Source of the DNA: Imbricaverruca yamaguchii
Lineage: Eukaryota > Arthropoda > Thecostraca > Neoverrucidae
DNA: 64,000 nucleotides
Assembly: GCA_034440575.1 (NCBI GenBank)
Contig: JAOTOL010000975.1
Coordinates: 124,001-188,000, forward strand
Reading direction: 5' to 3'
A model generated the notes under the pieces. The model did no database searches, was not told the origin of the DNA, and saw nothing but the letters and a program-made list of their open reading frames with translations. This document shows, piece after piece, positions 1 through 64,000 of this stretch. The translations under genes were made by a program, and so were the position numbers. Position 1 is the first letter of the stretch, and each line of letters opens with the position of its first letter.

Positions 1-1
1 C

Positions 2-469
2 TGCTGCGACCTGCGCGAGCCCCCGCCGCCTGATCTGCGCCCGCAGGCGGCACCGACCGGACAGCCGCTGACCGCCGGCCGCTGTCGTGAGCTGTGCGAG
101 CCCCCGCCGCCTGATCTGCGCCCGCAGGCGGCACCGACCGGACAGCCGCTGACCGCCGGCCGCTGTCGTGAGCTGTGCGAGCCCCCGCCGCCTGATCTGC
201 GCCCGCAGGCGGCACCGACCGGACAGCCGCCGACTGCCGGCCGCTGTCGTGACCTGTGCGAGCCCCCGCCGCCCGACCTCCGCCAGCTCGGGGTGGCCGG
301 GTTGGCGGCGATACGTCGTGAGCAGTCACGTCGCGACGCCATGCCTCGCAACGACGCCGGTCGGACGGATGATGCTCTGAAAGCGCTGTGCTCGCGCGGA
401 ACGATGGTCCTGCCGAACAGACTTGGGTCCCAACCGGACCAGGGCGTCATCCGCATCGATATTCACTGA
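2..469 (+). CDS. 3' end of an unidentified gene with an 81-bp coding repeat (partial)
   Basis: One frame stays open from base 2 to a TGA at 467-469, giving 155 residues with no start inside the window, so this would be the last exon or part of one. The first 95 residues are nearly four copies of a 27-residue unit around CEPPPPDLRPQAAP, with the spacer TGQPLTAGRCREL. The final 60 residues are unique and end VIRIDIH. The DNA unit of 81 bp is a multiple of three, and copies 1-3 are almost identical, which fits length change under a coding constraint. The base composition (GC-rich, CGG and GCC codons) resembles the certain exons of FIGNL1 and HAUS1. I recognise no domain. It could instead be a non-coding GC-rich minisatellite that happens to be open, because 156 codons without a stop is not rare at this GC content. 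The 5' boundary is unknown. Confidence 0.4.
   Translation, partial: CCDLREPPPPDLRPQAAPTGQPLTAGRCRELCEPPPPDLRPQAAPTGQPLTAGRCRELCEPPPPDLRPQAAPTGQPPTAGRCRDLCEPPPPDLRQLGVAGLAAIRREQSRRDAMPRNDAGRTDDALKALCSRGTMVLPNRLGSQPDQGVIRIDIH
15..290. repeat. 81-bp tandem repeat, about 3.5 copies
   Basis: Unit starts are seen at 15, 96, 177 and 258. The first three copies are nearly identical and the fourth is diverged and cut short. The unit keeps frame +2 open throughout. Confidence 0.85.
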
Positions 470-1129
470 GACGGCCACCCACACGTTCATTATTGACCGG
501 CCGCGGTGCGAAACCAGGTCGCGAAGCGTGACCCTATGAATATACTATTCAGCTGCGGCTCGGACCTGAACGAGATGTGAAATATACAGTACGTCCGCTG
601 TTGAGGAGGCGTATTCCATCTCGACCACAAAAATATAGGCGGTGTGTTTGAGGAAGCGGCAGGCAGGACAACGCATGGTTGTAGCTCAAGGATGCAACTC
701 ATGGCACTGAGTTGATGTTCTCTGTCAGTGTACTTCGCCTTCGGAAATAAATCTGATCTCGTGTGTTGTATATTCGTCAATCGCATTTTCGCAACAATCG
801 CATCGATGTTATGACCGCCGCGCATTGTTTCTAGATGTGCTGTTCTGTTGTGAATTTTTTAGCGCTGCGCCATTAAATTTGGCACAGTGCCAAATTAAAG
901 ATTCATATAGTTTTATGAACCTGTCAGTAATACGCAAATGTATTCTCCACGTACTCAGTGGCATGGCATACTGTCATGTATGTTGCATGTGCGCACACAT
1001 CATACACATATTGACATACCAGGTGTTTTTCTGTCAGAGGAAGATGGAGAAAAAGACAGCAACAGACAGAGAAACAGAGACGGATACCGATCCCGATGCC
1101 GATACAGATCCAGATGCAGAAACAGAGAC
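470..1129. other. No gene recognised
   Basis: Unique sequence of moderate GC. The short open frames on both strands show no domain and no codon bias. From about 1070 it grades into the hexanucleotide repeat through diverged copies. Confidence 0.5.
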
Positions 1130-1555
<426 letters not shown>

Positions 1556-2397
1556 GTAATTATCTGAGGTGACCTGTGTCCACGATATTCAGGTGTATGT
1601 CGTCGACATATCCAATATGTGTATGTGGTGGATACATGAAACTGTCCAAAACATTGTTTTCAGTACTGCACGTGTAAACATTAGCGAGAAGTGGTCACAG
1701 TGGGGACCCCATTGCTATGTCCTCTTTCTGGTGATACAGTTTACCATTTGTAACGCGGAATGGCGGTTCAGTTGCGCAAGCCAAAAGTAGCTTCTCTGTA
1801 ATGGACCTAGACAGTGATAGCGGCGGTGGGAATGAGTCACTGATACTGTACACTGAATCAATGATAATTCTGATGGTGCCTGACAGACAAGTTGGTAAAT
1901 AGGCTTTCAGCATCTATGGGCGCTAGCATTCTCACAGGCTTATTAACTCGAAGTATGTCTGCGAAATAATCGACAGACTTAATGCTATGCTTACCGGGCA
2001 AGTATGGCGGGACGAGTTGATATGACCTCTTGGTTAACTAGTACGCCGGAGATGGAATGTGGGAGATGATTGGCCGAAGTGGGTTTCCACGTTTGTGGGT
2101 TCTTGCATTTCAATTTGATTACCCCGGCGCGTATTCACCAGCCACTTTATGAAATGTGCTCATCCAATTACTGTATTTGCATCTCAATTACTCAGTTCAC
2201 TTTCGCTTGTGGGAGTCGGAAGTGTCCGTTTTGATTTAAATTTGATTCAAATTTCGTCCGGTCTGGGAGTATGTCGTTCATCCTCCTCAGATAGTTTGTT
2301 TTGACCAAAATGACATACGTTGCTAACTGTTCTGTTTCCGATTGACTGTGTTTTCATGTTCCTTTAACTCTTTTGTTGCGTCTTGAAGATGTTGTTG
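1556..2397. other. No gene recognised
   Basis: Unique AT-moderate sequence. Nothing with coding character, no tandem repeat and no recognisable mobile element. Confidence 0.5.
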
Positions 2398-3202
2398 CCC
2401 GTCCCGTCTCGGGGGGTCTTCAACTGCCCCCTCAGGTTTTTCGCAGATAGTGGACGAACGGCGCGCGGAAGCGCGCCCAAATTTGGCATACCCTTTCCCA
2501 CATCAATTTGACATGCTGATTCAAAATTTTAGGTCAGGTCGTCTAGGGTCAACGAGTTAGTCAAGGTCAAGTGAGGTCACCTTCAAAAACGTTCAGCCAG
2601 TCTTCACGCTTTAACTGATACAGATATTTTAATGAAACTTTCAGCGTTTGCTTATCTTTACGGATGCAACAAAACGTACGAGTTAAAATTTAATTTTTTT
2701 CGTTTTTGACCACATACAAATTTTGCGTATTTGCCATATTGCAGTTCAAATACACGATTCTGGCTAAAATAAGCATTTCTTATTAGGGAACGTTGACTTC
2801 CAACAACGTTTCTCGGTCCGCTCTACCCATTGGGAAAGGAAAATTAAAGAAAACTTGAAAACTAAAAATTTTGAAATTAAAAAAGTTTTGTGGGAAAAAA
2901 AAGTATAGCCCTGGTCGACTTCGCTGTCCTTTTCTCATTCCAAATTTTGTCTTCACATATCCCCAAAATTAACTCCCCAGAGTAAAAAACATAATGTAAG
3001 TCGTGAAAAGTCGTGAAAATCTAGCCCCCCTGGTGACGTCACTTTGGGGAATTTTTTTTGGGAGTGGACCCGGACCCTACTCGTCGAGTGCTTTCCGATG
3101 ACACCTCTTTCGTTTTCGTGCGATGCTTAGTTTGGATTTTAGAGTGGGTCTTCAACTCCCCCCAGACGGGGTGTGAGGATTTGACCGGAAAGACGGCGCG
3201 GG
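2398..3202. mobile_element. TTAA-associated non-autonomous element, copy 1
   Basis: About 805 bp, matching 60311-61149 along its full length. It begins CCCGTCCCGTCTCGGGG and ends GGCGCGGG followed by TTAA, so the termini are short inverted CCCG/CGGG ends with TTAA flanking the 3' side. The 5' TTAA seen in the other full copy is not kept here. There is no convincing coding capacity; the two open frames of 90-100 codons near 3040-3340 are not preserved in the other copy. TTAA targets are typical of piggyBac-type elements, so a piggyBac-mobilised MITE is the likeliest reading. Confidence 0.6.
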
Positions 3203-3393
3203 TTAAAGCTAAGATCTTACTTGTGCTACCTCCGAGCTTGGAGACTTCAACCACCAGCCCGTCATTGGAGCTTGGGCTCACATTTGCTGTTTTCTTTTTG
3301 TGGACTAAGGTTATCTTGGTATAGTCGTTGAACGTCTGCATCTTGTGCTAGGTTGCACGACGCCTGTGCCATGCACTAATATATTCCCTGATT

Positions 3394-3750
3394 ATTATTT
3401 TTTATTTATTTAAATGAATTTAATCCGAATCGTTGCTGGGGTGGCTTGAGGAACCAGGGTTCTATTGCTAAGCAGAGCTTGTTGTGTGAACCCTGGCCCC
3501 ACCACCGGATCCATGAACTCCAGTTCAACGGCAGAATTTAGACCGAAAGTTTAACGTGCCGCCAATGCACCGACACGGCCGCCCGGTAGCTCGTCCCCGG
3601 CCTTATCGGGCCAGCTGCCAACTGACACTCCTGGCCGGGGGCTAAATGCGAGCGCGCGAAGCGACTCAACACTGTGTTGCCAGTACAGGGGAGACCAGTG
3701 CAGGCCAGCGCTCTAACCAACTGAGCTACCGGGGCGGCAAATTATGGTAT
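3394..3750 (-). mobile_element. tRNA-derived SINE, about 357 bp, with target duplications
   Basis: Read on the minus strand it starts near 3738 with a tRNA-like head (GCCCCGGTAGCTCAGTTGG, a good box A), has a unique body containing GGTTCCTCAAGCCACCCC, and ends in an A/T-rich TAAATAAATAAAAAATAAT tail. The flanks 3379-3393 and 3751-3765 form a 15-bp target duplication, ATATxTTCCCTGATT with one mismatch. I call it a SINE, not a tRNA gene, because no anticodon/T-arm structure follows the D-arm. A decayed relative of its 3' body lies at 58140-58262. Confidence 0.85.
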
Positions 3751-3765
3751 ATATGTTCCCTGATT

Positions 3766-4542
3766 GTAGTCACAACAGTTCTTTGACGTATAGTCAGCAA
3801 CAATGAGTCAGAGAACATGGGCCTTGCATCCTTTGGAATACCTATGTTTGTCCAGATGAAGTAAGATTTGGTTGATAAGAGTAGCGGAAGGTATATACAT
3901 GGCGTACACATGCAATAAAACTGGTATAGTAATTTAGGGTAAATTTTTGCCCCCGTTACCATAATAATGCTTCAAATGCATACAAATCAACTGCAAAAGG
4001 CATGTCAAACAAAACAATTAGATGGCGAGATATGTGGAATGAATATGCTGCTAGCGTTTTGCAGCTTTTCTGCATTGCAATCTTTATGACCAGGAAATGC
4101 CATAATATCTGCGCTATAAAATGCATACCCAGCGCTGAGATCTGCACGACGGGTATTTCGTTCTGCCTGGGAGCCCTGCTCGCTTCTGCTCTCTGTCATT
4201 TCATAAAACCTACCGAATTGGTTCAGGAACCATCCAATAAATCAACTTCCGCAAGTACGCCTTGAACTGTTCACTTCTAAGAGCAAAACAATAAAAAACA
4301 TGCTTCTAATGCTGTTGACGACAAAACAAAATCAGCATCGCCGCCTATATACACATCCCATGCGTTACAGATCCACAGATGGGATTAGCCCCTTACCCGT
4401 CACTTCCTTGGAGCAGACATTCCCTCCACGATGTTTCCCGGGCCATGCGAACCCACTTCGTCAATGTCTCGTACCGTCCACTTCCGCCCACAGCACAACA
4501 CCGCCACCCCCACGGGGTCAACCCGACCACATACAGACTCAC
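3766..4542. other. No gene recognised
   Basis: Unique AT-rich sequence up to about 4390, then GC-richer DNA that runs into the candidate exon at 4543. Overlapping short open frames on both strands show no domains. Confidence 0.4.
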
Positions 4543-4674
4543 CTTCTGAAATCCCTGGCTGGGGAAGTTGACCTGACTGGCGCAGGTGGTCATCCACGGC
4601 TCGGAGAACGCTCCGCCGCCCTCGGTCGCCGTGTCCGCTCCCATCGTGACCGTCCAGGGGACAATCGAGTGGCA
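4543..4674 (-). CDS. Possible single exon, unidentified
   Basis: On the minus strand a 132-bp block (exactly 44 codons, phase 0) lies between an AG at 4675-4676 and a strong donor, CAGAAG/GTGAGTCTG, at 4542. It reads CHSIVPWTVTMGADTATEGG, then a segment ending FPSQGFQK. The composition matches the coding exons of the window. No domain is recognised, the acceptor lacks a clear polypyrimidine tract, and no neighbouring exon was found. It may be a piece of a gene whose other exons lie outside the window, or a chance open block. Confidence 0.25.
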
Positions 4675-5036
4675 CTAGGTCACCGCCTCCCTGGGTGACG
4701 CTGGTGAGTGGCACTGAGGCCTTAGAAGCGCCGGCGGCGGCCGCCGTCGCTGCGGTCCGCGGGTCGGCGGTCGCCCGGCGACCTGCAAACAATCACACAC
4801 CGTGGCGACCGTCGGTGGTGGGTCGCCACACCGCCCCTGTGGGCACAGCGACGCCGGTGATCGAGCCAGCCACGGTCAGACCCCCCCCCCCTCCACCGCG
4901 CTGAACGGATGGCCTGGGGACAAGCATTCAGACCGCGGATCCACACACATCCACGTGTGGTGTGTGCATGTGGCGTGTGCATGTGGCGGGATAACTGCGC
5001 CACACGCACACGCCCCCACAGAATAATACACACCGA
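4675..5036. other. GC-rich, CpG-dense block
   Basis: Dense CpG and GCC/CGG tracts between the candidate exon and the dinucleotide repeats. No repeat unit and no supported coding region. Confidence 0.4.
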
Positions 5037-5055
5037 TACATACACACACACACAC

Positions 5056-5124
<69 letters not shown>

Positions 5125-5182
5125 TATATATATATATATAGATATATATATATATATGTGTGTGTGTGTATATAAATATATA
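5037..5182. repeat. (CA)n(TA)n(TG)n compound microsatellite
   Basis: A short CA tract, about 100 bp of alternating TA with two GATA interruptions, then a TG tract. The open frames over it are artefacts. Confidence 0.97.
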
Positions 5183-6648
5183 TCCTGGGACATTTAGGAA
5201 GGTTTTCACGTATGCATACATCGCTATAGACGACTACGTTGTCTGAGTTTGTCTTTTTTCCACATTTTCTACTTTCCCAACGACTACGTTCTTCATTAGA
5301 GATATTATTGCAGAAGATTACCGAAAGATACCATCGTAAATCATTAACTAGTGATACATTGTAAAAAATGATTAGCACTTTTGCTGCTAATCGCATGCTA
5401 AATGGCTCTTTCCGCCCACGCTGTTCGCTAAGGATGCTAGTAACAAGCACCATTCAAGCAATAACAAGCACCATATGTACTATTCGTCTGGGAAGGGGCT
5501 AATTCTAGCCTGCAGATGCTAGACTGCAAGAATGAGGATGTTTGGTCCTAGCAGCCATGGGTGCTATGTCAAGCAGTCCAGAATAATTCAACTGCTTATA
5601 TCTAGCACTATTACAGTTCGCTTTTTTTGGCGCGAATTTCAACGCTCTATGGCTGCTCACAGTTAGCACCTAGGTAGCTAAAATGAGCAACGTGGACAAA
5701 TGGCGGGATCATTAGCACTTTAGCGCTGCTTAACGAAACAACTGCGAACTTTCAGCAATTTTGCTTTGGGATACGATGGCGTGAGGATCGGTGCAGTCGC
5801 TCGGCAAGATTTCAATGAAAAAGAGAAACATCTCTGGGATCAAGAGAACCACTGAATCCAGTCCCAAGTCAGTCATAGTCTGAACAAGGTGGGTGTGTCT
5901 TCATATCAAATGTATTTCCATATGGTATCTAGCTAATTATGTCAGCATCGTGCCAACCTCGCTGCATACACCCCTGAAATATGTGCGCTCTATGACTCAC
6001 GCAGCTGATGCACCCTCAAGCTACAATAACCAATATACCTGAGCTTGACAACATATAATACTTGGCAAACTTAGCAAGGCATATGTGGTATTGCTCTTGG
6101 CCAAACAAACTTCATTATTATTTTATGGCATCATTATTCAGCCGAACGATTATATGGACGATGAAAAGCTTAGTGGGCTATGCCAGTTGCAGCATATTTT
6201 GCGGACCTGAAAATTCATTTCTGAGACGATGTTTTGGGCGGTGTATTGTGCCGCTCATAATTTATGGTAAATTTGTCTTAAAAGATGTTTTTTTGGGGAG
6301 GATTTTTTTTTAAAATAATAATTTTTGTCCTAATTCGTACCGAAAATAAATGGTCCCATCATTTTAGTCGCCTTCATAACCATGGTATCCTGAGAAGAAG
6401 TAAAGTCCAAAGAATTAAAAAGCACTTTTTAACACAATAATACCGAATTAATAACCTGAAAAAATTAGAACTTATATTAGTACTATCTATTGTTGCTACC
6501 AGATAGTGGTATAGGCCTACCCTAGATGGGCAACCATAGCTCTTTATAAATTTTGACACGTTATGGCTTGATGACATCATTATGGATTTAACTGGTTTAT
6601 TTCAAATTATGTAGCCATTGGATCAGCTCTTTACATCACCATTTGTTC
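5183..6648. other. No gene recognised
   Basis: About 1.45 kb of unique AT-rich sequence. No open frame with coding character, no tandem array and no mobile-element signature on either strand. Confidence 0.5.
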
Positions 6649-7150
6649 ATGGCATAAAGACATAAAGACATGACAGCTAAAAGCATAAAGCATGAAGCAT
6701 AAAGCATAAAGACAAGACATAAGACTATGAGCCACAAGGATCCTTCCTGGTTGCACTCTGTACACTGAACCAGTTGCCCACCAAATCCGTCGATCAGCCA
6801 TCCCTGGAATACTGAAAAGCAAGCCCTCTATTCTTATAATGATTGTCTATGCTGTTTTTAAAGATGTTTAATGCGCTGCTACTGACAATGGTTTCTGGCA
6901 GCTGGTTCCAGTGTTCTGAAACCCTGTTGGTGAAGAAAGACTGTCTTAACTTTGTCCTACTGTGGTTAACTTTAATTTTGAATTGATGACCTCTAATTGC
7001 ATCATTTCTGTTAAATTCAAACATCTCCCCAAGATATCCCTTCTCCAGACCATAGACAAGTTTAAAGACCTCAATGAGATCTTCTCTCAGCCTTCTATAT
7101 CTAAGTGAAAACATACTAAATTTTCTCACTCTTTCATCGTATGCCTGGCG
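6649..7150 (-). mobile_element. CR1-like LINE, 5'-truncated copy B
   Basis: The minus strand encodes the last 110 or so residues of the ORF2 C-terminal region (FSLRYRRLREDLIEVFKLVY, later NQLPETIVSSSALNIFKNS), about 85-90% identical to copy A just upstream. It ends in a degenerate run of TTTATGTC/TTTATGCT octamers at 6649-6720, the tail shared by the family. There is no reverse transcriptase core, so it is a dead-on-arrival insertion. Confidence 0.85.
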
Positions 7151-7249
7151 CTGTGCCATGGAAGACTGAATTGGGATAAATGTAGAGCTGGCATAGCAAA
7201 TGAAAGACATTGTCTGGGTTAGGGTGGGTTGGTTTATTTGGTATTATTG

Positions 7250-9590
7250 TGATAAAGACATAAAAACATAAAAGGTTAGTGCAATTATGAGGCACAAGGG
7301 CCCTTCTTGGTTGCACTCTGTACACTGAACCAGTTGCCCACCAAATCTGTCAATCAGCCCTCCCTGTAATACTGAAAAGCAAGCCCTCTATTCTTATAAT
7401 GATTGTCTATGCTGTTTTTAAAGATGTTCAATCTGCTGCTACTGACAATGTTTTCTGGTAGCTGGCTCCAGTGTTCTACTACCCTGTTGGTAAAGAAAGT
7501 CTGCCTTAACCTTGTTCTGCTGTGGTTAACTTTAATTTTGAATTTATGACCTCTAATTGCATCATTTCTGTTACATTCAAACATTTCCCCAAGATATACC
7601 CTCTCCAGACCATGAACATATTTAAAGACCTCGATGAGATCTCCTCTCAGCCTTCTATATCTAAGTGAAAACCTATTGAATTTCTTCAATCTTTCCTCAT
7701 ATGCCAGGTTGCTTATGCCATTAATCATTTTTGTAGCCCTCTTTTGTACTCCCTCTAAAAGCCAATAATCTTTTTCATAGCTAGGAGACCAAGCTTGGAT
7801 GCAGTATTCCAAATGTGGCCTGACATATGCACAGTAAAGCTTCCTGATTACTTCCTCACTTCTGTATGATACATTCCTATTTATTGCCCCGAGCATTCTC
7901 AGTGCCTTCTTCCTGACTTTCTTGGTCTGTTCTGGTGCCCCCAATTTTGTGTTTAGAACAACACCTAAATCCTTCTCCTGTTGAGTCACTGAAAGCACTT
8001 GGCCACCCATCCTGTATGGAGCCTTCATATGCTGCTTACCTACATGCATGATTTTGCACTTATCAAAATTAAATTTCATTTGCCATTCTTCGGACCACTT
8101 CACAAGTTCGTCTAAGACCTTTTGCAGCGAGATATGCTCATCTTGACCTGTTATTGCCCTAAAGACCTTCAAATCATCCGCAAATTTCAAAACTTTACTG
8201 CTTAGGCCACTTTTAATGTTATTTACAAATATAATGAACAGTAGTGGCCCCAGTACTGACCCCTGGGGGACTCCACTAAGAACATTTTGCTATGATGACT
8301 TTGTACCATTTAGCATCACTCTTTGCTGTCTATCTAAAAGCCACAACTCTATCCATTTTAAGATGCTACCTGCAATACCATGGGCATGACGCAGTATCAT
8401 TAACCGTTTATGGGGTACCTTGTCAAAGGCCTTACTAAAGTCAAGATATGCCACATCAACCTGATTTCCCTGATCAAATTGTTCTGTGACGAAGTTCAAA
8501 AAGTCCAAGAGATTTGTGAGACACGACCGTCCTTTCCTAAACCAATGTTGAGTATCGTGAATCAATCTGTTTCCTTCCAGATAACTAACTATTCTATCCT
8601 TGATAATTGATTCGAGTACCTTGCAGAATAGGGATGTGAGACTTATTGGCCTATAGTTTTCAACTTTCCCTCTTTCTCCTTTCTTGAAAATAGGAACTAC
8701 ATTTGCCCTTTTCCAATCGGTTGGAATTTCATTTTGTGAAACTGATCTACAAAATATGATACTAAGTGGAAATGCCAGTTCCTTTTCAGCTTCCCGCAAT
8801 ATCCTAGCATAAATTTCATCAGGTCCTGCTGCCTTGTTTGGCTTTGTGTTCCTGATATGATTGTAAATAACATTACTATCAATGAAATCAACATCATTTA
8901 TCAGATCACATCTCACTAAACTATGGTGTACGGTCGGCAGATTGGTCATATCTTCCAATGCAAACACTGATTTAACTGCTTGCTCAGCTCCTCAACCATC
9001 TCACAATCCTCACCCAATGTAGTCCCATTTGCTTCCAGTGGACCAATTGTGCTAGAAACTTTTCTCAGCTTGTAGAAACTAAAGAACTTTTTACTGTCCC
9101 CATTACAGTTCCTAGCTAAATCCAGTTCTTTCGCTCGCTTTGCTGCTCTGGTTTTTTGCTTCACAGTGTCTCTAGCTTTTCGATACGCCTTTAGATTAAC
9201 GACATTTGAAGCTTCTTTAAACACTCTAAATGCAGTTTTCTTAGCCTTCATTGCTTTTATCACGTCTGGTGTAAGCCATGCTGGCTTTCCTACCCTTCTT
9301 TTGCGTCTTTGCTTTTGGGGGACATGTCTAATCTGAGTTTCCTTCAAGTAAGATTTGAACTTTTCCCACATTTCACAGGCATTTAAATTGGAGAATTCTT
9401 CTTCCCATCTGATGACACTTAAAGCCGATCTCATGCCGTCAAAGTCTGCTCTGTTGAAATTTGGAACCTTTACCAAATTATCCTTGATAATTTCCCCTAC
9501 ATGTGCCTTGAATCTAACTATGTTATGGTCACTTTTTCCCAGAGTTTCGCCTACAGTCAAGTTTTGAACCAAGTCACTTAAAGTGCTGAG
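7250..9590 (-). mobile_element. CR1-like non-LTR retrotransposon, 5'-truncated copy A
   Basis: The minus strand carries the 3' two thirds of a CR1/L2-clade ORF2. In order: the end of the endonuclease (GKSDHNIVRF, with the SDH motif) near 9530; the linker; the reverse transcriptase from about 8900 (NYRPISLTSLFCKVLESI, AYLDFSKAFDKVPH, GVPQGSVLGPLLF, FADDL at the catalytic site where most families have YADD); and the C-terminal region ending FQYYREG at 7354. An in-frame TAG lies at 8290-8292 just before GVPQGS, and a frameshift is needed near 8950, so the copy is inactive. It stops abruptly near 9590 and ends 3' in TTTATGTx repeats at 7250-7275. Confidence 0.93.
7354..9572 (-). pseudogene. Broken ORF2 (endonuclease end plus reverse transcriptase) of CR1-like LINE
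   Basis: This is the coding part of copy A. Three open segments (8946-9572, 8290-8967 and 7354-8190) together read as one ORF2 missing its N-terminal endonuclease core. The first and second segments are in different frames and overlap near 8950, so one indel is needed. The second and third are in the same frame and are separated only by the TAG at 8290-8292. The RT fingers and palm motifs are otherwise intact, including AFDKVPH and FADD, which shows that the copy is not very old. A functional ORF2 would catalyse target-primed reverse transcription in the nucleus. Confidence 0.9.
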
Positions 9591-10170
9591 ACGCAGTGCT
9601 GGTGACCGCTGATGAGGAAATCAACCTTGTCATGCTACTGTGCCATCTATTGGATCAGAATATTACTCATTCCTTGTTGAACCTGCGATTCACTGCGAAG
9701 TTCAACGCGCTTTTGTACTACGTGCAACAGTGCAACGTATGCATCAACGATCATGTGTCGGTGTCCCAGAAAGTGCTAAAGTTCAGGCAGTAAAAGACTT
9801 AATGGTTTGTGGTGCACCGGATTGAATAGTGGGCCGGATGGAAAGAAATCATCGTGGTGAGTTTTGTTGTTTTAATTACTTTTTATATCGGCCGATTTGG
9901 ATATTCGCTTCAATAAATTGCTTCCACCGAAGTCGCTGGTTTCACTGCGGAGTGTTTCGACGGAGTGAAGCTTTATCCGATATGCACAATATAGGGGGAT
10001 ACAAACAGGTACACGATAGATGATGCTGAACAGTAGTCCACCTGCAGTCTGTACCATACCAGAAGTCAAAGTCTGCACTGGTCTGTACCAGGTTCGCAGT
10101 CTGAACTACCGCACTAATGAAGCCTGAGGCTAAATTTGTATAGAACTAGGTGTAGACAAACTTGGAACCG
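9591..10170. other. No gene recognised
   Basis: Unique sequence between the LINE and a microsatellite. Open frames are under 70 codons and have no similarity I recognise. Confidence 0.5.
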
Positions 10171-10179
10171 TCACCCACA

Positions 10180-10242
<63 letters not shown>

Positions 10243-10273
10243 ACACACACATACACACACACACACACACATA

Positions 10274-10325
<52 letters not shown>
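10171..10325. repeat. (CA)n(TA)n compound microsatellite
   Basis: About 100 bp of CA/ACAC repeats followed by about 50 bp of TA. Confidence 0.97.
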
Positions 10326-10327
<2 letters not shown>

Positions 10328-11039
10328 CTTTGCATTGCTATTTGTTTACGAATGCATTAAAAGGTTATATCGCCTGTAAACATCGCCTGTTCGCTATAAT
10401 CTTTCAAATCCGTATCAGAAGCCAATGTGCAGCAAAAGAACTCATCGGTCCGGTAGGGGCTGCGAGAGGGTGGGTACCCATTGGCTGGCGGCGGTGGACA
10501 GTGGTGCCGGTCTGGTGGCGTAGCGCGGCCGTATCGACCAGCCGCCGGCGCCCGCACACTCATCGATTGGTGTCGACACGCGGCCGACGGGCCGACCGGC
10601 GCCGCCGCCGACCACAGCTGAGTCGTCGGCCGGCCGCCGCTCACGTGACACGGGGTGGCCGACTGACCCCGACCCCAGCGTGGTCCCAGGCTCCGACCGT
10701 GGCCGACACAGACTGGAGTGTGGTCGTCGGTGACTGGATGCCGACCTGGGCAGAGGTTTTTCGTCCGGCCGACTCGACCGTCGTCGTGAGGCGAAGCGTC
10801 CGCGGCGACAGTGCCAAGCCTGTGGATCGTGAGTGTTCCCGACCCAAGGGACGGTTGGGCTGCCAAACCTCAAAAGGAACTTGGAAGGGTAAGCTAGCCG
10901 TGCTGGCGTGGAATTGAGTCTGTCAAGCCGCATAGACGAGCCCTTGACAAATTGGTCTCCAGAGACCGCAGAGCAGTGCAGGGCGACTACAGTAGGCCTG
11001 CCAAGCCCGCAGGACAGTAAGCCTGACAATCCTGTGAGG
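10326..11039. other. GC-rich block upstream of the 11368 gene
   Basis: From about 10440 to 10900 the sequence is CpG-dense and contains overlapping open frames on both strands, none with a recognisable domain. Given its position it could be promoter or 5' UTR sequence of the plus-strand gene that starts at 11368; I see no TATA box or other decisive element. From 10900 it grades into diverged copies of the 16-bp repeat. Confidence 0.3.
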
Positions 11040-11335
11040 CTAGTCTGTCGAGCCTGAGATGCAGTCAGCCTGAGGTACAGTCAGCCCGAAGTGCAGTCAG
11101 TTTGTGGTACAATCAGCCTGAGATGCAGTCAGCCTGAGGTGCAGTCAGCCTGAGGTGCAGTCAGCCCGAGGTGCAGTCAGCCTGAGGTGCAGTCAGCCTG
11201 AGGTGCAGTCAGCCCGAGGTGCAGTCAGCCTGAGGTGCAGTCAGCCCGAGGTGCAGTCAGCCCGAGGGGCAGTCAGCCCGAGGTGCAGTCAGCCTGAGGT
11301 GCAGTCAGTCTGAGGTGCAGTCAGCCCGTGCCGGT
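11040..11335. repeat. 16-bp minisatellite just 5' of a start codon
   Basis: About 18 copies of TGAGGTGCAGTCAGCC (with CCCGAGG and CTGAGAT variants). It ends about 35 bp before the ATG at 11368. Confidence 0.93.
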
Positions 11336-11367
11336 GTCCCGTCCGGCAGCGGCAGACAGCAGCCGCC

Positions 11368-11922
11368 ATGAACACTGAGGGGCCTCGCATCAGCGTCAAC
11401 GGCTCGGTGGCGGGCCGCTCGCCGAGCCGCGACTCGCTGCGCACCGACACCAGCCTGGCGTCGACGCTCACGTGCGAGGCAGCGCGACTGGGGCTGCGTG
11501 CCGGCGGCGAGTCGCGCGGCGCGTCGCCGGCGCCGGGCGCCCGGCTGCGCGTGCCGGCCGCCGTCGGTCGGCCGCTCTCGGCCGACGGCTGGTGCGAGGA
11601 CGAGGCCGACCTGCTGCGCTCGTGCGGCCTGCTCAGCCACATGCTGGGCATGTCCAAGAGCTTCAGCACTGGCGACATCTCACGGCTGCACGACGAAGCT
11701 GAGCCGGCACGCCGCTCCGCCAGCCAGGCGGCGCTGCCGGGCGCGCGCGCCGAGCTGGCCCACGCGCGGCTCGACCAGGCCAGCCGGTCGTGCAGCACGT
11801 GGGTAGCCTGCGGCGACCTGGCGTCCACGTCTCAGCTGCCGTCGCCGCAGGGTCGCCAGCAGGCGCCGGCCGGGCAGTCGCCGTTCTCGCCCGCAGACCT
11901 CATCAGGGCCGTCAACAAAAAG
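11368..11922 (+). CDS. First coding exon of a conserved-looking gene of unknown function
   Basis: ATG in a good context (GCAGCCGCCATGA) opens 185 codons that end at AACAAAAAG/GTACGC, a phase-0 donor. The product begins MNTEGPRISVNGSVAGRSPS. It is Ser/Ala/Arg-rich and probably disordered, with short sequence-like islands such as LLSHMLGMSKSFSTGDISRL and SPFSPADLIRAVNKK at the end. The last island reads straight into the exon at 20413 (VRQNYIRRRL) in the same phase. No membrane segment or signal peptide is visible. I do not recognise the family; the strongly patterned basic C-terminal part suggests a scaffold or cytoskeletal adaptor, but that is only an impression. It lies head-on toward FIGNL1. 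Confidence 0.6.
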
Positions 11923-13390
11923 GTACGCCGCCCGTCAGTTATCCAGCGGCGCAACCGAGCTGACAGGCGGCAGACGATCTGTGGGATTAATGGCATTAGC
12001 GGATTGGCCCTGAATCGATGACCGCTCAGCATCGATGAAATTTTCTGTGCTCTGAAACACAGATTGGAACACTTACTGCGCTCGTGTGCATTAACGCTGA
12101 CACCGTTACAGCATCCCTCCTTTGCAGAATGCTTTCAGTGATCCTAGTGATAAGCGACATCTTAGTCGGGCGGGAGGACCCGTCCGACGATGGATTCTGT
12201 ATGGTGATAGCCAGCAATAGCAACTGCCGTTTGTACCGCATGAACCCGTAAATGTCTAAAGGTATAGACAGGAGCATGGAAACATGAGAAGCAAAAAGGC
12301 TGAGTTTTCCAACTGCTGAATTGAAAATCTTGACCGCAATTGCCGAAATTAGCGTTTCTTGTGGTAAACGTGAGCAAGTGGGACGGAAACGGAAGGCAGT
12401 CACGGTCTTACCCTTCTTCCTAGTAGCGCAGCTAAGATTGTCTTAAGGGAGGCTCAACCCAAAAACTAAACAGGAATAGTGAAAGCGTTCGGCGCATGAA
12501 GCATGTCGATTTTTTCGCGGTGAAAATATAAAAATTTCTTCTTTGATCTAGGATATGTTTGTTTCCTCGGGAAAGTGGAGGGCCGGTAACCTGTCCACTG
12601 CCTGCGGCTCTGCTTTTAATCTAAAATCGTTCCTGCGGCTCTAGAGATGGACTCCACCTGGACATTCAAGTGGTGATGCCATTACCTATGTGGTCGCCAG
12701 TGTTTCAGAAGCCGATAAAATATTTTTCACCGAACCAGCTGACACTTCCAAGATTTTTATCCTTCTTTTAAGATTCAAAGGTCGAAGCAGATTCCCAAAT
12801 ATCCCGGGAAATTTCTAAAGACTGGCAACTCTGATGACAGTTATCGTTTCGTCGTAGTTGTTCATGTCTTGGCGCTCACAAATTTAAAGCCATAATGGTG
12901 TACAATTTAGTGTGGGTATGCATACCGTGCTCTGAAATTATTCAGAAGTTTCCAACAGTATTAACGATACACAGCTTTTGGCCACACATTATCCGCCAAT
13001 CGCCATTTTAGTCACACATTATCCACCAATTGTCAGATTATCCACCATTGTCCGCCATGACACATTATCCATTTTCAGAGCTGTTAAGCAAATATCAACA
13101 CAGACGATTTCCGTCATTGCTACTGGATCTGTTTCACAATGTATTAAAGCATCTGTATTCTGTGAAAAACACACAGGCATGAACAGACACAATGCACGGC
13201 TCAACATGTCACGACCTACGGGCACACACTCCCAGAGCCGCCCCATCCACTGCACGAGTGCCGCACTGAACTCTTCTTTCGAGGAACCTCCAACTTCTTG
13301 GCGCACTTCACGTTCCAGGTCTGAGATATTGCTGAACTATTTTAGAAGTAGGGTCTCCCGGACCTTTGGGAAAGGGAGAAAAGTCGCCAA

Positions 13391-14172
13391 TAGTCGGTTT
13401 TACAGCGGAACTTTACTCGCAGGTCCCAGGTCTCAGGAAAGAGACCTGGGACGAGATAGAGGGAGAAGACCAGGCATAATGATCTGCATACATTAAAAGC
13501 GACCACTAGATATAATTATTACGTCAGTTTTAATAGCGAACAGGTGTTACCGTCGATGATGCTGAAATAAGTAGAATTAAACTTACGAACATCAGTAAAT
13601 TGCAATACGCTTTCTGATTTACGTGGAGACTACACTCAGCTCTACTCTATATGGCAGCCAACGATTGAATGCCAAAAGGCAAATTGGCGCTATGGTTAAA
13701 TTAGCAAAGGATAAGGTTGTAAGTCAACTTCCTGAGTAACGGCAGACAAAATAACAACAAAAGTACACTTAATCGATGTCAGCAAAGTTTACCAACCCAT
13801 ATCTGATACTCCCAACATGCTCACACCGCACAACTAGTAAATATTAATAACACACCCCATGAGTAGGACGCACACGCACCGACAGACTTGTTACTTGCCA
13901 TCTATTGGGATGTAGGTTTCGGAATATAAAATGTTGATGGAAAATTATACTAAAGAGATCAGTCTAAAATCGTTTAATTTTGACCATGAAGAACAATTTT
14001 TGTGAAGTATAAAACCTGAGACAATTGACTAAAGCCAATTCTTTTGAATATTATAAGCTTTTCGATGTAATTTTTTAGTTCCTGTTTGGAATATTTAGCT
14101 GAAGGAAGGAATAACCTGGAAGGCTCAAAGGCTAGTAGATATGGGAGCAAACTGCCGCTGTAAAACCGACTA
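13391..14172. mobile_element. Possible MITE or foldback bounded by an 18-bp inverted repeat
   Basis: TAGTCGGTTTTACAGCGG at 13391-13408 recurs as its exact reverse complement at 14155-14172, enclosing 746 bp without coding capacity. No flanking target duplication was found and the similarity does not extend past 18 bp, so a chance pair of old repeats is not excluded. Confidence 0.35.
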
Positions 14173-15197
14173 GTGTCAGCCAGGCGAGTACGGTGGATGC
14201 TTTGCGATCTCCATTCACTGACTCTCAAGACACGATTGAATATATTTTGTTGCGTCAATGTTCTTTTCTCTTGCTAAAAAGCAACGCACACGATACCTTC
14301 TGCATTGAAGAAAACCGCGCACTTAACCACCCCGTTCGGTCGCCTCATTTCTGTACCACCGGGGCGCGTTCGCTTCTCCTCTTTCGCTGCTTGCTCTACG
14401 TTCCTGTTAGAGATTCGTAGTAGAATCATGCCCGTGAGTGGACAGGAATTACCAATGTGCAGTTAGGGTTTTCCTGAGAGGGCCCGACCAAAAATATACG
14501 ATAAATGGAGAAAGCTTCCGGGGCGTGAAGCGCGTTGAAATTTTAGGACTTCGCACGGTGAAAATCTCCAAATTTATCGTTCCATGTTGTGTATTTTTGG
14601 TTGTTTTAGGGGACACCGGCCCCTTGGCTGCGCCTCTGGTAAGTACTATGAGTCTAAAAATGGTCCTCGAAATCGTGCTGCCTGAGGAAGTTCTTAGGAA
14701 GAAAGCTGCTGCCTGAGGAAGAAAGAGAATCTTGCTGATATATTATTTCCCAAAGAAATGGCGCCTAAGGAAGTTGCTGAGTAAGCTTCAACAGGTCCAG
14801 TCCATGCATTCTTGTTTCTGATTTGCGCTTATGGGCTTTTATATCAGATTTTAAAATGTGGAGAAAACAATCATCTAGAAAGTATCAGTAGAAAATAGCT
14901 GCGTATTTTCAGAAGCAAAGAAATAAAGTTCGGAAAATCAGGGAACATTTTGTTCTGGGGAGGGGCATGGGGACGGTCTTGAATTTTGTTATGCCTCACC
15001 TCATTTAGGTGTCTCAGACCGCCCCTGATGAAATGTTTCAGAAACATTCATTACCTGTAACCAGCTATCTTAGCGGTTGCACACTATCTTCGTTTGGAAA
15101 CAGTGTATCGCTGCTTCCCGTTGAGGTTCGTCTTGTAGTCACAGTTAATCCTGTTTATCAGATAGTTTCATAGTTCTGGGCTTGAGGAACTAACTTT

Positions 15198-15325
15198 TCT
15201 CGTTGGCAGGGGCGGAAGCTCATGTGGGCACTTTTGGTACTGCCTGTACAACACCACTATTTTGATTGGTGTTGCACCGACAGTACCAAAAGTGCCCACA
15301 TGAGCCTCCACCCCTGCGAACGAGA
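15198..15325. repeat. Long hairpin, stem about 58 bp
   Basis: The arms 15198-15255 and 15266-15325 are near-perfect inverted copies (core ATGTGGGCACTTTTGGTACT) around a loop of about 10 bp, with only a few mismatches. Confidence 0.85.
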
Positions 15326-15337
15326 TCAAACAAAATT

Positions 15338-15368
15338 CGGCGAAAGAATGTAGTACATTCTTTCGCCG
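15338..15368. repeat. 31-bp near-perfect palindrome
   Basis: CGGCGAAAGAATGTA and its inverse meet at a one-base centre, directly 3' of the long hairpin at 15198-15325. Confidence 0.85.
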
Positions 15369-15549
15369 GAAATGTTCTCGATTTTGCCAGCCGATAGGGC
15401 CGAACGACGTCGAACCCAAACTACCCAGCAGTGCTCCCATTTATCAACATAATTAAGCAATGAGTTCATTCAGCGGTGCTCAGTCGGCGACTTCCGCAGG
15501 AGGCCTTCATTGAGAGTGTCCAGCTGCATACAACCGTGACGAAACCGCG

Positions 15550-15712
15550 TCAGTGATTGTATGTTCCTCCTCATAACGTCTTGGTAGGCACCGTGGCTCT
15601 CATAATCGATTGTATGTACCTCCTCACAGCGTTCTGGTAAGCACCGTGGTTCTCATTAGCGATTGTATGTATCTTCTCATCACCTCCTGGTAAACACATT
15701 GGTCCGCATAAG
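15550..15712. repeat. 60-bp tandem repeat, about 2.7 copies
   Basis: Three diverged copies of a unit that contains GATTGTATGTxCCTCCTCA and GGTAxGCACCGTGG. Confidence 0.8.
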
Positions 15713-16769
15713 CGATTTGGAAATTCTCCCTTCGCGAGTGTCGTCCATTTCCCGTGCCCTCGAGCTTGCCTTCGAGAGCATGTTGAGGGTGTTGAACTCG
15801 CTCTCACGTTATATCCCATCCCTTTCGTAGCTGGAATCCATCTAAGCTACCTGTAAGTTGGAACCAGGTGGGAACGTACAGCGTCCGGCGTACCAATAAT
15901 GGCGGTACGCTGCCACATCGGCGCCGCCAACATCTCTGGATCCTCTAACTCTGGATGGCAGATGGAGAAGGTCCAACAGGTCGGCCGGCTCCAGCAGCCC
16001 GCCGGGACCGCCGGCACCACCAGGTCCATGACGTCACACTCGTCACCGAGCGGCTCGATGGGGCATCGGCTCCCGTCGGTAACGGCAGCGGCGGCGCGGC
16101 GCCAGCTATTTCGAGCGCGACTGGACGGCTCCCTGCCGAGCAACGGCGGCGACGGAGATCGGTGGATCACGTCGAGTGCCGCCTAACGGGATCATGGGAT
16201 CACCATCCATCGCGTCTTACATCACGGGAATAGCGGATCATACATCACAGGATGGACGGATTATAGTGTGTGTCACTTGAAGTGCGGTGGATGCCGGCCC
16301 CATACTCGGTCTGGAAGGACTCAATTTCATTCGTATCCTGCAGCATCAAGGACATGCAAACGGTCATGCGCATGCGTCTGGGAGGTTTAGGCCCGGCCTG
16401 TTCTACTGAGGTCATGACTTCACCCATGCCTGACCGATCGCGGCCCCACACGTGGGCAGGTGGTTACTCCAGTCCCGGGCTTCTTCGCCCGTGTCCAGGA
16501 TGACACCCACCCAGGATGTATGTCCAAGATGACTCTCGGCAGCGTACGTGCCGCTGCCTCTGCGGCGCCGCAGGCAACTCCATGCGCATCACGACCGGCC
16601 GCAGCTGGCAAACCGAGCACGGACGTGTCTGGACCACGGGGATGTCGTGTCAACGGACCCTGCCAGGGTCACAGCTTCGTCACATTCCGGACGCGAGCTG
16701 AACTTTAACACCCCACAGCGGCCATGGTTTATGCCGAGACGGAATGGGTCAAGCCGGAGCTGGGAAGCA

Positions 16770-17420
16770 CGTTCCCCATTGTACATTTTGAGAAGGTCCG
16801 TGGGCCAACATGAACGGCCCTGGGTCGACGTGAAGGGTCCCTGGGCCGACGATATGGCCCGGGCTGACGGAAAGGGTCCCGGGCCGATGCAGAGGGCCCT
16901 TCAAAATCTTCATAAGTTGAGGGTCCGTGGTTAGTCTAATGTGAAGGGCTTCTAGATAGACGGAGGGAGCCACTGATAGTTGGAAGGGCCCCAGACTGAC
17001 GAAGAGGGTCCAATCCAATATCAAGGGCTCTAGGCTGTCGGTGGAGCCCAAGCCGAAGAAATGGCCCATGACGTGATTGACAGGGCCCCAGTGTTTGAAG
17101 AAGCCTCCGGCTTGCCGGAAAAGGCCCTGGGTCGTCAAAGATTTGCCCCTGAGACGACGGAGAGTCCCTAGTGTCCAAAGTTGACTCGGGTCGTCAGAAA
17201 GGGCCCTAGGGCCGACGGATAGGGCCAAAGTCATAAAAAGGCCCATGGCCTGACGGAGAGGCCCCAAGCTGTTGGAAGAGGTCCTCCGGCCCGGCAAAGG
17301 AGACTGGTTTTCTAAAGAGGCCCCCTGCGCTGACGGAGAGGATCCATGACCGCGGAAGGACCTCGGACCATCGGAGGGTCCAAGATCCGGTATGAAGGGT
17401 CACTGGGTCAATGTGGGCTG
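16770..17420. repeat. Degenerate minisatellite, unit about 35 bp
   Basis: Many diverged copies of a motif like GGGCCGACGGAAAGGGTCCC. Similarity fades gradually to about 18340, which indicates an old array no longer homogenised. Confidence 0.8.
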
Positions 17421-18340
17421 AAATCGGTCAGGGGGCCCCTTGCGTGATAAAAGAGGCCGAAAGTTTTGACCGGGCCGAACGTGCAGAGCCACTGGGTAGG
17501 CTTTGGCTCACTATAATGGATTGAGGCCCAGAGCTGACAGTGCGTCTCAGGCCGATAAAGGTCCCTGAGCTCCGGCCGAAGCGGAGTGTTTCAGGTGCAA
17601 CGTAATGTCCTGTAAGCCCATGAGGGGGGGGTCGTGAGCTGCTCAAAATCGGTGGCATATCTAAAGGGTGAAGGTGCACCCGCCCCACTGATAGTATCCT
17701 CCAGGCGACCGCCACGCGGGAAGAGATATAACCGAGGAAAAGCTTAAATGCGTCTAACGGCTTGTTTTGAAAGGGCCGTCAACACCTGAACGCATCCTCC
17801 CTGAGGGCTGGCAAGTGCCGTGAAATCAAGAGAGGGACCGCCCGAGAGCTGGAATAATCATGCCAGCTGGAAAGATAAGTCTCAGCTTGAATTGGGCTCT
17901 AACAGCTGAAGAATAAACAGGGCACCTGAGGGCCAACGAGGGCTGGGATGCTCTTTTGGTTTGAAAGGGCCCCTCTAAGAGCTGAAGAGGATTGGTGGGG
18001 GTCCATCTCGTATCTGATATACCTCTGAGACGAGAGCTAGACAGGACTATTCAGGACCTGATGAACTCCTAAAGGCAGGAGAGGGCCCTGAGCGACGAAG
18101 AGGTTCTCATGAGTAAGAGAGGACTGGACTAGGGTTCCTCTGATGTTCAGTGACCATAATTGATGAACAAGGTGCCCGACATATTCTAAAATGTCCCCGT
18201 TGGCTGGCGATTAATGTGAGAAATACCGATGGTCAGTCTCAGAGCTATAATGTTCTTCAAACCACAAGAGCTGTCGATAACTAGGAAGGGCCCGTAGCAG
18301 TTTGAGAGCACCTTTGAGGGCTAACAGAGTCCCGAGCGTC

Positions 18341-19689
18341 AAAGAGTGCCCCGAAGACTAACGGAAAAATTGGAGGCGGCTGAAGAAAACGGATTGCGTT
18401 GAACCTTGACTGATAAAGTGGTAATGTGAGGCCTATGAAGTTCATTCCAGCGTTCTCAGTGCAAGTAATGGCGGTAATTGATTCGAACGATCATAAACTC
18501 GTCACTGAATGCCGATCCCAGTACCAATACGCCTTTGGCGAACTCGTCGCTGAATACGAATACGAATGCGTTAACTTGGAGTACGTGATGAAGACTGTCA
18601 ATGACTTCACTCAATGGGAGAGCACAATTTTGTACCTGAGTGAAAATAGAAGATAGTCAAGATTCCTGTTATTCGGGAATGGCCTGGAAGCATACATTTC
18701 TAGCGTTTGCGGATTTACCATTCGGAAATTTGGTGACGACAGATAGCCTGTGAAGCTCGTTGATTGGTTAGATCTGCTTTCGGTATTTTGGTGATAACCT
18801 GGCATATATATTTTCACTTTATAAATGATTAAGTATAATTTTTCGGCGACGATACTAATGTAGCTCAGGCTTGGAGGGCGCACAAAAAATTGAGGGGGAC
18901 AAATCGCCACTTTTCAGAAATTTTGGCGACATGTCTCCCCCCCAGAGGTCAAACCCATGGTATTCGGCTACAATGTCGTGCCAACCAACGGCAACTACTC
19001 AACGGACGAGACTTTGAGGTTCGGCACTTGTCAGACCTACAGGCTTCAATCACGCCACTCTTCGACGCACCGTCACGAGATGCCCTGCTGGTTTGTCGTC
19101 CCGCCGAAAAAAAACGTCCAGCACCAGGACGCTTCCAGGTTGTTTGTTTGTCACAGCAGACTTGCTGGCAGGTTGACAGTCGGAAGAGATACCGTTACAT
19201 GACACAGAGCGAACTGCCGCACCACCAGCTTCGTGTCGAGGCACAAAATCGATGCGATTCCCACCTTTAGAAAACTTGCATAGGCTGCGCCGTACCGAGC
19301 ACCTCTTGTGGTGAATGTTTTTGCGTTTTTACCCGTAAAGGAACTCCCCTGATTGCATGACATAACTTCAGCGTATGGCCAGTTAGTCTGAGGAAAGCGT
19401 GGTGAAGTCTCAAGGAGCCTCCATCCTGTAGTGAAACGTACCCCAATGGTACTGCACCTGTGCAATAACCTGATCTCGTTGCTGCTGTCCTGTGATGGAT
19501 CCAAACTTCACCTGGCTGTTGTTGAAAATATTTTGTCAGACAGCCGTCTCCGAGTAATGTCGGGTTTTGACGTCACCTCGCGACAAGCACATCGCTCTGG
19601 GACGGAATTCTACCTCGTGGCGCCTGCCTATGGTGAAATTAATCCTCCCACAACCTACACCTACAGACAGAGCAATGCATAACGGTAAC
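18341..19689. other. Intron sequence, nothing recognised
   Basis: Unique sequence with short open frames on both strands and no domain, repeat or mobile element that I can identify. Confidence 0.5.
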
Positions 19690-20400
19690 ACCTGTGACCA
19701 AACTACTGTCACGCCGCCCTCCTGTGACCGCTCCCGTCACTGCGCCCTGCTGTGACCGCACCCGTCACGGTACCCTCCTGGAACCACACCCCATCCCACG
19801 GTACCTTCCTGTGACCGCACCCGTCACTGCGCCCTGCTGTGACCGCTCCCGCCACTGCGCCCTGCTGTGACCGCACCCGTCACGGTACCCTCCTGTACCC
19901 ACACCCCATCCCACGGTACCCTCCTGTAACCGCACCTCCTCCCATGGTGCCTTCCTGTGACCGCACCGGCCACGGTACCTTCCTGCGCCCATACCTCCCA
20001 CGATTCCCTCTCCAACGGTACCCTCCTGCGACCACACCCTCTTCCACGACACCCTCCTGCAACTACACACTCTCCCACAGTACCCCGTGTGAACACTCCC
20101 CCCGCACGGTACCCTCATGTGACCGCGCCAGACACGGTACCCCCTGTGACCACACACAGCTGCGGCACCCCCCTGCGAAAACACCATCTCCCACGATCAT
20201 ACCGCCTCCCCAGGCGCCCCAGTGACCACACCATCTCTGACAGCTTCCTCAGAGGTGGTGCGGGTGATCCGCCCATACCATCTCCCACGACACCCTCCTG
20301 CGACCACACCGCCTCCCTAGGCGCCAAAGTGACCGTACCACCCCCACGACCACACCGCCGCCCTAGGCGCCCCAGTGACCGCACCACCTCTGACACCGTC
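19690..20400. repeat. Minisatellite of about 29 bp ending at a splice acceptor
   Basis: Variable copies of CCTCCTGTGACCGCACCCGT followed by CACGGTAC. The array becomes more degenerate toward the exon at 20413. Unlike the FIGNL1 arrays, its unit carries no copy of the exon edge. Confidence 0.85.
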
Positions 20401-20412
20401 GCCCGGCGGCAG

Positions 20413-20745
20413 GTGCGGCAGAACTACATCCGGCGGAGGCTGCACATCACGCTCAAGGCGCTGCACCGGCTCTCCCAGAGCGAGTTCAACCTGGAGCAGC
20501 TGTTCAGCGGCGGCGTGCTGCCGCCACCGGCGAGCGCCGCCGGCAGTCGCGCGCCGACCCCCAGCCGGCCGACCGACCCGTCCCAGGCGGTGTCGCTCGG
20601 CGCCGAGCCGCCGCCGCCGCCGCAGGGCGTCACCGTGCGCGACGTGGACCGGCAGCGTGGCCGGCCGCTCACGCGCTACCAGCGCAACATGATGGTCTTC
20701 AACTGGCTGCACACGCTCGACGAGACCGGTCTGGAGGTGACGTAA
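20413..20745 (+). CDS. Second exon of the 11368 gene (possibly the last)
   Basis: Starts after GGCGGCAG with GTG CGG CAG in phase 0 and continues the upstream exon, so the junction reads AVNKK/VRQNYIRRRLHI. The product holds a strongly basic amphipathic stretch (RRRLHITLKALHRLSQSEFN), a Pro/Ser linker, then VRDVDRQRGRPLTRYQRNMM and VFNWLHTLDETGLE. It either ends at TAA (GLEVT*) at 20743-20745 or splices at the GTGACG inside that codon run. The regular hydrophobic/basic spacing and low repeat content argue for real coding sequence. The family is not recognised. If the TAA is used, the two exons give 295 residues. Confidence 0.6.
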   Translation: MRQNYIRRRLHITLKALHRLSQSEFNLEQLFSGGVLPPPASAAGSRAPTPSRPTDPSQAVSLGAEPPPPPQGVTVRDVDRQRGRPLTRYQRNMMVFNWLHTLDETGLEVT

Positions 20746-21830
20746 GGGCGGTACACTGCACTGCGCCAGCCAGCCGCCACCTCGCCGGCGGCAACCGAGG
20801 GAAATGCTAGCCAGTCTCCAGCCGACGATATTTACACATCGGGGTCGCGACGGAGCCACCCGGGGCGACTCGCGCTGTCGCCGCCAAATGAGTGTGTTAT
20901 CGCGTCGCGACTACCACGGCGAGCCCAGCTAAGCTCAGGGTAAGCTGCCGGCCATTGTTGTGGAGAATGTTAATGCTACGGTGTACTTCCTATCGGCATG
21001 CTATGTAGCAGTGCGCTACCCGACCAGTATGCCATGGCGTGCGAATGTCACGGTCGGTGTGGCAGAACACAGGTGCACTAGCCATCCAGTGCGCCACGGA
21101 GTATGCATGCCAGCCAAACGCAGATATATTCAGTGTGTGCTGGCCGGAAACTCCGCTACGGAATGCAAGTGCTACAGTGCTACGCTCGTTCTCAGGGCGA
21201 TAAACGGCCATCATGTGCAGCGCCAAATCATTCGGTTATGCTTCAGTGAAACCGAAAATTGCGATGCAATTGCTTGCCATTCCGATATTACTGGACAACA
21301 TAAACCTGCCTTGCGGTGAATCATTGAATTTCTAAATGAATAGTGGGCAATGGAGTTTACTGTAAAACAGTCTTTCTCAGGAAAGACATCCGGGGCTGTT
21401 AGCGGCATGTGCTGACATAAGTGCAACGCATAGGTTCGTCGCGTTACTCTGCGGATATGAGCATATGAAAGCATGTATTCAAACATTGCAGTAAACGCAA
21501 CGATATTGCAAGTAATTGTGCAGCCTCGATAGGGAAACTTCGCCAGCACAGTGACGTTCAACTTCACATCCCACAACGTGACCGGCATCGGCCAAACGCC
21601 GGACACAGCGCTCCACCTCCTCACCGCACAAGTGGCCCGATCAATCGACACACATTCGACACAGCGCACCACCTCCTCACGGCATATACCCGGATCACTC
21701 AGCAAACATCCGACACTGCGTCCCAACTCCAGATGGCATAAATATCGCGACCAGTCGACCCACACCCGATAGCCGGGATCCACACGGACCAGCCACAGCC
21801 GTGAGCAAGCGCCTCACTGTGCGCCGTCGG
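20746..21830. other. Intergenic space between convergent genes
   Basis: About 1.1 kb between the end of the plus-strand gene and the stop of FIGNL1, presumably containing both 3' UTRs. No polyadenylation signal stands out and no repeat array is present. Confidence 0.5.
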
Positions 21831-21974
21831 CTAGGGTGCGGCGCGGCGCGGTGGGGCGCCGCCCGTGCCGAACCGCCGGTTCCACTCGGTGTACAGCTGC
21901 AGATCCTCGGACGAGACGCTGGCGCGGATGTTGTCCAGCGCCGCCACGAAGTCGTCGTGGATGAGAGGCCGCAC
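21831..21974 (-). CDS. FIGNL1: FIGNL1 last exon: C-terminal helix and stop
   Basis: Acceptor CTGTCTGCAG, phase 0; 47 residues then TAG at 21831-21833. It reads [20 protein letters not shown] then [16 protein letters not shown], the typical C-terminal helix of this AAA subgroup. An extra [12 protein letters not shown] tail follows. Confidence 0.93.
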   Translation of the reverse strand: MRPLIHDDFVAALDNIRASVSSEDLQLYTEWNRRFGTGGAPPRRAAP

Positions 21975-24900
21975 CTGCAGACAGCACCGACACCAGAGCC
22001 GTCAGTTTAGGGCTGCTGCCGACCAGGCCTGCTGCAAACCAGGCCTGCTGCCGACGTGACGTCACGGCCATCCCATCCCAGCGGTCAGTACAGGGCTGCT
22101 GCCGACGTGACGTCACGGCCGTACCATCCCAGCGGTCAGTACATGGCTGCTGCCGACGTGACGTCACGGCCGTACCATCCCAGCGGTCAGTACAGGGCTG
22201 CTGCCGACGTGACGTCACGGCCGTACCATCCCAGCGGTCAGTACAGGGCTGCTGCCGACGTGACGTCACGGCCGTACCATCCCAGCGGTCAGTACAGGGC
22301 TGCTGCCGACGTGACGTCACGGCCGTACCATCCCAGCGGTCAGTACAGGGCTGCTGCCGACGTGACGTCACGGCCGTACCATCCCAGCGGTCAGTACAGG
22401 GCTGCTGCCGACGTGACGTCACGGCCGTACCATCCCAGCGGTCAGTACAGGGCTGCTGCCGACGTGACGTCACGGCCGTACCATCCCAGCGGTCAGTACA
22501 GGGCTGCTGCCGACGTGACGTCACGGCCGTACCATCCCAGCGGTCAGTACAGGGCTGCTGCCGACGTGACGTCACGGCCGTACCATCCCAGCGGTCAGTA
22601 CAGGGCTGCTGCCGACGTGACGTCACGGCCGTACCATCCCAGCGGTCAGTACAGGGCTGCTGCCGACGTGACGTCACGGCCGTACCATCCCAGCGGTCAG
22701 TACAGGGCTGCTGCCGACGTGACGTCACGGCCGTACCATCCCAGCGGTCAGTACAGGGCTGCTGCCGACGTGACGTCACGGCCGTACCATCCCAGCGGTC
22801 AGTATTGGTTTTGGTTGACAGCGAAACATTGGTAGCGTTTTGCCGCCATCTCGGCATCCACTCGTGGTGCATTAGAGCGGAGCGTCAATCGCCCGAAAAT
22901 CACGATGGCTTTCTCGTAATGCCAGGCGCTGATTGGTGTTGAAGATTCCGGTAGCAAACAGAACGGAATAGACGCATCAGCCACAACCCGCCGCGCAGTC
23001 GGCAAACACTGATCAACGCCAGCCGTCCACTATCTGGGGGAGCTTGTTGATCACACTCAGCCAGGGCGTGGCGTGAAGTCATCGGGCAGCGTGTTCTCCA
23101 GGGCACTGCTCAGTTGATACCTTGTTAACGCTACGAGTGCTTAACAAATATAAAGGAAGTCAGTGCATCTCCAAAGGTGTGCAATTATTCAACTGTTATT
23201 GAGGATATGCAAGTACATGTATGTATACCAACAGACAATTCTGATACACAAGTGAACATGGTCCAATGGAGTCAGATTAGATGTTAGATGGAAGAATAGT
23301 GTACTCGTGGGCAACTGAGGATAGCAAGCACAGCCAAAAGAGACCCAGGCCGGCAGCGTGTGCAGACACATGCGTCGGTATGGATCTCTTTTGGCGTACG
23401 AAACATATACACAGACAGCCGCTGAACCAACGAGGTGGCACATAGGCAACCTCATATCAGACATTTCTTGTTCGCCACCATACATCTGTCCTGCATAAAC
23501 CTCACGTCGTACGTCTGTCTAGCATGCTCTTGACGGCATGCATCTGCCCTGTAAAGTCTTGACAGCCCTAATCTGCGCAGCATCAGTTACAATTTGTTTT
23601 AGCCGAAACGAGTGAAACCAACCACTTATCGACTAATGAATCCACATTCTTTCACCTTGGGCCCTGACGTCGGTTAAATAAATACGAAGAAGTAAATAAT
23701 ATGATAGATCTTGTGTGTTGGGCATGGCTGGTCAGCCATATTTCTAGTCTCCACCCCCCCCCCCCCTAAGGTTTTCCGTGGATGGTGAAAGAAGGGCGCG
23801 AGACAGCGCGCCGAAATTTGCACACCTTTTCCCACATCAATTTGGCATGTTGTGTCAATTTTTTTAAAAGTCAGGTCATCTAGGGTCAACAAGTTAGTCT
23901 AGGTCAAGTGAGGTCACCCGGAAAAATCGTTCAACCAGTCGTCACGCTTTAACGGATAGATATTTCAGTAAAATTTCGGCGTGTGCTGATCTTTAGGGAC
24001 GCAAAAAAACGCACCAGGGGAATTTTATGTTTTCCGTTTTTTATTACTTATTAGTTGTGCATATTTGCTCACTTCAGTTAAGGCGACGAGTAGCCTAGGG
24101 GTAAATCACTCGTCTCACAATCGAAAGGTTGTGGGTTCGAATCTCACCTGTCGCTGCTCTTCGCCCGCGACCAATCTGCGTGAGAGATTGGCAACGCTAC
24201 ATGACTCAACGGTCGATGTGTCGCAAAAACAATAACCAACCAACCAACCAACCACTTAAGTTAAAATCGAAGGTTCTGGCTAAAGTAAGCTGTTTTATTG
24301 GGGGAAGCTGACTTCGAACAACGTTTTTCGGTTCGTTCTACCCATTATAAGAAGGGAAATATAAGAAAACTTGAAAACAAAACCTTGAAATTTAAAAATA
24401 AAAATAAAATTTTGTGACATACGTCTCCCCCATATATATAGTGATGCATCACACATTTTCACGGCATAGTCCTGACATCACTCATCTGTCCGGTATAGTG
24501 ATACATCTCACGTCTGATCGGCATATTTCTGACGCCGCAAGTTTGTTCCATTGTTCTGACATTGCACAGCTAACTTACGCATCATAACGCTAGCATCCTC
24601 ACTCGGCGCATCAAGATATAGGTCTTGGCTCAAACGGATGGCACGGATTACTGAAGAGAGACGAAATATGAGCGTTTGATTCATCTGATCCGGTCTTTGT
24701 TCTCAGTTGGCGACTAATAGGAGCTACCACTCAAAACGTTACCGGAGGTGTTGCCGTCAATAATGACAAAATGTTGCACCACTTTGCGTCGTGCAAATCG
24801 CGTTGTCCGATTTATCAGACTGCCCACACGCCTGCCCACACTCAGCACCACAGCACGCTGCCGTAGTACCGTCATCTGACACCGTCTGCTCACACTCAGC

Positions 24901-27900
24901 ACCACAGCACGCTGCCGTAGTACCGTCATCTGACACCGCCTGCTCACACTCAGCACCATATGGTGCTGCCGTAGTGCCGTCATCTGACACCGCCAGCCCA
25001 CACTCAGCACCACAACACGCTGCCGTAGTACCATCATCTGACACCGTCTGCTCACACTCAGCACCACAACACGCTGCCGTCGTACCGTCATCTGACACCG
25101 TCTGCCCACACTCAGCACCACAACACGCTGCCGTAGTACCATCATCTGACACCGTCTGCTCACACTCAGCACCACAACACGCTGCCGTCGTACCGTCACC
25201 TGACACCGCCTGCCCACACTCAGCACCACAACACGCTGCCGTCGTACCGTCATCTGACACCGTCTGCTCACACTCAGCACCACAACACGCTGCCGTAGTA
25301 CCATCATCTGACACCGTCTGCCCACACTCAGCACCACAACACGCTGCCGTCGTACCGTCATCTGACACCGTCTGCTCACACTCAGCACCACAACACGCTG
25401 CCGTAGTACCGTCATCTGACACCGCCTGCCCACACTCAGCACCACAACACGCTGCCGTAGTGCCGTCATCTGACACCGTCTGCTCACACTCAGCACCACA
25501 ACACGCTGCCGTCGTACCGTCATCTGACACCGTCTGCTCACACTCAGCACCACAACACGCTGCCGTCGTACCGTCATCTGACACCGTCTGCTCACACTCA
25601 GCACCATAACACGCTGCCGTAGTACCGTCATCTGACACCGTCTGCTCACACTCAGCACCACAACACCCTGCCGTCGTACCGTCATCTGACACCGTCTGCC
25701 CACACTCAGCACCACAACACGCTGCCGTCGTACCGTCATCTGACACCGTCTGCTCACACTCAGCACCATATGGTGCTGCCGTAGTGCCGTCATCTGACAC
25801 CGTCTGCCCACACTCAGCACCACAGCACGCTGCCGTCGTATCATCATCTGACACCGTCTGCCCACACTCAGCACCACGACACGCTGCCGTAGTACCGTCA
25901 TCTGACACCGCCTGCCCACACTCAGCACCACAACACGCTGCCGTAGTACCATCATCTGACACCGTCTGCTCACACTCAGCACCATAACACGCTGCCGTCG
26001 TACCATCATCTGACACCGCCTGCCCACACTCAGCACCACAACACGCTGCCGTAGTGCCGTCACCTGGCGCCGCCAGCCCACACTCAGCACCACAACACGC
26101 TGCCGTCGTACCGTCATCTGACACCGCCAGCCCACACTCAGCACCACAACACGCTGCCGTAGTACCGTCATCTGACACCGTCTGCCCACACTCAGCACCA
26201 CAACACGCTGCCGTAGTGCCGTCATCTGACACCGTCTGCCCACACTCAGCACCACAACACGCTGCCGTAGTACCGTCATCTGACACCGCCTGCCCACACT
26301 CAGCACCACAACACGCTGCCGTAGTACCGTCATCTGACACCGCCTGCCCACACTCAGCACCACAACACGCTGCCGTAGTGCCGTCATCTGACACCGTCTG
26401 CCCACACTCAGCACCACAACACGCTGCCGTCGTACCGTCATCTGACACCGTCTGCTCACACTCAGCACCACAACACGCTGCCGTCGTACCGTCATCTGAC
26501 ACCGCCTGCTCACACTCAGCACCATAACACGCTGCCGTCGTACCATCATCTGACACCGTCTGCTCACACTCAGCACCACGACACGCTGCCGTAGTACCGT
26601 CACCTGACACCGCCTGCCCACACTCAGCACCACAGCACGCTGCCGTCGTACCGTCACCTGACACCGTCTGCTCACACTCAGCACCACAACACGCTGCCGT
26701 CGTACCGTCATCTGACACCGTCTGCTCACACTCAGCACCATAACACGCTGCCGTAGTACCATCATCTGACACCGTCTGCTCACACTCAGCACCATAACAC
26801 CCTGCCGTCGTACCGTCATCTGACACCGCCTGCCCACACTCAGCACCACAACACGCTGCCGTCGTACCGTCATCTGACACCGTCTGCTCACACTCAGCAC
26901 CACGACACGCTGCCGTAGTACCGTCACCTGACACCGCCTGCCCACACTCAGCACCACAGCACGCTGCCGTCGTACCGTCACCTGACACCGTCTGCTCACA
27001 CTCAGCACCACAACACGCTGCCGTCGTACCGTCATCTGACACCGTCTGCTCACACTCAGCACCATAACACGCTGCCGTAGTACCATCATCTGACACCGTC
27101 TGCTCACACTCAGCACCATAACACCCTGCCGTCGTACCGTCATCTGACACCGCCTGCCCACACTCAGCACCACAACACGCTGCCGTCGTACCGTCATCTG
27201 ACACCGCCTGCTCACACTCAGCACCACAACACGCTGCCGTCGTACCGTCATCTGACACCGTCTGCTCACACTCAGCACCATAACACGCTGCCGTAGTACC
27301 ATCATCTGACACCGTCTGCTCACACTCAGCACCACAACACGCTGCCGTCGTACCGTCACCTGACACCGCCTGCCCACACTCAGCGCCACAACACGCTGCC
27401 GTCGTACCGTCACCTGACACCGCCTGCCCACACTCAGCACCACAACACGCTGCCGTAGTGCCGTCACCTGGCGCCGCCAGCCCACACTCAGCACCACAAC
27501 ACGCTGCCGTAGTACCATCATCTGACACCGCCTGCTCACACTCAGCACCATAACACGCTGCCGTCGTACCATCATCTGACACCGTCTGCTCACACTCAGC
27601 ACCACGACACGCTGCCGTAGTACCGTCACCTGACACCGTCTGCTCACACTCAGCACCACAACACGCTGCCGTCGTACCGTCATCTGACACCGTCTGCTCA
27701 CACTCAGCACCACAACACGCTGCCGTCGTACCGTCATCTGACACCGTCTGCTCACACTCAGCACCATAACACGCTGCCGTAGTACCATCATCTGACACCG
27801 TCTGCCCACACTCAGCACCACAACACGCTGCCGTCGTACCGTCATCTGACACCGTCTGCTCACACTCAGCACCACAACACGCTGCCGTAGTACCGTCATC

Positions 27901-30900
27901 TGACACCGTCTGCTCACACTCAGCACCACAACACGCTGCCGTCGTACCGTCATCTGACACCGCCTGCTCACACTCAGCACCATATGGTGCTGCCAGCGCC
28001 CACGACCGATACGTCTATCTGTTGCCCGGAATCAGGTCTGCGGCGGCCAACCAATTCCGGCCGGTCGGACGGCCGTTATCGCCACCACGTGTCGAGAGTA
28101 CGTGTCGACTTCAGCTCCGAGAGCCGCCACCGACTGTGGGCAGAGGGCCGGCCGAGCCGATGGTCTCGTCGGGCGCTAATTAACGTCTGGGCGACAGCGG
28201 TATGACTCAGTCTCGCCGCGCAGGCTGAACGACGCCGTAAGCCGCGGTCTGAACCGACTTTGAGTCCCGTGGCTCGGCACTATCGAAAGCCCACAGAAAG
28301 AAGATTAATGTCCAGGATACACTAGCTGTTATCATTCCAAAGCAACACACGCCACAAACTAGGAATTTACGTCGCGATATCAACTCCATAAATTACACCC
28401 ACATAGATGGTCTTCACCCCAAGCGTCCGGTGAAATCGGTATGCTAGACTCAGCACCTCCGTTTGTATTATAAAGTGCAAGGATCGGACAGGACAGCAAT
28501 CTAGTGCGCACTATCAGTTCATATAAAAGCTACCTTCCAACAGCTCAAGACAATCTGCAACATCAGGAAAATTACAAATTGCTTTTGAAATATAAAAATG
28601 GTAATTTTGGTTTGCCATAGACATGCGACATCAAAGTGGGAGAGAGGAAGTATCTCCCTCCCATCACTAACTATGGCATCATTACACGCGGCGTGAACTG
28701 CTGGTTTGACCGTTAATTGAAACGTTCAAACGTTCAAAAATCACAAGTCAACACAGGAATTTTGAGTGAACGAATCCATAAAAATAAAGGGATGTTTAAC
28801 TGCAAAGTAGTGCAGTATCTGACAGTGTCCACTAACATTGCGCTCAGGTTATGGGAGGACAACCAGTCGAGTTGGCGTGCATCACAAAAAGCCTTCCGAG
28901 TCTTGGAGAGTTACGCTAATAGGTGATTGGCGTTCGACAAAACAGAACCATGTATGAGTGTCGTTAAATGAGCACGGCGCAAGGATAAAGCTGCCAGCTC
29001 TTCGTACTTAGAAGTAATTAAGCAATTAAAAGCGTGACGGTCGGGTCAGGCCCGGTAATGCAACTCTTACCGTCACGCTGATCCACTACACGCGAATACA
29101 ACTTCGCTCGGGATCGCTGCGCTAGTCATCACTTGTAAAAAATATTTGCATGCCGTGCTGTCAACTGTAATTTTTTATTCCGCCCGTTACAGAATCCAAA
29201 TGCAATGCACGGTTTGACCATTGCCACTCAATGAAGCCTCATATAACACTTAATCACGCGTCATACCACTAGGGACAACAAAGAAGACCGGAGAACCACT
29301 GCGGTGCTCGCGTGACTACTAAAGGCGGCCACTTGAAGCTGAACTTGAAAAAAACGGCTGGGTGGAAGTAACACTCGCGACAGTCCATCATCACCCTGAG
29401 ACAATGAGGTGTTCGATTGGGTAATGTATCTTGATCAACAGGCATATCACCCTTCCCCTCCTTAGGGGAGTGGGATATGTCTGTTGACCAAGATGCCTCA
29501 CCCAATCGGATACCTCATCGGCTAAGGGTGATGGATTTAATGGGAATGTTTGACATGCTTGAGCTTTTACTTCGACATGACGACACAGTACTGGTTAAAA
29601 AAATGGTTCCGAGCCGGTGCGAGCATGAGATATGTGGAGAGCTGATCGATGCCGTTTGGCGCGATACCGGAAACAACGCCAGTAGCGACAACGTAGCACC
29701 GACAATTATTGCGCTGCTTGCGCAGCTTTACTCTGCCTATTAGCCTCAGCTAGCCTTACAGACAAAAATATAGTTGGACGACTACGGAAAATATGGTTCT
29801 ATTTATACTTCTAACTAATTTCAAATATGTGCATTATCATCGGCGGTGGCACCAGCCTGTCTTCTCAAACTGGGTTTCGTCATCTTAACTGATGTCGCTG
29901 CTCTTGCGATTCCTCACGAGCAGCGACAACACAAGATGATATATCATGCTTGCGCCTCCCCAAAATGCATTGTTCCTAGACCACTGGTGATTGGCTGTTC
30001 ACGCGTTGCAATAAGTTGTAACCACGGCGTGAGAAGAACTTAGAATATCGCAAGATACTTAGTCAGGAGGCTGCCCAGCCTCTCCTCTGCTCAAGGTGTC
30101 GTGGAACTGGCCAGTGAATATTGCATCTGATCTGTCGGAGGGAAGCAGTGGCCTACTGCAGATAGTTCACCTGTTCGGGCATATCACCTGGTGGCGGTAT
30201 CACGGAAACTATTTTCATATTTTACTGACCGTGGCCTGTACGGAACAGACAACACGCAAGTCCACCCGTGGCAACGAACAGCTCGGCTGGCCGGCAACAG
30301 CACGCCGGTGACCGGCGGCGTGACCAAGCCTCAACGCTACCGGCCAGGAATGGTGGCGCTGCGCGAGGTTTGGCGGCACCAAAAGAGCGCCGAGCTGATA
30401 GTCCCCAAGCTGCCGCCCCAGCGCCTGGTGCAGCAGATCGCGCGGGATTTCAAAACTTGGGTCGCTCACCTGCTCTGGCGTAATATACATCTCCTTGAGA
30501 CTTTTCGCCTGCTTTGGAGTGATATATATCCACTTCGGACCCCTCATCTACCATGGCGAGATATACACCTACTTGGCACCACTCACCTGCTCTGGAGTGA
30601 TATAAACCTACCTGGGATATCTCACCTACTCTAGCGTAAAATACATCTACTTGGGACCCTTCGCCTGCGATTGCGTAATTTACATCTACTCGGGACGCCT
30701 CGCCTGTCATGGCGTGACATCCACTTACGTGGGCCCGCTCACCTGCTCCGGCGTGATATACATCTACCCGGGACAGCTCACTAGCTCTGGAGTGATACCC
30801 ACCTACTCGGGACCGCTCACCTGGTCTGGCGTGATGTCGTGGATCCGGTCGGCGCCGATGCAGCGGATCGGACCGAGCGCCGCCTCGCGACACAGGTTGG

Positions 30901-33900
30901 CCACGTCGGCGCCCGAGTAGCCGCCCGTGCGCGCCGCTACGTCGTCCAGCTCGGCCTCGGACAGCTTGTGCCGGTGGGTGCTCAGCAGCCGCGCCACGAT
31001 CTGGCGACGCGCCGAGCCGTCCGGCAGCGGCACGTACAGTCGCTTCACCAGGCGGCGGCGCGCCGCCTCGTCCAGCTCCTGCGGTCGGTTGGTGGCGCCG
31101 ACCACCAGCAGCCGGTCATCGCTGCTGGTGCCGGCGCCGTCCTGGGGAGATAGTCAGACGGTCCTCAGCCTGGGGAGATAGTCAGACGGTCCTCACAGCT
31201 GGTGCCGGCGCCGTCCTGGGGAGATAGTCAGACGGCCCTCAGCCTGGGGAGATAGTCAGACGGTCCTCACAGCTGGTGCCGGCGCCGTCCTGGGGAGATA
31301 GTCAGACGGTCCTCAGCCTGGGGAGATAGTCAGACGGTCCTCACAGCTGGTGCCGGCGCCGTCCTGGGGAGATAGTCAGACGGTCCTCAGCCTGGGGAGA
31401 TAGTCAGACGGTCCTCACTCTGGGGAGATAGTCAGACGGTCCTCACCCTGGGGAGATAGTCAGACGGTCCTCACTCTGGGGAGATAGTCAGACGGTCCTC
31501 ACCCTGGGGAGATAGTCAGACGGTCCTCACAGCTGGTGCCGGCGCCGTCCTGGGGAGATAGTCAGACGGCCCTCAGCCTGGGGAGATAGTCAGACGGTCC
31601 TCACAGCTGGTGCCGGCGCCGTCCTGGGGAGATAGTCAGACGGTCCTCAGCCTGGGGAGATAGTCAGACGGTCCTCACAGCTGGTGCCGGCGCCGTCCTG
31701 GGGAGATAGTCAGACGGTCCTCAGCCTGGGGAGATAGTCAGACGGTCCTCACTCTGGGGAGATAGTCAGACGGCCCTCACCCTGGGGAGATAGTCAGACG
31801 GTCCTCACTCTGGGGAGATAGTCAGACGGTCCTCACAGCTGGTGCCGGCGCCGTCCTGGGGAGATAGTCAGACGGCCCTCAGCCTGGGGAGATAGTCAGA
31901 CGGTCCTCACAGCTGGTGCCGGCGCCGTCCTGTGAAGATAGTCAGACGGTCCTCACTCTGGGGAGATAGTCAGACGGTCCTCACCCTGGGGAGATAGTCA
32001 GACGGTCCTCACTCTGGGGAGATAGTCAGACGGTCCTCACCCTGGGGAGATAGTCAGACGGTCCTCACAGCTGGTGCCGGCGCCGTCCTGTGAAGATAGT
32101 CAGACGGTCCTCACTCTGGGGAGATAGTCAGACGGTCCTCACAGCTGGTGCCGGCGCCGTCCTGTGAAGATAGTCAGACGGTCCTCACTCTGGGGAGATA
32201 GTCAGACGGTCCTCACAGCTGGTGCCGGCGCCGTCCTGGGGAGATAGTCAGACGGTCCTCAGCCTGGGGAGATAGTCAGACGGTCCTCACCCTGGGGAGA
32301 TAGTCAGACGGTCCTCACAGCTGGTGCCGGCGCCGTCCTGGGGAGATAGTCAGACGGTCCTCACTCTGGGGAGATAGTCAGACGGTCCTCACGGCTGGTG
32401 CCTGCGCCGTCCTGGGGAGATAGTCAGACGGTCTTCACGGCTGGTGCCGGTGCCGCCCTGGGGAGATAGACGCTACCAAGTAGGTGCATACATGACATGC
32501 ACTATCAGCTACCATACATATCAGACATAACCCTCGCCCTTAATCTCAAGGGATTTTCACGAGGGGAGCTCCGTCGCCATCCCGTCTCCTCTGCAACGTA
32601 CAACACCCGTCATTTTCCAACATGCGAAGCATATTAATCAACAACATAAAGTAACAAGCTAAGTTGACACCAACGCAAAGCAGGAATGCAATGGCGCTAA
32701 CAGCCCCTATATCACCTTCATGCGATTAGCAGTAAGCTTCGGAATGACATGTGATGGTGGGCTTTGCGGGGTAATTTCCTGGTGGAAAATACTTTAATTT
32801 AAGCACATATGCAACATTACGGAGTTAAGAAGTTAGGGTACGGAGTCATGCTTGGATGGTACATGCTTGGATTACTGTCATTGTCACAATTGATGTCATA
32901 GCTTCATTGTTAGCATCGCACATGGTGACAAAATCCAGATATACATCCTGAATACCAACGGGGCCAGCTGAACTTAGATGATGCTAGGCTACATTAGGTT
33001 TGTTCAAATAGAGCTAGGTTAACTTAGGTTAAAACACATTATATCAGGTCAAGGAACGCTGCGCTAGACCCTACTAAGCTAAGTCGAGTCAGGGGAGGTT
33101 CGAATATGTTAAGGTAGGCGAGGCTATCACGAGCTAAGTTCAGACTAGCGGCCACCCCCTCCCCCCTTAAGCACTGCAGGGCGACCGAATGATCTCGACT
33201 AACATCCATTGATCTAAATTAAACTAACCTAGGATACGTATTTTGTGGCATGGAAATGCATTACCCAGACTGTGGGTTCCTTCTGCTATATTTGGTTCTG
33301 ATTGAAAGGATGGAAGGGAGGAAATGGGAGACCCGCCACTCACACCAAGACATGCAATTATCGGAGGAATATTGGAGCATACGCTGATGTTTGTCTCACT
33401 ACACTTTGCCTCCTAACGTTCGTCCCGTTGTCCTCACCCCACCCACACAAACACAAATTCCCGTTCCAGACATTTCCCTCAATCCCCACCCAACACATGC
33501 ATACATGCACACACACAATCCATGCATGCATGGGTCAGAAGTCGGGAATTCGCCGCCGGTAAGGCGACACTTTCCCCGGTGGAAAAACGACACCCCAAAC
33601 ATAGCCCTTCGCTGAACAAAACCGAAAGTTTGCGGTCCCAGTGTCGCTGAATGTTGCACTCCGAGCCTGGAGGCGCGTGGATTGTGCTCGCCTCACCCAA
33701 CCAGCCAGCCATCTCCCCATGCTTTACACCGATACACGCCCATCACCAGAGCTCTAATCTCTCGCCCGACCCCCTGTCAGTCGGGACAACACTCACCAGC
33801 TGGACGAGGAACTCGGTCTTGATGCGGCGCGAACTCTCGTGCTCCGACTCGGACCGCTGGGAGAGCAGTGAGTCCACCTCGTCAATGAACACCACTGCCG

Positions 33901-36900
33901 GCTGGTGGCACCTGACAACAACCCAGCTCGTCAGCGAACACCACCGCCGGCTGGTGGCACCTGACGACAACCCAGCTCGTCAGCGAACACCACCGCCGGC
34001 TGGTGGCACCTGACGACAACCCAGCTCGTCAGCGAACACCACAGTACGCCCGGCGCGCCCGATGATAAGCCAGCTGGACTGCACATACCGCCACGAGCCG
34101 AATACGTCTGACGACGCGCAAACTGGTCAGCACAACACCACACATCAATCAGCACAACACCACACATCAGTCAGCACAACACCACACATTAGTCAGTACA
34201 ACACCACACATCAGTCAGCACAACACCACACATTAGTCAGTACAACACCACACATCAGTCAGCACAACACCACACATTAGTCAGCACAACACAACACATC
34301 AATCAGCACAACACCACACATCAGTCAGCACAACACCACACATTAGTCAGTACAACACCACACATCAGTCAGCACAACACCACACATTAGTCAGTACAAC
34401 ACCACACATCAGTCAGCACAACACCACACATTAGTCAGTACAACACCACACATCAGAAACACGAGCGGGACACCTTGCGATAAACCAGCTGGACTGCACA
34501 TACCGCCACAAGCCGGATACATCTGACGACACACAAACTGGTCAGCACAACACCACACATCAATCAGCACAACACCACACATCAGTCAGCACAACACCAC
34601 ACATCAATCAGCACAACACCACACATCAGTCAGCACAACACCACACATCAGTCAGCACAACACCACACATCAGTCAGCACAACACCACACATCAATCAGC
34701 ACAACACCACACATCAGTCAGCACAACACCACACATCAGTCAGCACAACACCACACATCAATCAGCACAACACCACACATCAGTCAGCACAACACCACAC
34801 ATCAATCAGCACAACACCACACATCAATCAGCACAACACCACACATCAGTCAGCACAACACCACACATTAGTCAGTACAACACCACACATCAGTCAGCAC
34901 AACACCACACATTAGTCAGTACAACACCACACATCAGAAACACGAGCGGGACACCTTGCGATAAACCAGCTGGACTGCACATACCGCCACGAGCCGGATA
35001 CATCTGACGACACACAAACTGGTCATCACAACACCACACATCAATCAGCACAACACCACACATCAGTCAGCACAACACCACACATCAGTCAGTACAACAT
35101 CACACATCAGTCAGCACAACACCACACATCAATGAGCACAACACCACACATCAGTCAGCACAACACCACACATCAGTCAGCACAACACCACACATCAGTC
35201 AGCACAACACCACACATCAGTCAGTACAACACCACACATCAGTCAGCACAACACCACACATCAATCAGCACAACACCACACATCAGTCAGCACAACACCA
35301 CACATTAGTCAGTACAACACCACACATCAGTCAGCACAACACCACACATCAGTCAGCACAACACAACACATCAATCAGCACAACACCACACATCAGTCAG
35401 CACAACACCACACATCAGTCAGCACAACACCACACATTAGTCAGTACAACACCACACATCAGTCAGCACAACACCACACATTAGTCAGTGCAACACCACA
35501 CATCAGAAACACGAGCGGGACACCTTGCGATAAACCAGCTGGACTGCACATACCGCCACGAGCCGGATACATCTGACGACACACAAACTGGTCATCACAA
35601 CACCACACATCAATCAGCACAACACCACACATCAGGAACACGAGCAGGACACCTTGCTGGCTGGGGGTCGCCAAGGAGGCATTGCAAGGTGTGTCTATTC
35701 GTATCTGGAATGGCTCTGAAAACTGTCTTCGTACCTCCAGATCGTCTTGCGACATTTCGTAACCCCTCCCCCGGAAAAAAGAAGTAATTTCAGTGACATG
35801 CATTGTGAGGCACCTTATACGTTTGAAGCCGACTGAATAACTAATCCGATCTCCTGTCTCATCCAAGATTGACAACAAAACAAACACCACACGTGATGCT
35901 TTATATTCCTCCCTCCAAACAATTCAGGTGATTGATTGATTGCTTAGGCTTAAGGCGCGCCGACTGCGATGTCATTTAGCGCCCATAACAATTCAGGTGA
36001 AGATTAAGGTTGAAAACGTCGCATGATAACAACGCCGGGAATGCGACAAAAATACTACATCTAAAATAGTTTGCCGGGTAAAAGGTGCACTTCAATCTCG
36101 AAAATTAAAATACACAACTCTAATCCAATAGACATGTATGCCCGTGTCGACTTCGTGGTTCTGAAGTATATCACTGCAAAGCTCGAAGACACTCACATAG
36201 GCAAGCTACAGGCCCCTGAAAAGCGTTCTGGACGGATCGGGCTGGCTCCCGTCGAATTTTTGTGGCAGCTAAAGAATGACCATCGGCTTTGCCATTCATT
36301 CGCAGCAGTTACTCGGCAAACCAGTCAGGCGACATCTCGGTGTTGCGAGACTGACCAATCGTCGCATCGTATCGTGATAAAAGAGATCGCCAAGCGGTAA
36401 TAGAAAGACGCAAGGAGATAGAGATCCAACTTTTCTGTGGTAGACTTTCGCCCAGACCAGTCCAGTAAACGCAGACAATGATGCATGACCATGTGCAGAT
36501 GTAGGATTGGACAAATATCGCCATCATCTGGTCGGGTAGGGATGAGAAGAGGTGAAAAAATGAGATAAGGAGGGAGATACCAGTGCTTTGCACAAGCGTC
36601 AACGGATGACTGCGCGTTCGTGCGCGTTTGAACCAGTGGCATTGAAATGCGCACCGGTTCAGTCTACACTGGGACGGCCGCGCCGGTTCAGTATACAATG
36701 GGGCGGCCGCGCCGGTTCAGTCTACACTGGGGCGGCCGTGCCGGTTCAGTATACAATGGGGCGGCCGCGCCGGTTCAGTCTACACTGGGGCGGCCGTGCC
36801 GGTTCAGTATACAATGGGGCGGCCGCGCCGGTTCAGTCTACACTGGGACGGCCGCGCCGGTTCAGTATACAATGGGGCGGCCGCGCCGGTTCAGTCTACA

Positions 36901-39900
36901 CTGGGGCGGCCGCGCCGGTTCAGTCTACACTGGGGCGGCCGCGCCGGTTCAGTATACAATGGGGCGGCCGCGCCGGTTCAGTATACAATGGGGCGGCCGC
37001 GCCGGTTCAGTATACAATGGGGCGGCCGCGCCGGTTCAGTCTACACTGGGGCGGCCGCGCCGGTTCAGTCTACACTGGGGCGGCCGCGCCGGTTCAGTCT
37101 ACACTGGGGCGGCCGTGCCGGTTCAGTATACAATGGGGCGGCCGCGCCGGTTCAGTCTACACTGGGACGGCCGCGCCGGTTCAGTATACAATGGGGCGGC
37201 CGCGCCGGTTCAGTCTACACTGGGGCGGCCGCGCCGGTTCAGTCTACACTGGGGCGGCCGCGCCGGTTCAGTATACAATGGGGCGGCCGCGCCGGTTCTG
37301 TTTACGCTGGGGCGGCCGTCGTGCCAAGCCGACCCGCGACACGTGTGCCACTTGCCAATCGGGCCTGAAGAACTGACGAACCACTAAGCATATACCTCGC
37401 ATATGTGACTTGTGTAGCACGAACTTACAGCGCTTAAGATAACTCCTATCGCAAGAAGACTGCTCATCTACTTCTGTATCTTTCTATTAGAGCTTACGGT
37501 GACCAAATGTCGAAATATCTAACACCGATGTATTCCGGATACATCTGACGACAAACCAACTAGTCAATACGCCACTGCACGCGGGAAATATCTGACGAGA
37601 CGAGCCAGCCCGTACACAGACACCACCGCCCAGACACACCAGACGACAAAACAGCTCGCTGCCAGCATTCACTGACGGCTGCAAGAGATACGTCGCCCTC
37701 ATCAGCCACATGGTTGTACGAAAATGAAATGTGTTACGTTTGCCATGGATAATAAATTAAAAATTCAAGTAGAGAACCACCACTCAATGGAATGTGTTAC
37801 GTTAGCCATCGATATTAAATGAAAAAAATCAGTTAGAGAACTTGCGTCATCTTTTGTTCCTTCCGGAAAGCCCAGCCGGTCACTATAATAGCCACCGACA
37901 CTCGGGTAAAGTACCACTAGTCAGCAAAACATCCATATTAATCGGCACCAATCACAGCTGCAGGCGATCAAAGCGGGTGGCCACGAGAGGCGGAACGTCA
38001 CATCACTGGCTCAGCTGGTTCTGACTGCTGCGACATTAACTCGGCGACAGGCTTAGCACGGCTCAGTAAGGCGGCCTTCTGTAGAGTCAACATGGCACCT
38101 CCTCCCCCCCCCCTCCGGCTAACGAAGGGCGCAACATCAACGGCACACGCTGAGTGTGCAGCCGAAGCCATCCACTGTTACTCCTGAAGAGCCCAGGCCT
38201 TCACTATAATCCCCACCGACACTCGGTAAAGTGCCGCGAGTCAACAAAGCATCCATATTAATCAGCACCCACACAGCTGGAGGCGACCACAGCGGGCGCC
38301 CGCCAGTGGCAAAATGTCGGATAGACCAATGTCACTGTTCAATGCGAGGACGCCGCCACTTCGAAATGGTGCGTAAAACAAAACCTCTCTTTGGCTCTCT
38401 TAAGACATGGCCCCTATGAATGACATCACGCTTAACGGCAGGTCGCGAGTCAAAGCCAAGTAAAGGGTCGCCGTCTAGGTACGAGTCACTGTCTAATAAG
38501 TCTAAGAAAAACGTCTAAATACTACCTAGTAACCAACGAGATTAAGGATAACTAAGGAGACTGATTATAATGTATGGCGAATACGAACAGTACGCATAGT
38601 AGCGTAGCACTGGTTTTGGCGTGATATTACTTGGATGAAAGCCTCACATCCAATGAATACTAGTCAGACGACGAATCAGCACAGATACAACAAATACACA
38701 GCTACAAACGCCTACCAAAACAGGATCGTCATAAGTACCAACAGACGCCATAGATTCACCTGGCCACCAGTGTCACGAGACTACCATTGAGCCAGTACAT
38801 CCAGGTTACTGTATCTCACATAACATGTCAACACAGAACCGGCCAAATGTTGCGCCCCAATATACACTACACAACGATCACAACCAGAACTTCGCTGCTG
38901 AACCATCAGCATGAGCAAGAGATATCCGTACAAAATGTGCAGACATCAGCTCACAAGTGCTCTCGCGATGTTTTCCCTTCACAGCAGACCATTATTGCAG
39001 AGAGGGATTTAAATGTTGCTCGTGTCAGACTGGGGATTATTTAACACGCGCACAGGAGAGGGGGTGGGCGAAATCCGCCCACTCTACGATTTTTTCGCAG
39101 ATAACTCCCGATTTTACCTGTCGATATACGCCATGTTTTGTGTACTTGCTTCGACATGTCCGGCACGTCAGATAAAATAAGAAAAACAAAAGTCGACAAC
39201 AAAAAATGATCGAATTACGGGCCGTCAAAGTCAAAACATTATACAGCGTCACACCACAAAAATCGGCGCTCATGCGTTTCCCGTACATCGCAAAAGGGAA
39301 GTAAGTGTTCATGACAATACTGGAGACTTTTTATGCGTATTGTTACGCGATATTGATTCGAGACCATGCTAGGTCACCGAGGTCAACTCAGGTCAAGTTT
39401 ATAACAGGTTAATGGAACCAAACTTGTTGAATGGACGCAAAATGACCTTAGTAGTCCATGCGCCCTAAAACCAAAATAACTAACTAAACTTGTTCAACTG
39501 AAAGGTTGACATAAACGCAAATCACAGTTATATGATTCGTGTTATTTTGAATGCTACTCTCTGCTGAAAACTTTTGTTTTTGTCATTGTGAACCGAAGCG
39601 TTTCCATACTCATTCACGTACTTCAACCCTTTCTTCGTGAAGCCGATTGCGTCGGCCGCCCGTCTATCCGGCGGGCTGCCAGGTTCCGGTAACTGGAACC
39701 GGTAACTGACCCGATGCAGAGCTGATGTATAGGTGATGAGGTTAAATGCCGGGTCTATTATCTGTATTACATCATTGGTTATTTCCAAAACATCAATGAT
39801 GCCCACTATGGAGCAATTCATCATAATCGCAGCGATACATAACCATATCAAGCCAAACCAAGCAAAACAATTCAAATATGGCGTGTGACCTCATTTGGCC

Positions 39901-42900
39901 TTGAAGATATTGACCTAAGGTCGTGGCATTTGCACACAATAGAGTTCACCAACATACCCATCAACCTTGAAAATTTCGTTGCTCTAGCTGTCGTAGAAAC
40001 CAAGATCTTAAAGGAGCGGAATCGGCCCGACCCCACCCCCACCCTGTGCATTCTTATCGGAGGGCCACCAGGCGCGTGTTAAAGCTGGGAAGTGAATCGC
40101 GGGAAGTGGGGGAGGGGAGGGGGAGGGATGAAACTAACACCTGAACCTAAGCTGGGAACACGAGTGGCTTAAGACGCTGACACAAATTGCACGGGAATCT
40201 CCGCATACACCAGCACGGCCTATTGATCCGCCGTGACGTCCAGCGGGCTCGCATAGCTCGCACACATATATCAACGTGCACACATATATCGCTCGCATAG
40301 CTCGCACACATATATATAGTCTCGCACACATATATCAACGTGCTCACCAGATCCGAAACCAAGGTAGGAAAACATGGGCTTTGGTGGGTTTATCAGGACT
40401 GGTATGCACACCATAAAACAGCTTCGGTTTGCTACTGTGGAAATTACCTTAACTGGACAACTGCACTTCTTAATGGAAGAGCTGAAATGGAGTACGCCCA
40501 CTTACCCACAGCTGGCTGGACTTCACGTGGTGTGCCACTCACCTGGCCACGGCGAACAGCGCGCGTACCATCTTCTCGCCCTCGCCGATCCACTTGGAGG
40601 TGAGAGAGGAGGCGCTGATGCTGAAGAAGGTCGACTGCGACTGACTGGCGATGCATTTGCCTGCGAACGTGCGATGCTGAGGACCACGGCTGGGCTTGGC
40701 GTTTCACCGGTGGCATGAGAGACACAAAAAGTTCGGTCACGGGGAAATCTATCACACAAAGTAGTGATGGGTCAAAATCGTGAATATCTTTGCCATTAAA
40801 TCTGCATCGGATAAAAGTATCCGGACAACCCACTCTGATGCATGGAGCACACTAGGCCGATGGGAGTCTCTGCGGTCTGGCGCACCCGCGGCCGGGACGT
40901 TCGCTTACTGGCCGTCTCCTTACCAATCAACGTCTTGCCAGTGCCGGGAGGGCCGAACAGCAGCAGGCCCTTGGGCAGGCCGCGCAGACCGGTGAAAATG
41001 TCGGGCCGAAGCAGTGGCCAGATCACCATCTCCTGGGAATGACAGCCAGATACAGCAGTGACCACGGTCGCGGGCGGAAGCGGTCAGATCACCATCTCCT
41101 GGGGACGACACAGTCGGATACAGCAGTGACCACAGTCACGGGTGGAAGCGGTCAGATCACCATCTCCTGGGGACGACACAGTCGGACACAGCAGTGACCA
41201 CAGTCACGGGTGGAAGCGGTCAGATCACCATCTCCTGGGGACGACACAGTCGGACACAGCAGTGACCACGGTCGCGGGCGGAAGTGGTCAGATCACTACC
41301 TCCTGGGGACGACACAGTCGGACACAGCAGTGACCACGGTCGCGGGCGGAAGTGGTCAGATCACCATCTCCTGGGAATGACACAGCCAGATACAGCAGTG
41401 ACCACAGTCACGGGTGGAAGCGGTCAGATCACCATCTCCTGGGGACGACACAGTCGGACACAGCAGTGACCACGGTCGCGGGCGGAAGTGGTCAGATCAC
41501 CATCTCCTGAGGACGATACAGCCGGATACAGCAGTGACCACAGTCGCGAGCGGAAGTGGTCAGATCACTACCTCCTGGGGACGACAAAGCCGGATACAGC
41601 AGTGACCACAGTCGCGAGCGGAAGCGGTCAGATCATCATCTCCTGAGGACGACACAGTCGGACACAGTAGTGACCACAGTCGCGAGCTTAAGCGGTCAGA
41701 TCACCATCTCCTGGGGACGACACCACTGTTAGTGGACAGGAGGCAGGCTGTGGGTGGGCACACTCACGGCATCCAACTCCACATGTGCGCAGTAATTAGC
41801 ACGACTGGGCTAGGGGACGCGTCCGCCCCACCGTCCACACTACGGCATCCCCGTTACGATCCCCGCTACGGGAACCCATTCAGAGCAGCCAGTGAAATCC
41901 CAGCGCACCATTCATCCACGTCCCCAACGGTGTGGACGGCGCCCACGACAGTCATAACAACGGCAGCCTTTCCGCTGGCAAGCGCACCTTAATGGTGGTC
42001 TTGGCGAACTCCAGGCCAGCAATATCGTCCCACGAGACGGCCGGGCCGCGCTCCATGATCTCGTTGGTGATCAGCTCCACCATGCGCGGTTCGATGTTCT
42101 TCAGACGCTCGTCCAGCACCGAGTCGACGCCGTCAGCTGATGACGTCATGGGACCACCGAACCGGCCGTCGGGCCTGCGGCGGTGATGTTGCAATAGCTG
42201 CTTGGAGGGGGTGCACAACATGAGCTGCTCAAATACACTGGGACGTTTACTAGGTAGGATGTCTGCCACTGGATAATTATGGCCTGAACAGATGGCTCAC
42301 AGAATCAGTGCCAAAAGGGCCAATATAAACTGGCATGGACTGGCCGAAGCTTCAATGAAAATTCCAACGACCTTCAGTTTGACTCAATTGGATTGAAACA
42401 CCTTAATCGTGTGTGATTGTGGTTTTAGGGCGCATCGACCATGGTTGGTCATTTAGCGCCCAGAAACACCTTAATCGCCTTCTTTGAATACAGAAGTATG
42501 GCGTTAGATTTACCCCCTTGATATTAGGATGACATGCTTAAGAAAATGTATATAATTAAAGACAATTTAATTTTCCCACGTGGCATATGATGTCCTGACA
42601 AAGCCTTCAAGGGCAAAGTATACATCAGAGCCATGCGTCTTGTCGCACTTCCAACGCACCAGACGTTGGACAGTATTGTTGATTGTGGCGCTGTGTGGTG
42701 TACCAATTGCATGGGGTCACATGACAACGGCACATGCTCGAGCGGCCAAGACTGGCTGTCCATCTGACTGACACCACAAACTGCCAAACCCTGACTGATG
42801 ATCCGAGATGCCCAGCCTGACTGAGCGACCAACACAATGACCGAGACCGATACACCAAGGCAACTGCACCAAACGTTAGGCAACGGTGCCTGCACAATAT

Positions 42901-45900
42901 ATTGACTGATGATGAGATAGGTAGTTATTCAGGCTTTTGGGCGCATCAACTGCACTGGCTACACAGCGCCAAGATAAAGACAATAATGGGTGGGCAAATC
43001 AGCAGCTAATACTGACTGGATGAATGTGAAAGTTGCCTTGTGTGACTGTGACTGAACTGTGACACTCACTCTGAGTGTGACTGGAAAACCAGCTTCCTCA
43101 CTCATTAGGCTTGGCCAATTTGTGGGGTTCTCAAGTCGGCTGGTGGCCAGAAATGCGGCAAATTACTGGAAGCCGATGCCGGACACCATACGAAATGATG
43201 AATGCCTTCTGACACTCAGGACAAGCGGATGACTGGGAATCGATTGGCATTACCGAAATAATCTCCACAGGCTCTGAGCCTGGAGTCTAGGTAGCACGAC
43301 GACGTTTCTCACCCGTCACTGTCGGACTCCTTGACGGGTGGCACAAAGCCACGCCGTGCGCCCAGACTCTTCCGACTGCCATACGAGGCGCTGCTTACCA
43401 CCTTCCGAGCCTGCTCAGACGTGTAACCCTTGCTCTTCAAGTGGTTCGTTATCTGCATGAATGGGCAGCTAGTTAGTTAACATGGTACACGGGGCGTGGC
43501 TAGAAAGTCAAAGAGCGTGTACTATCGGAACAGTATGAACATCAGCGATGCAGTGGTGATGCAAGGTTGCCCTAGACGCACAGGCAAAAACTGCACCCTT
43601 GAATCATCGTACCAGAACACAGTGACCGCATTTGCGAAACACCGCGAAGCTGTTGCACGACGGTCACTCCGGCCTAAGAATGGTTGCATGCTACAAAACT
43701 GTGTTGACGTTCTCGACGTGTTGACTGTCTCACCAGCTGGTCTTTGGCTGTTTTGAACGCCGAAGTAGGAGGCGGGGCTGGGTCTTCTTCGTCATCCTCC
43801 TCGTCATCCCAGCCGTTACGGCCACGCTTGCCGTAGCCTTCGACACGCAGGTAAAAGTAGGCATATATACAAAATCGGAAACGCTATGCACGAAAGTTAG
43901 AACACGACATCAAGCATAGATGATCACAATGCACAGATTACAGCGTAGTCAAATTATTTAAAGGTATCCACATATTGAGCTGAAAGTTAACTGAACTAGA
44001 TGCCACTTGATTTCATAATCTAAAAAGCATTTGTGATCTTCACCTAGGGTGGATATTCAGGTGCTAAATTAATAAAGGGAAATACCCGGGGTTTTCTGAA
44101 ACTCGGTCACCATTTCTCACAGTCATCATTATATTGTGATGATGACTATGATTATGAACAATGGAAAATTATCTTTCCTATGGTCCTGAACTTCGGTCTT
44201 TGTAGAGCAAAGGACATAATCGAAAACATGAAAGCCCACAGCGAAGTACACGGCAATACGACAGGCATACAATAGCCTCGAAATGTCAGGATGGTAAACA
44301 TCCAATACATATCGAACATGGTAAATTATTAACGATACCTTGGCTCAATGCTGTCGAATTGCGTCAGAGAAAACACGGGAAAAGCTTCCATTAAGTGTTG
44401 GTTTCCTCTCATACTTAGCAAGTTCCAAACACTGCATCAGCATCCCACCGCAACCGCAACCATCAGGCGACAGCCGAGAGGCGACATCGTACCTCCGCCG
44501 CGGCCCCCACGCCCGCGGGGCCGCTGGTTCCAGAAGCCACTGCCGCCGCGGCCCGCTTCTCGGCCGGCGTTGCAGCCACGACCTGAGCCGCCAGCACCCC
44601 AGCCACCACCGGACACCGGTCCTGCCCGTGCCGTCGTGCCGCTCGTCTGGTCCGGGTGCGATCCGACCTGACCCTGACCCGTCAGCGACCTGACCTGCCC
44701 AGCCTGGCCGTAGCCCGCCGTGCCGCTGCCGGCCGCCGGAAACAGCGGACCTGGCCGGGGCGGGGCGGACGACACGTGATGGGTCTGGCGGGGTGTAGCA
44801 GCCGCGACCAGGGGAACTTGCCGGGGTGTGGCGGCTGGCAGTAGAGGAGGCAGGCGCTGTGTGTCGGCCGAGGCCACAGGAGCCTGTCGGGGCGTGGTAG
44901 CTGGGGTGGGCGGAGCTGTGAGTGACTGGACAGACGCCACTGAGGTCGGGTGCTGGCCGGCCCGAGATGTAGGTGCCGACCCGCACGGCTTCACAGTCGC
45001 CTGTCCACAGTTGGCGGTCGGTGCCGGCGCCGGCGGCCTCTGCGCCAAGGCGCGGTTCACCTCATCTAGGTCGGAGAAGCACGGCGTCCGCTCGTCCGGT
45101 AAAAAGCTGCAGAGATCGTCCGCAGATATACTAGAGGTCCATGTTGAGCTCTCTGTAAGACACGATGGTATCTTACCAGATACACCTGGTACGGTACCAG
45201 ATACATCTGGTACGGTACCACATACACCTGGCACCGTACCAGATACACCTAGTACCGTATGCATCATCTGGTACGGCGCGAGCGCTAACAAATATAGTGA
45301 AGAAAACACGTATGACTTAGCACTATATCATATGATATCGCTGGCGTAAATATGTTTAACTCCTACCTTTTCCAGTTGGATCGCCAGTGCTTACATAATT
45401 TTCTGAATCTCCAACTGCAAGAAACACATCAATGACACCCGAAACACATCATTTCCAACTTCTCATTAGTACCAAAAGTTCTCTGGGCGCCACGCTGCTT
45501 CGTTTCATTTTTAAGACACTTGCGACGAAACGAAAATGATGACCTTTCCCTCCAGCACATTTAATTCAGACATTCGGTGCTCCACTGTCGAGCGTACCCC
45601 CTAGCCTTCCATTCAAGAGGGGGGCGTAGTCTGTCATCAATTCGCTCCTAATTGAGATGCATGAGCGAGGCAAGATGCAAACCCGAACGTCTCGTATCAC
45701 AAGACAACTCAAGTGGTACCTGCTTTACTTTGTTTGCTCAGAGACTTTCCAGGTCAAGTCACAGATCAGAATAGTCAGGAACGATGTCTTATAATGCATG
45801 TTTCGTCCAAAAACGTCATCTAGAGTCAGTCGACTTTGGGCTTTGGTGGGCGTGGGTTAACTTTGTCACCGATATTTTATAAAGAAAACGTCGCGGCGTG

Positions 45901-46282
45901 TAATGCCGTTAAAACCACAATAGCTGTAGATAATTTGACAGAAAATATTTCGTCGTCAATTTTGTCGGGAAGGCACAAACTACTACCCAGCTAAGGAACA
46001 CCAAACGGCGTCGTTTTATTTCCGTTTTGACTCATTAAATCCCAAGCGATGATTGCTCATGAACTGACATATTTTCCATGAAAAAAAACTATGGATGTAC
46101 AGGGTGTATCTTGTTTTAGTTCTGCAGCAGCACGAATAAGACACTCACCGTTCTTTGCGGTCTTGCACAGAGTCAGACAAGCGTCAGCATAGTTGTTGAT
46201 GCCGTTCATGTCGTCCACAAGCGATGCATATCGCCTCATGTCCTCAGCAATGATTGCCGACTGCAACTCGTCCAGCTCACTT
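21831..46282 (-). CDS. FIGNL1: Fidgetin-like protein 1 (AAA ATPase), ten exons, 5' end not found
   Basis: FIGNL1 is a nuclear AAA-family ATPase that removes RAD51 from DNA during recombination and fork repair. Ten minus-strand exons (46149-46282, 44493-45152, 43734-43837, 43313-43452, 41988-42174, 40924-41032, 40543-40660, 33797-33911, 30821-31141, 21831-21974) have GT-AG borders, the acceptors of 43734-43837 and 41988-42174 being weak. All nine junctions agree in phase, giving about 676 residues plus an unplaced N-terminal exon of perhaps 45 residues; human FIGNL1 is 674. In order: N-terminal helical region, Pro/Thr-rich then RGG-rich disordered region, FKTA and FVPP motifs, AAA domain with Walker A, pore loop, Walker B, sensor 1 and sensor 2, and a C-terminal helix. 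No stop or frameshift interrupts it. Introns of 6.6 and 8.8 kb are mostly tandem repeats. Confidence 0.95.
22045..22803. repeat. 51-bp minisatellite, 15 near-identical copies, each with TGACGTCA
   Basis: The unit contains CGTGACGTCACGGCCGTACC and TCCCAGCGGTCAGTACAGGG. The copies are almost invariant (one C/T in copy 1, one A/G in copy 2). It lies in the last FIGNL1 intron, about 70 bp from the acceptor. 51 is divisible by three, so long false open frames run both ways. Confidence 0.97.
22804..23739. other. Intron sequence with one miRNA-like hairpin
   Basis: Unique sequence in the last FIGNL1 intron. Apart from the hairpin at 23333-23395 I see only short open frames without domains. Confidence 0.5.
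23333..23395. ncRNA. Candidate miRNA-like hairpin
   Basis: A 63-nt foldback. GCCAAAAGAGA pairs perfectly with TCTCTTTTGGC; then comes a one-base bulge, CCA/TGG, a small internal mismatch, and a CCGGCAGCGTGTG segment opposite CACATGCGTCGG, closing on a short loop. Size and imperfect pairing resemble a pre-miRNA on either strand. There is no evidence of expression. Confidence 0.3.
23740..24420. mobile_element. TTAA-associated element, truncated copy 3, split by a SINE
   Basis: Matches the inner part of the elements at 2398-3202 and 60311-61149 (shared CCACATCAATTTGxCATG and GGTCAAGTGAGGTCAC), begins at a poly-C run and lacks both termini. The SINE at 24083-24253 interrupts it. Confidence 0.8.
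24083..24253 (+). mobile_element. tRNA-derived SINE (171 bp) with target duplication
   Basis: The head is tRNA-like: GGCGACGAGTAGCCTAGGGG (box A) and GTGGGTTCGAATCTCAC (T-arm with box B), closing with CTGTCGC against the 5' GCGAC. The body is about 75 bp and the tail is (AACC)n. Flanking ACTTCAGTTAA (24072-24082) and ACTTAAGTTAA (24254-24264) form an 11-bp duplication with one mismatch. The host is the old TTAA element, so the SINE is younger than that element. Confidence 0.9.
24421..24829. other. Intron sequence, nothing recognised
   Basis: Weakly periodic sequence (degenerate repeats of about 45 bp with CATCTxTC motifs) that leads into the 54-bp satellite. Confidence 0.4.
24830..27990. repeat. 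54-bp satellite array, about 59 copies, inside the last FIGNL1 intron
   Basis: The unit contains CGCTGCCGTCGTACCGTCAT and CTGACACCGTCTGCTCACAC, then TCAGCACCACAACA. A handful of diagnostic variant sites (CTC/CCC, GTC/GCC, TAG/TCG, CAT/CAC) are shuffled among copies. A block of six units is repeated at 324-bp spacing around 26.58-27.22 kb. A few copies, including the one at the 27.97-kb edge, carry the palindrome AGCACCATATGGTGCT. The period is divisible by three and lacks stops in several frames, so the 1,067- and 1,089-codon open frames here are not genes. Confidence 0.97.
27991..30230. other. Intron sequence with one long hairpin
   Basis: About 2.2 kb of mostly unique sequence in the last FIGNL1 intron, GC-rich to 28200 and AT-richer after. 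It holds a small inverted repeat at 29030-29082 and the long hairpin at 29384-29537. No coding sequence recognised. Confidence 0.5.
29384..29537. repeat. Long hairpin, arms of about 77 bp
   Basis: The arms 29384-29461 and 29463-29537 are inverted copies at about 80% identity with almost no loop (for example CGATTGGGTAATGTATCTTG against its inverse). It resembles a palindromic MITE or an endo-siRNA source. Confidence 0.8.
30231..30458 (+). pseudogene. Decayed, truncated histone H3 copy
   Basis: The plus strand first reads [20 protein letters not shown], matching the start of the H3 tail (ATG changed to GTG, two small deletions). After a TGA and a frame change it continues [20 protein letters not shown], then [20 protein letters not shown] and RDFKT. 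That covers roughly H3 residues 1-80, that is the tail, the alphaN helix and helix 1, with many substitutions. Everything after DFKT is missing; the 39-bp repeat array starts about 10 bp later. With no start, an internal stop and a lost core fold it cannot make a histone. It lies opposite to FIGNL1 inside its last intron. A diverged centromeric H3 is unlikely because the tail matches canonical H3. Confidence 0.85.
30470..30820. repeat. 39-bp array carrying copies of an exon end and its splice donor
   Basis: About nine copies directly downstream (minus strand) of the FIGNL1 exon 30821-31141. Each unit repeats the last 16 or so exon bases and the donor: the true junction is ATCACGCCAGACCAG/GTGAGC, and the copies read ATCACGCCGGAGCAG/GTGAGC or decayed forms. 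Divergence grows with distance from the exon. Confidence 0.92.
30821..31141 (-). CDS. FIGNL1: FIGNL1 exon: sensor 1, arginine fingers, sensor 2
   Basis: 107 codons, phase 0 at both ends; acceptor TCTCCCCAG/GAC, donor CAG/GTGAGC. It holds [20 protein letters not shown] (sensor 1 and arginine fingers), then [15 protein letters not shown] and [20 protein letters not shown] (sensor 2 region), ending ITPDQ. It is flanked on both sides by arrays made from its own edges. Confidence 0.96.
31142..32470. repeat. 28/46-bp array of splice-acceptor copies
   Basis: On the minus strand every unit ends CCGTCTGACTATCTCCCCAG, that is a branch-point-like CTGAC, a pyrimidine stretch and CAG. About 14 of the roughly 38 units (the 46-bp class) go on with GACGGCGCCGGCACCAG, the exact first 17 bases of the FIGNL1 exon 30821-31141; the 28-bp class lacks this. 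The array starts at the exon's own acceptor. Confidence 0.95.
32471..33796. other. Intron sequence, nothing recognised
   Basis: Unique AT-richer sequence between two FIGNL1 exons, with TTAGGTT-rich stretches at 33000-33130. No coding or mobile element found. Confidence 0.5.
33797..33911 (-). CDS. FIGNL1: FIGNL1 exon: Walker B
   Basis: 115 bp; acceptor GTTGTCAG/GTGCC completes the split Arg codon, donor CAGCTG/GTGAGT is phase 0. It encodes [20 protein letters not shown] (Walker B, FIDEVDS) and then [15 protein letters not shown]. Confidence 0.96.
33912..35650. repeat. 49-bp acceptor copies followed by a 22-bp array with periodic linkers
   Basis: 33890-34043 holds the true acceptor plus two tandem copies of 49 bp, each carrying GTGCCACCAGCCGGCGGTGG, the acceptor's first exon bases. 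From about 34110 to 35640 a 22-bp unit (CACAACACCACACATCAGTC plus AG) is repeated about 60 times. It is broken at about 34057, 34459, 34937 and 35507 by a 100-bp linker (containing TAAACCAGCTGGACTGCACA), making a higher-order structure. Confidence 0.93.
35651..36645. other. Intron sequence, no gene recognised
   Basis: Unique sequence in the 6.6-kb FIGNL1 intron. A short dispersed motif (TTAGCGCCC type) lies at 35935-35995. Confidence 0.5.
36650..37315. repeat. 29-bp minisatellite, about 23 copies, nearly all with GCGGCCGC
   Basis: Two alternating variants, CGGTTCAGTCTACACTGGGG and CGGTTCAGTATACAATGGGG, each followed by CGGCCGCGC (a minority read CGTGC). Open frames on the plus strand in all three phases follow from the unit's lack of stops. 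Confidence 0.96.
37316..40542. other. Intron sequence with local direct repeats
   Basis: No coding region recognised. Seen: a duplicated segment of about 65 bp (37725-37845), a diverged direct repeat of about 145 bp (37858-38005 and 38185-38320), an AT-rich stretch, and a short CACACATATAT repeat at 40240-40345 about 200 bp before the exon at 40543. Confidence 0.5.
40543..40660 (-). CDS. FIGNL1: FIGNL1 exon: AAA pore loop
   Basis: 118 bp; acceptor TTCGCAG/GC, donor GCCAG/GTGAGT. It encodes [20 protein letters not shown] then [26 protein letters not shown] is the substrate-contacting pore loop of the family. Confidence 0.96.
40924..41032 (-). CDS. FIGNL1: FIGNL1 exon: Walker A
   Basis: 109 bp; acceptor ATTCCCAG/GAG in phase 0, donor ATTG/GTAAGG. 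It encodes [18 protein letters not shown] and the P-loop [12 protein letters not shown]. Confidence 0.96.
41033..41725. repeat. 68-bp array of splice-acceptor copies, ten units
   Basis: Starting at the acceptor of exon 40924-41032, units recur at an exact 68-bp spacing. On the minus strand each carries GTGTCGTCCCCAG/GAGATGGTGATCTG (or close variants), the acceptor plus the first 14 bases of the exon. Confidence 0.95.
41988..42174 (-). CDS. FIGNL1: FIGNL1 exon: entry into the AAA domain
   Basis: 187 bp; acceptor CCGCCGCAG/G (weak tract), donor ATTAAG/GTGCGC. It encodes [20 protein letters not shown] then [17 protein letters not shown], the conserved lead-in of the ATPase. The reading frame fixes both borders. 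Confidence 0.93.
42175..43312. other. Intron sequence, nothing recognised
   Basis: Unique sequence with two copies of the short dispersed TTTAGCGCC motif (42415-42475 and 42925-42970). Confidence 0.5.
43313..43452 (-). CDS. FIGNL1: FIGNL1 exon with FVPP motif
   Basis: 140 bp; acceptor TTCATGCAG/ATA, donor GACGG/GTGAGA. It reads [20 protein letters not shown], then [18 protein letters not shown]. The SYG-KKSLGA and FVPP pieces match vertebrate FIGNL1, where this segment helps bind RAD51. Confidence 0.88.
43734..43837 (-). CDS. FIGNL1: FIGNL1 exon with acidic tract and FKTA motif
   Basis: 104 bp; acceptor TGTCGAAG/GC (unusual AAG), donor CAGCTG/GTGAGA. It encodes an acidic run, [10 protein letters not shown], then AFKTAKDQL, the RAD51-contacting motif of FIGNL1. 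The phase fits both neighbours. Confidence 0.85.
43838..44492. other. Intron sequence, nothing recognised
   Basis: Unique AT-rich sequence between two FIGNL1 exons. Confidence 0.5.
44493..45152 (-). CDS. FIGNL1: FIGNL1 long exon: disordered, Pro/Thr-rich then RGG-rich
   Basis: 660 bp; acceptor GTGTCTTACAG/AG, donor GGCGGAG/GTACGA. It starts [20 protein letters not shown] and continues with Pro/Thr/Ala-rich sequence containing four TPRQ repeats. It ends in a Gly/Arg block ([20 protein letters not shown]). Homologues are also disordered here, so sequence identity is low. The call rests on phase agreement and position. Confidence 0.85.
45165..45265. repeat. 24-bp repeat next to a FIGNL1 acceptor
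   Basis: Four to five copies of CCAGATACACCTGGTACGGTA-type units beginning about 20 bp upstream (in transcription) of the exon edge at 45152. The unit does not include the splice site. Confidence 0.85.
45266..46148. other. Intron sequence, nothing recognised
   Basis: Unique AT-rich sequence. Confidence 0.5.
46149..46282 (-). CDS. FIGNL1: FIGNL1 N-terminal-region exon
   Basis: 134 bp; acceptor TCATTTGCAG/AAG, donor AACG/GTGAGT. It encodes [20 protein letters not shown] then [20 protein letters not shown], which aligns with the helical N-terminal region of vertebrate FIGNL1 (the GLNNYAENIL part). Its first base completes a codon from an upstream exon that I could not find in 46283-64000. Confidence 0.8.
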
Positions 46283-46449
46283 CTGCAAATGACCAACGTA
46301 TCCTACGTCAACATGTCATCACATCACGAGTTGGGTCTCCTCACTGCAGCTGATCTGTACCTATTTCACAGTCTCACTTTGCTCCACAAGATCATTCTGA
46401 CGGGTGAGCCTACGCACATTGCCGGTGAAATCACTTCAAACTCTACCCT

Positions 46450-46935
46450 GTGAAGCCGTCACACACGTGCAGACGACCATTTGCGCCTGCCAGCCATACA
46501 CAGAGAGGCTGGCCGCAGGAGATTTCTCTACTCGTCTGTCTTCCACTACAACAAACTTCCTACTGAAACTAAAACATCGAGGCTGTCTAACTTCAAGAAG
46601 CATGCACTAGCGTATCTCCACGAACAACACTAGTCCCACAAAAAAAACTTACAACATGGATATGTGTACACTACGAAGTCACCTTTAGGCCATCGCTTTC
46701 CTATCACTTATACAAGCCACTCGTGTATAGCTTGTGTTGCAAGTACGGTGTATGCAGTGCGGAAAGTGATATGGATATTGTATTATGTTGGCGTACGAAT
46801 GTTTGTTGCGCATCTGCTCCCACTATTGACCACACATCTATCCTTTCTTTGTAAATATCTGTGAGTTCATCCCAGACTGTCCGTAACAGCCACTGCACGT
46901 GGAGGACATGTATTGTTAAATAAATAAATAAATAC
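46450..46935 (+). mobile_element. 3' fragment of a second LINE family
   Basis: The plus strand reads RRRFLYSSVFHYNKLPTETK then TSRLSNFKKHALAYLHEQH and stops near 46620, the typical C-terminal tail of a non-LTR ORF2 (aromatic/basic block, WNxLP-like motif, FKKxL). About 300 bp of 3' UTR follow, ending in (AAAT)n at 46917-46933. It differs from the CR1-like family. It lies just upstream of the first FIGNL1 exon found. Confidence 0.65.
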
Positions 46936-48417
46936 AGTGGTTTAACTGAAACAATTATTTTTAAGCGATTAACAGCATCCCACAACATAAATATCAGCCA
47001 ATGCATGTCAGCCTCGTTTCAGCCATTGCTCTTCGTCACCACGCAGTTGAATAATCAAAGCATTGCAAAAGGTGTGCATTGCACATTATTGTTAAGTGTG
47101 CTGATGAGTGAAGGTAGCGTTTGTAGCAAGCACTGGAGGTTGCTTGGTTAGATTAGGTTGGGTTAGGTTTGGTAATCGTGTGGCAAGTGTGATTTGCAAG
47201 GGCGTTGACCCAGTAAGCGATTATGAGCATCATCAACCTGTGGTGCCTGGGAAAGAGAAATAATCATGACATAACGAATAAAAGGAAGATGGAAAAAGAA
47301 CTCCATTGAATTCGCCACTCCTGTTCTGTTTCGCATAGGGTGCATTACCTAGACTAGTGCTGAGCCTGTTAACGAACTGCTTGAATATGTCCAACGTCCA
47401 TCACGCAAAATACGCACCAATACAAGTATGATGATGGATGTTCTCCTGGTGCCCGTCAGGATCGCGCACTCACACGCAAGTTATGTGAAAAGTCATGACA
47501 ACTATCGGCCACCAATATCGTACGAAGTGTAGTAGGCAGACATGGTAGGAATTGTGCAAAGTCCAGCAACCCAGGAAAAGCAGGACTCGTACGAATTGTA
47601 GTACGAATTGTAGTAGCGGGGAATAATAGGAATCGTACGAAGCGCAGTGGTCCGGAATGGTAGGAATCATAAGAAGTGCAGTAGCCGTGCATGGTAGAAA
47701 TTTTATCACAGTAGCCAGGAATGGATAATTGTATGAAACGCAGTAGACGGAAATGGTAGGAATCTGACATGGCTGACATTGTATTAAATTGTCTTTGGGT
47801 GGGGGAATGCATGCACCAACTATGACCAGAAGGACCAGGATAACGTGGAGGGGGAGCAGGCAGGGCATACTAATGGATACATAGTGACCAAGTATCATGT
47901 GATGTCCATATTGTTTAGTTAGTTTGCTGACGCATTAGCCATAGTTTGCATTACGTGAAAAGGCTACTAGTTTTTAAGAGCATGCAGGGAAAGGTCATAT
48001 TTTGGCCCGACCTCAGGTCAACAACCACACATTCTTGCTTCCAGAAATCATACATGTAGCCATGTTGCTCCGACATGCACCGATCAAGGTCAATAACCGC
48101 TAAATAGGATTTAAAGTGTATAAGTCAGCTACAGATCGCAAAAGACTTGAGCTATTTACCTTAACAAACATTACACTTTTTAAAAAATATCATTGTTTAT
48201 AGGGTACAATATATATATTGCAGAATTTTGTTGTAGCCATGACCAGAACGTCTTCAAAGACCATTGGCCAACCAGGTTTTCATAACAGAAACATATTTTA
48301 CTTAATAACATTTATGTTATCTGTTTCAAAAGAACCTGGCCTCAAACCAAGGTACCAAGGTGCATGGTTATGCCCTGCCATGCTTGCATTACAAAGGTGT
48401 ATGTCGCAATACAATGT
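46936..48417. other. No gene recognised; degenerate repeat at 47515-47775
   Basis: Mostly unique sequence. 47515-47775 holds about six diverged copies of a unit of about 44 bp with ATGGTAGGAATCGTACGAAG. The missing FIGNL1 5' exon might lie here, but I could not identify it. Confidence 0.5.
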
Positions 48418-49095
48418 TTGAATCGCTTCAAACAACCCATATAAAGTTCGTAAGTTATGGATGTTACTGAGTGTTCAAACAGCTGGTGAACGACTGCTTG
48501 TTCCTGACAGCAGACGGCTGCTGGTGGTGCCTGAACAGCTGCAGAAATACCGTGACGCTGGGTCACCGCCACCGTGTGCACCGGGTAGGCGACCACTTCC
48601 AGTGGAACACTCCGGATGCCCTTGATCGCTGCGTCGCTTAGGCTCATGGTGAGAGGCGGCTCGGTGATCGGCGCGGTGTTCCAGTCAAACAGCTCGGTGA
48701 AGTCGGAGGCAGCGGAGTCCACAACAGGGCGGCCGGACCTCCTGATACTGCTGCCGACACCGCTGGATCTCCACCACGGCCCAGGTGCACACCTGTGGGT
48801 CGCGGTCCGCCATCACTGTCAGTGGCACAGCCTCCCGGCGGCACCCTTGTGCTGCATCATTGACCGGACCAGGTTCTGCAGCCTCTTTAGCAGCGTCGGC
48901 AGCAGCTGCACAGTGCGCGTGACGTTCTTGGAGCCGCAGATGCAACCGCTGTGGCTGCGGATGTGAAACCGCATCAGGACGTAATGCTCCACCAGGTACT
49001 GAACGATCCCGGAGAGCTCGGCTGGTGGTGATGCCGTGATGATATAGACTCGAAAGAAGTCTCGCAACTAGAATGCACCACCTGAGGAGCACAAT
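48418..49095 (-). mobile_element. Left arm of a 0.68-kb inverted repeat of TE-derived coding sequence
   Basis: The minus strand reads, in shifting frames, NVTRTVQLLPTLLKRLQNLV and later DSAASDFTELFDWNTAPITE, PPLTMSLSDAAIKGIRSVPL and EVVAYPVHTVAVTQRHG. The PPLT...PLEVxxYPxHTxAV pattern matches a family of uncharacterised, probably transposon-encoded proteins widespread in invertebrates (recalled, not checked). At least one frameshift separates the two parts, so it is not functional. Confidence 0.65.
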
Positions 49096-49244
49096 TCCAT
49101 TGAACATGGCAAGTGATCATGAATTGAGCAATGACCATGCAAATATGAATCTTATCCTCTCTTGATTCGCCATTCGTATTCTTTATCACTGCAACATATT
49201 CAGTTCCTAAGTACTTGAGATGTTCAATCGTGAGCGTGATCGTG

Positions 49245-49925
49245 AATCGTGATCCTGAAGTGGTTCACTCCGGCTGTGAGACTCCTTCGAGTCTACGTCG
49301 CCACGGCATCACCATTGGCCGAGCTCTCCGAGATCGTTCAGTACCTGGTGAAGCATTACATCCTGATGTGGTTTCACATCTGCAGCCACAACGGTTGCAT
49401 CTGCGGCTCCAAGAACGTCATGCGCACTGTGCAGCTGCTGCCGACGCTGCTAAAGAGGCTGCAGAACCTGGTCCGGTCAATGATGCAGCGCAAGGGTGCC
49501 GCCGGGAGGCTGTGCCACTGACAGTGATGGCGGACCGCGACCCACAGGTGTGCACCTGGGCCGTGTTGGAGATCCAGCGGTGTCGGCAGCAGTACCAGGA
49601 GGTCCGGCCGCCCTGTTGTGGACTCCGCTGCCTCCGACTTCACCGAGCTGTTTGACTGGAACACCGTGCCGATCACCGAGCCGCCTCTCACCATGAGCCT
49701 AAGCGATGCAGCAATCAAGGGCATCCGGAGTGTTCCACTGGAAGTGGTCGCCTACCCAGTGCACACGGTGGTGGTGACCCAGCGTCACGGTATTTCTGCA
49801 GCTGTTCAGGCACCACCAGCAGCTGTCTGCTGTCAGGAACAAGCAGTCGTTCACCAGCTGTTTGAACACTCAGTAACATCCATAACTTACAAACTTTACA
49901 TGGGTTGTTTGAAGCGATTCGCACG
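49245..49925 (+). mobile_element. Right arm of the same inverted repeat
   Basis: Inverted copy of 48418-49095 at well over 90% identity, coding on the plus strand with the same frame breaks (for example DSAASDFTELFDWNTVPITE). The spacer between the arms is about 150 bp (49096-49244). Confidence 0.8.
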
Positions 49926-50411
49926 TTCTATTGCCATCATAAACACTGGCAATGTGAGCATGACAAGACATTAGCATCCACATTAACATGAGGCTGGGTT
50001 CTTCTGAAATGAATAGCATAAATGTGATTGAACAAAATATGTTTCTGTTGTGATAACTTGGTCAACTGGTGGTCTTTATGAACATTTTTGGTCGTGGTTA
50101 CAGCAAAATGCTGCAATATCCGCTCTATATGTGAATAATGTGTCCCAAATTATGTACTCCTTTTTCATCACTTAAATAGGTGTGGCATTGCAGACAGACA
50201 CTGCATGGCTCCATGGCAGCTTTGTCACATGGTTGCACATAAGATCTCACCAGTTGTAATTAAAAGAAATATATGATGTCATAATCAGGACCTGTTGAAA
50301 CCCATCACTGCTCACACCAAAATTCTACCTTTGCTAGTAGCAAAGTTACAGTCATCAAAATTTGTGCCAAAGTAGTAGTTCTTGAGATTGCTGTACTGTG
50401 GCACTAGTATC
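49926..50411. other. No gene recognised
   Basis: Unique AT-rich sequence. Confidence 0.5.
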
Positions 50412-50966
50412 ACAAAGACATAAAGACATAAAGACATAAAAGATTAGTGCAACTATGAGCCACAAGGGCCCTTCTTGGTTGCACTCTGTACACTGAACCA
50501 GTTGGCCACCAAATGTGTCAATCAGCCCTCCCTGTAATACTGAAAAGCAAGCCTTCTATTCTTATAATGATTGTCTATGCAGTTTTTAAAGATGTTCAAT
50601 GTGCTGCTACTGACAATGTTTTCTGGCAGCTGGTTCCAGTGTTCTACTACCCTGTTGGTGAAGAAAGTTTGCCTTAACCTTGTTCTGCTGTGGTTAACTT
50701 TAATTTTGAATTTATGATGTCTAATTGCATCATTTCTGTTCAATTCAAACATTTCCCCAAGGTATCCCCTCTCCAGACCATGGACAAATTTAAAGACCTC
50801 GATGAGATCTCCTCTCAGCCTTCTATATCTAAGTGAAAACATTAAATTTCTTCAATCTTTCCTCATATGCCAGGTTGCTTATGCCATTAACCATTTTTGT
50901 AGCCCTCTTTTGTACTCTCTCTAAAAGCCAACAATCTTTTTCATAGCTAGGAGACCAAGCTTGGAT
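50412..50966 (-). mobile_element. CR1-like LINE, 5'-truncated copy C
   Basis: The minus strand encodes the C-terminal part of the same ORF2 as 7250-9590 (FSLRYRRLRGDLIEVFKFVH to FQYYREG), with one frameshift near 50843. It ends in three to four TTTATGTC octamers (50412-50442). The 5' end is truncated at about 50966. Confidence 0.9.
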
Positions 50967-51596
50967 AAATTGAAAATGATATCATTTCCAGATAGTGCCA
51001 TCTTGACGGTCCAAAAAATATTATATTCCCTCCAAGCGGGCTGTTCACAGCTCAAATGTTGTCTACTGGAAATCACCTTACGAGACTCCGTTCAGATATC
51101 GTTTTAGCATAGCACATAAATACCTACCTGAAAGTTGTTCAGTTCAGTTCAGTTCAGTTCGGTTGTCAAATTGGCTTATCAATCACTATACATAGCAGCA
51201 AAACAATTGAATTATAGTATCATCTTTGTTAAGAGATGGCTGAATGATCTTTTGCTTGGGTTAGGATAGGGTTTGGAATTTAGGAGAAAATAATAGTGCA
51301 GTATTGCTCCTACATATATAGGACATGATGAAACCATAGGGGAACCATTTGCTGTGACAGCTGACATAGCCTAATGTGCAGTGGTTGTCATTCAGGAGGC
51401 CATTGTTCCATACAGGGAAGACTAGCTTAACATGATCAGTGACTGATTAAAAACCAAATAACTTGAGAAATACAAGCTTGGTCTTCACTTTGACCCAAAA
51501 CACTTCTTGACACTTCCCAAATATGTTTTATACCTTCTTCTATATAACTAAACCTGAACAGTGAATTCATATCAGGTAAAATATGTAAATACTTAC
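50967..51596. other. No gene recognised
   Basis: Unique AT-rich sequence with a short GTTCA repeat at 51136-51165. Confidence 0.5.
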
Positions 51597-51753
51597 CCAC
51601 CACATGCATACATGTCCAGATCTGAAACAGCCATCATGCTTCTTGTAATATCAGCCTTGTTGAAGTTTGAACTAGTGTTTGAACACTCATTGGAGAGTAT
51701 GGCTCTCAACTCCATCCAATCATCACCTTCTGTATCCATTATGGATGACATAT
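51597..51753 (-). CDS. Possible orphan exon
   Basis: 157 bp with good borders on the minus strand: acceptor TTTACAATTTCTCAG at 51754 and donor GGTGG/GTAAGTATT. The open frame reads DMSSIMDTEGDDWMELRAIL, then CSNTSSNFNKADITRSMMAV and SDLDMYACGG. No domain is recognised and no partner exon was found nearby; AT-rich codon use is unlike FIGNL1 and HAUS1. It might be part of a transposon gene or of a gene with distant exons. Confidence 0.35.
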
Positions 51754-52436
51754 CTGAGAAATTGTAAACAAAATATAGAATCATAACACAAGGTGGCAGC
51801 ATCTTATATCCACACCATGGCAGAATTGGATACAATGCAATTGAAACATTGATTAACACCAAAAGATTTAGTTCCAGTTTTTAAAAAAATCAGGCCCCAG
51901 GCCCTGAAAATCATCTGGAGTTTTAACCCCTTCAAATTGTGTCAAAGGCCTCCAACAAGAGCCTCAGATGCTAACACAAAATGCGATAGTCCTACAAGTT
52001 AAAGCTGGAGTGCAAACATATCATACAAGGGGAGCCAAAAATTGAGCTGAAGCCTCCAAAAATCATGCCATGACCCAAAATCCCCCAGGCTCTAGCAAAT
52101 TCATAAAAGGTCCAAGAAGATCATGTGGAGGTCTCAGCAACTCATGCCAGGGTTCACATTTATGTCAGGCTGTGGCCCTGAAGCATCATTCTGAGACACA
52201 AAAATTTCCATTAGAGCCTAAAAAATATGCACCAGCAGCCACAAACATTCAAGTCAGTGCCAAAAATAAATGCAACAGGGTTCTGAAAACATCAGTATAA
52301 AAAAACACACCTGACCCTCCTAAAACCATACCGGGTCAGGCCAAAAAGGTATAAATATGCAGGAGAATCAAATAACATACCAGGAGCCTTCAAAAATACA
52401 ACAGAGACCCTGAAAACACCTCAAGTTACGTATAAT
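51754..52436. other. No gene recognised
   Basis: A-rich unique sequence with weakly repetitive AGGCCCxGAAAATCAT-like phrases. No coding character. Confidence 0.45.
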
Positions 52437-52578
52437 GGATGGCCACCGAGATGGCATGAATGTAAACATCTCCTGGCTTTCGCATGGTGTATGGCTTTTT
52501 GAAATTCAGCTGGTAACTGGCTTCTAAATAATTTCACTTCTATGACACTGCTTACCCATTGACTTAACGTATTCCAAC
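52437..52578. repeat. Left part of an old repeat split by the P-type transposon
   Basis: Similar (about 70-75%) to 61154-61262, for example the shared CCCATTGACTTAAC. Its continuation lies at 59291 on the far side of the transposon. Confidence 0.65.
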
Positions 52579-53083
52579 CAAGGCCCTTTACATAAGGTAC
52601 AACCGTCCGGCAATTGGAACTTTTCATGACGTCACAAGTTTTCAACGGCCGATATCCCCATTGCCCGCAATGCTATATAGGGGTAGTTTGTAAAGTAATA
52701 TCTTTTTCAGGAATGAAGCCACAGCTATAAAATAAAGACCATGTGATAGAACACGTCTTTCTCTGCCGAAAATATAATTTCAGTTTCTACCTGAAACTTG
52801 CCAGAAACGCGATATAGGAGTTCAAACAGGTGGTCGCATCATGCAGGCTTCGTCTCCAGCTGGCACCGTCCCATAGCTTTTTTTTCACCAACGAATTCTG
52901 ATAAGGAAGGAATGTGGGGTGGAACTTACGCAAATTATGAGAAGGATACAGGGGTTTTGTTTGATGCACTTTTGAGGGGACACTTTCCCCTTAAATCTCG
53001 ACTTTTCCAGCCAATAATTTCAGGTCTTATGATGGGACCCCATTTAGTGTACCTTTCAATTCATTTGAGTTTTCCTATTGCCT

Positions 53084-53560
53084 TCATGCAATGCGTTCCC
53101 CAATAATTGCCAGAAGCAGCTCCGCCATCAGCCGCCTCACGATGCCGGGCTGGTCATCCGCCGCGCGGCCCATCACCAGGTTGAATGTCAGCTCAAAGCC
53201 ATGCACCACTGCCATCCAGCGTTCCGAGGGCACCAAGAGACCGCCACGGCTCACTACGCGAAGCCAGCTGTCGGGCACAGAACTGGGCTGCGCTATGCTG
53301 GTTGCCTGACCAAGTGTAGGGTCGATGGCCCGGCATTTGCATGCCACAAACCCTGCCACGAAAGCCAGCGCCTCCAGCTCGATCCCTACCTCATCGCTGG
53401 GGTCCCGGGCCGCCATCACCTCGACCAAAGGCATTGCCGGGTGCTCGCCAGCGGAGTCCTCCAGGTTGAGGGGCGCCGGAGGCTGCAGGGTTGAGGCTTG
53501 GTAGGCCCGATTGAAGTCTGTTTCCTCCTCGGCGGCATCCAGTTGATCAAGATCCTGAAT
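53084..53560 (-). CDS. Transposase exon 7: C-terminal domain and stop
   Basis: Acceptor TGTTTCAG/ATT, stop TGA at 53084-53086, 158 residues. Contains LAFVAGFVACKCRA and WLRVVSRGGLLVPSERW, both typical of the C-terminus of THAP9-like transposases. Confidence 0.92.
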   Translation of the reverse strand: MQDLDQLDAAEEETDFNRAYQASTLQPPAPLNLEDSAGEHPAMPLVEVMAARDPSDEVGIELEALAFVAGFVACKCRAIDPTLGQATSIAQPSSVPDSWLRVVSRGGLLVPSERWMAVVHGFELTFNLVMGRAADDQPGIVRRLMAELLLAIIGERIA

Positions 53561-56500
53561 CTGAAACAGATGAGCATTACCCTGAAGTACACATCATGGT
53601 AGTCAAAACTGTTTTGTTTGCGTTCAGTTCAGTGAAAACGTACGCAACACCGTCAGCTTCACTGGTGGTTTCACAGTAAAACTTGGATTGGTAGAATCCA
53701 GAATGCAAAGCTTCCCCATGTTTTGCTTCAGCTACACTGTGTTATATCTGCGTGGTCCTGTTACAAGTTCTTAGGTACAGTGAAACATTTTTCGCGAAAT
53801 ATGGTGGAATATAATTACATAATTACCTATGATGTAGCATATTATCCACGAACAGTTCATAACACAGGCATAGTGATTGTTGTCCCTATCGTGAATTCAG
53901 GTATTTATATATTGGAGAATCTATCAGAACAAGTAAAAAGGTGCTTTATTGGCTCAGACCTGAGCTTGAAAGATTTGAAGATGTTTTAAACAGCCTTGCA
54001 TCTAACGCGAATGATGACATTGGGCTGCATCCGTTTCGACATGTCACAACTAACGAAAAACAAACATTATTTGAACACTGCTTAGCTATGATCACATATT
54101 TACCTGGATGTCGAGGCCCTCGAAGGCATCGTTGGTGAGGCAGTCCAGCCGGCTCTCCGTGGACAAGAAGTCCGTGTCGGCCTCCAGCTGTACCGCACGG
54201 CCCCGGCTGTTGGCGGCCACCAGCGGGGACGGCGCCATCAGTAGGATGCGTAGCCGGGACCGCGTCTCCACAGCGTCCGGGGTGGTGTTCTGGCCGCACA
54301 TGCCCCGGAGCTGGGAGAAGACATTCTCCAGGCAGTCCTGGTTCAGCCTGGAGGTCAGCAGGTACTGGTACCCGGGGACTGTGGCCAGCAGGTCCGCGTG
54401 CAGGCCGCGAAGTGAGGCAATGCTCCGCAGTATGCCGTGCTGGAACGGGAGCAGCCCTGCCCGTCCACCGGGGTGCCTTGGTGTGAACTTCCGCGCACTC
54501 CCGATGAGCAACTCCATGTCCCGGAGAGCTGCTTCCTGGACAGCCGTGGCCCCCGGGCTGATGCCGTAGCCGCAGCGCTCCAGTCGGGCGTTGAATGGCG
54601 CACGGCTGTTTGCGACATCAAACCACTTGTCGACGGTGAGCACGGCCGCCGACTGTGGCTGGCGGCGAGGCAGCAGCTGCCCCATCGCAGTCCCCACGCT
54701 GTTGGAGAAGGCCTGCGTGGCTAGATGCACCCTCTGGCCACTCTGACCAGCGGCCTGAAAATATAGGGCAGGTATGTCCAAAGTGCATTTTGGACGATAG
54801 CCAACGGCTTCAATGCGAAGTTTTGTTTAATGCGAAGCAATTTCTCAGTCCATTTGTGATCCGTCTCGCAGTTGTAATATCTAAGTCCATCGAGCAACGT
54901 TCACCTTAGCCATTGCCAGTGGAGTGGGTGTTGGTGGGAGTAGGGATGGGAGTGGGGATGCGGGTGGCGTTGGTGGGTGATGTGGGCGGGAGTGATGCAC
55001 CCCCTAGGCGTTTCCGCGTATTTTCCGGACTGTTCAACGGAACCCATCCTGACTTCCGGTACCTCACAGGATATTCTCATCTTTTTCAGAAATTCTGGTA
55101 AAATTGCTTAGATTATGCAAGGTTGTGGAACGATCACATCACAAAAGGGAGAACCTTGAATTATGTTCAACAAAGCCATGTATCACGCAGCCTGGCACAA
55201 CATGGCGAGCCAAAATGATGTTGAATATGTGGTAATTGGGGATTGCACAAACAGGATGATGTAGGTTATTAACCTTTTCCATGTCCTTTGAGGCTTTGAG
55301 GTCATTGTCCTGAGTTTGCCCCCAGGATGACATTCGTCACTAAGTGTACAGTAACCCTAAAACTATTTCATGTTTTGAATTGGATTCTCCGTCCATTTTT
55401 ACCACTTAGCGCCTAGAAATGTTAATTTTATACTATATTATATTAGTTATAACTTTCATATATTCAGAAGATCTGACAGAAAAGCACTTGACGTCCATAC
55501 AGGTTATGCGAGCAGTATGAGTTGCTACGAATCCCCTTCTTACCTCCAGGTGGAACCGCGTGAGCTTGGGGCAAAGCCTCAGCTCGCCGTTGTCCAGCGC
55601 AAGCAGCTCCTCAAAGCACTGACGGCTGAGCAGGGCTGTACCGCCATCGGTCTTCGGCACCAGCAGGCCGCCGTTCTCCGCCATTGTGTGGGCTCTCATC
55701 AGCTTGATGAGGTGGGGCGGGTCCGCAAAGACCCAGACTTTCCTAAGGGGATGGGAGAGGTTTCTAATTAACATGGGGTCGGGTGTGGTGGGGGTAAACA
55801 TTAACCCCACCCCCAGGCTTTCTAAAATAACGAAATGTACTTGAATTGAAATATTTTTACAGTATGCCAGCCAAAGAAGCTGCATGCTGGTAAATAAGCT
55901 GTTGTGTACGTGGAATCAACATATGATCATACCTGGGGTACAACAAACTTTTGGGTCGAGGAGCTGATATCAAGTTTATGCATGCCACAATAACGATTTT
56001 ATGCAGCAATGAAATGCTTGCCTATTTACGTTACACTCACTGTTGTTTTGGGACTCTGGAAAGCTACAACACCATCAACATCATCAAACTAGTTTGACAT
56101 GGACGTACCGGATTGGGTCTGCTGGGTTGGATATCCAGGTTGAGGACGAAGTGACGCCGGCCTCCTTCCACATGGCCTCGTTCGAAGGGGCCATGTCGCT
56201 CACGGCGGCGACCACCTTCAGGCCCAGTGTCTCCAGTCTGGCGATGACGACGGAGAGCTTCTCGATGGTCATGGCAGCGTCCAGTTCATAGAACAGCGGC
56301 TGCTTCCAAGGTGCGCACAACCCACGAACCATGAGAACCTGCAGTAGGATTTCCGAATTCAGATACCGCTGACGCCTTAGAGATTCTGAACATTGAACAA
56401 ACACACAACTGACATGCACGAATTCCCCATTACCCAGCAAAATATAAAAAGACAATCATGACATGCAATTGTAATCACCCAAACAGAACAGTGGGAAGAC

Positions 56501-59093
56501 ATCTACCCTCCACATTGAGAAGTGTAATTGGATTCCCAGTCAACCGTTACTTTTTATTTCGGCCACAGCTGCCAATTAACCGAAATTTGTCAAAACTGGT
56601 GGAGAAGTCGGTACGGCCGGCATAATGTTAAGGACGTAAAACATTACGGTATTAACATTATGTTAAGGACAACATACAATGCAATGGATAAACCTGGTCA
56701 AAGTACAAAAAAAGTGAACACAATTTATTTATGTGATTGGGTAAGCACGTTAAAGTTGCTATGCATTAATGCATTGCTTAATGCCAATCACCGGCCAAAA
56801 GTTGGGAAATAGGTTAATTGAGGGTGAAAATTATCTTACAAACAATGCGAACGTCGTAAAAATGCAACAGTCCCTGGCTCATCGTCAGAAAGTACACATT
56901 TCATACCTGGAGCTTAGATGCCGGCAGCACCTGGTCCGCTGCAGCGTCATAACAGCGTCTACTGTCCAGGCTCATCTCGTCGAATGAGATGACGCACAGA
57001 CGTTGGATGGGCTCCATGGTCTGGACGGCCGCCTCCAGAACCGCGGCGGCAGCCTCCATCACGCCCGGTGTGACCGTGAAGGAGCGTATCCATCGTGACA
57101 GCGTCGTCATGGACGGCAGGGGGAGATTTAGCACGTTGCTGACATACGCGAAGGCCTTCTTCGAGATCCAGCGCAGGCCCAGCGCTCTAGCGACGGCCTT
57201 GGCCACCCAACAGGTTCGGCGCAAAGTGGCCGCTTGGCGCACCTGCTCTGCCGACAGCACGCCTGCTTCCAGCAGCTGGTCCAGGGTCGCGGCCTTCTTC
57301 GCCAGGATGCTGTTGCGGCGGAGCAGATCAGACTTCTGGCGCCGCCACGCCAGACGTCTCTGACGACAGATACGCTGCATCCGATCCACCTTTCTCTGCA
57401 GCCGGCAGATTTCCTCCAGAGGCGTCAAAATCCGCACTTCTGCCATAGGCTGAAGCAGCGTTGGGACGTCGTCTACTTCAGACAGATCACTGCAATCGGA
57501 AAACAAGGCCGACGCGTAATATATCACTTTTTGCTTTTTGGAGGCGAAGGTGAGTGAAATGTTAAAAGCAATCTTAGTGATTCATTAAAATGAAGAACAT
57601 TTTGTTGGTAATGAACATACTGTAGCACAGTAAGTATAATCACAGTACAAAGAACAATCAGAATATATTTTGATCAGACATACTTTTTCCATTATTTCCA
57701 TAAATAGGTACACACCAGGACCAACAAGACATGTTGTGAAGTCATACTTTAGTGTGCATCTGCATCAATCATATTTCATAACTGGTTGCAAGACAGATTG
57801 AAGATTGGGTGTGCTTACTTTTGTCTTGTGGTACTACCAAAAATGGAATTTGCACCATAATAACTTACCACATCGGGGAATCAGTATCTGCATCAGCAGC
57901 AGGCTCAGCTTCAGACATCTGTATATTTGGACTTGACCTATCACCAAGCACACTGTCAACAGTCTGCTTCTGCTCCCTATGAGTATGGCGCTGACACCTC
58001 TCCAAAGCAGCTGTTCTCTCCTCCCTGTTGCAAAGATGAAGCAAGAGTTACATATAGATCCAATAAGCTATGTTTATGCTATGCTATTGGCAGCAGTGTC
58101 AGTGCATTGACAGCATGTTAAACTCTTGGTCAAAATTCTGCCATTGAACTAGAGCTCATTGCCTGTGCCTGTGGAACTCATTGTGGTGAGACAAGGGTTT
58201 ATGCACCAATCCCTGATGAGCAATAGGACCCTGGTTCATGAAGCCACCCCAGCAAGAATGTAGACTTTTTTAAAACAGACAAGCAATGGGGATAAACATC
58301 GAAATATACATCATTTTTCTGCATTAAAATATTCCAACAAGCATTACACATATTATGCCATCATAAAGCTGAAGATGTCAAACTACCTTATGTAATTTTA
58401 AATTTGTAATATTTTAAAGAATAAAATTATTCTTAAAATTTTACCTTGGGGTGAGTTGATTGTTTTTTTTTTCTAAGAGTGTTTTTGCAAGGCTAAGTTA
58501 CATTTCTTTAACACATTGTTTGTGTTGCAATATAACCAAACTCAAAGCATGTTTTTGGTGCTTCACATTCTACAGACTGGCAGACTCCCATCATTACTTT
58601 GAGCCATCACCAGCATAAACTCAATACAACTGACCTAACTTGCTGGTAATCAACCAACTTGATGTTTTTAAATCCAAGTTCCTTCATGGGTTGCTTCAGT
58701 CTGCATACTGCAGTCTGAACCTCAGTCTGCATACTAAGGCAGGCATGAACAAAAAATACATGCAGTTAATTGCAGGTAGAAATGTTGTATAAACCAATAA
58801 AGATTAATATTTATTATCTATTTATCAATATTTATTTACAATAAATATTAAATTAGAATTACCCACTTGAAACATTGAGCATTTATACAAATAGCCTCAA
58901 GCCGGTTGCCAAAGCAAGTAACATAACTTTAATTAAGTGCTTAAAATGAACAGATGACTCCATACCTTGTCGGAATGTTCACGGACGGAATAGAATCTTT
59001 GCGTCTTTTAGCATCTTTCGGAAAATTAAAATACGAGATGTCAGGATTCTTCCTGAACGATGAAGCACACTTAGCCACAGAGCAGTATCCCAT
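53084..59093 (-). CDS. P-element/THAP9-type transposase, seven exons, intact
   Basis: THAP-type transposase expected to cut and paste its own element. Exons: 58966-59093, 57869-58024, 56907-57489, 56109-56338, 55544-55742, 54104-54754 and 53084-53560. All six junctions have GT-AG borders and matching phases, total 2,424 bp, 807 residues, no internal stop. In order: an N-terminal C2CH finger (C-x4-C ... C-x2-H), an acidic linker, a Leu/Arg-rich coiled coil, the RNase H-like core with FDEM and SDM aspartates, the FADPPHLIK segment that precedes the GTP-binding insertion in this family, the LENVFSQLRG glutamate motif, and a C-terminal domain with FVAGFVACKC and RGGLLVPS. Either a recently active copy or a domesticated gene; the 8-bp target duplication favours a transposon. 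Confidence 0.93.
54104..54754 (-). CDS. Transposase exon 6: catalytic Glu region
   Basis: 651 bp, phase 0 at both ends; acceptor ATTTTCAG/GCC, donor ATCCAG/GTAAAT. It encodes DKWFDVANSRAPFNARLE and LNQDCLENVFSQLRGMCG, the latter carrying the predicted catalytic glutamate. Confidence 0.93.
55544..55742 (-). CDS. Transposase exon 5: FADPPHLIKLMR segment
   Basis: 199 bp; acceptor TCCCCTTAG/G, donor CTGGAG/GTAAGA. KVWVFADPPHLIKLMRAH is a hallmark of the P-element superfamily. Confidence 0.93.
56109..56338 (-). CDS. Transposase exon 4: second catalytic Asp
   Basis: 230 bp; acceptor CCTACTGCAG/GTT, donor CAATCCG/GTACGT. WKQPLFYELDAAMT and LKVVAAVSDMAPSNEAMWKE hold the SDM motif. Confidence 0.93.
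56907..57489 (-). CDS. Transposase exon 3: coiled coil and first catalytic Asp
   Basis: 583 bp; acceptor CCGATTGCAG/TG, donor CTCCAG/GTATGA. A basic coiled coil (EEICRLQRKVDRMQRICRQ) is followed by a helical DNA-binding-like part and CVISFDEMSLDS. Confidence 0.93.
57869..58024 (-). CDS. Transposase exon 2: end of THAP finger and linker
   Basis: 156 bp; acceptor TTTGCAACAG/G, donor ATGTG/GTAAGT. Starts EERTAALERCQRHTHREQ, supplying the C-x2-H of the finger, then an acidic linker (SEAEPAADADTDSP). Confidence 0.8.
58140..58262 (+). mobile_element. SINE fragment inside transposase intron 1
   Basis: Diverged match to the 3' body of the SINE at 3394-3750 (GCAATAGGACCCTGGTTCAT and AAGCCACCCCAGCAA), opposite in orientation to the transposase. 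Head and tail are missing. Confidence 0.7.
58966..59093 (-). CDS. Transposase exon 1: THAP finger start
   Basis: ATG at 59093-59091; 42 codons plus two bases, donor ACAAG/GTATGG. MGYCSVAKCASSFRKNPDIS then YFNFPKDAKRRKD matches the THAP pattern (C-x4-C, then FxxFPKD). The tryptophan usually found after FPxDxxxR is absent. Confidence 0.85.
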
Positions 59094-59298
59094 TACTACG
59101 AGCACTCAGCCTCAGAGCAGAGCTAGTCAAAGACCAGAAAAGCCTATAATATAACGCACGCAGCCGCACCACCGCCAGAGATTTGAAACGACGGTTGTGG
59201 TCTGGCGCAGTAAATGCGCAAGAAATGTCTGACCAATGACGTCAGAAATTAAAGTGGCCCTATGGCCGCTGAAGGGACGGCACCCCCCTGATTCCAAC

Positions 59299-60306
59299 TG
59301 ATTTCGACTATTGAGAAGTTAATAACAATTAAAATTATCGGTGAATTTTTTTATTTTCCAATTATCAAGTTTAGCCCATCGTGCCCGCAAACATTTTTTA
59401 AAGTAAACTTTCAAAAGTTATACTTAGCTTTGGTCACCTTGCTTAAAATTTTAACATTTGGGAATATTTTCTTACAATTTGTTTTCCGATGAGCTGCACA
59501 AAAAGAATGCTTCGAACAAGGATTACAGGGTTAACATAAAATTTAAAACTCCAGAGCTTTTTGAAGAAAAAAATTTGGTGAAAATCTGATTTTTCCCAAC
59601 TTTACCAGGCCCTCACGCATTGCACATTGCAGATGCAATATATACCTCGAACGGGCAAGATAGCCGAAGCCTGGCGTCTGTCCGCTGCCATCACTCTCCC
59701 ACCCCCAGTCGCCGAGCTGCCGCGACCTGTCAGGGTAGGTCTGCTGTCGTCACTCCCCCCCCCACACACACACACATACCGCCGAGCTGCTACAGCCCAT
59801 CAGGGCCATTCAGCTGGCATCACCCCACACGCAGTCGCCAAGCTCCTGCAGTATGTCAAGGTGGTTCCACTGACATCACTCACACCCCCACCCAGACGCT
59901 GAACTGCCGCGCCTGTCAGGATGGGTCTGCTGTCATCCCTCAACACCACCCACCCCCAGGCCCCACCTTACCGCCAAGATTCCGCAGCATGTCAGGGTGG
60001 GTCCACTGTCATCACTCACCCCACCCAGCCGCCCAGCTGCCGTAGACCGTCAGGGTTTGTCCGCCATCATCCCACCCCCTCACACACAGCCCCTGAGCTG
60101 TCGCAGCCTGTCAAGGTGCGTCAGCTGATATCACTGCCCCACCCAGCCGCTGAGCTCCAACAGCTTCTCATGGTGGATCTGCTGTCATCGCTCCCCTATC
60201 CAGCCGCCGAGCTGCAGCAGCATGTCAGGGTGTGTCCGATGTCATCACTCCCACACAGTCCAGCCGCCGAGCTCCTAACCTATCACGGATGTCCCATGAT
60301 ATTGCA
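59299..60306. repeat. Old repeat, copy 1: AT-rich segment plus degenerate minisatellite
   Basis: The AT-rich part (to about 59690) aligns with 61275-61650, for example the shared CTCGAACGGGCAAGATAGCC. It is followed by about ten degenerate units of 50-60 bp of the type GTCAGGGTGGGTCCxCTGTC. No coding sequence. Confidence 0.8.
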
Positions 60307-60310
60307 TTAA

Positions 60311-61149
60311 CCCGTCCCGTTTCGGGGGGTCTTCAATCACCATACCCCCTCAGATTGTTTGCGGATAATGGACGAACGGCGCGCGGTAGCGCGCCGAAAT
60401 TTTGCATACCTTTTCCCACATCAATTTGACATGGTGTTTAAAAATTTTGAAGTCAGATCATCTAGGGTCAACGAGTTAGTCAAGGTCAAGTGAGGTCACC
60501 TCCAAAAAAAGTCCAACCAGTCATCACGCTTTAACAGATACCGATGTCTTAATGAAACTTTCTGCGTTTGCTAGGGATGCAACAAAACGTATGGGTGTAA
60601 TTTTCCTTTTTTTTCTTTTTTACTACATATAAATTTTGCATATTTGCCAATTGCAGTTCAAATAAAAGATTTTGGCTAAAGTAAGCATTTTTGATTAGGG
60701 CAAGTTGACTTCCAACAACGTTTCTCGGTCTGCTCTACCCAATGGAAGAGGAAAATTAAGGAAAACTTGAAAACTCAAAATTTGAAATTGAAAAAATTAT
60801 AAATTTTGTATTTTTGGGTGCCAAAAAATTGCATGGCCCTGGTCGATTTCGATGTCTTTTTCTCATTCCAATTTTTTCTCTCATATATCCCGCAAAATGA
60901 ACTCCCCAGAGCCAAAAACATAATGTATGTCGTGAAAATCGTGAAAATCTAGCCCCTTCGTGACGTCACTTTCGTGGGTAAGTTATTTTTGGGGATAGAT
61001 CCGGACACTACTCGACGAGCGCTTTCCGATGACACCCCTTTGGCTTTCGTGTGACGCTTAGTTTTGATTTTAGAGGTGGTTATTATCCGCCCACTGCCCC
61101 CCCTCCCCCGAGACGGGGTGTGAGAATCTGACCGGAGAGACCGCGCGGG
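60311..61149. mobile_element. TTAA-flanked non-autonomous element, copy 2 (best copy)
   Basis: 839 bp flanked by TTAA on both sides (60307-60310 and 61150-61153), starting CCCGTCCCGTTTCGGGG and ending GACCGCGCGGG. It matches 2398-3202 along its length. No coding capacity. It separates the two copies of the old repeat. Confidence 0.75.
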
Positions 61150-61153
61150 TTAA

Positions 61154-62480
61154 TGTAATCATGCCCTGTGTAGTGGCTCTTGCGTGTTGTATGATTTGAA
61201 ATTCGGTTCGTACCTTCCTTCTGAGTAATTTTTCTTACATGCTAATGTTTTCCCATTGACTTAACATTTCCCCCTCTAAATTCCACTATTGGGAATTTAA
61301 TGATAATTAAAGTTACCAATGGATTTCTTAGTTCCCAAACATAAAGTGTAGCCCATCGTGGCCCACAACCAGTTTGTCAAAGTAAATTTTAAAAGTTGTA
61401 CGCAAATTTTCGTACCCCTTGCTCGAAATTTTCACCTTTGATATTTCTTCTATTATTTCCGATGCCCGGGACTAAAAAAAACATCCTTGCAACAAGCATT
61501 GCAGGGTGAACCAAAACATTTAAACTTCCAGAGCTATTTGAAAAGTTGTTGAAGAACTGAATTTTTCTTAATTTCACGAGACTTTCACGCCTTGCGCATG
61601 GCAGATGCGATACTTTTCTCGAACGGGCAAGATAGCCGAAGCCGGACATCTGTCCGCCGTCATCACCCCCCCCTCCCTCCCAGTCGACGAGATGCTGCAA
61701 CCTGCCAGGGCAGGTCTGCTGTCATCCCACCCACACCCTCCCGCTCAGATGCCATGCGGCATGTCAGGGTGGGTCCACTGTCATCACGCACCCCACCCAA
61801 CCGCCGAGATACCGCAGCCCGTCAGTGTGTGTCAGCTGTCATCACTACACCTCCCCCCACCCCACCCCAACCCCCAATCGCTGAGCTGCCGCAGTCTATC
61901 AGAGGGGTCCGCTGTCATCACTCCCACCTCCTCCCCCACCCACCCAAACGGCGTGCTGCCGGAGCCTGTCAATGTGGGTCGGATCCGCTGTCATCACCCC
62001 CGCCCCCTCCCACCCACATACCGAGGTGCCGCAGTCTGTCAGGGTGGGTCCGCCATCACCCCCCCCCCCCACTGTGGTAACAGCTGACACTGTCAGGGTG
62101 GGTTCGCTGTTCTCATTCACTATACCCCTCCAGCCAACCGCTGAGATGACGAAGCTTGTCAGCGTGGGTCCGCCATCACCGCCCCCCACTGTAGTAACAG
62201 CGGACACTGTCAGGGTGGGTCCGCTGTCATCACTCGCTCCACACCCTGCTGCTGAGATGCCGCAGCCTGTCAGGGTGGGTACGCTATCATCACTCACCCC
62301 ACCAAGTCGCTCAGCTGCCTCAGCCTATCAGGGTGGGTCCAATGTCATCGCACCCCCCCCCCCCCCCCCCCCCCCGCCGCAGCCAGTCAGTGTGGGTCGT
62401 GTCCGCTGTCACGCCCCCCCCTCCCCATTCCCACCCAGCCACTGAGGTGCCGCAGCCTGTGATGGTGGGTCCGCAGTTAT
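61154..62480. repeat. Old repeat, copy 2: AT-rich segment plus degenerate minisatellite
   Basis: 61154-61650 aligns with 52437-52578 joined to 59291-59690, so it shows the pre-insertion structure of copy 1. 61650-62480 is the matching minisatellite (units with GTCAGGGTGGGTCCGCTGTC), interrupted by poly-C runs of up to about 26 bases near 62349. Confidence 0.8.
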
Positions 62481-63106
62481 CACTCACGAATAGTGAGTAA
62501 TAGTGATGGGCTATATCGTCCCACCATCACAGGCTGTGAATTGGCTATATCGTCCTCGGTCGTGCTGCACGACGGAGGACGATGTAGCCCGTTCACAATC
62601 ACCGCACCCCCACTACACGATTGCGTTACAATTCAGTTGAATTGACACCCAAACAAGCGGTGCCGTTCCGCCCAAGCAGCACTATTGGGCTCCAATTATA
62701 GGATTGACCTAGAAACTCGATACCTTTTTATTCCGCTATAACAAAAAAAAAACGTTGCGAAACATTCATGAACACGATACTAATATTTTAATGAATATCA
62801 ACACACCGATGTGTAAAGCGGAAAGTGACTGCCTAGTATTCGAAACAGATCTGCGACCCCAGGAGCAGAATACAATGTTATGAAATACTATGAAGTTCGT
62901 CTGTGTATCACTGACGAGAAAAGTTACCGGAATCCATTCGCCTGGACAGACCTTATTCGAGTTACGTCAATCTGCACATGTAAAAACCACTCAGCCAGTG
63001 AATTGCTTCTTTTCGGAAACAGTTTCTTTTCCTACCCCATGGGTACCACTGATGCTCGACACTTAACGGCCACACCGAAAGCGTGCCATATGAACGCAAG
63101 ATTTTA
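62481..63106. other. Intergenic sequence with a hairpin, downstream of HAUS1
   Basis: Contains a hairpin at 62536-62596 (arms of about 30 bp, GTGAATTGGCTATATCGTCC against its inverse). The rest, up to the HAUS1 stop at 63107, is unique AT-rich sequence that would include its 3' UTR. Confidence 0.55.
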
Positions 63107-63931
63107 TCACATGTGCATACCGTGTATTTTATCATTGAAATTCGACTCCAGCTTCTCCAGTTGGTCCTCCATTTCCGCGATCTTGACGCGCGCCAAGTCG
63201 GGGTCGGGTGGCAGCTGCCCGAACCTGTCCAGCTTCTGCTGCAGCTGCTGCAGTGAGGCGCACTTCTGCAGCAGCAGCTCGTGCCGCCGCAGCACCATGC
63301 CGTGCGTCAGCTCCTCGCTGAATCCGCGCTCGGCCAGCGTCGCCTCGTTGCGGCGCACCAGCCGCCGGTACTCGTGCACCTTGTCGGTGAGGAAGCGCGA
63401 CTTGGCCAACTTCTGCTTGGCGACGGCCGTGTCGGCGCCGCGCTGCACGGCCGCCTCGGCCAGCTGCCGCTCCAGCGCCGCCTCGGCCACCAGCAGCTGC
63501 TTGACGGAGGCGCCCTGTGCCTGCAGCGTCGCTTGCTCACGTTCCAGCCGCGCGGCCAGCTCGGCCGCGCTGCGCAACAGCCGGGTGTACTCCAGCAGGA
63601 AGCCGGCCACGCACGGCTCGGCCAGCCCCAGAAGCTGCGCCGACACGCCCAGCGCCCACAGCACGCGCTGCGCGCCGGTCGACAGGTGGGCCGGCTCCAG
63701 GCCCAGGTGACGCTGCGCCGCCTCCAGCCGTCGCTGCTCGGCCGCGTAGCCGGCGCGCGCGGCGCGCAGCCGTGCCGTCAGCTGGCGCGCGCTTTCGTCG
63801 TTGGCCTGCACCTGCTGCTGGACCTGCTGCAGCAGCGACAGCGCGCGCTTGTCGACCTCGTAGGCTGGCACCTCGCTGGTGCCGAGCGTCTCCATCAGCC
63901 ATTGGTTCGACTGAATGATGTCCTTGTTCAT
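63107..63931 (-). CDS. HAUS1: HAUS augmin-like complex subunit 1
   Basis: HAUS1 is a coiled-coil subunit of augmin, which binds spindle microtubules and recruits gamma-tubulin for branched nucleation. The open frame gives 274 residues (human HAUS1 is 278) in a single exon. Matches to the family: NQWLMETLGTSEVPAYEVD at the N-terminus, LSTGAQRVLWALGVSAQLL in the middle, long Ala/Leu/Arg heptad regions, and the conserved end GQLPPDPDLARVKIAEMEDQ then LEKLESNFNDKIHG. The ATG at 63931 lies in CCACCACAATGA, and its position relative to the WL...YEV block agrees with homologues, so I take it as the start. TGA stop at 63107-63109. Strong GC bias, as in FIGNL1. No membrane segment. The base-level context upstream is notable: another frame runs into the start codon and ends in the overlapping TGA. 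Confidence 0.93.
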   Translation of the reverse strand: MNKDIIQSNQWLMETLGTSEVPAYEVDKRALSLLQQVQQQVQANDESARQLTARLRAARAGYAAEQRRLEAAQRHLGLEPAHLSTGAQRVLWALGVSAQLLGLAEPCVAGFLLEYTRLLRSAAELAARLEREQATLQAQGASVKQLLVAEAALERQLAEAAVQRGADTAVAKQKLAKSRFLTDKVHEYRRLVRRNEATLAERGFSEELTHGMVLRRHELLLQKCASLQQLQQKLDRFGQLPPDPDLARVKIAEMEDQLEKLESNFNDKIHGMHM

Positions 63932-64000
63932 TGTGGTGGCTTCGGGTCGGCGATCTGTTTCTTGACAGACGAGTGCACCGTGGGAACCTCGCTCAGGAAG
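63928..64000 (-). other. Short open frame ending on the HAUS1 start codon
   Basis: From the window edge the minus strand reads FLSEVPTVHSSVKKQIADPK then PPQ and a TGA that overlaps the HAUS1 ATG as ATGA (63931-63928). It is only 23 codons here. It could be the end of an upstream coding region or simply 5' UTR. Confidence 0.25.

Follow-up and report, generated by a model that had tools for sequence, protein, structure and literature searches.

Tandem arrays spanning exon borders in the FIGNL1 gene of a barnacle, and copied splice junctions elsewhere in its genome

Tandem arrays that begin at an exon border and repeat its splice site raise the question of how a coding edge comes to be copied into the adjoining intron, and what the copies mean for splicing. 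We addressed this question at the FIGNL1 gene of the barnacle Imbricaverruca yamaguchii, in a window of 64,000 nucleotides (the whole stretch of DNA analyzed; assembly GCA_034440575.1, contig JAOTOL010000975.1, positions 124,001 to 188,000). The gene lies on the minus strand and has 10 exons, which join into one open frame and are separated by nine introns, all of them GT-AG; its AAA part aligns to FIGNL1 proteins of Amphibalanus, Pinctada, Penaeus, and Branchiostoma with no gaps at the junctions. The exon borders used here are those predicted from the GT-AG introns, the single open frame, and the gap-free AAA alignment. The gene model starts with exon N1, the first exon found in the window; a search for the true 5′ exon was negative.

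Table 1. Exons of FIGNL1 and tandem arrays in its introns (positions within the window)
Feature	Position	Strand	Remarks
Exon N1	46149..46282	-	First exon found; aligned to Amphibalanus FIGNL1 P0124
Exon N2	44493..45152	-	
Exon N3	43734..43837	-	
Exon N4	43313..43452	-	
Exon Ea	41988..42174	-	
Exon Eb	40924..41032	-	
Exon Ec	40543..40660	-	
Exon Ed	33797..33911	-	
Exon Ee	30821..31141	-	Flanked by arrays on both sides
Exon Ef	21832..21974	-	Last exon; runs to stop codon
68-bp array	41019-41723	-	TRF; 10 copies plus the true edge; holds Eb acceptor and 14 exact exon bases
49-bp array	33874-34042	-	TRF; 3.4 copies; holds Ed acceptor and 38 exon bases
28/46-bp array	31109-32469	-	TRF; 14 46-bp units and 24 28-bp units
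39-bp array	30465-30835	-	TRF; ~9.5 copies, 69% matches; holds Ee donor and 15 exon bases
22-bp array and degenerate 49-bp Ed edge units	34044..35631	-	Three edge units (near 34.5, 35.0, and 35.5 kb) and a weaker one at 34.1 kb
Degenerate 49-bp Ed edge unit(s)	37501..37680	-	~3.7 kb from Ed
29-bp array	36650..37318	-	Ec-Ed intron; without junction match
54-bp array	24832..27982	-	Ee-Ef intron; without junction match
16/51-bp array	22009..22804	-	Stops 34 bases short of Ef acceptor; without exon match

A sequence-only reading of this DNA had described four arrays that start at exon borders, each with a unit made of the splice site and adjoining exon bases, and TRF recovered all four. Exon bases number 14 exact (or 31 with a 3-base indel) in the Eb unit, 15 in the Ee donor unit, 18 exact (or 33 if mismatches are allowed) in the Ee acceptor unit, and 38 in the Ed unit, for which the 14 to 24 given in that reading are too few. 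Upstream of Ee, the first 18 bases of the exon are repeated without change in 12 of the 14 units of 46 bp; in the 68-bp array, all 10 copies have TGA where exon Eb reads TGG. Each of the four units matches its own junction best, with scores of 51, 91, 86, and 51, compared to at most 22 for the next-best junction and at most 31 for shuffled units (100 shuffles each). The earlier proposal of separate events at donors and acceptors is supported.

Copies of a junction in its adjoining intron were found at 4 of the 19 FIGNL1 junctions (scores of 42 to 80), and the remaining 15 have no such copies in their own introns (scores of 32 or less). Outside its array, the 49-bp unit has four best matches in the whole window, both strands included (52, 48, 48, and 46; the next scores 34), all in the same intron and on the same strand as Ed, at distances of 0.6 to 3.7 kb. 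The second gene in the window, on the plus strand (one exon ending at 11922 and one starting at 20413), had no match in Pfam and no junction copies in its intron, which brings the positives in the window to 4 of 21 junctions.

TRF reported 11 arrays in the FIGNL1 introns, of which four hold a junction and the five others compared hold none; two small arrays (40247-40336 and 24438-24525) make up the remainder. The units of the 51-, 54-, 29-, and 21-bp arrays gave no junction match above shuffles (p = 0.29 to 0.61), and the 22-bp unit gave a weak one (p = 0.02 with all junctions considered and 0.12 within its own intron). Derivation of the 51-bp array from the Ef edge was ruled out (p = 0.75). 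A relationship between the 51-bp unit and the 54-bp unit is possible (p = 0.007).

With each array collapsed, four spanning arrays were observed at 19 FIGNL1 junctions versus 0.37 expected from permutation (p = 0.0005; p was ~2e-5 and below in an earlier permutation with arrays at present length), a share that is not an unbiased rate, FIGNL1 having been selected for its arrays. An independent sample came from exons of AAA-ATPase and myosin genes elsewhere in this genome, the myosin part covering 30 of 72 matches; its junctions were predicted by simple scores applied at the edges of homology. Checked on FIGNL1, the predictor placed 8 of 11 borders correctly (donors, 5/5; acceptors, 3/6). Early tests for echoes of raw homology edges gave 3/70 for AAA and 10/58 for myosin, against backgrounds of 0/70 and 0/58; the junction-based counts supersede them because several of the myosin echoes came from alternative exons resembling one another or from arrays that contained no exon bases. 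At present array length, flank segments echo as often as edges do (19% of 990 cases), and arrays were therefore collapsed for the control.

A nearby copy was present at 11 of the 125 predicted junctions, compared to 1,426 of 49,322 collapsed intron windows (2.9%; expected 3.6, P = 0.001, with neighboring windows mutually dependent). Excluding L014, a haplotype-like copy of another contig in the sample, left 10 of 121 (P = 0.0028), and the count based on TRF showed a modest excess (8/125 versus 3.1 expected, P = 0.014). The enrichment test near splice sites that the first reading had proposed is thus positive, at roughly threefold, and junction copies recur in other genes of the genome. Exon interiors are nearly free of copies (14/1,930 windows).

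The excess extends into the intron, since pooled junctions are copied in 8.3% of cases versus 7.7% for windows lying 23 to 100 bases inside. At donors, copying peaks at the border (8/62) and fades within ~60 to 100 bases, about one unit length: the copied share is 12.2% at 3 to 22 bases, 8.7% at 23 to 60, 3.3% at 61 to 100, and 1.6% at 101 to 300, in a profile for which one donor, on contig L013, was reset by hand to its exon-proximal copy. At acceptors, the share is 3/59 at the predicted border and reaches its maximum, 12.2%, at 23 to 60 bases upstream, figures that are rough because the predictor placed just 3 of 6 FIGNL1 acceptors. Several arrays near acceptors contain no or almost no exon bases (the 51-bp array near Ef and those at L039 and L044).

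The reset donor belongs to a pair of contigs, L013 and L014, that are 92.7 to 97.9% identical in their main blocks and differ by one 47-bp junction duplication present in one contig only. The exon-proximal copy lies at 4143 and the second at 4190; using 4143 leaves the TRF count unchanged and would make the 11/125 above 12/125, and we retained 11. The two contigs may be recent paralogues instead of haplotypes. In FIGNL1 itself, exon Ee occurs at one place in the assembly.

The copies had also been proposed to offer the spliceosome many equivalent sites. This found no support: an early stop follows every alternative acceptor scanned (Eb, 10/10; Ed, 2/2; Ee, 38/38, in addition to the true Ee acceptor) and 9/9 donor-like sites in the copies, and the copies are therefore not equivalent sites. 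AG is kept in 10/10 Eb copies and GT in 5/9 donor copies. In the Ee donor copies, GT is conserved no better than the remaining unit, with GT columns at 0.89 and 0.67 and unit parts averaging 0.82 and 0.78.

We postulate, with a probability of roughly 0.7, that the FIGNL1 arrays are boundary-spanning ("mirage") minisatellites that arise from tandem duplications, frequent around the edges of exons, and are tolerated through exon-proximal splicing. Stretches of ~30 to 100 bp around exon edges would often be duplicated in tandem in this genome, and a duplication that spans a splice junction would leave the gene intact only if splicing retained the exon-proximal copy; such duplications would be tolerated because splicing keeps that site. 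The remaining copies would become intronic and drift, their arrays lengthening or shortening through slippage or unequal exchange, while selection would remove duplications arising inside exons. In time, an exon edge could supply kilobases to its intron, as may have happened upstream of Ed. The data show how the arrays are built, that they arose in independent events, that they recur in other genes with an excess around exon edges, that copies decay, and that two haplotype-like contigs differ by one duplication; how the duplications are made, their neutrality, and correct splicing are inferred. More tentatively, and with less confidence than in the reading above, we speculate that exon edges, and donor borders above all, are permanent hot spots where tandem duplication copies coding sequence into introns again and again; much intron DNA would then derive from exons, and introns would lengthen away from them. 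Exons may be favored since divergent haplotypes of a very polymorphic species still pair there, or since splicing and transcription open the DNA.

A mechanism targeted to the junction itself (R-loops coupled to splicing, unspliced pre-mRNA copied back into DNA by reverse transcription, or breakage at splice sites) could also make the duplications, and we consider it rather unlikely. The threefold excess at junctions, the FIGNL1 permutation, and the donor rate that is highest at the border and falls off over one unit would all fit it, and the sharp donor peak leaves room for such a cause. However, the acceptor maximum lies upstream of a border that is itself poorly sited, arrays with few or no exon bases occur beside acceptors, and spliced RNA is excluded as a template, since the units keep intron joined to exon.

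It is much less probable that the copies are functional, either as decoys that lower FIGNL1 output via early-stop transcripts or as acceptor modules with repeated branch sites. The uniform early stops are compatible with the former, but unconstrained units are expected to contain stops, copied donors decay like the remaining unit, and unrelated genes are affected too. For the latter speaks CTGAC, the sole pentamer of 1,024 common to all four acceptor-side units, which resembles a branch-site consensus; against this, CTGAC is frequent across the window (341 sites, counting both strands, versus 135 expected from base composition, a count inflated by the arrays), and inspection by eye showed none in the units at L016 and L019. 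Assembly artifacts are slightly less probable again: tandem arrays are difficult to assemble and copy numbers here rest on the assembly, but the FIGNL1 units contain ordered variants and are of different ages (Eb units are 81 to 100% alike, Ee donor units 56 to 80%), arrays occur at many unlinked loci, and a degenerate trail runs from the Ed array. That misjudged borders place the arrays inside or outside real exons we regard as highly improbable; the exon model is predicted from sequence, but its ten exons join in one frame with GT-AG at every intron, and its AAA part has no gaps at the junctions against four animal proteins.

Introner elements form one dispersed family with recurrent sequence at intron borders. 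In contrast, each FIGNL1 unit matches just its own junction within the window, and no insert common to many unrelated introns was seen, the units of other genes differing by eye; exon Ee, moreover, has a single place in the genome.

Amphioxus mirage minisatellites occur in Adh3, the globins BflGb6 and BflGb9, PGBD5, and troponin C, cross the boundary between exon and intron on the donor as well as the acceptor side, and keep splice signals in many copies (PMC3087553, PMC3902484). Their copy number differs between two haplotypes, homogenization spares the boundary copy, and normal mRNA is made despite the copies; somatic instability is reported for the Adh3 mirage. The likeness to amphioxus that had been noted for FIGNL1 is supported, with units that span the predicted boundary, 5′ and 3′ borders both affected, and AG or GT kept in many copies; the copy difference between the haplotype-like contigs L013 and L014, in another gene, may correspond to the haplotype trait. 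Whereas those accounts describe cephalochordate genes singly, the barnacle has four such arrays in one gene, and an intron control was used to gauge how often junctions are copied in two further gene families; amphioxus splicing was checked by RT-PCR, while ours is predicted from sequence.

In human segmental-duplication genes, minisatellites with ~30-bp units and variable copy number lie at exon-intron boundaries, and 27 intron modifications are reported (PMC2812944). Those cases concern young paralogues, often with an altered transcript or new introns and with RNA support, whereas the barnacle genes are ordinary and use of any of the FIGNL1 copies scanned would lead to an early stop. Introns gained through tandem genomic duplication (PMC4974935) likewise involve a short tandem duplication bearing a splice site, but there the duplication creates a new intron, while the barnacle copies adjoin existing borders. 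Among the matches listed, and within the available text, boundary-spanning repeats are reported for amphioxus and human genes; in the main texts of barnacle genome papers PMC8917513 and PMC8270832, the word "tandem" appears 0 times.

This barnacle is an arthropod with boundary-spanning repeats in several genes, at several percent of sampled junctions, which makes it possible to test, within one genome, where intron sequence and new splice sites come from. The difference between L013 and L014 represents a first-step duplication that may still segregate, and exon Ee, with 38 near-identical alternative acceptors upstream of the right one, offers a natural test of spliceosome choice. The pattern suggests how introns can grow from coding edges, with copies that resemble decoys to be ignored.

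The FIGNL1 gene of Imbricaverruca yamaguchii, on the minus strand, was modeled as ten exons (N1 to N4 and Ea to Ef) that join into a single open frame, with GT-AG introns throughout; a 5' exon upstream of N1 was looked for and not found. The joined protein is 61% identical to that of Amphibalanus at 100% query coverage, and the row with the top E value belongs to a plant protein carrying several AAA domains (46% coverage). Together with the HAUS1 matches (table), this identifies the DNA as that of a barnacle. In alignments with Amphibalanus, Pinctada, Penaeus, and Branchiostoma, the AAA part is gap-free at the junctions. Tandem arrays make up 8,900 of the 22,420 intron bases. Six of the 11 intron arrays lie ≤40 bases from a junction, and 4 arrays contain a junction.

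We scanned the whole window, on both strands, with 55-base edges from all 19 FIGNL1 junctions. Copies lie in the adjoining intron at four junctions (the Eb, Ed, and Ee acceptors and the Ee donor; scores of 42 to 80), and the remaining 15 scored ≤32. Among the 19 junctions, each of the four array units aligns best with its own. The Ee acceptor array comprises 24 units of 28 bp plus 14 of 46 bp; the first 18 exon bases recur unchanged in 12 of the 46-bp units. Eb units are 81 to 100% alike, and all 10 Eb copies have TGA where the exon reads TGG. The Ee donor array, with units 56 to 80% alike, is old. When the whole window is ranked for similarity to the 49-bp Ed unit, the top four segments beyond its array are on the same strand and in the same intron, ≤3.7 kb from Ed amid a 22-bp array; compared with the exon itself instead of the unit, only the segment at 37.5 kb matches significantly. 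It looks as though the Ed exon edge has supplied several kilobases of intron. The branch-site-like CTGAC is the sole pentamer common to all four acceptor-side units, and it occupies the position of exon CTGG in Eb and in the sampled locus L020.

Because FIGNL1 was picked for its arrays, its excess of junction-spanning arrays (4 observed versus 0.37 expected in collapsed coordinates; p = 0.0005) is no test of generality. From the same assembly (767,457,503 bases, 1430 contigs) we sampled sixteen 10-kb stretches (L009 to L024) covering all 21 AAA matches, and 30 of the 72 myosin-head matches, each extended by 1.5-kb flanks (L025 to L054). Splice sites were predicted at 125 of 128 homology edges (70 AAA, 58 myosin), by a predictor that agrees with the FIGNL1 model at 8 of 11 borders (5/5 donors, 3/6 acceptors). 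A junction window (14 exon and 8 intron bases) was called copied when at least 18 of its 22 bases recurred on the intron side at a distance of ≤300 bases. Control windows, unrepeated on one side and scored for a repeat on the other, were repeated in 1426 of 49,322 cases (2.9%), giving an expectation of 3.6 junctions. The enrichment that the sequence-only reading proposed to test for is present in this sample: 11 of the 125 junctions were copied (donors, 8/64; acceptors, 3/61; P = 0.001). Without L014, which with L013 represents two copies of one locus, the count is 10/121 (P = 0.0028). In the full sample, TRF arrays spanning a junction with 8 bases on each side number 8/125 versus 3.1 expected (P = 0.014). 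About 20 repeats of a 39-bp unit start at the L050 donor and about 17 of a 45-bp unit lie at the L020 acceptor; further plain cases by sequence are the donors of L026, L022, L023, L044, and L053 and the acceptors of L016 and L019. The acceptor-side arrays of L039 and L044 include hardly any exon bases, their unit ending with the acceptor AG. Similar myosin exons of ~180 bases (L037, L040, L041, L038, L046, and L043; 85 to 95% identity), clustered on contigs C1272, C1274, and C1138, are probably alternative exons of muscle myosin.

The copying excess sits around exon edges. Among pooled windows, which are nonindependent within a locus, the shares copied outward were 8.3% at the junction (10/120), 6.4% within 22 bases of it (61/958), and, into the intron, 7.7% at 23 to 100 bases (133/1733), 3.6% at 100 to 300 (148/4072), 1.7% at 300 to 600 (110/6382), and 3.0% at 600 to 1200 (366/12164); exon interiors gave 0.7% (14/1930). 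With the L013 donor position corrected, the donor excess is centered on the border (12.9%, 8/62), followed by 12.2% at 3 to 22, 8.7% at 23 to 60, 3.3% at 61 to 100, and 1.6% at 101 to 300 bases. Acceptor values over the same intervals are 5.1% (3/59), 7.3%, 12.2%, 6.5%, and 5.9%, an excess that may be shifted from the border or smeared by poor acceptor siting.

The suggestion that the copies offer many equivalent splice sites was not borne out, as every alternative FIGNL1 copy scanned leads to an early stop: 10/10 acceptors at Eb, 2/2 at Ed, 38/38 at Ee, and 9/9 donor-like sites at Ee, two of these out of register, under a scan pattern that did not cover donor copies at 30782 and 30548. The GT columns of the nine donor copies are conserved at 0.89 and 0.67; the unit parts average 0.82 and 0.78. 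We infer that early-stop transcripts are removed.

Other features of the window, with related observations
Feature	Position	Strand	Observation
HAUS1	63110-63934		70% identity to an unnamed ENA protein, 69% to Amphibalanus amphitrite; sole matches at E ≤ 1e-5 among 7996 candidates scored
Probable tRNA-derived SINE	24082-24249		~165 bases; copies in several sampled loci (~84-90% identity)
tRNA-like part	24084-24154		Rfam tRNA match
Probable non-LTR retrotransposon	6797-9620	-	Reverse transcriptase-like frames; RVT_1 in 7357-8289; near copies in L009, L051, L053
P-element-type transposase domains	53000-57600	-	Weak matches
Second gene	11369-20742	+	Exon ending 11922 joins in frame with exon starting 20413
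Array in second gene	19708-20388		Stops 24 bases short of the acceptor; without exon copies
16-bp array			Directly upstream of the second gene's ATG

Boundary-spanning minisatellites, termed mirages, are described in amphioxus for Adh3, globins, troponin C, and PGBD5 (PMC3087553, PMC3902484), and PMC2812944 reports tandem repeats at exon-intron boundaries of human segmental-duplication genes. At their predicted exon borders, the barnacle arrays share the structural features of the amphioxus mirages.

Loci L013 (on contig C42) and L014 (on contig C1422) can be aligned across kilobases, with main blocks at 92.7 to 97.9% identity. One L013 donor carries a 47-bp tandem duplication (13 exon and 34 intron bases; two identical copies) where L014 has a single copy, and an 80-bp array at the same locus runs to ~8 copies on one contig and 3 on the second. 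These loci may be recent paralogues; given the diversity reported in PMC8270832 for Balanus improvisus, they are likely alleles. FIGNL1 allows no such haplotype comparison, since exon Ee occurs once in the assembly.

In every unit, intron and exon bases are contiguous, which excludes spliced RNA as the template. Read by eye, the L013 duplication joint shares ~1 base and the L019 joint five (CACCG), and these mixed joints possibly reflect end joining or short-homology repair. Later expansion and homogenization would proceed as in other minisatellites, and selection would account for the near absence of copies inside exons. Two explanations fit the preference for exon edges: conserved exons may be where divergent haplotypes pair, or the trigger may be linked to splicing or transcription.
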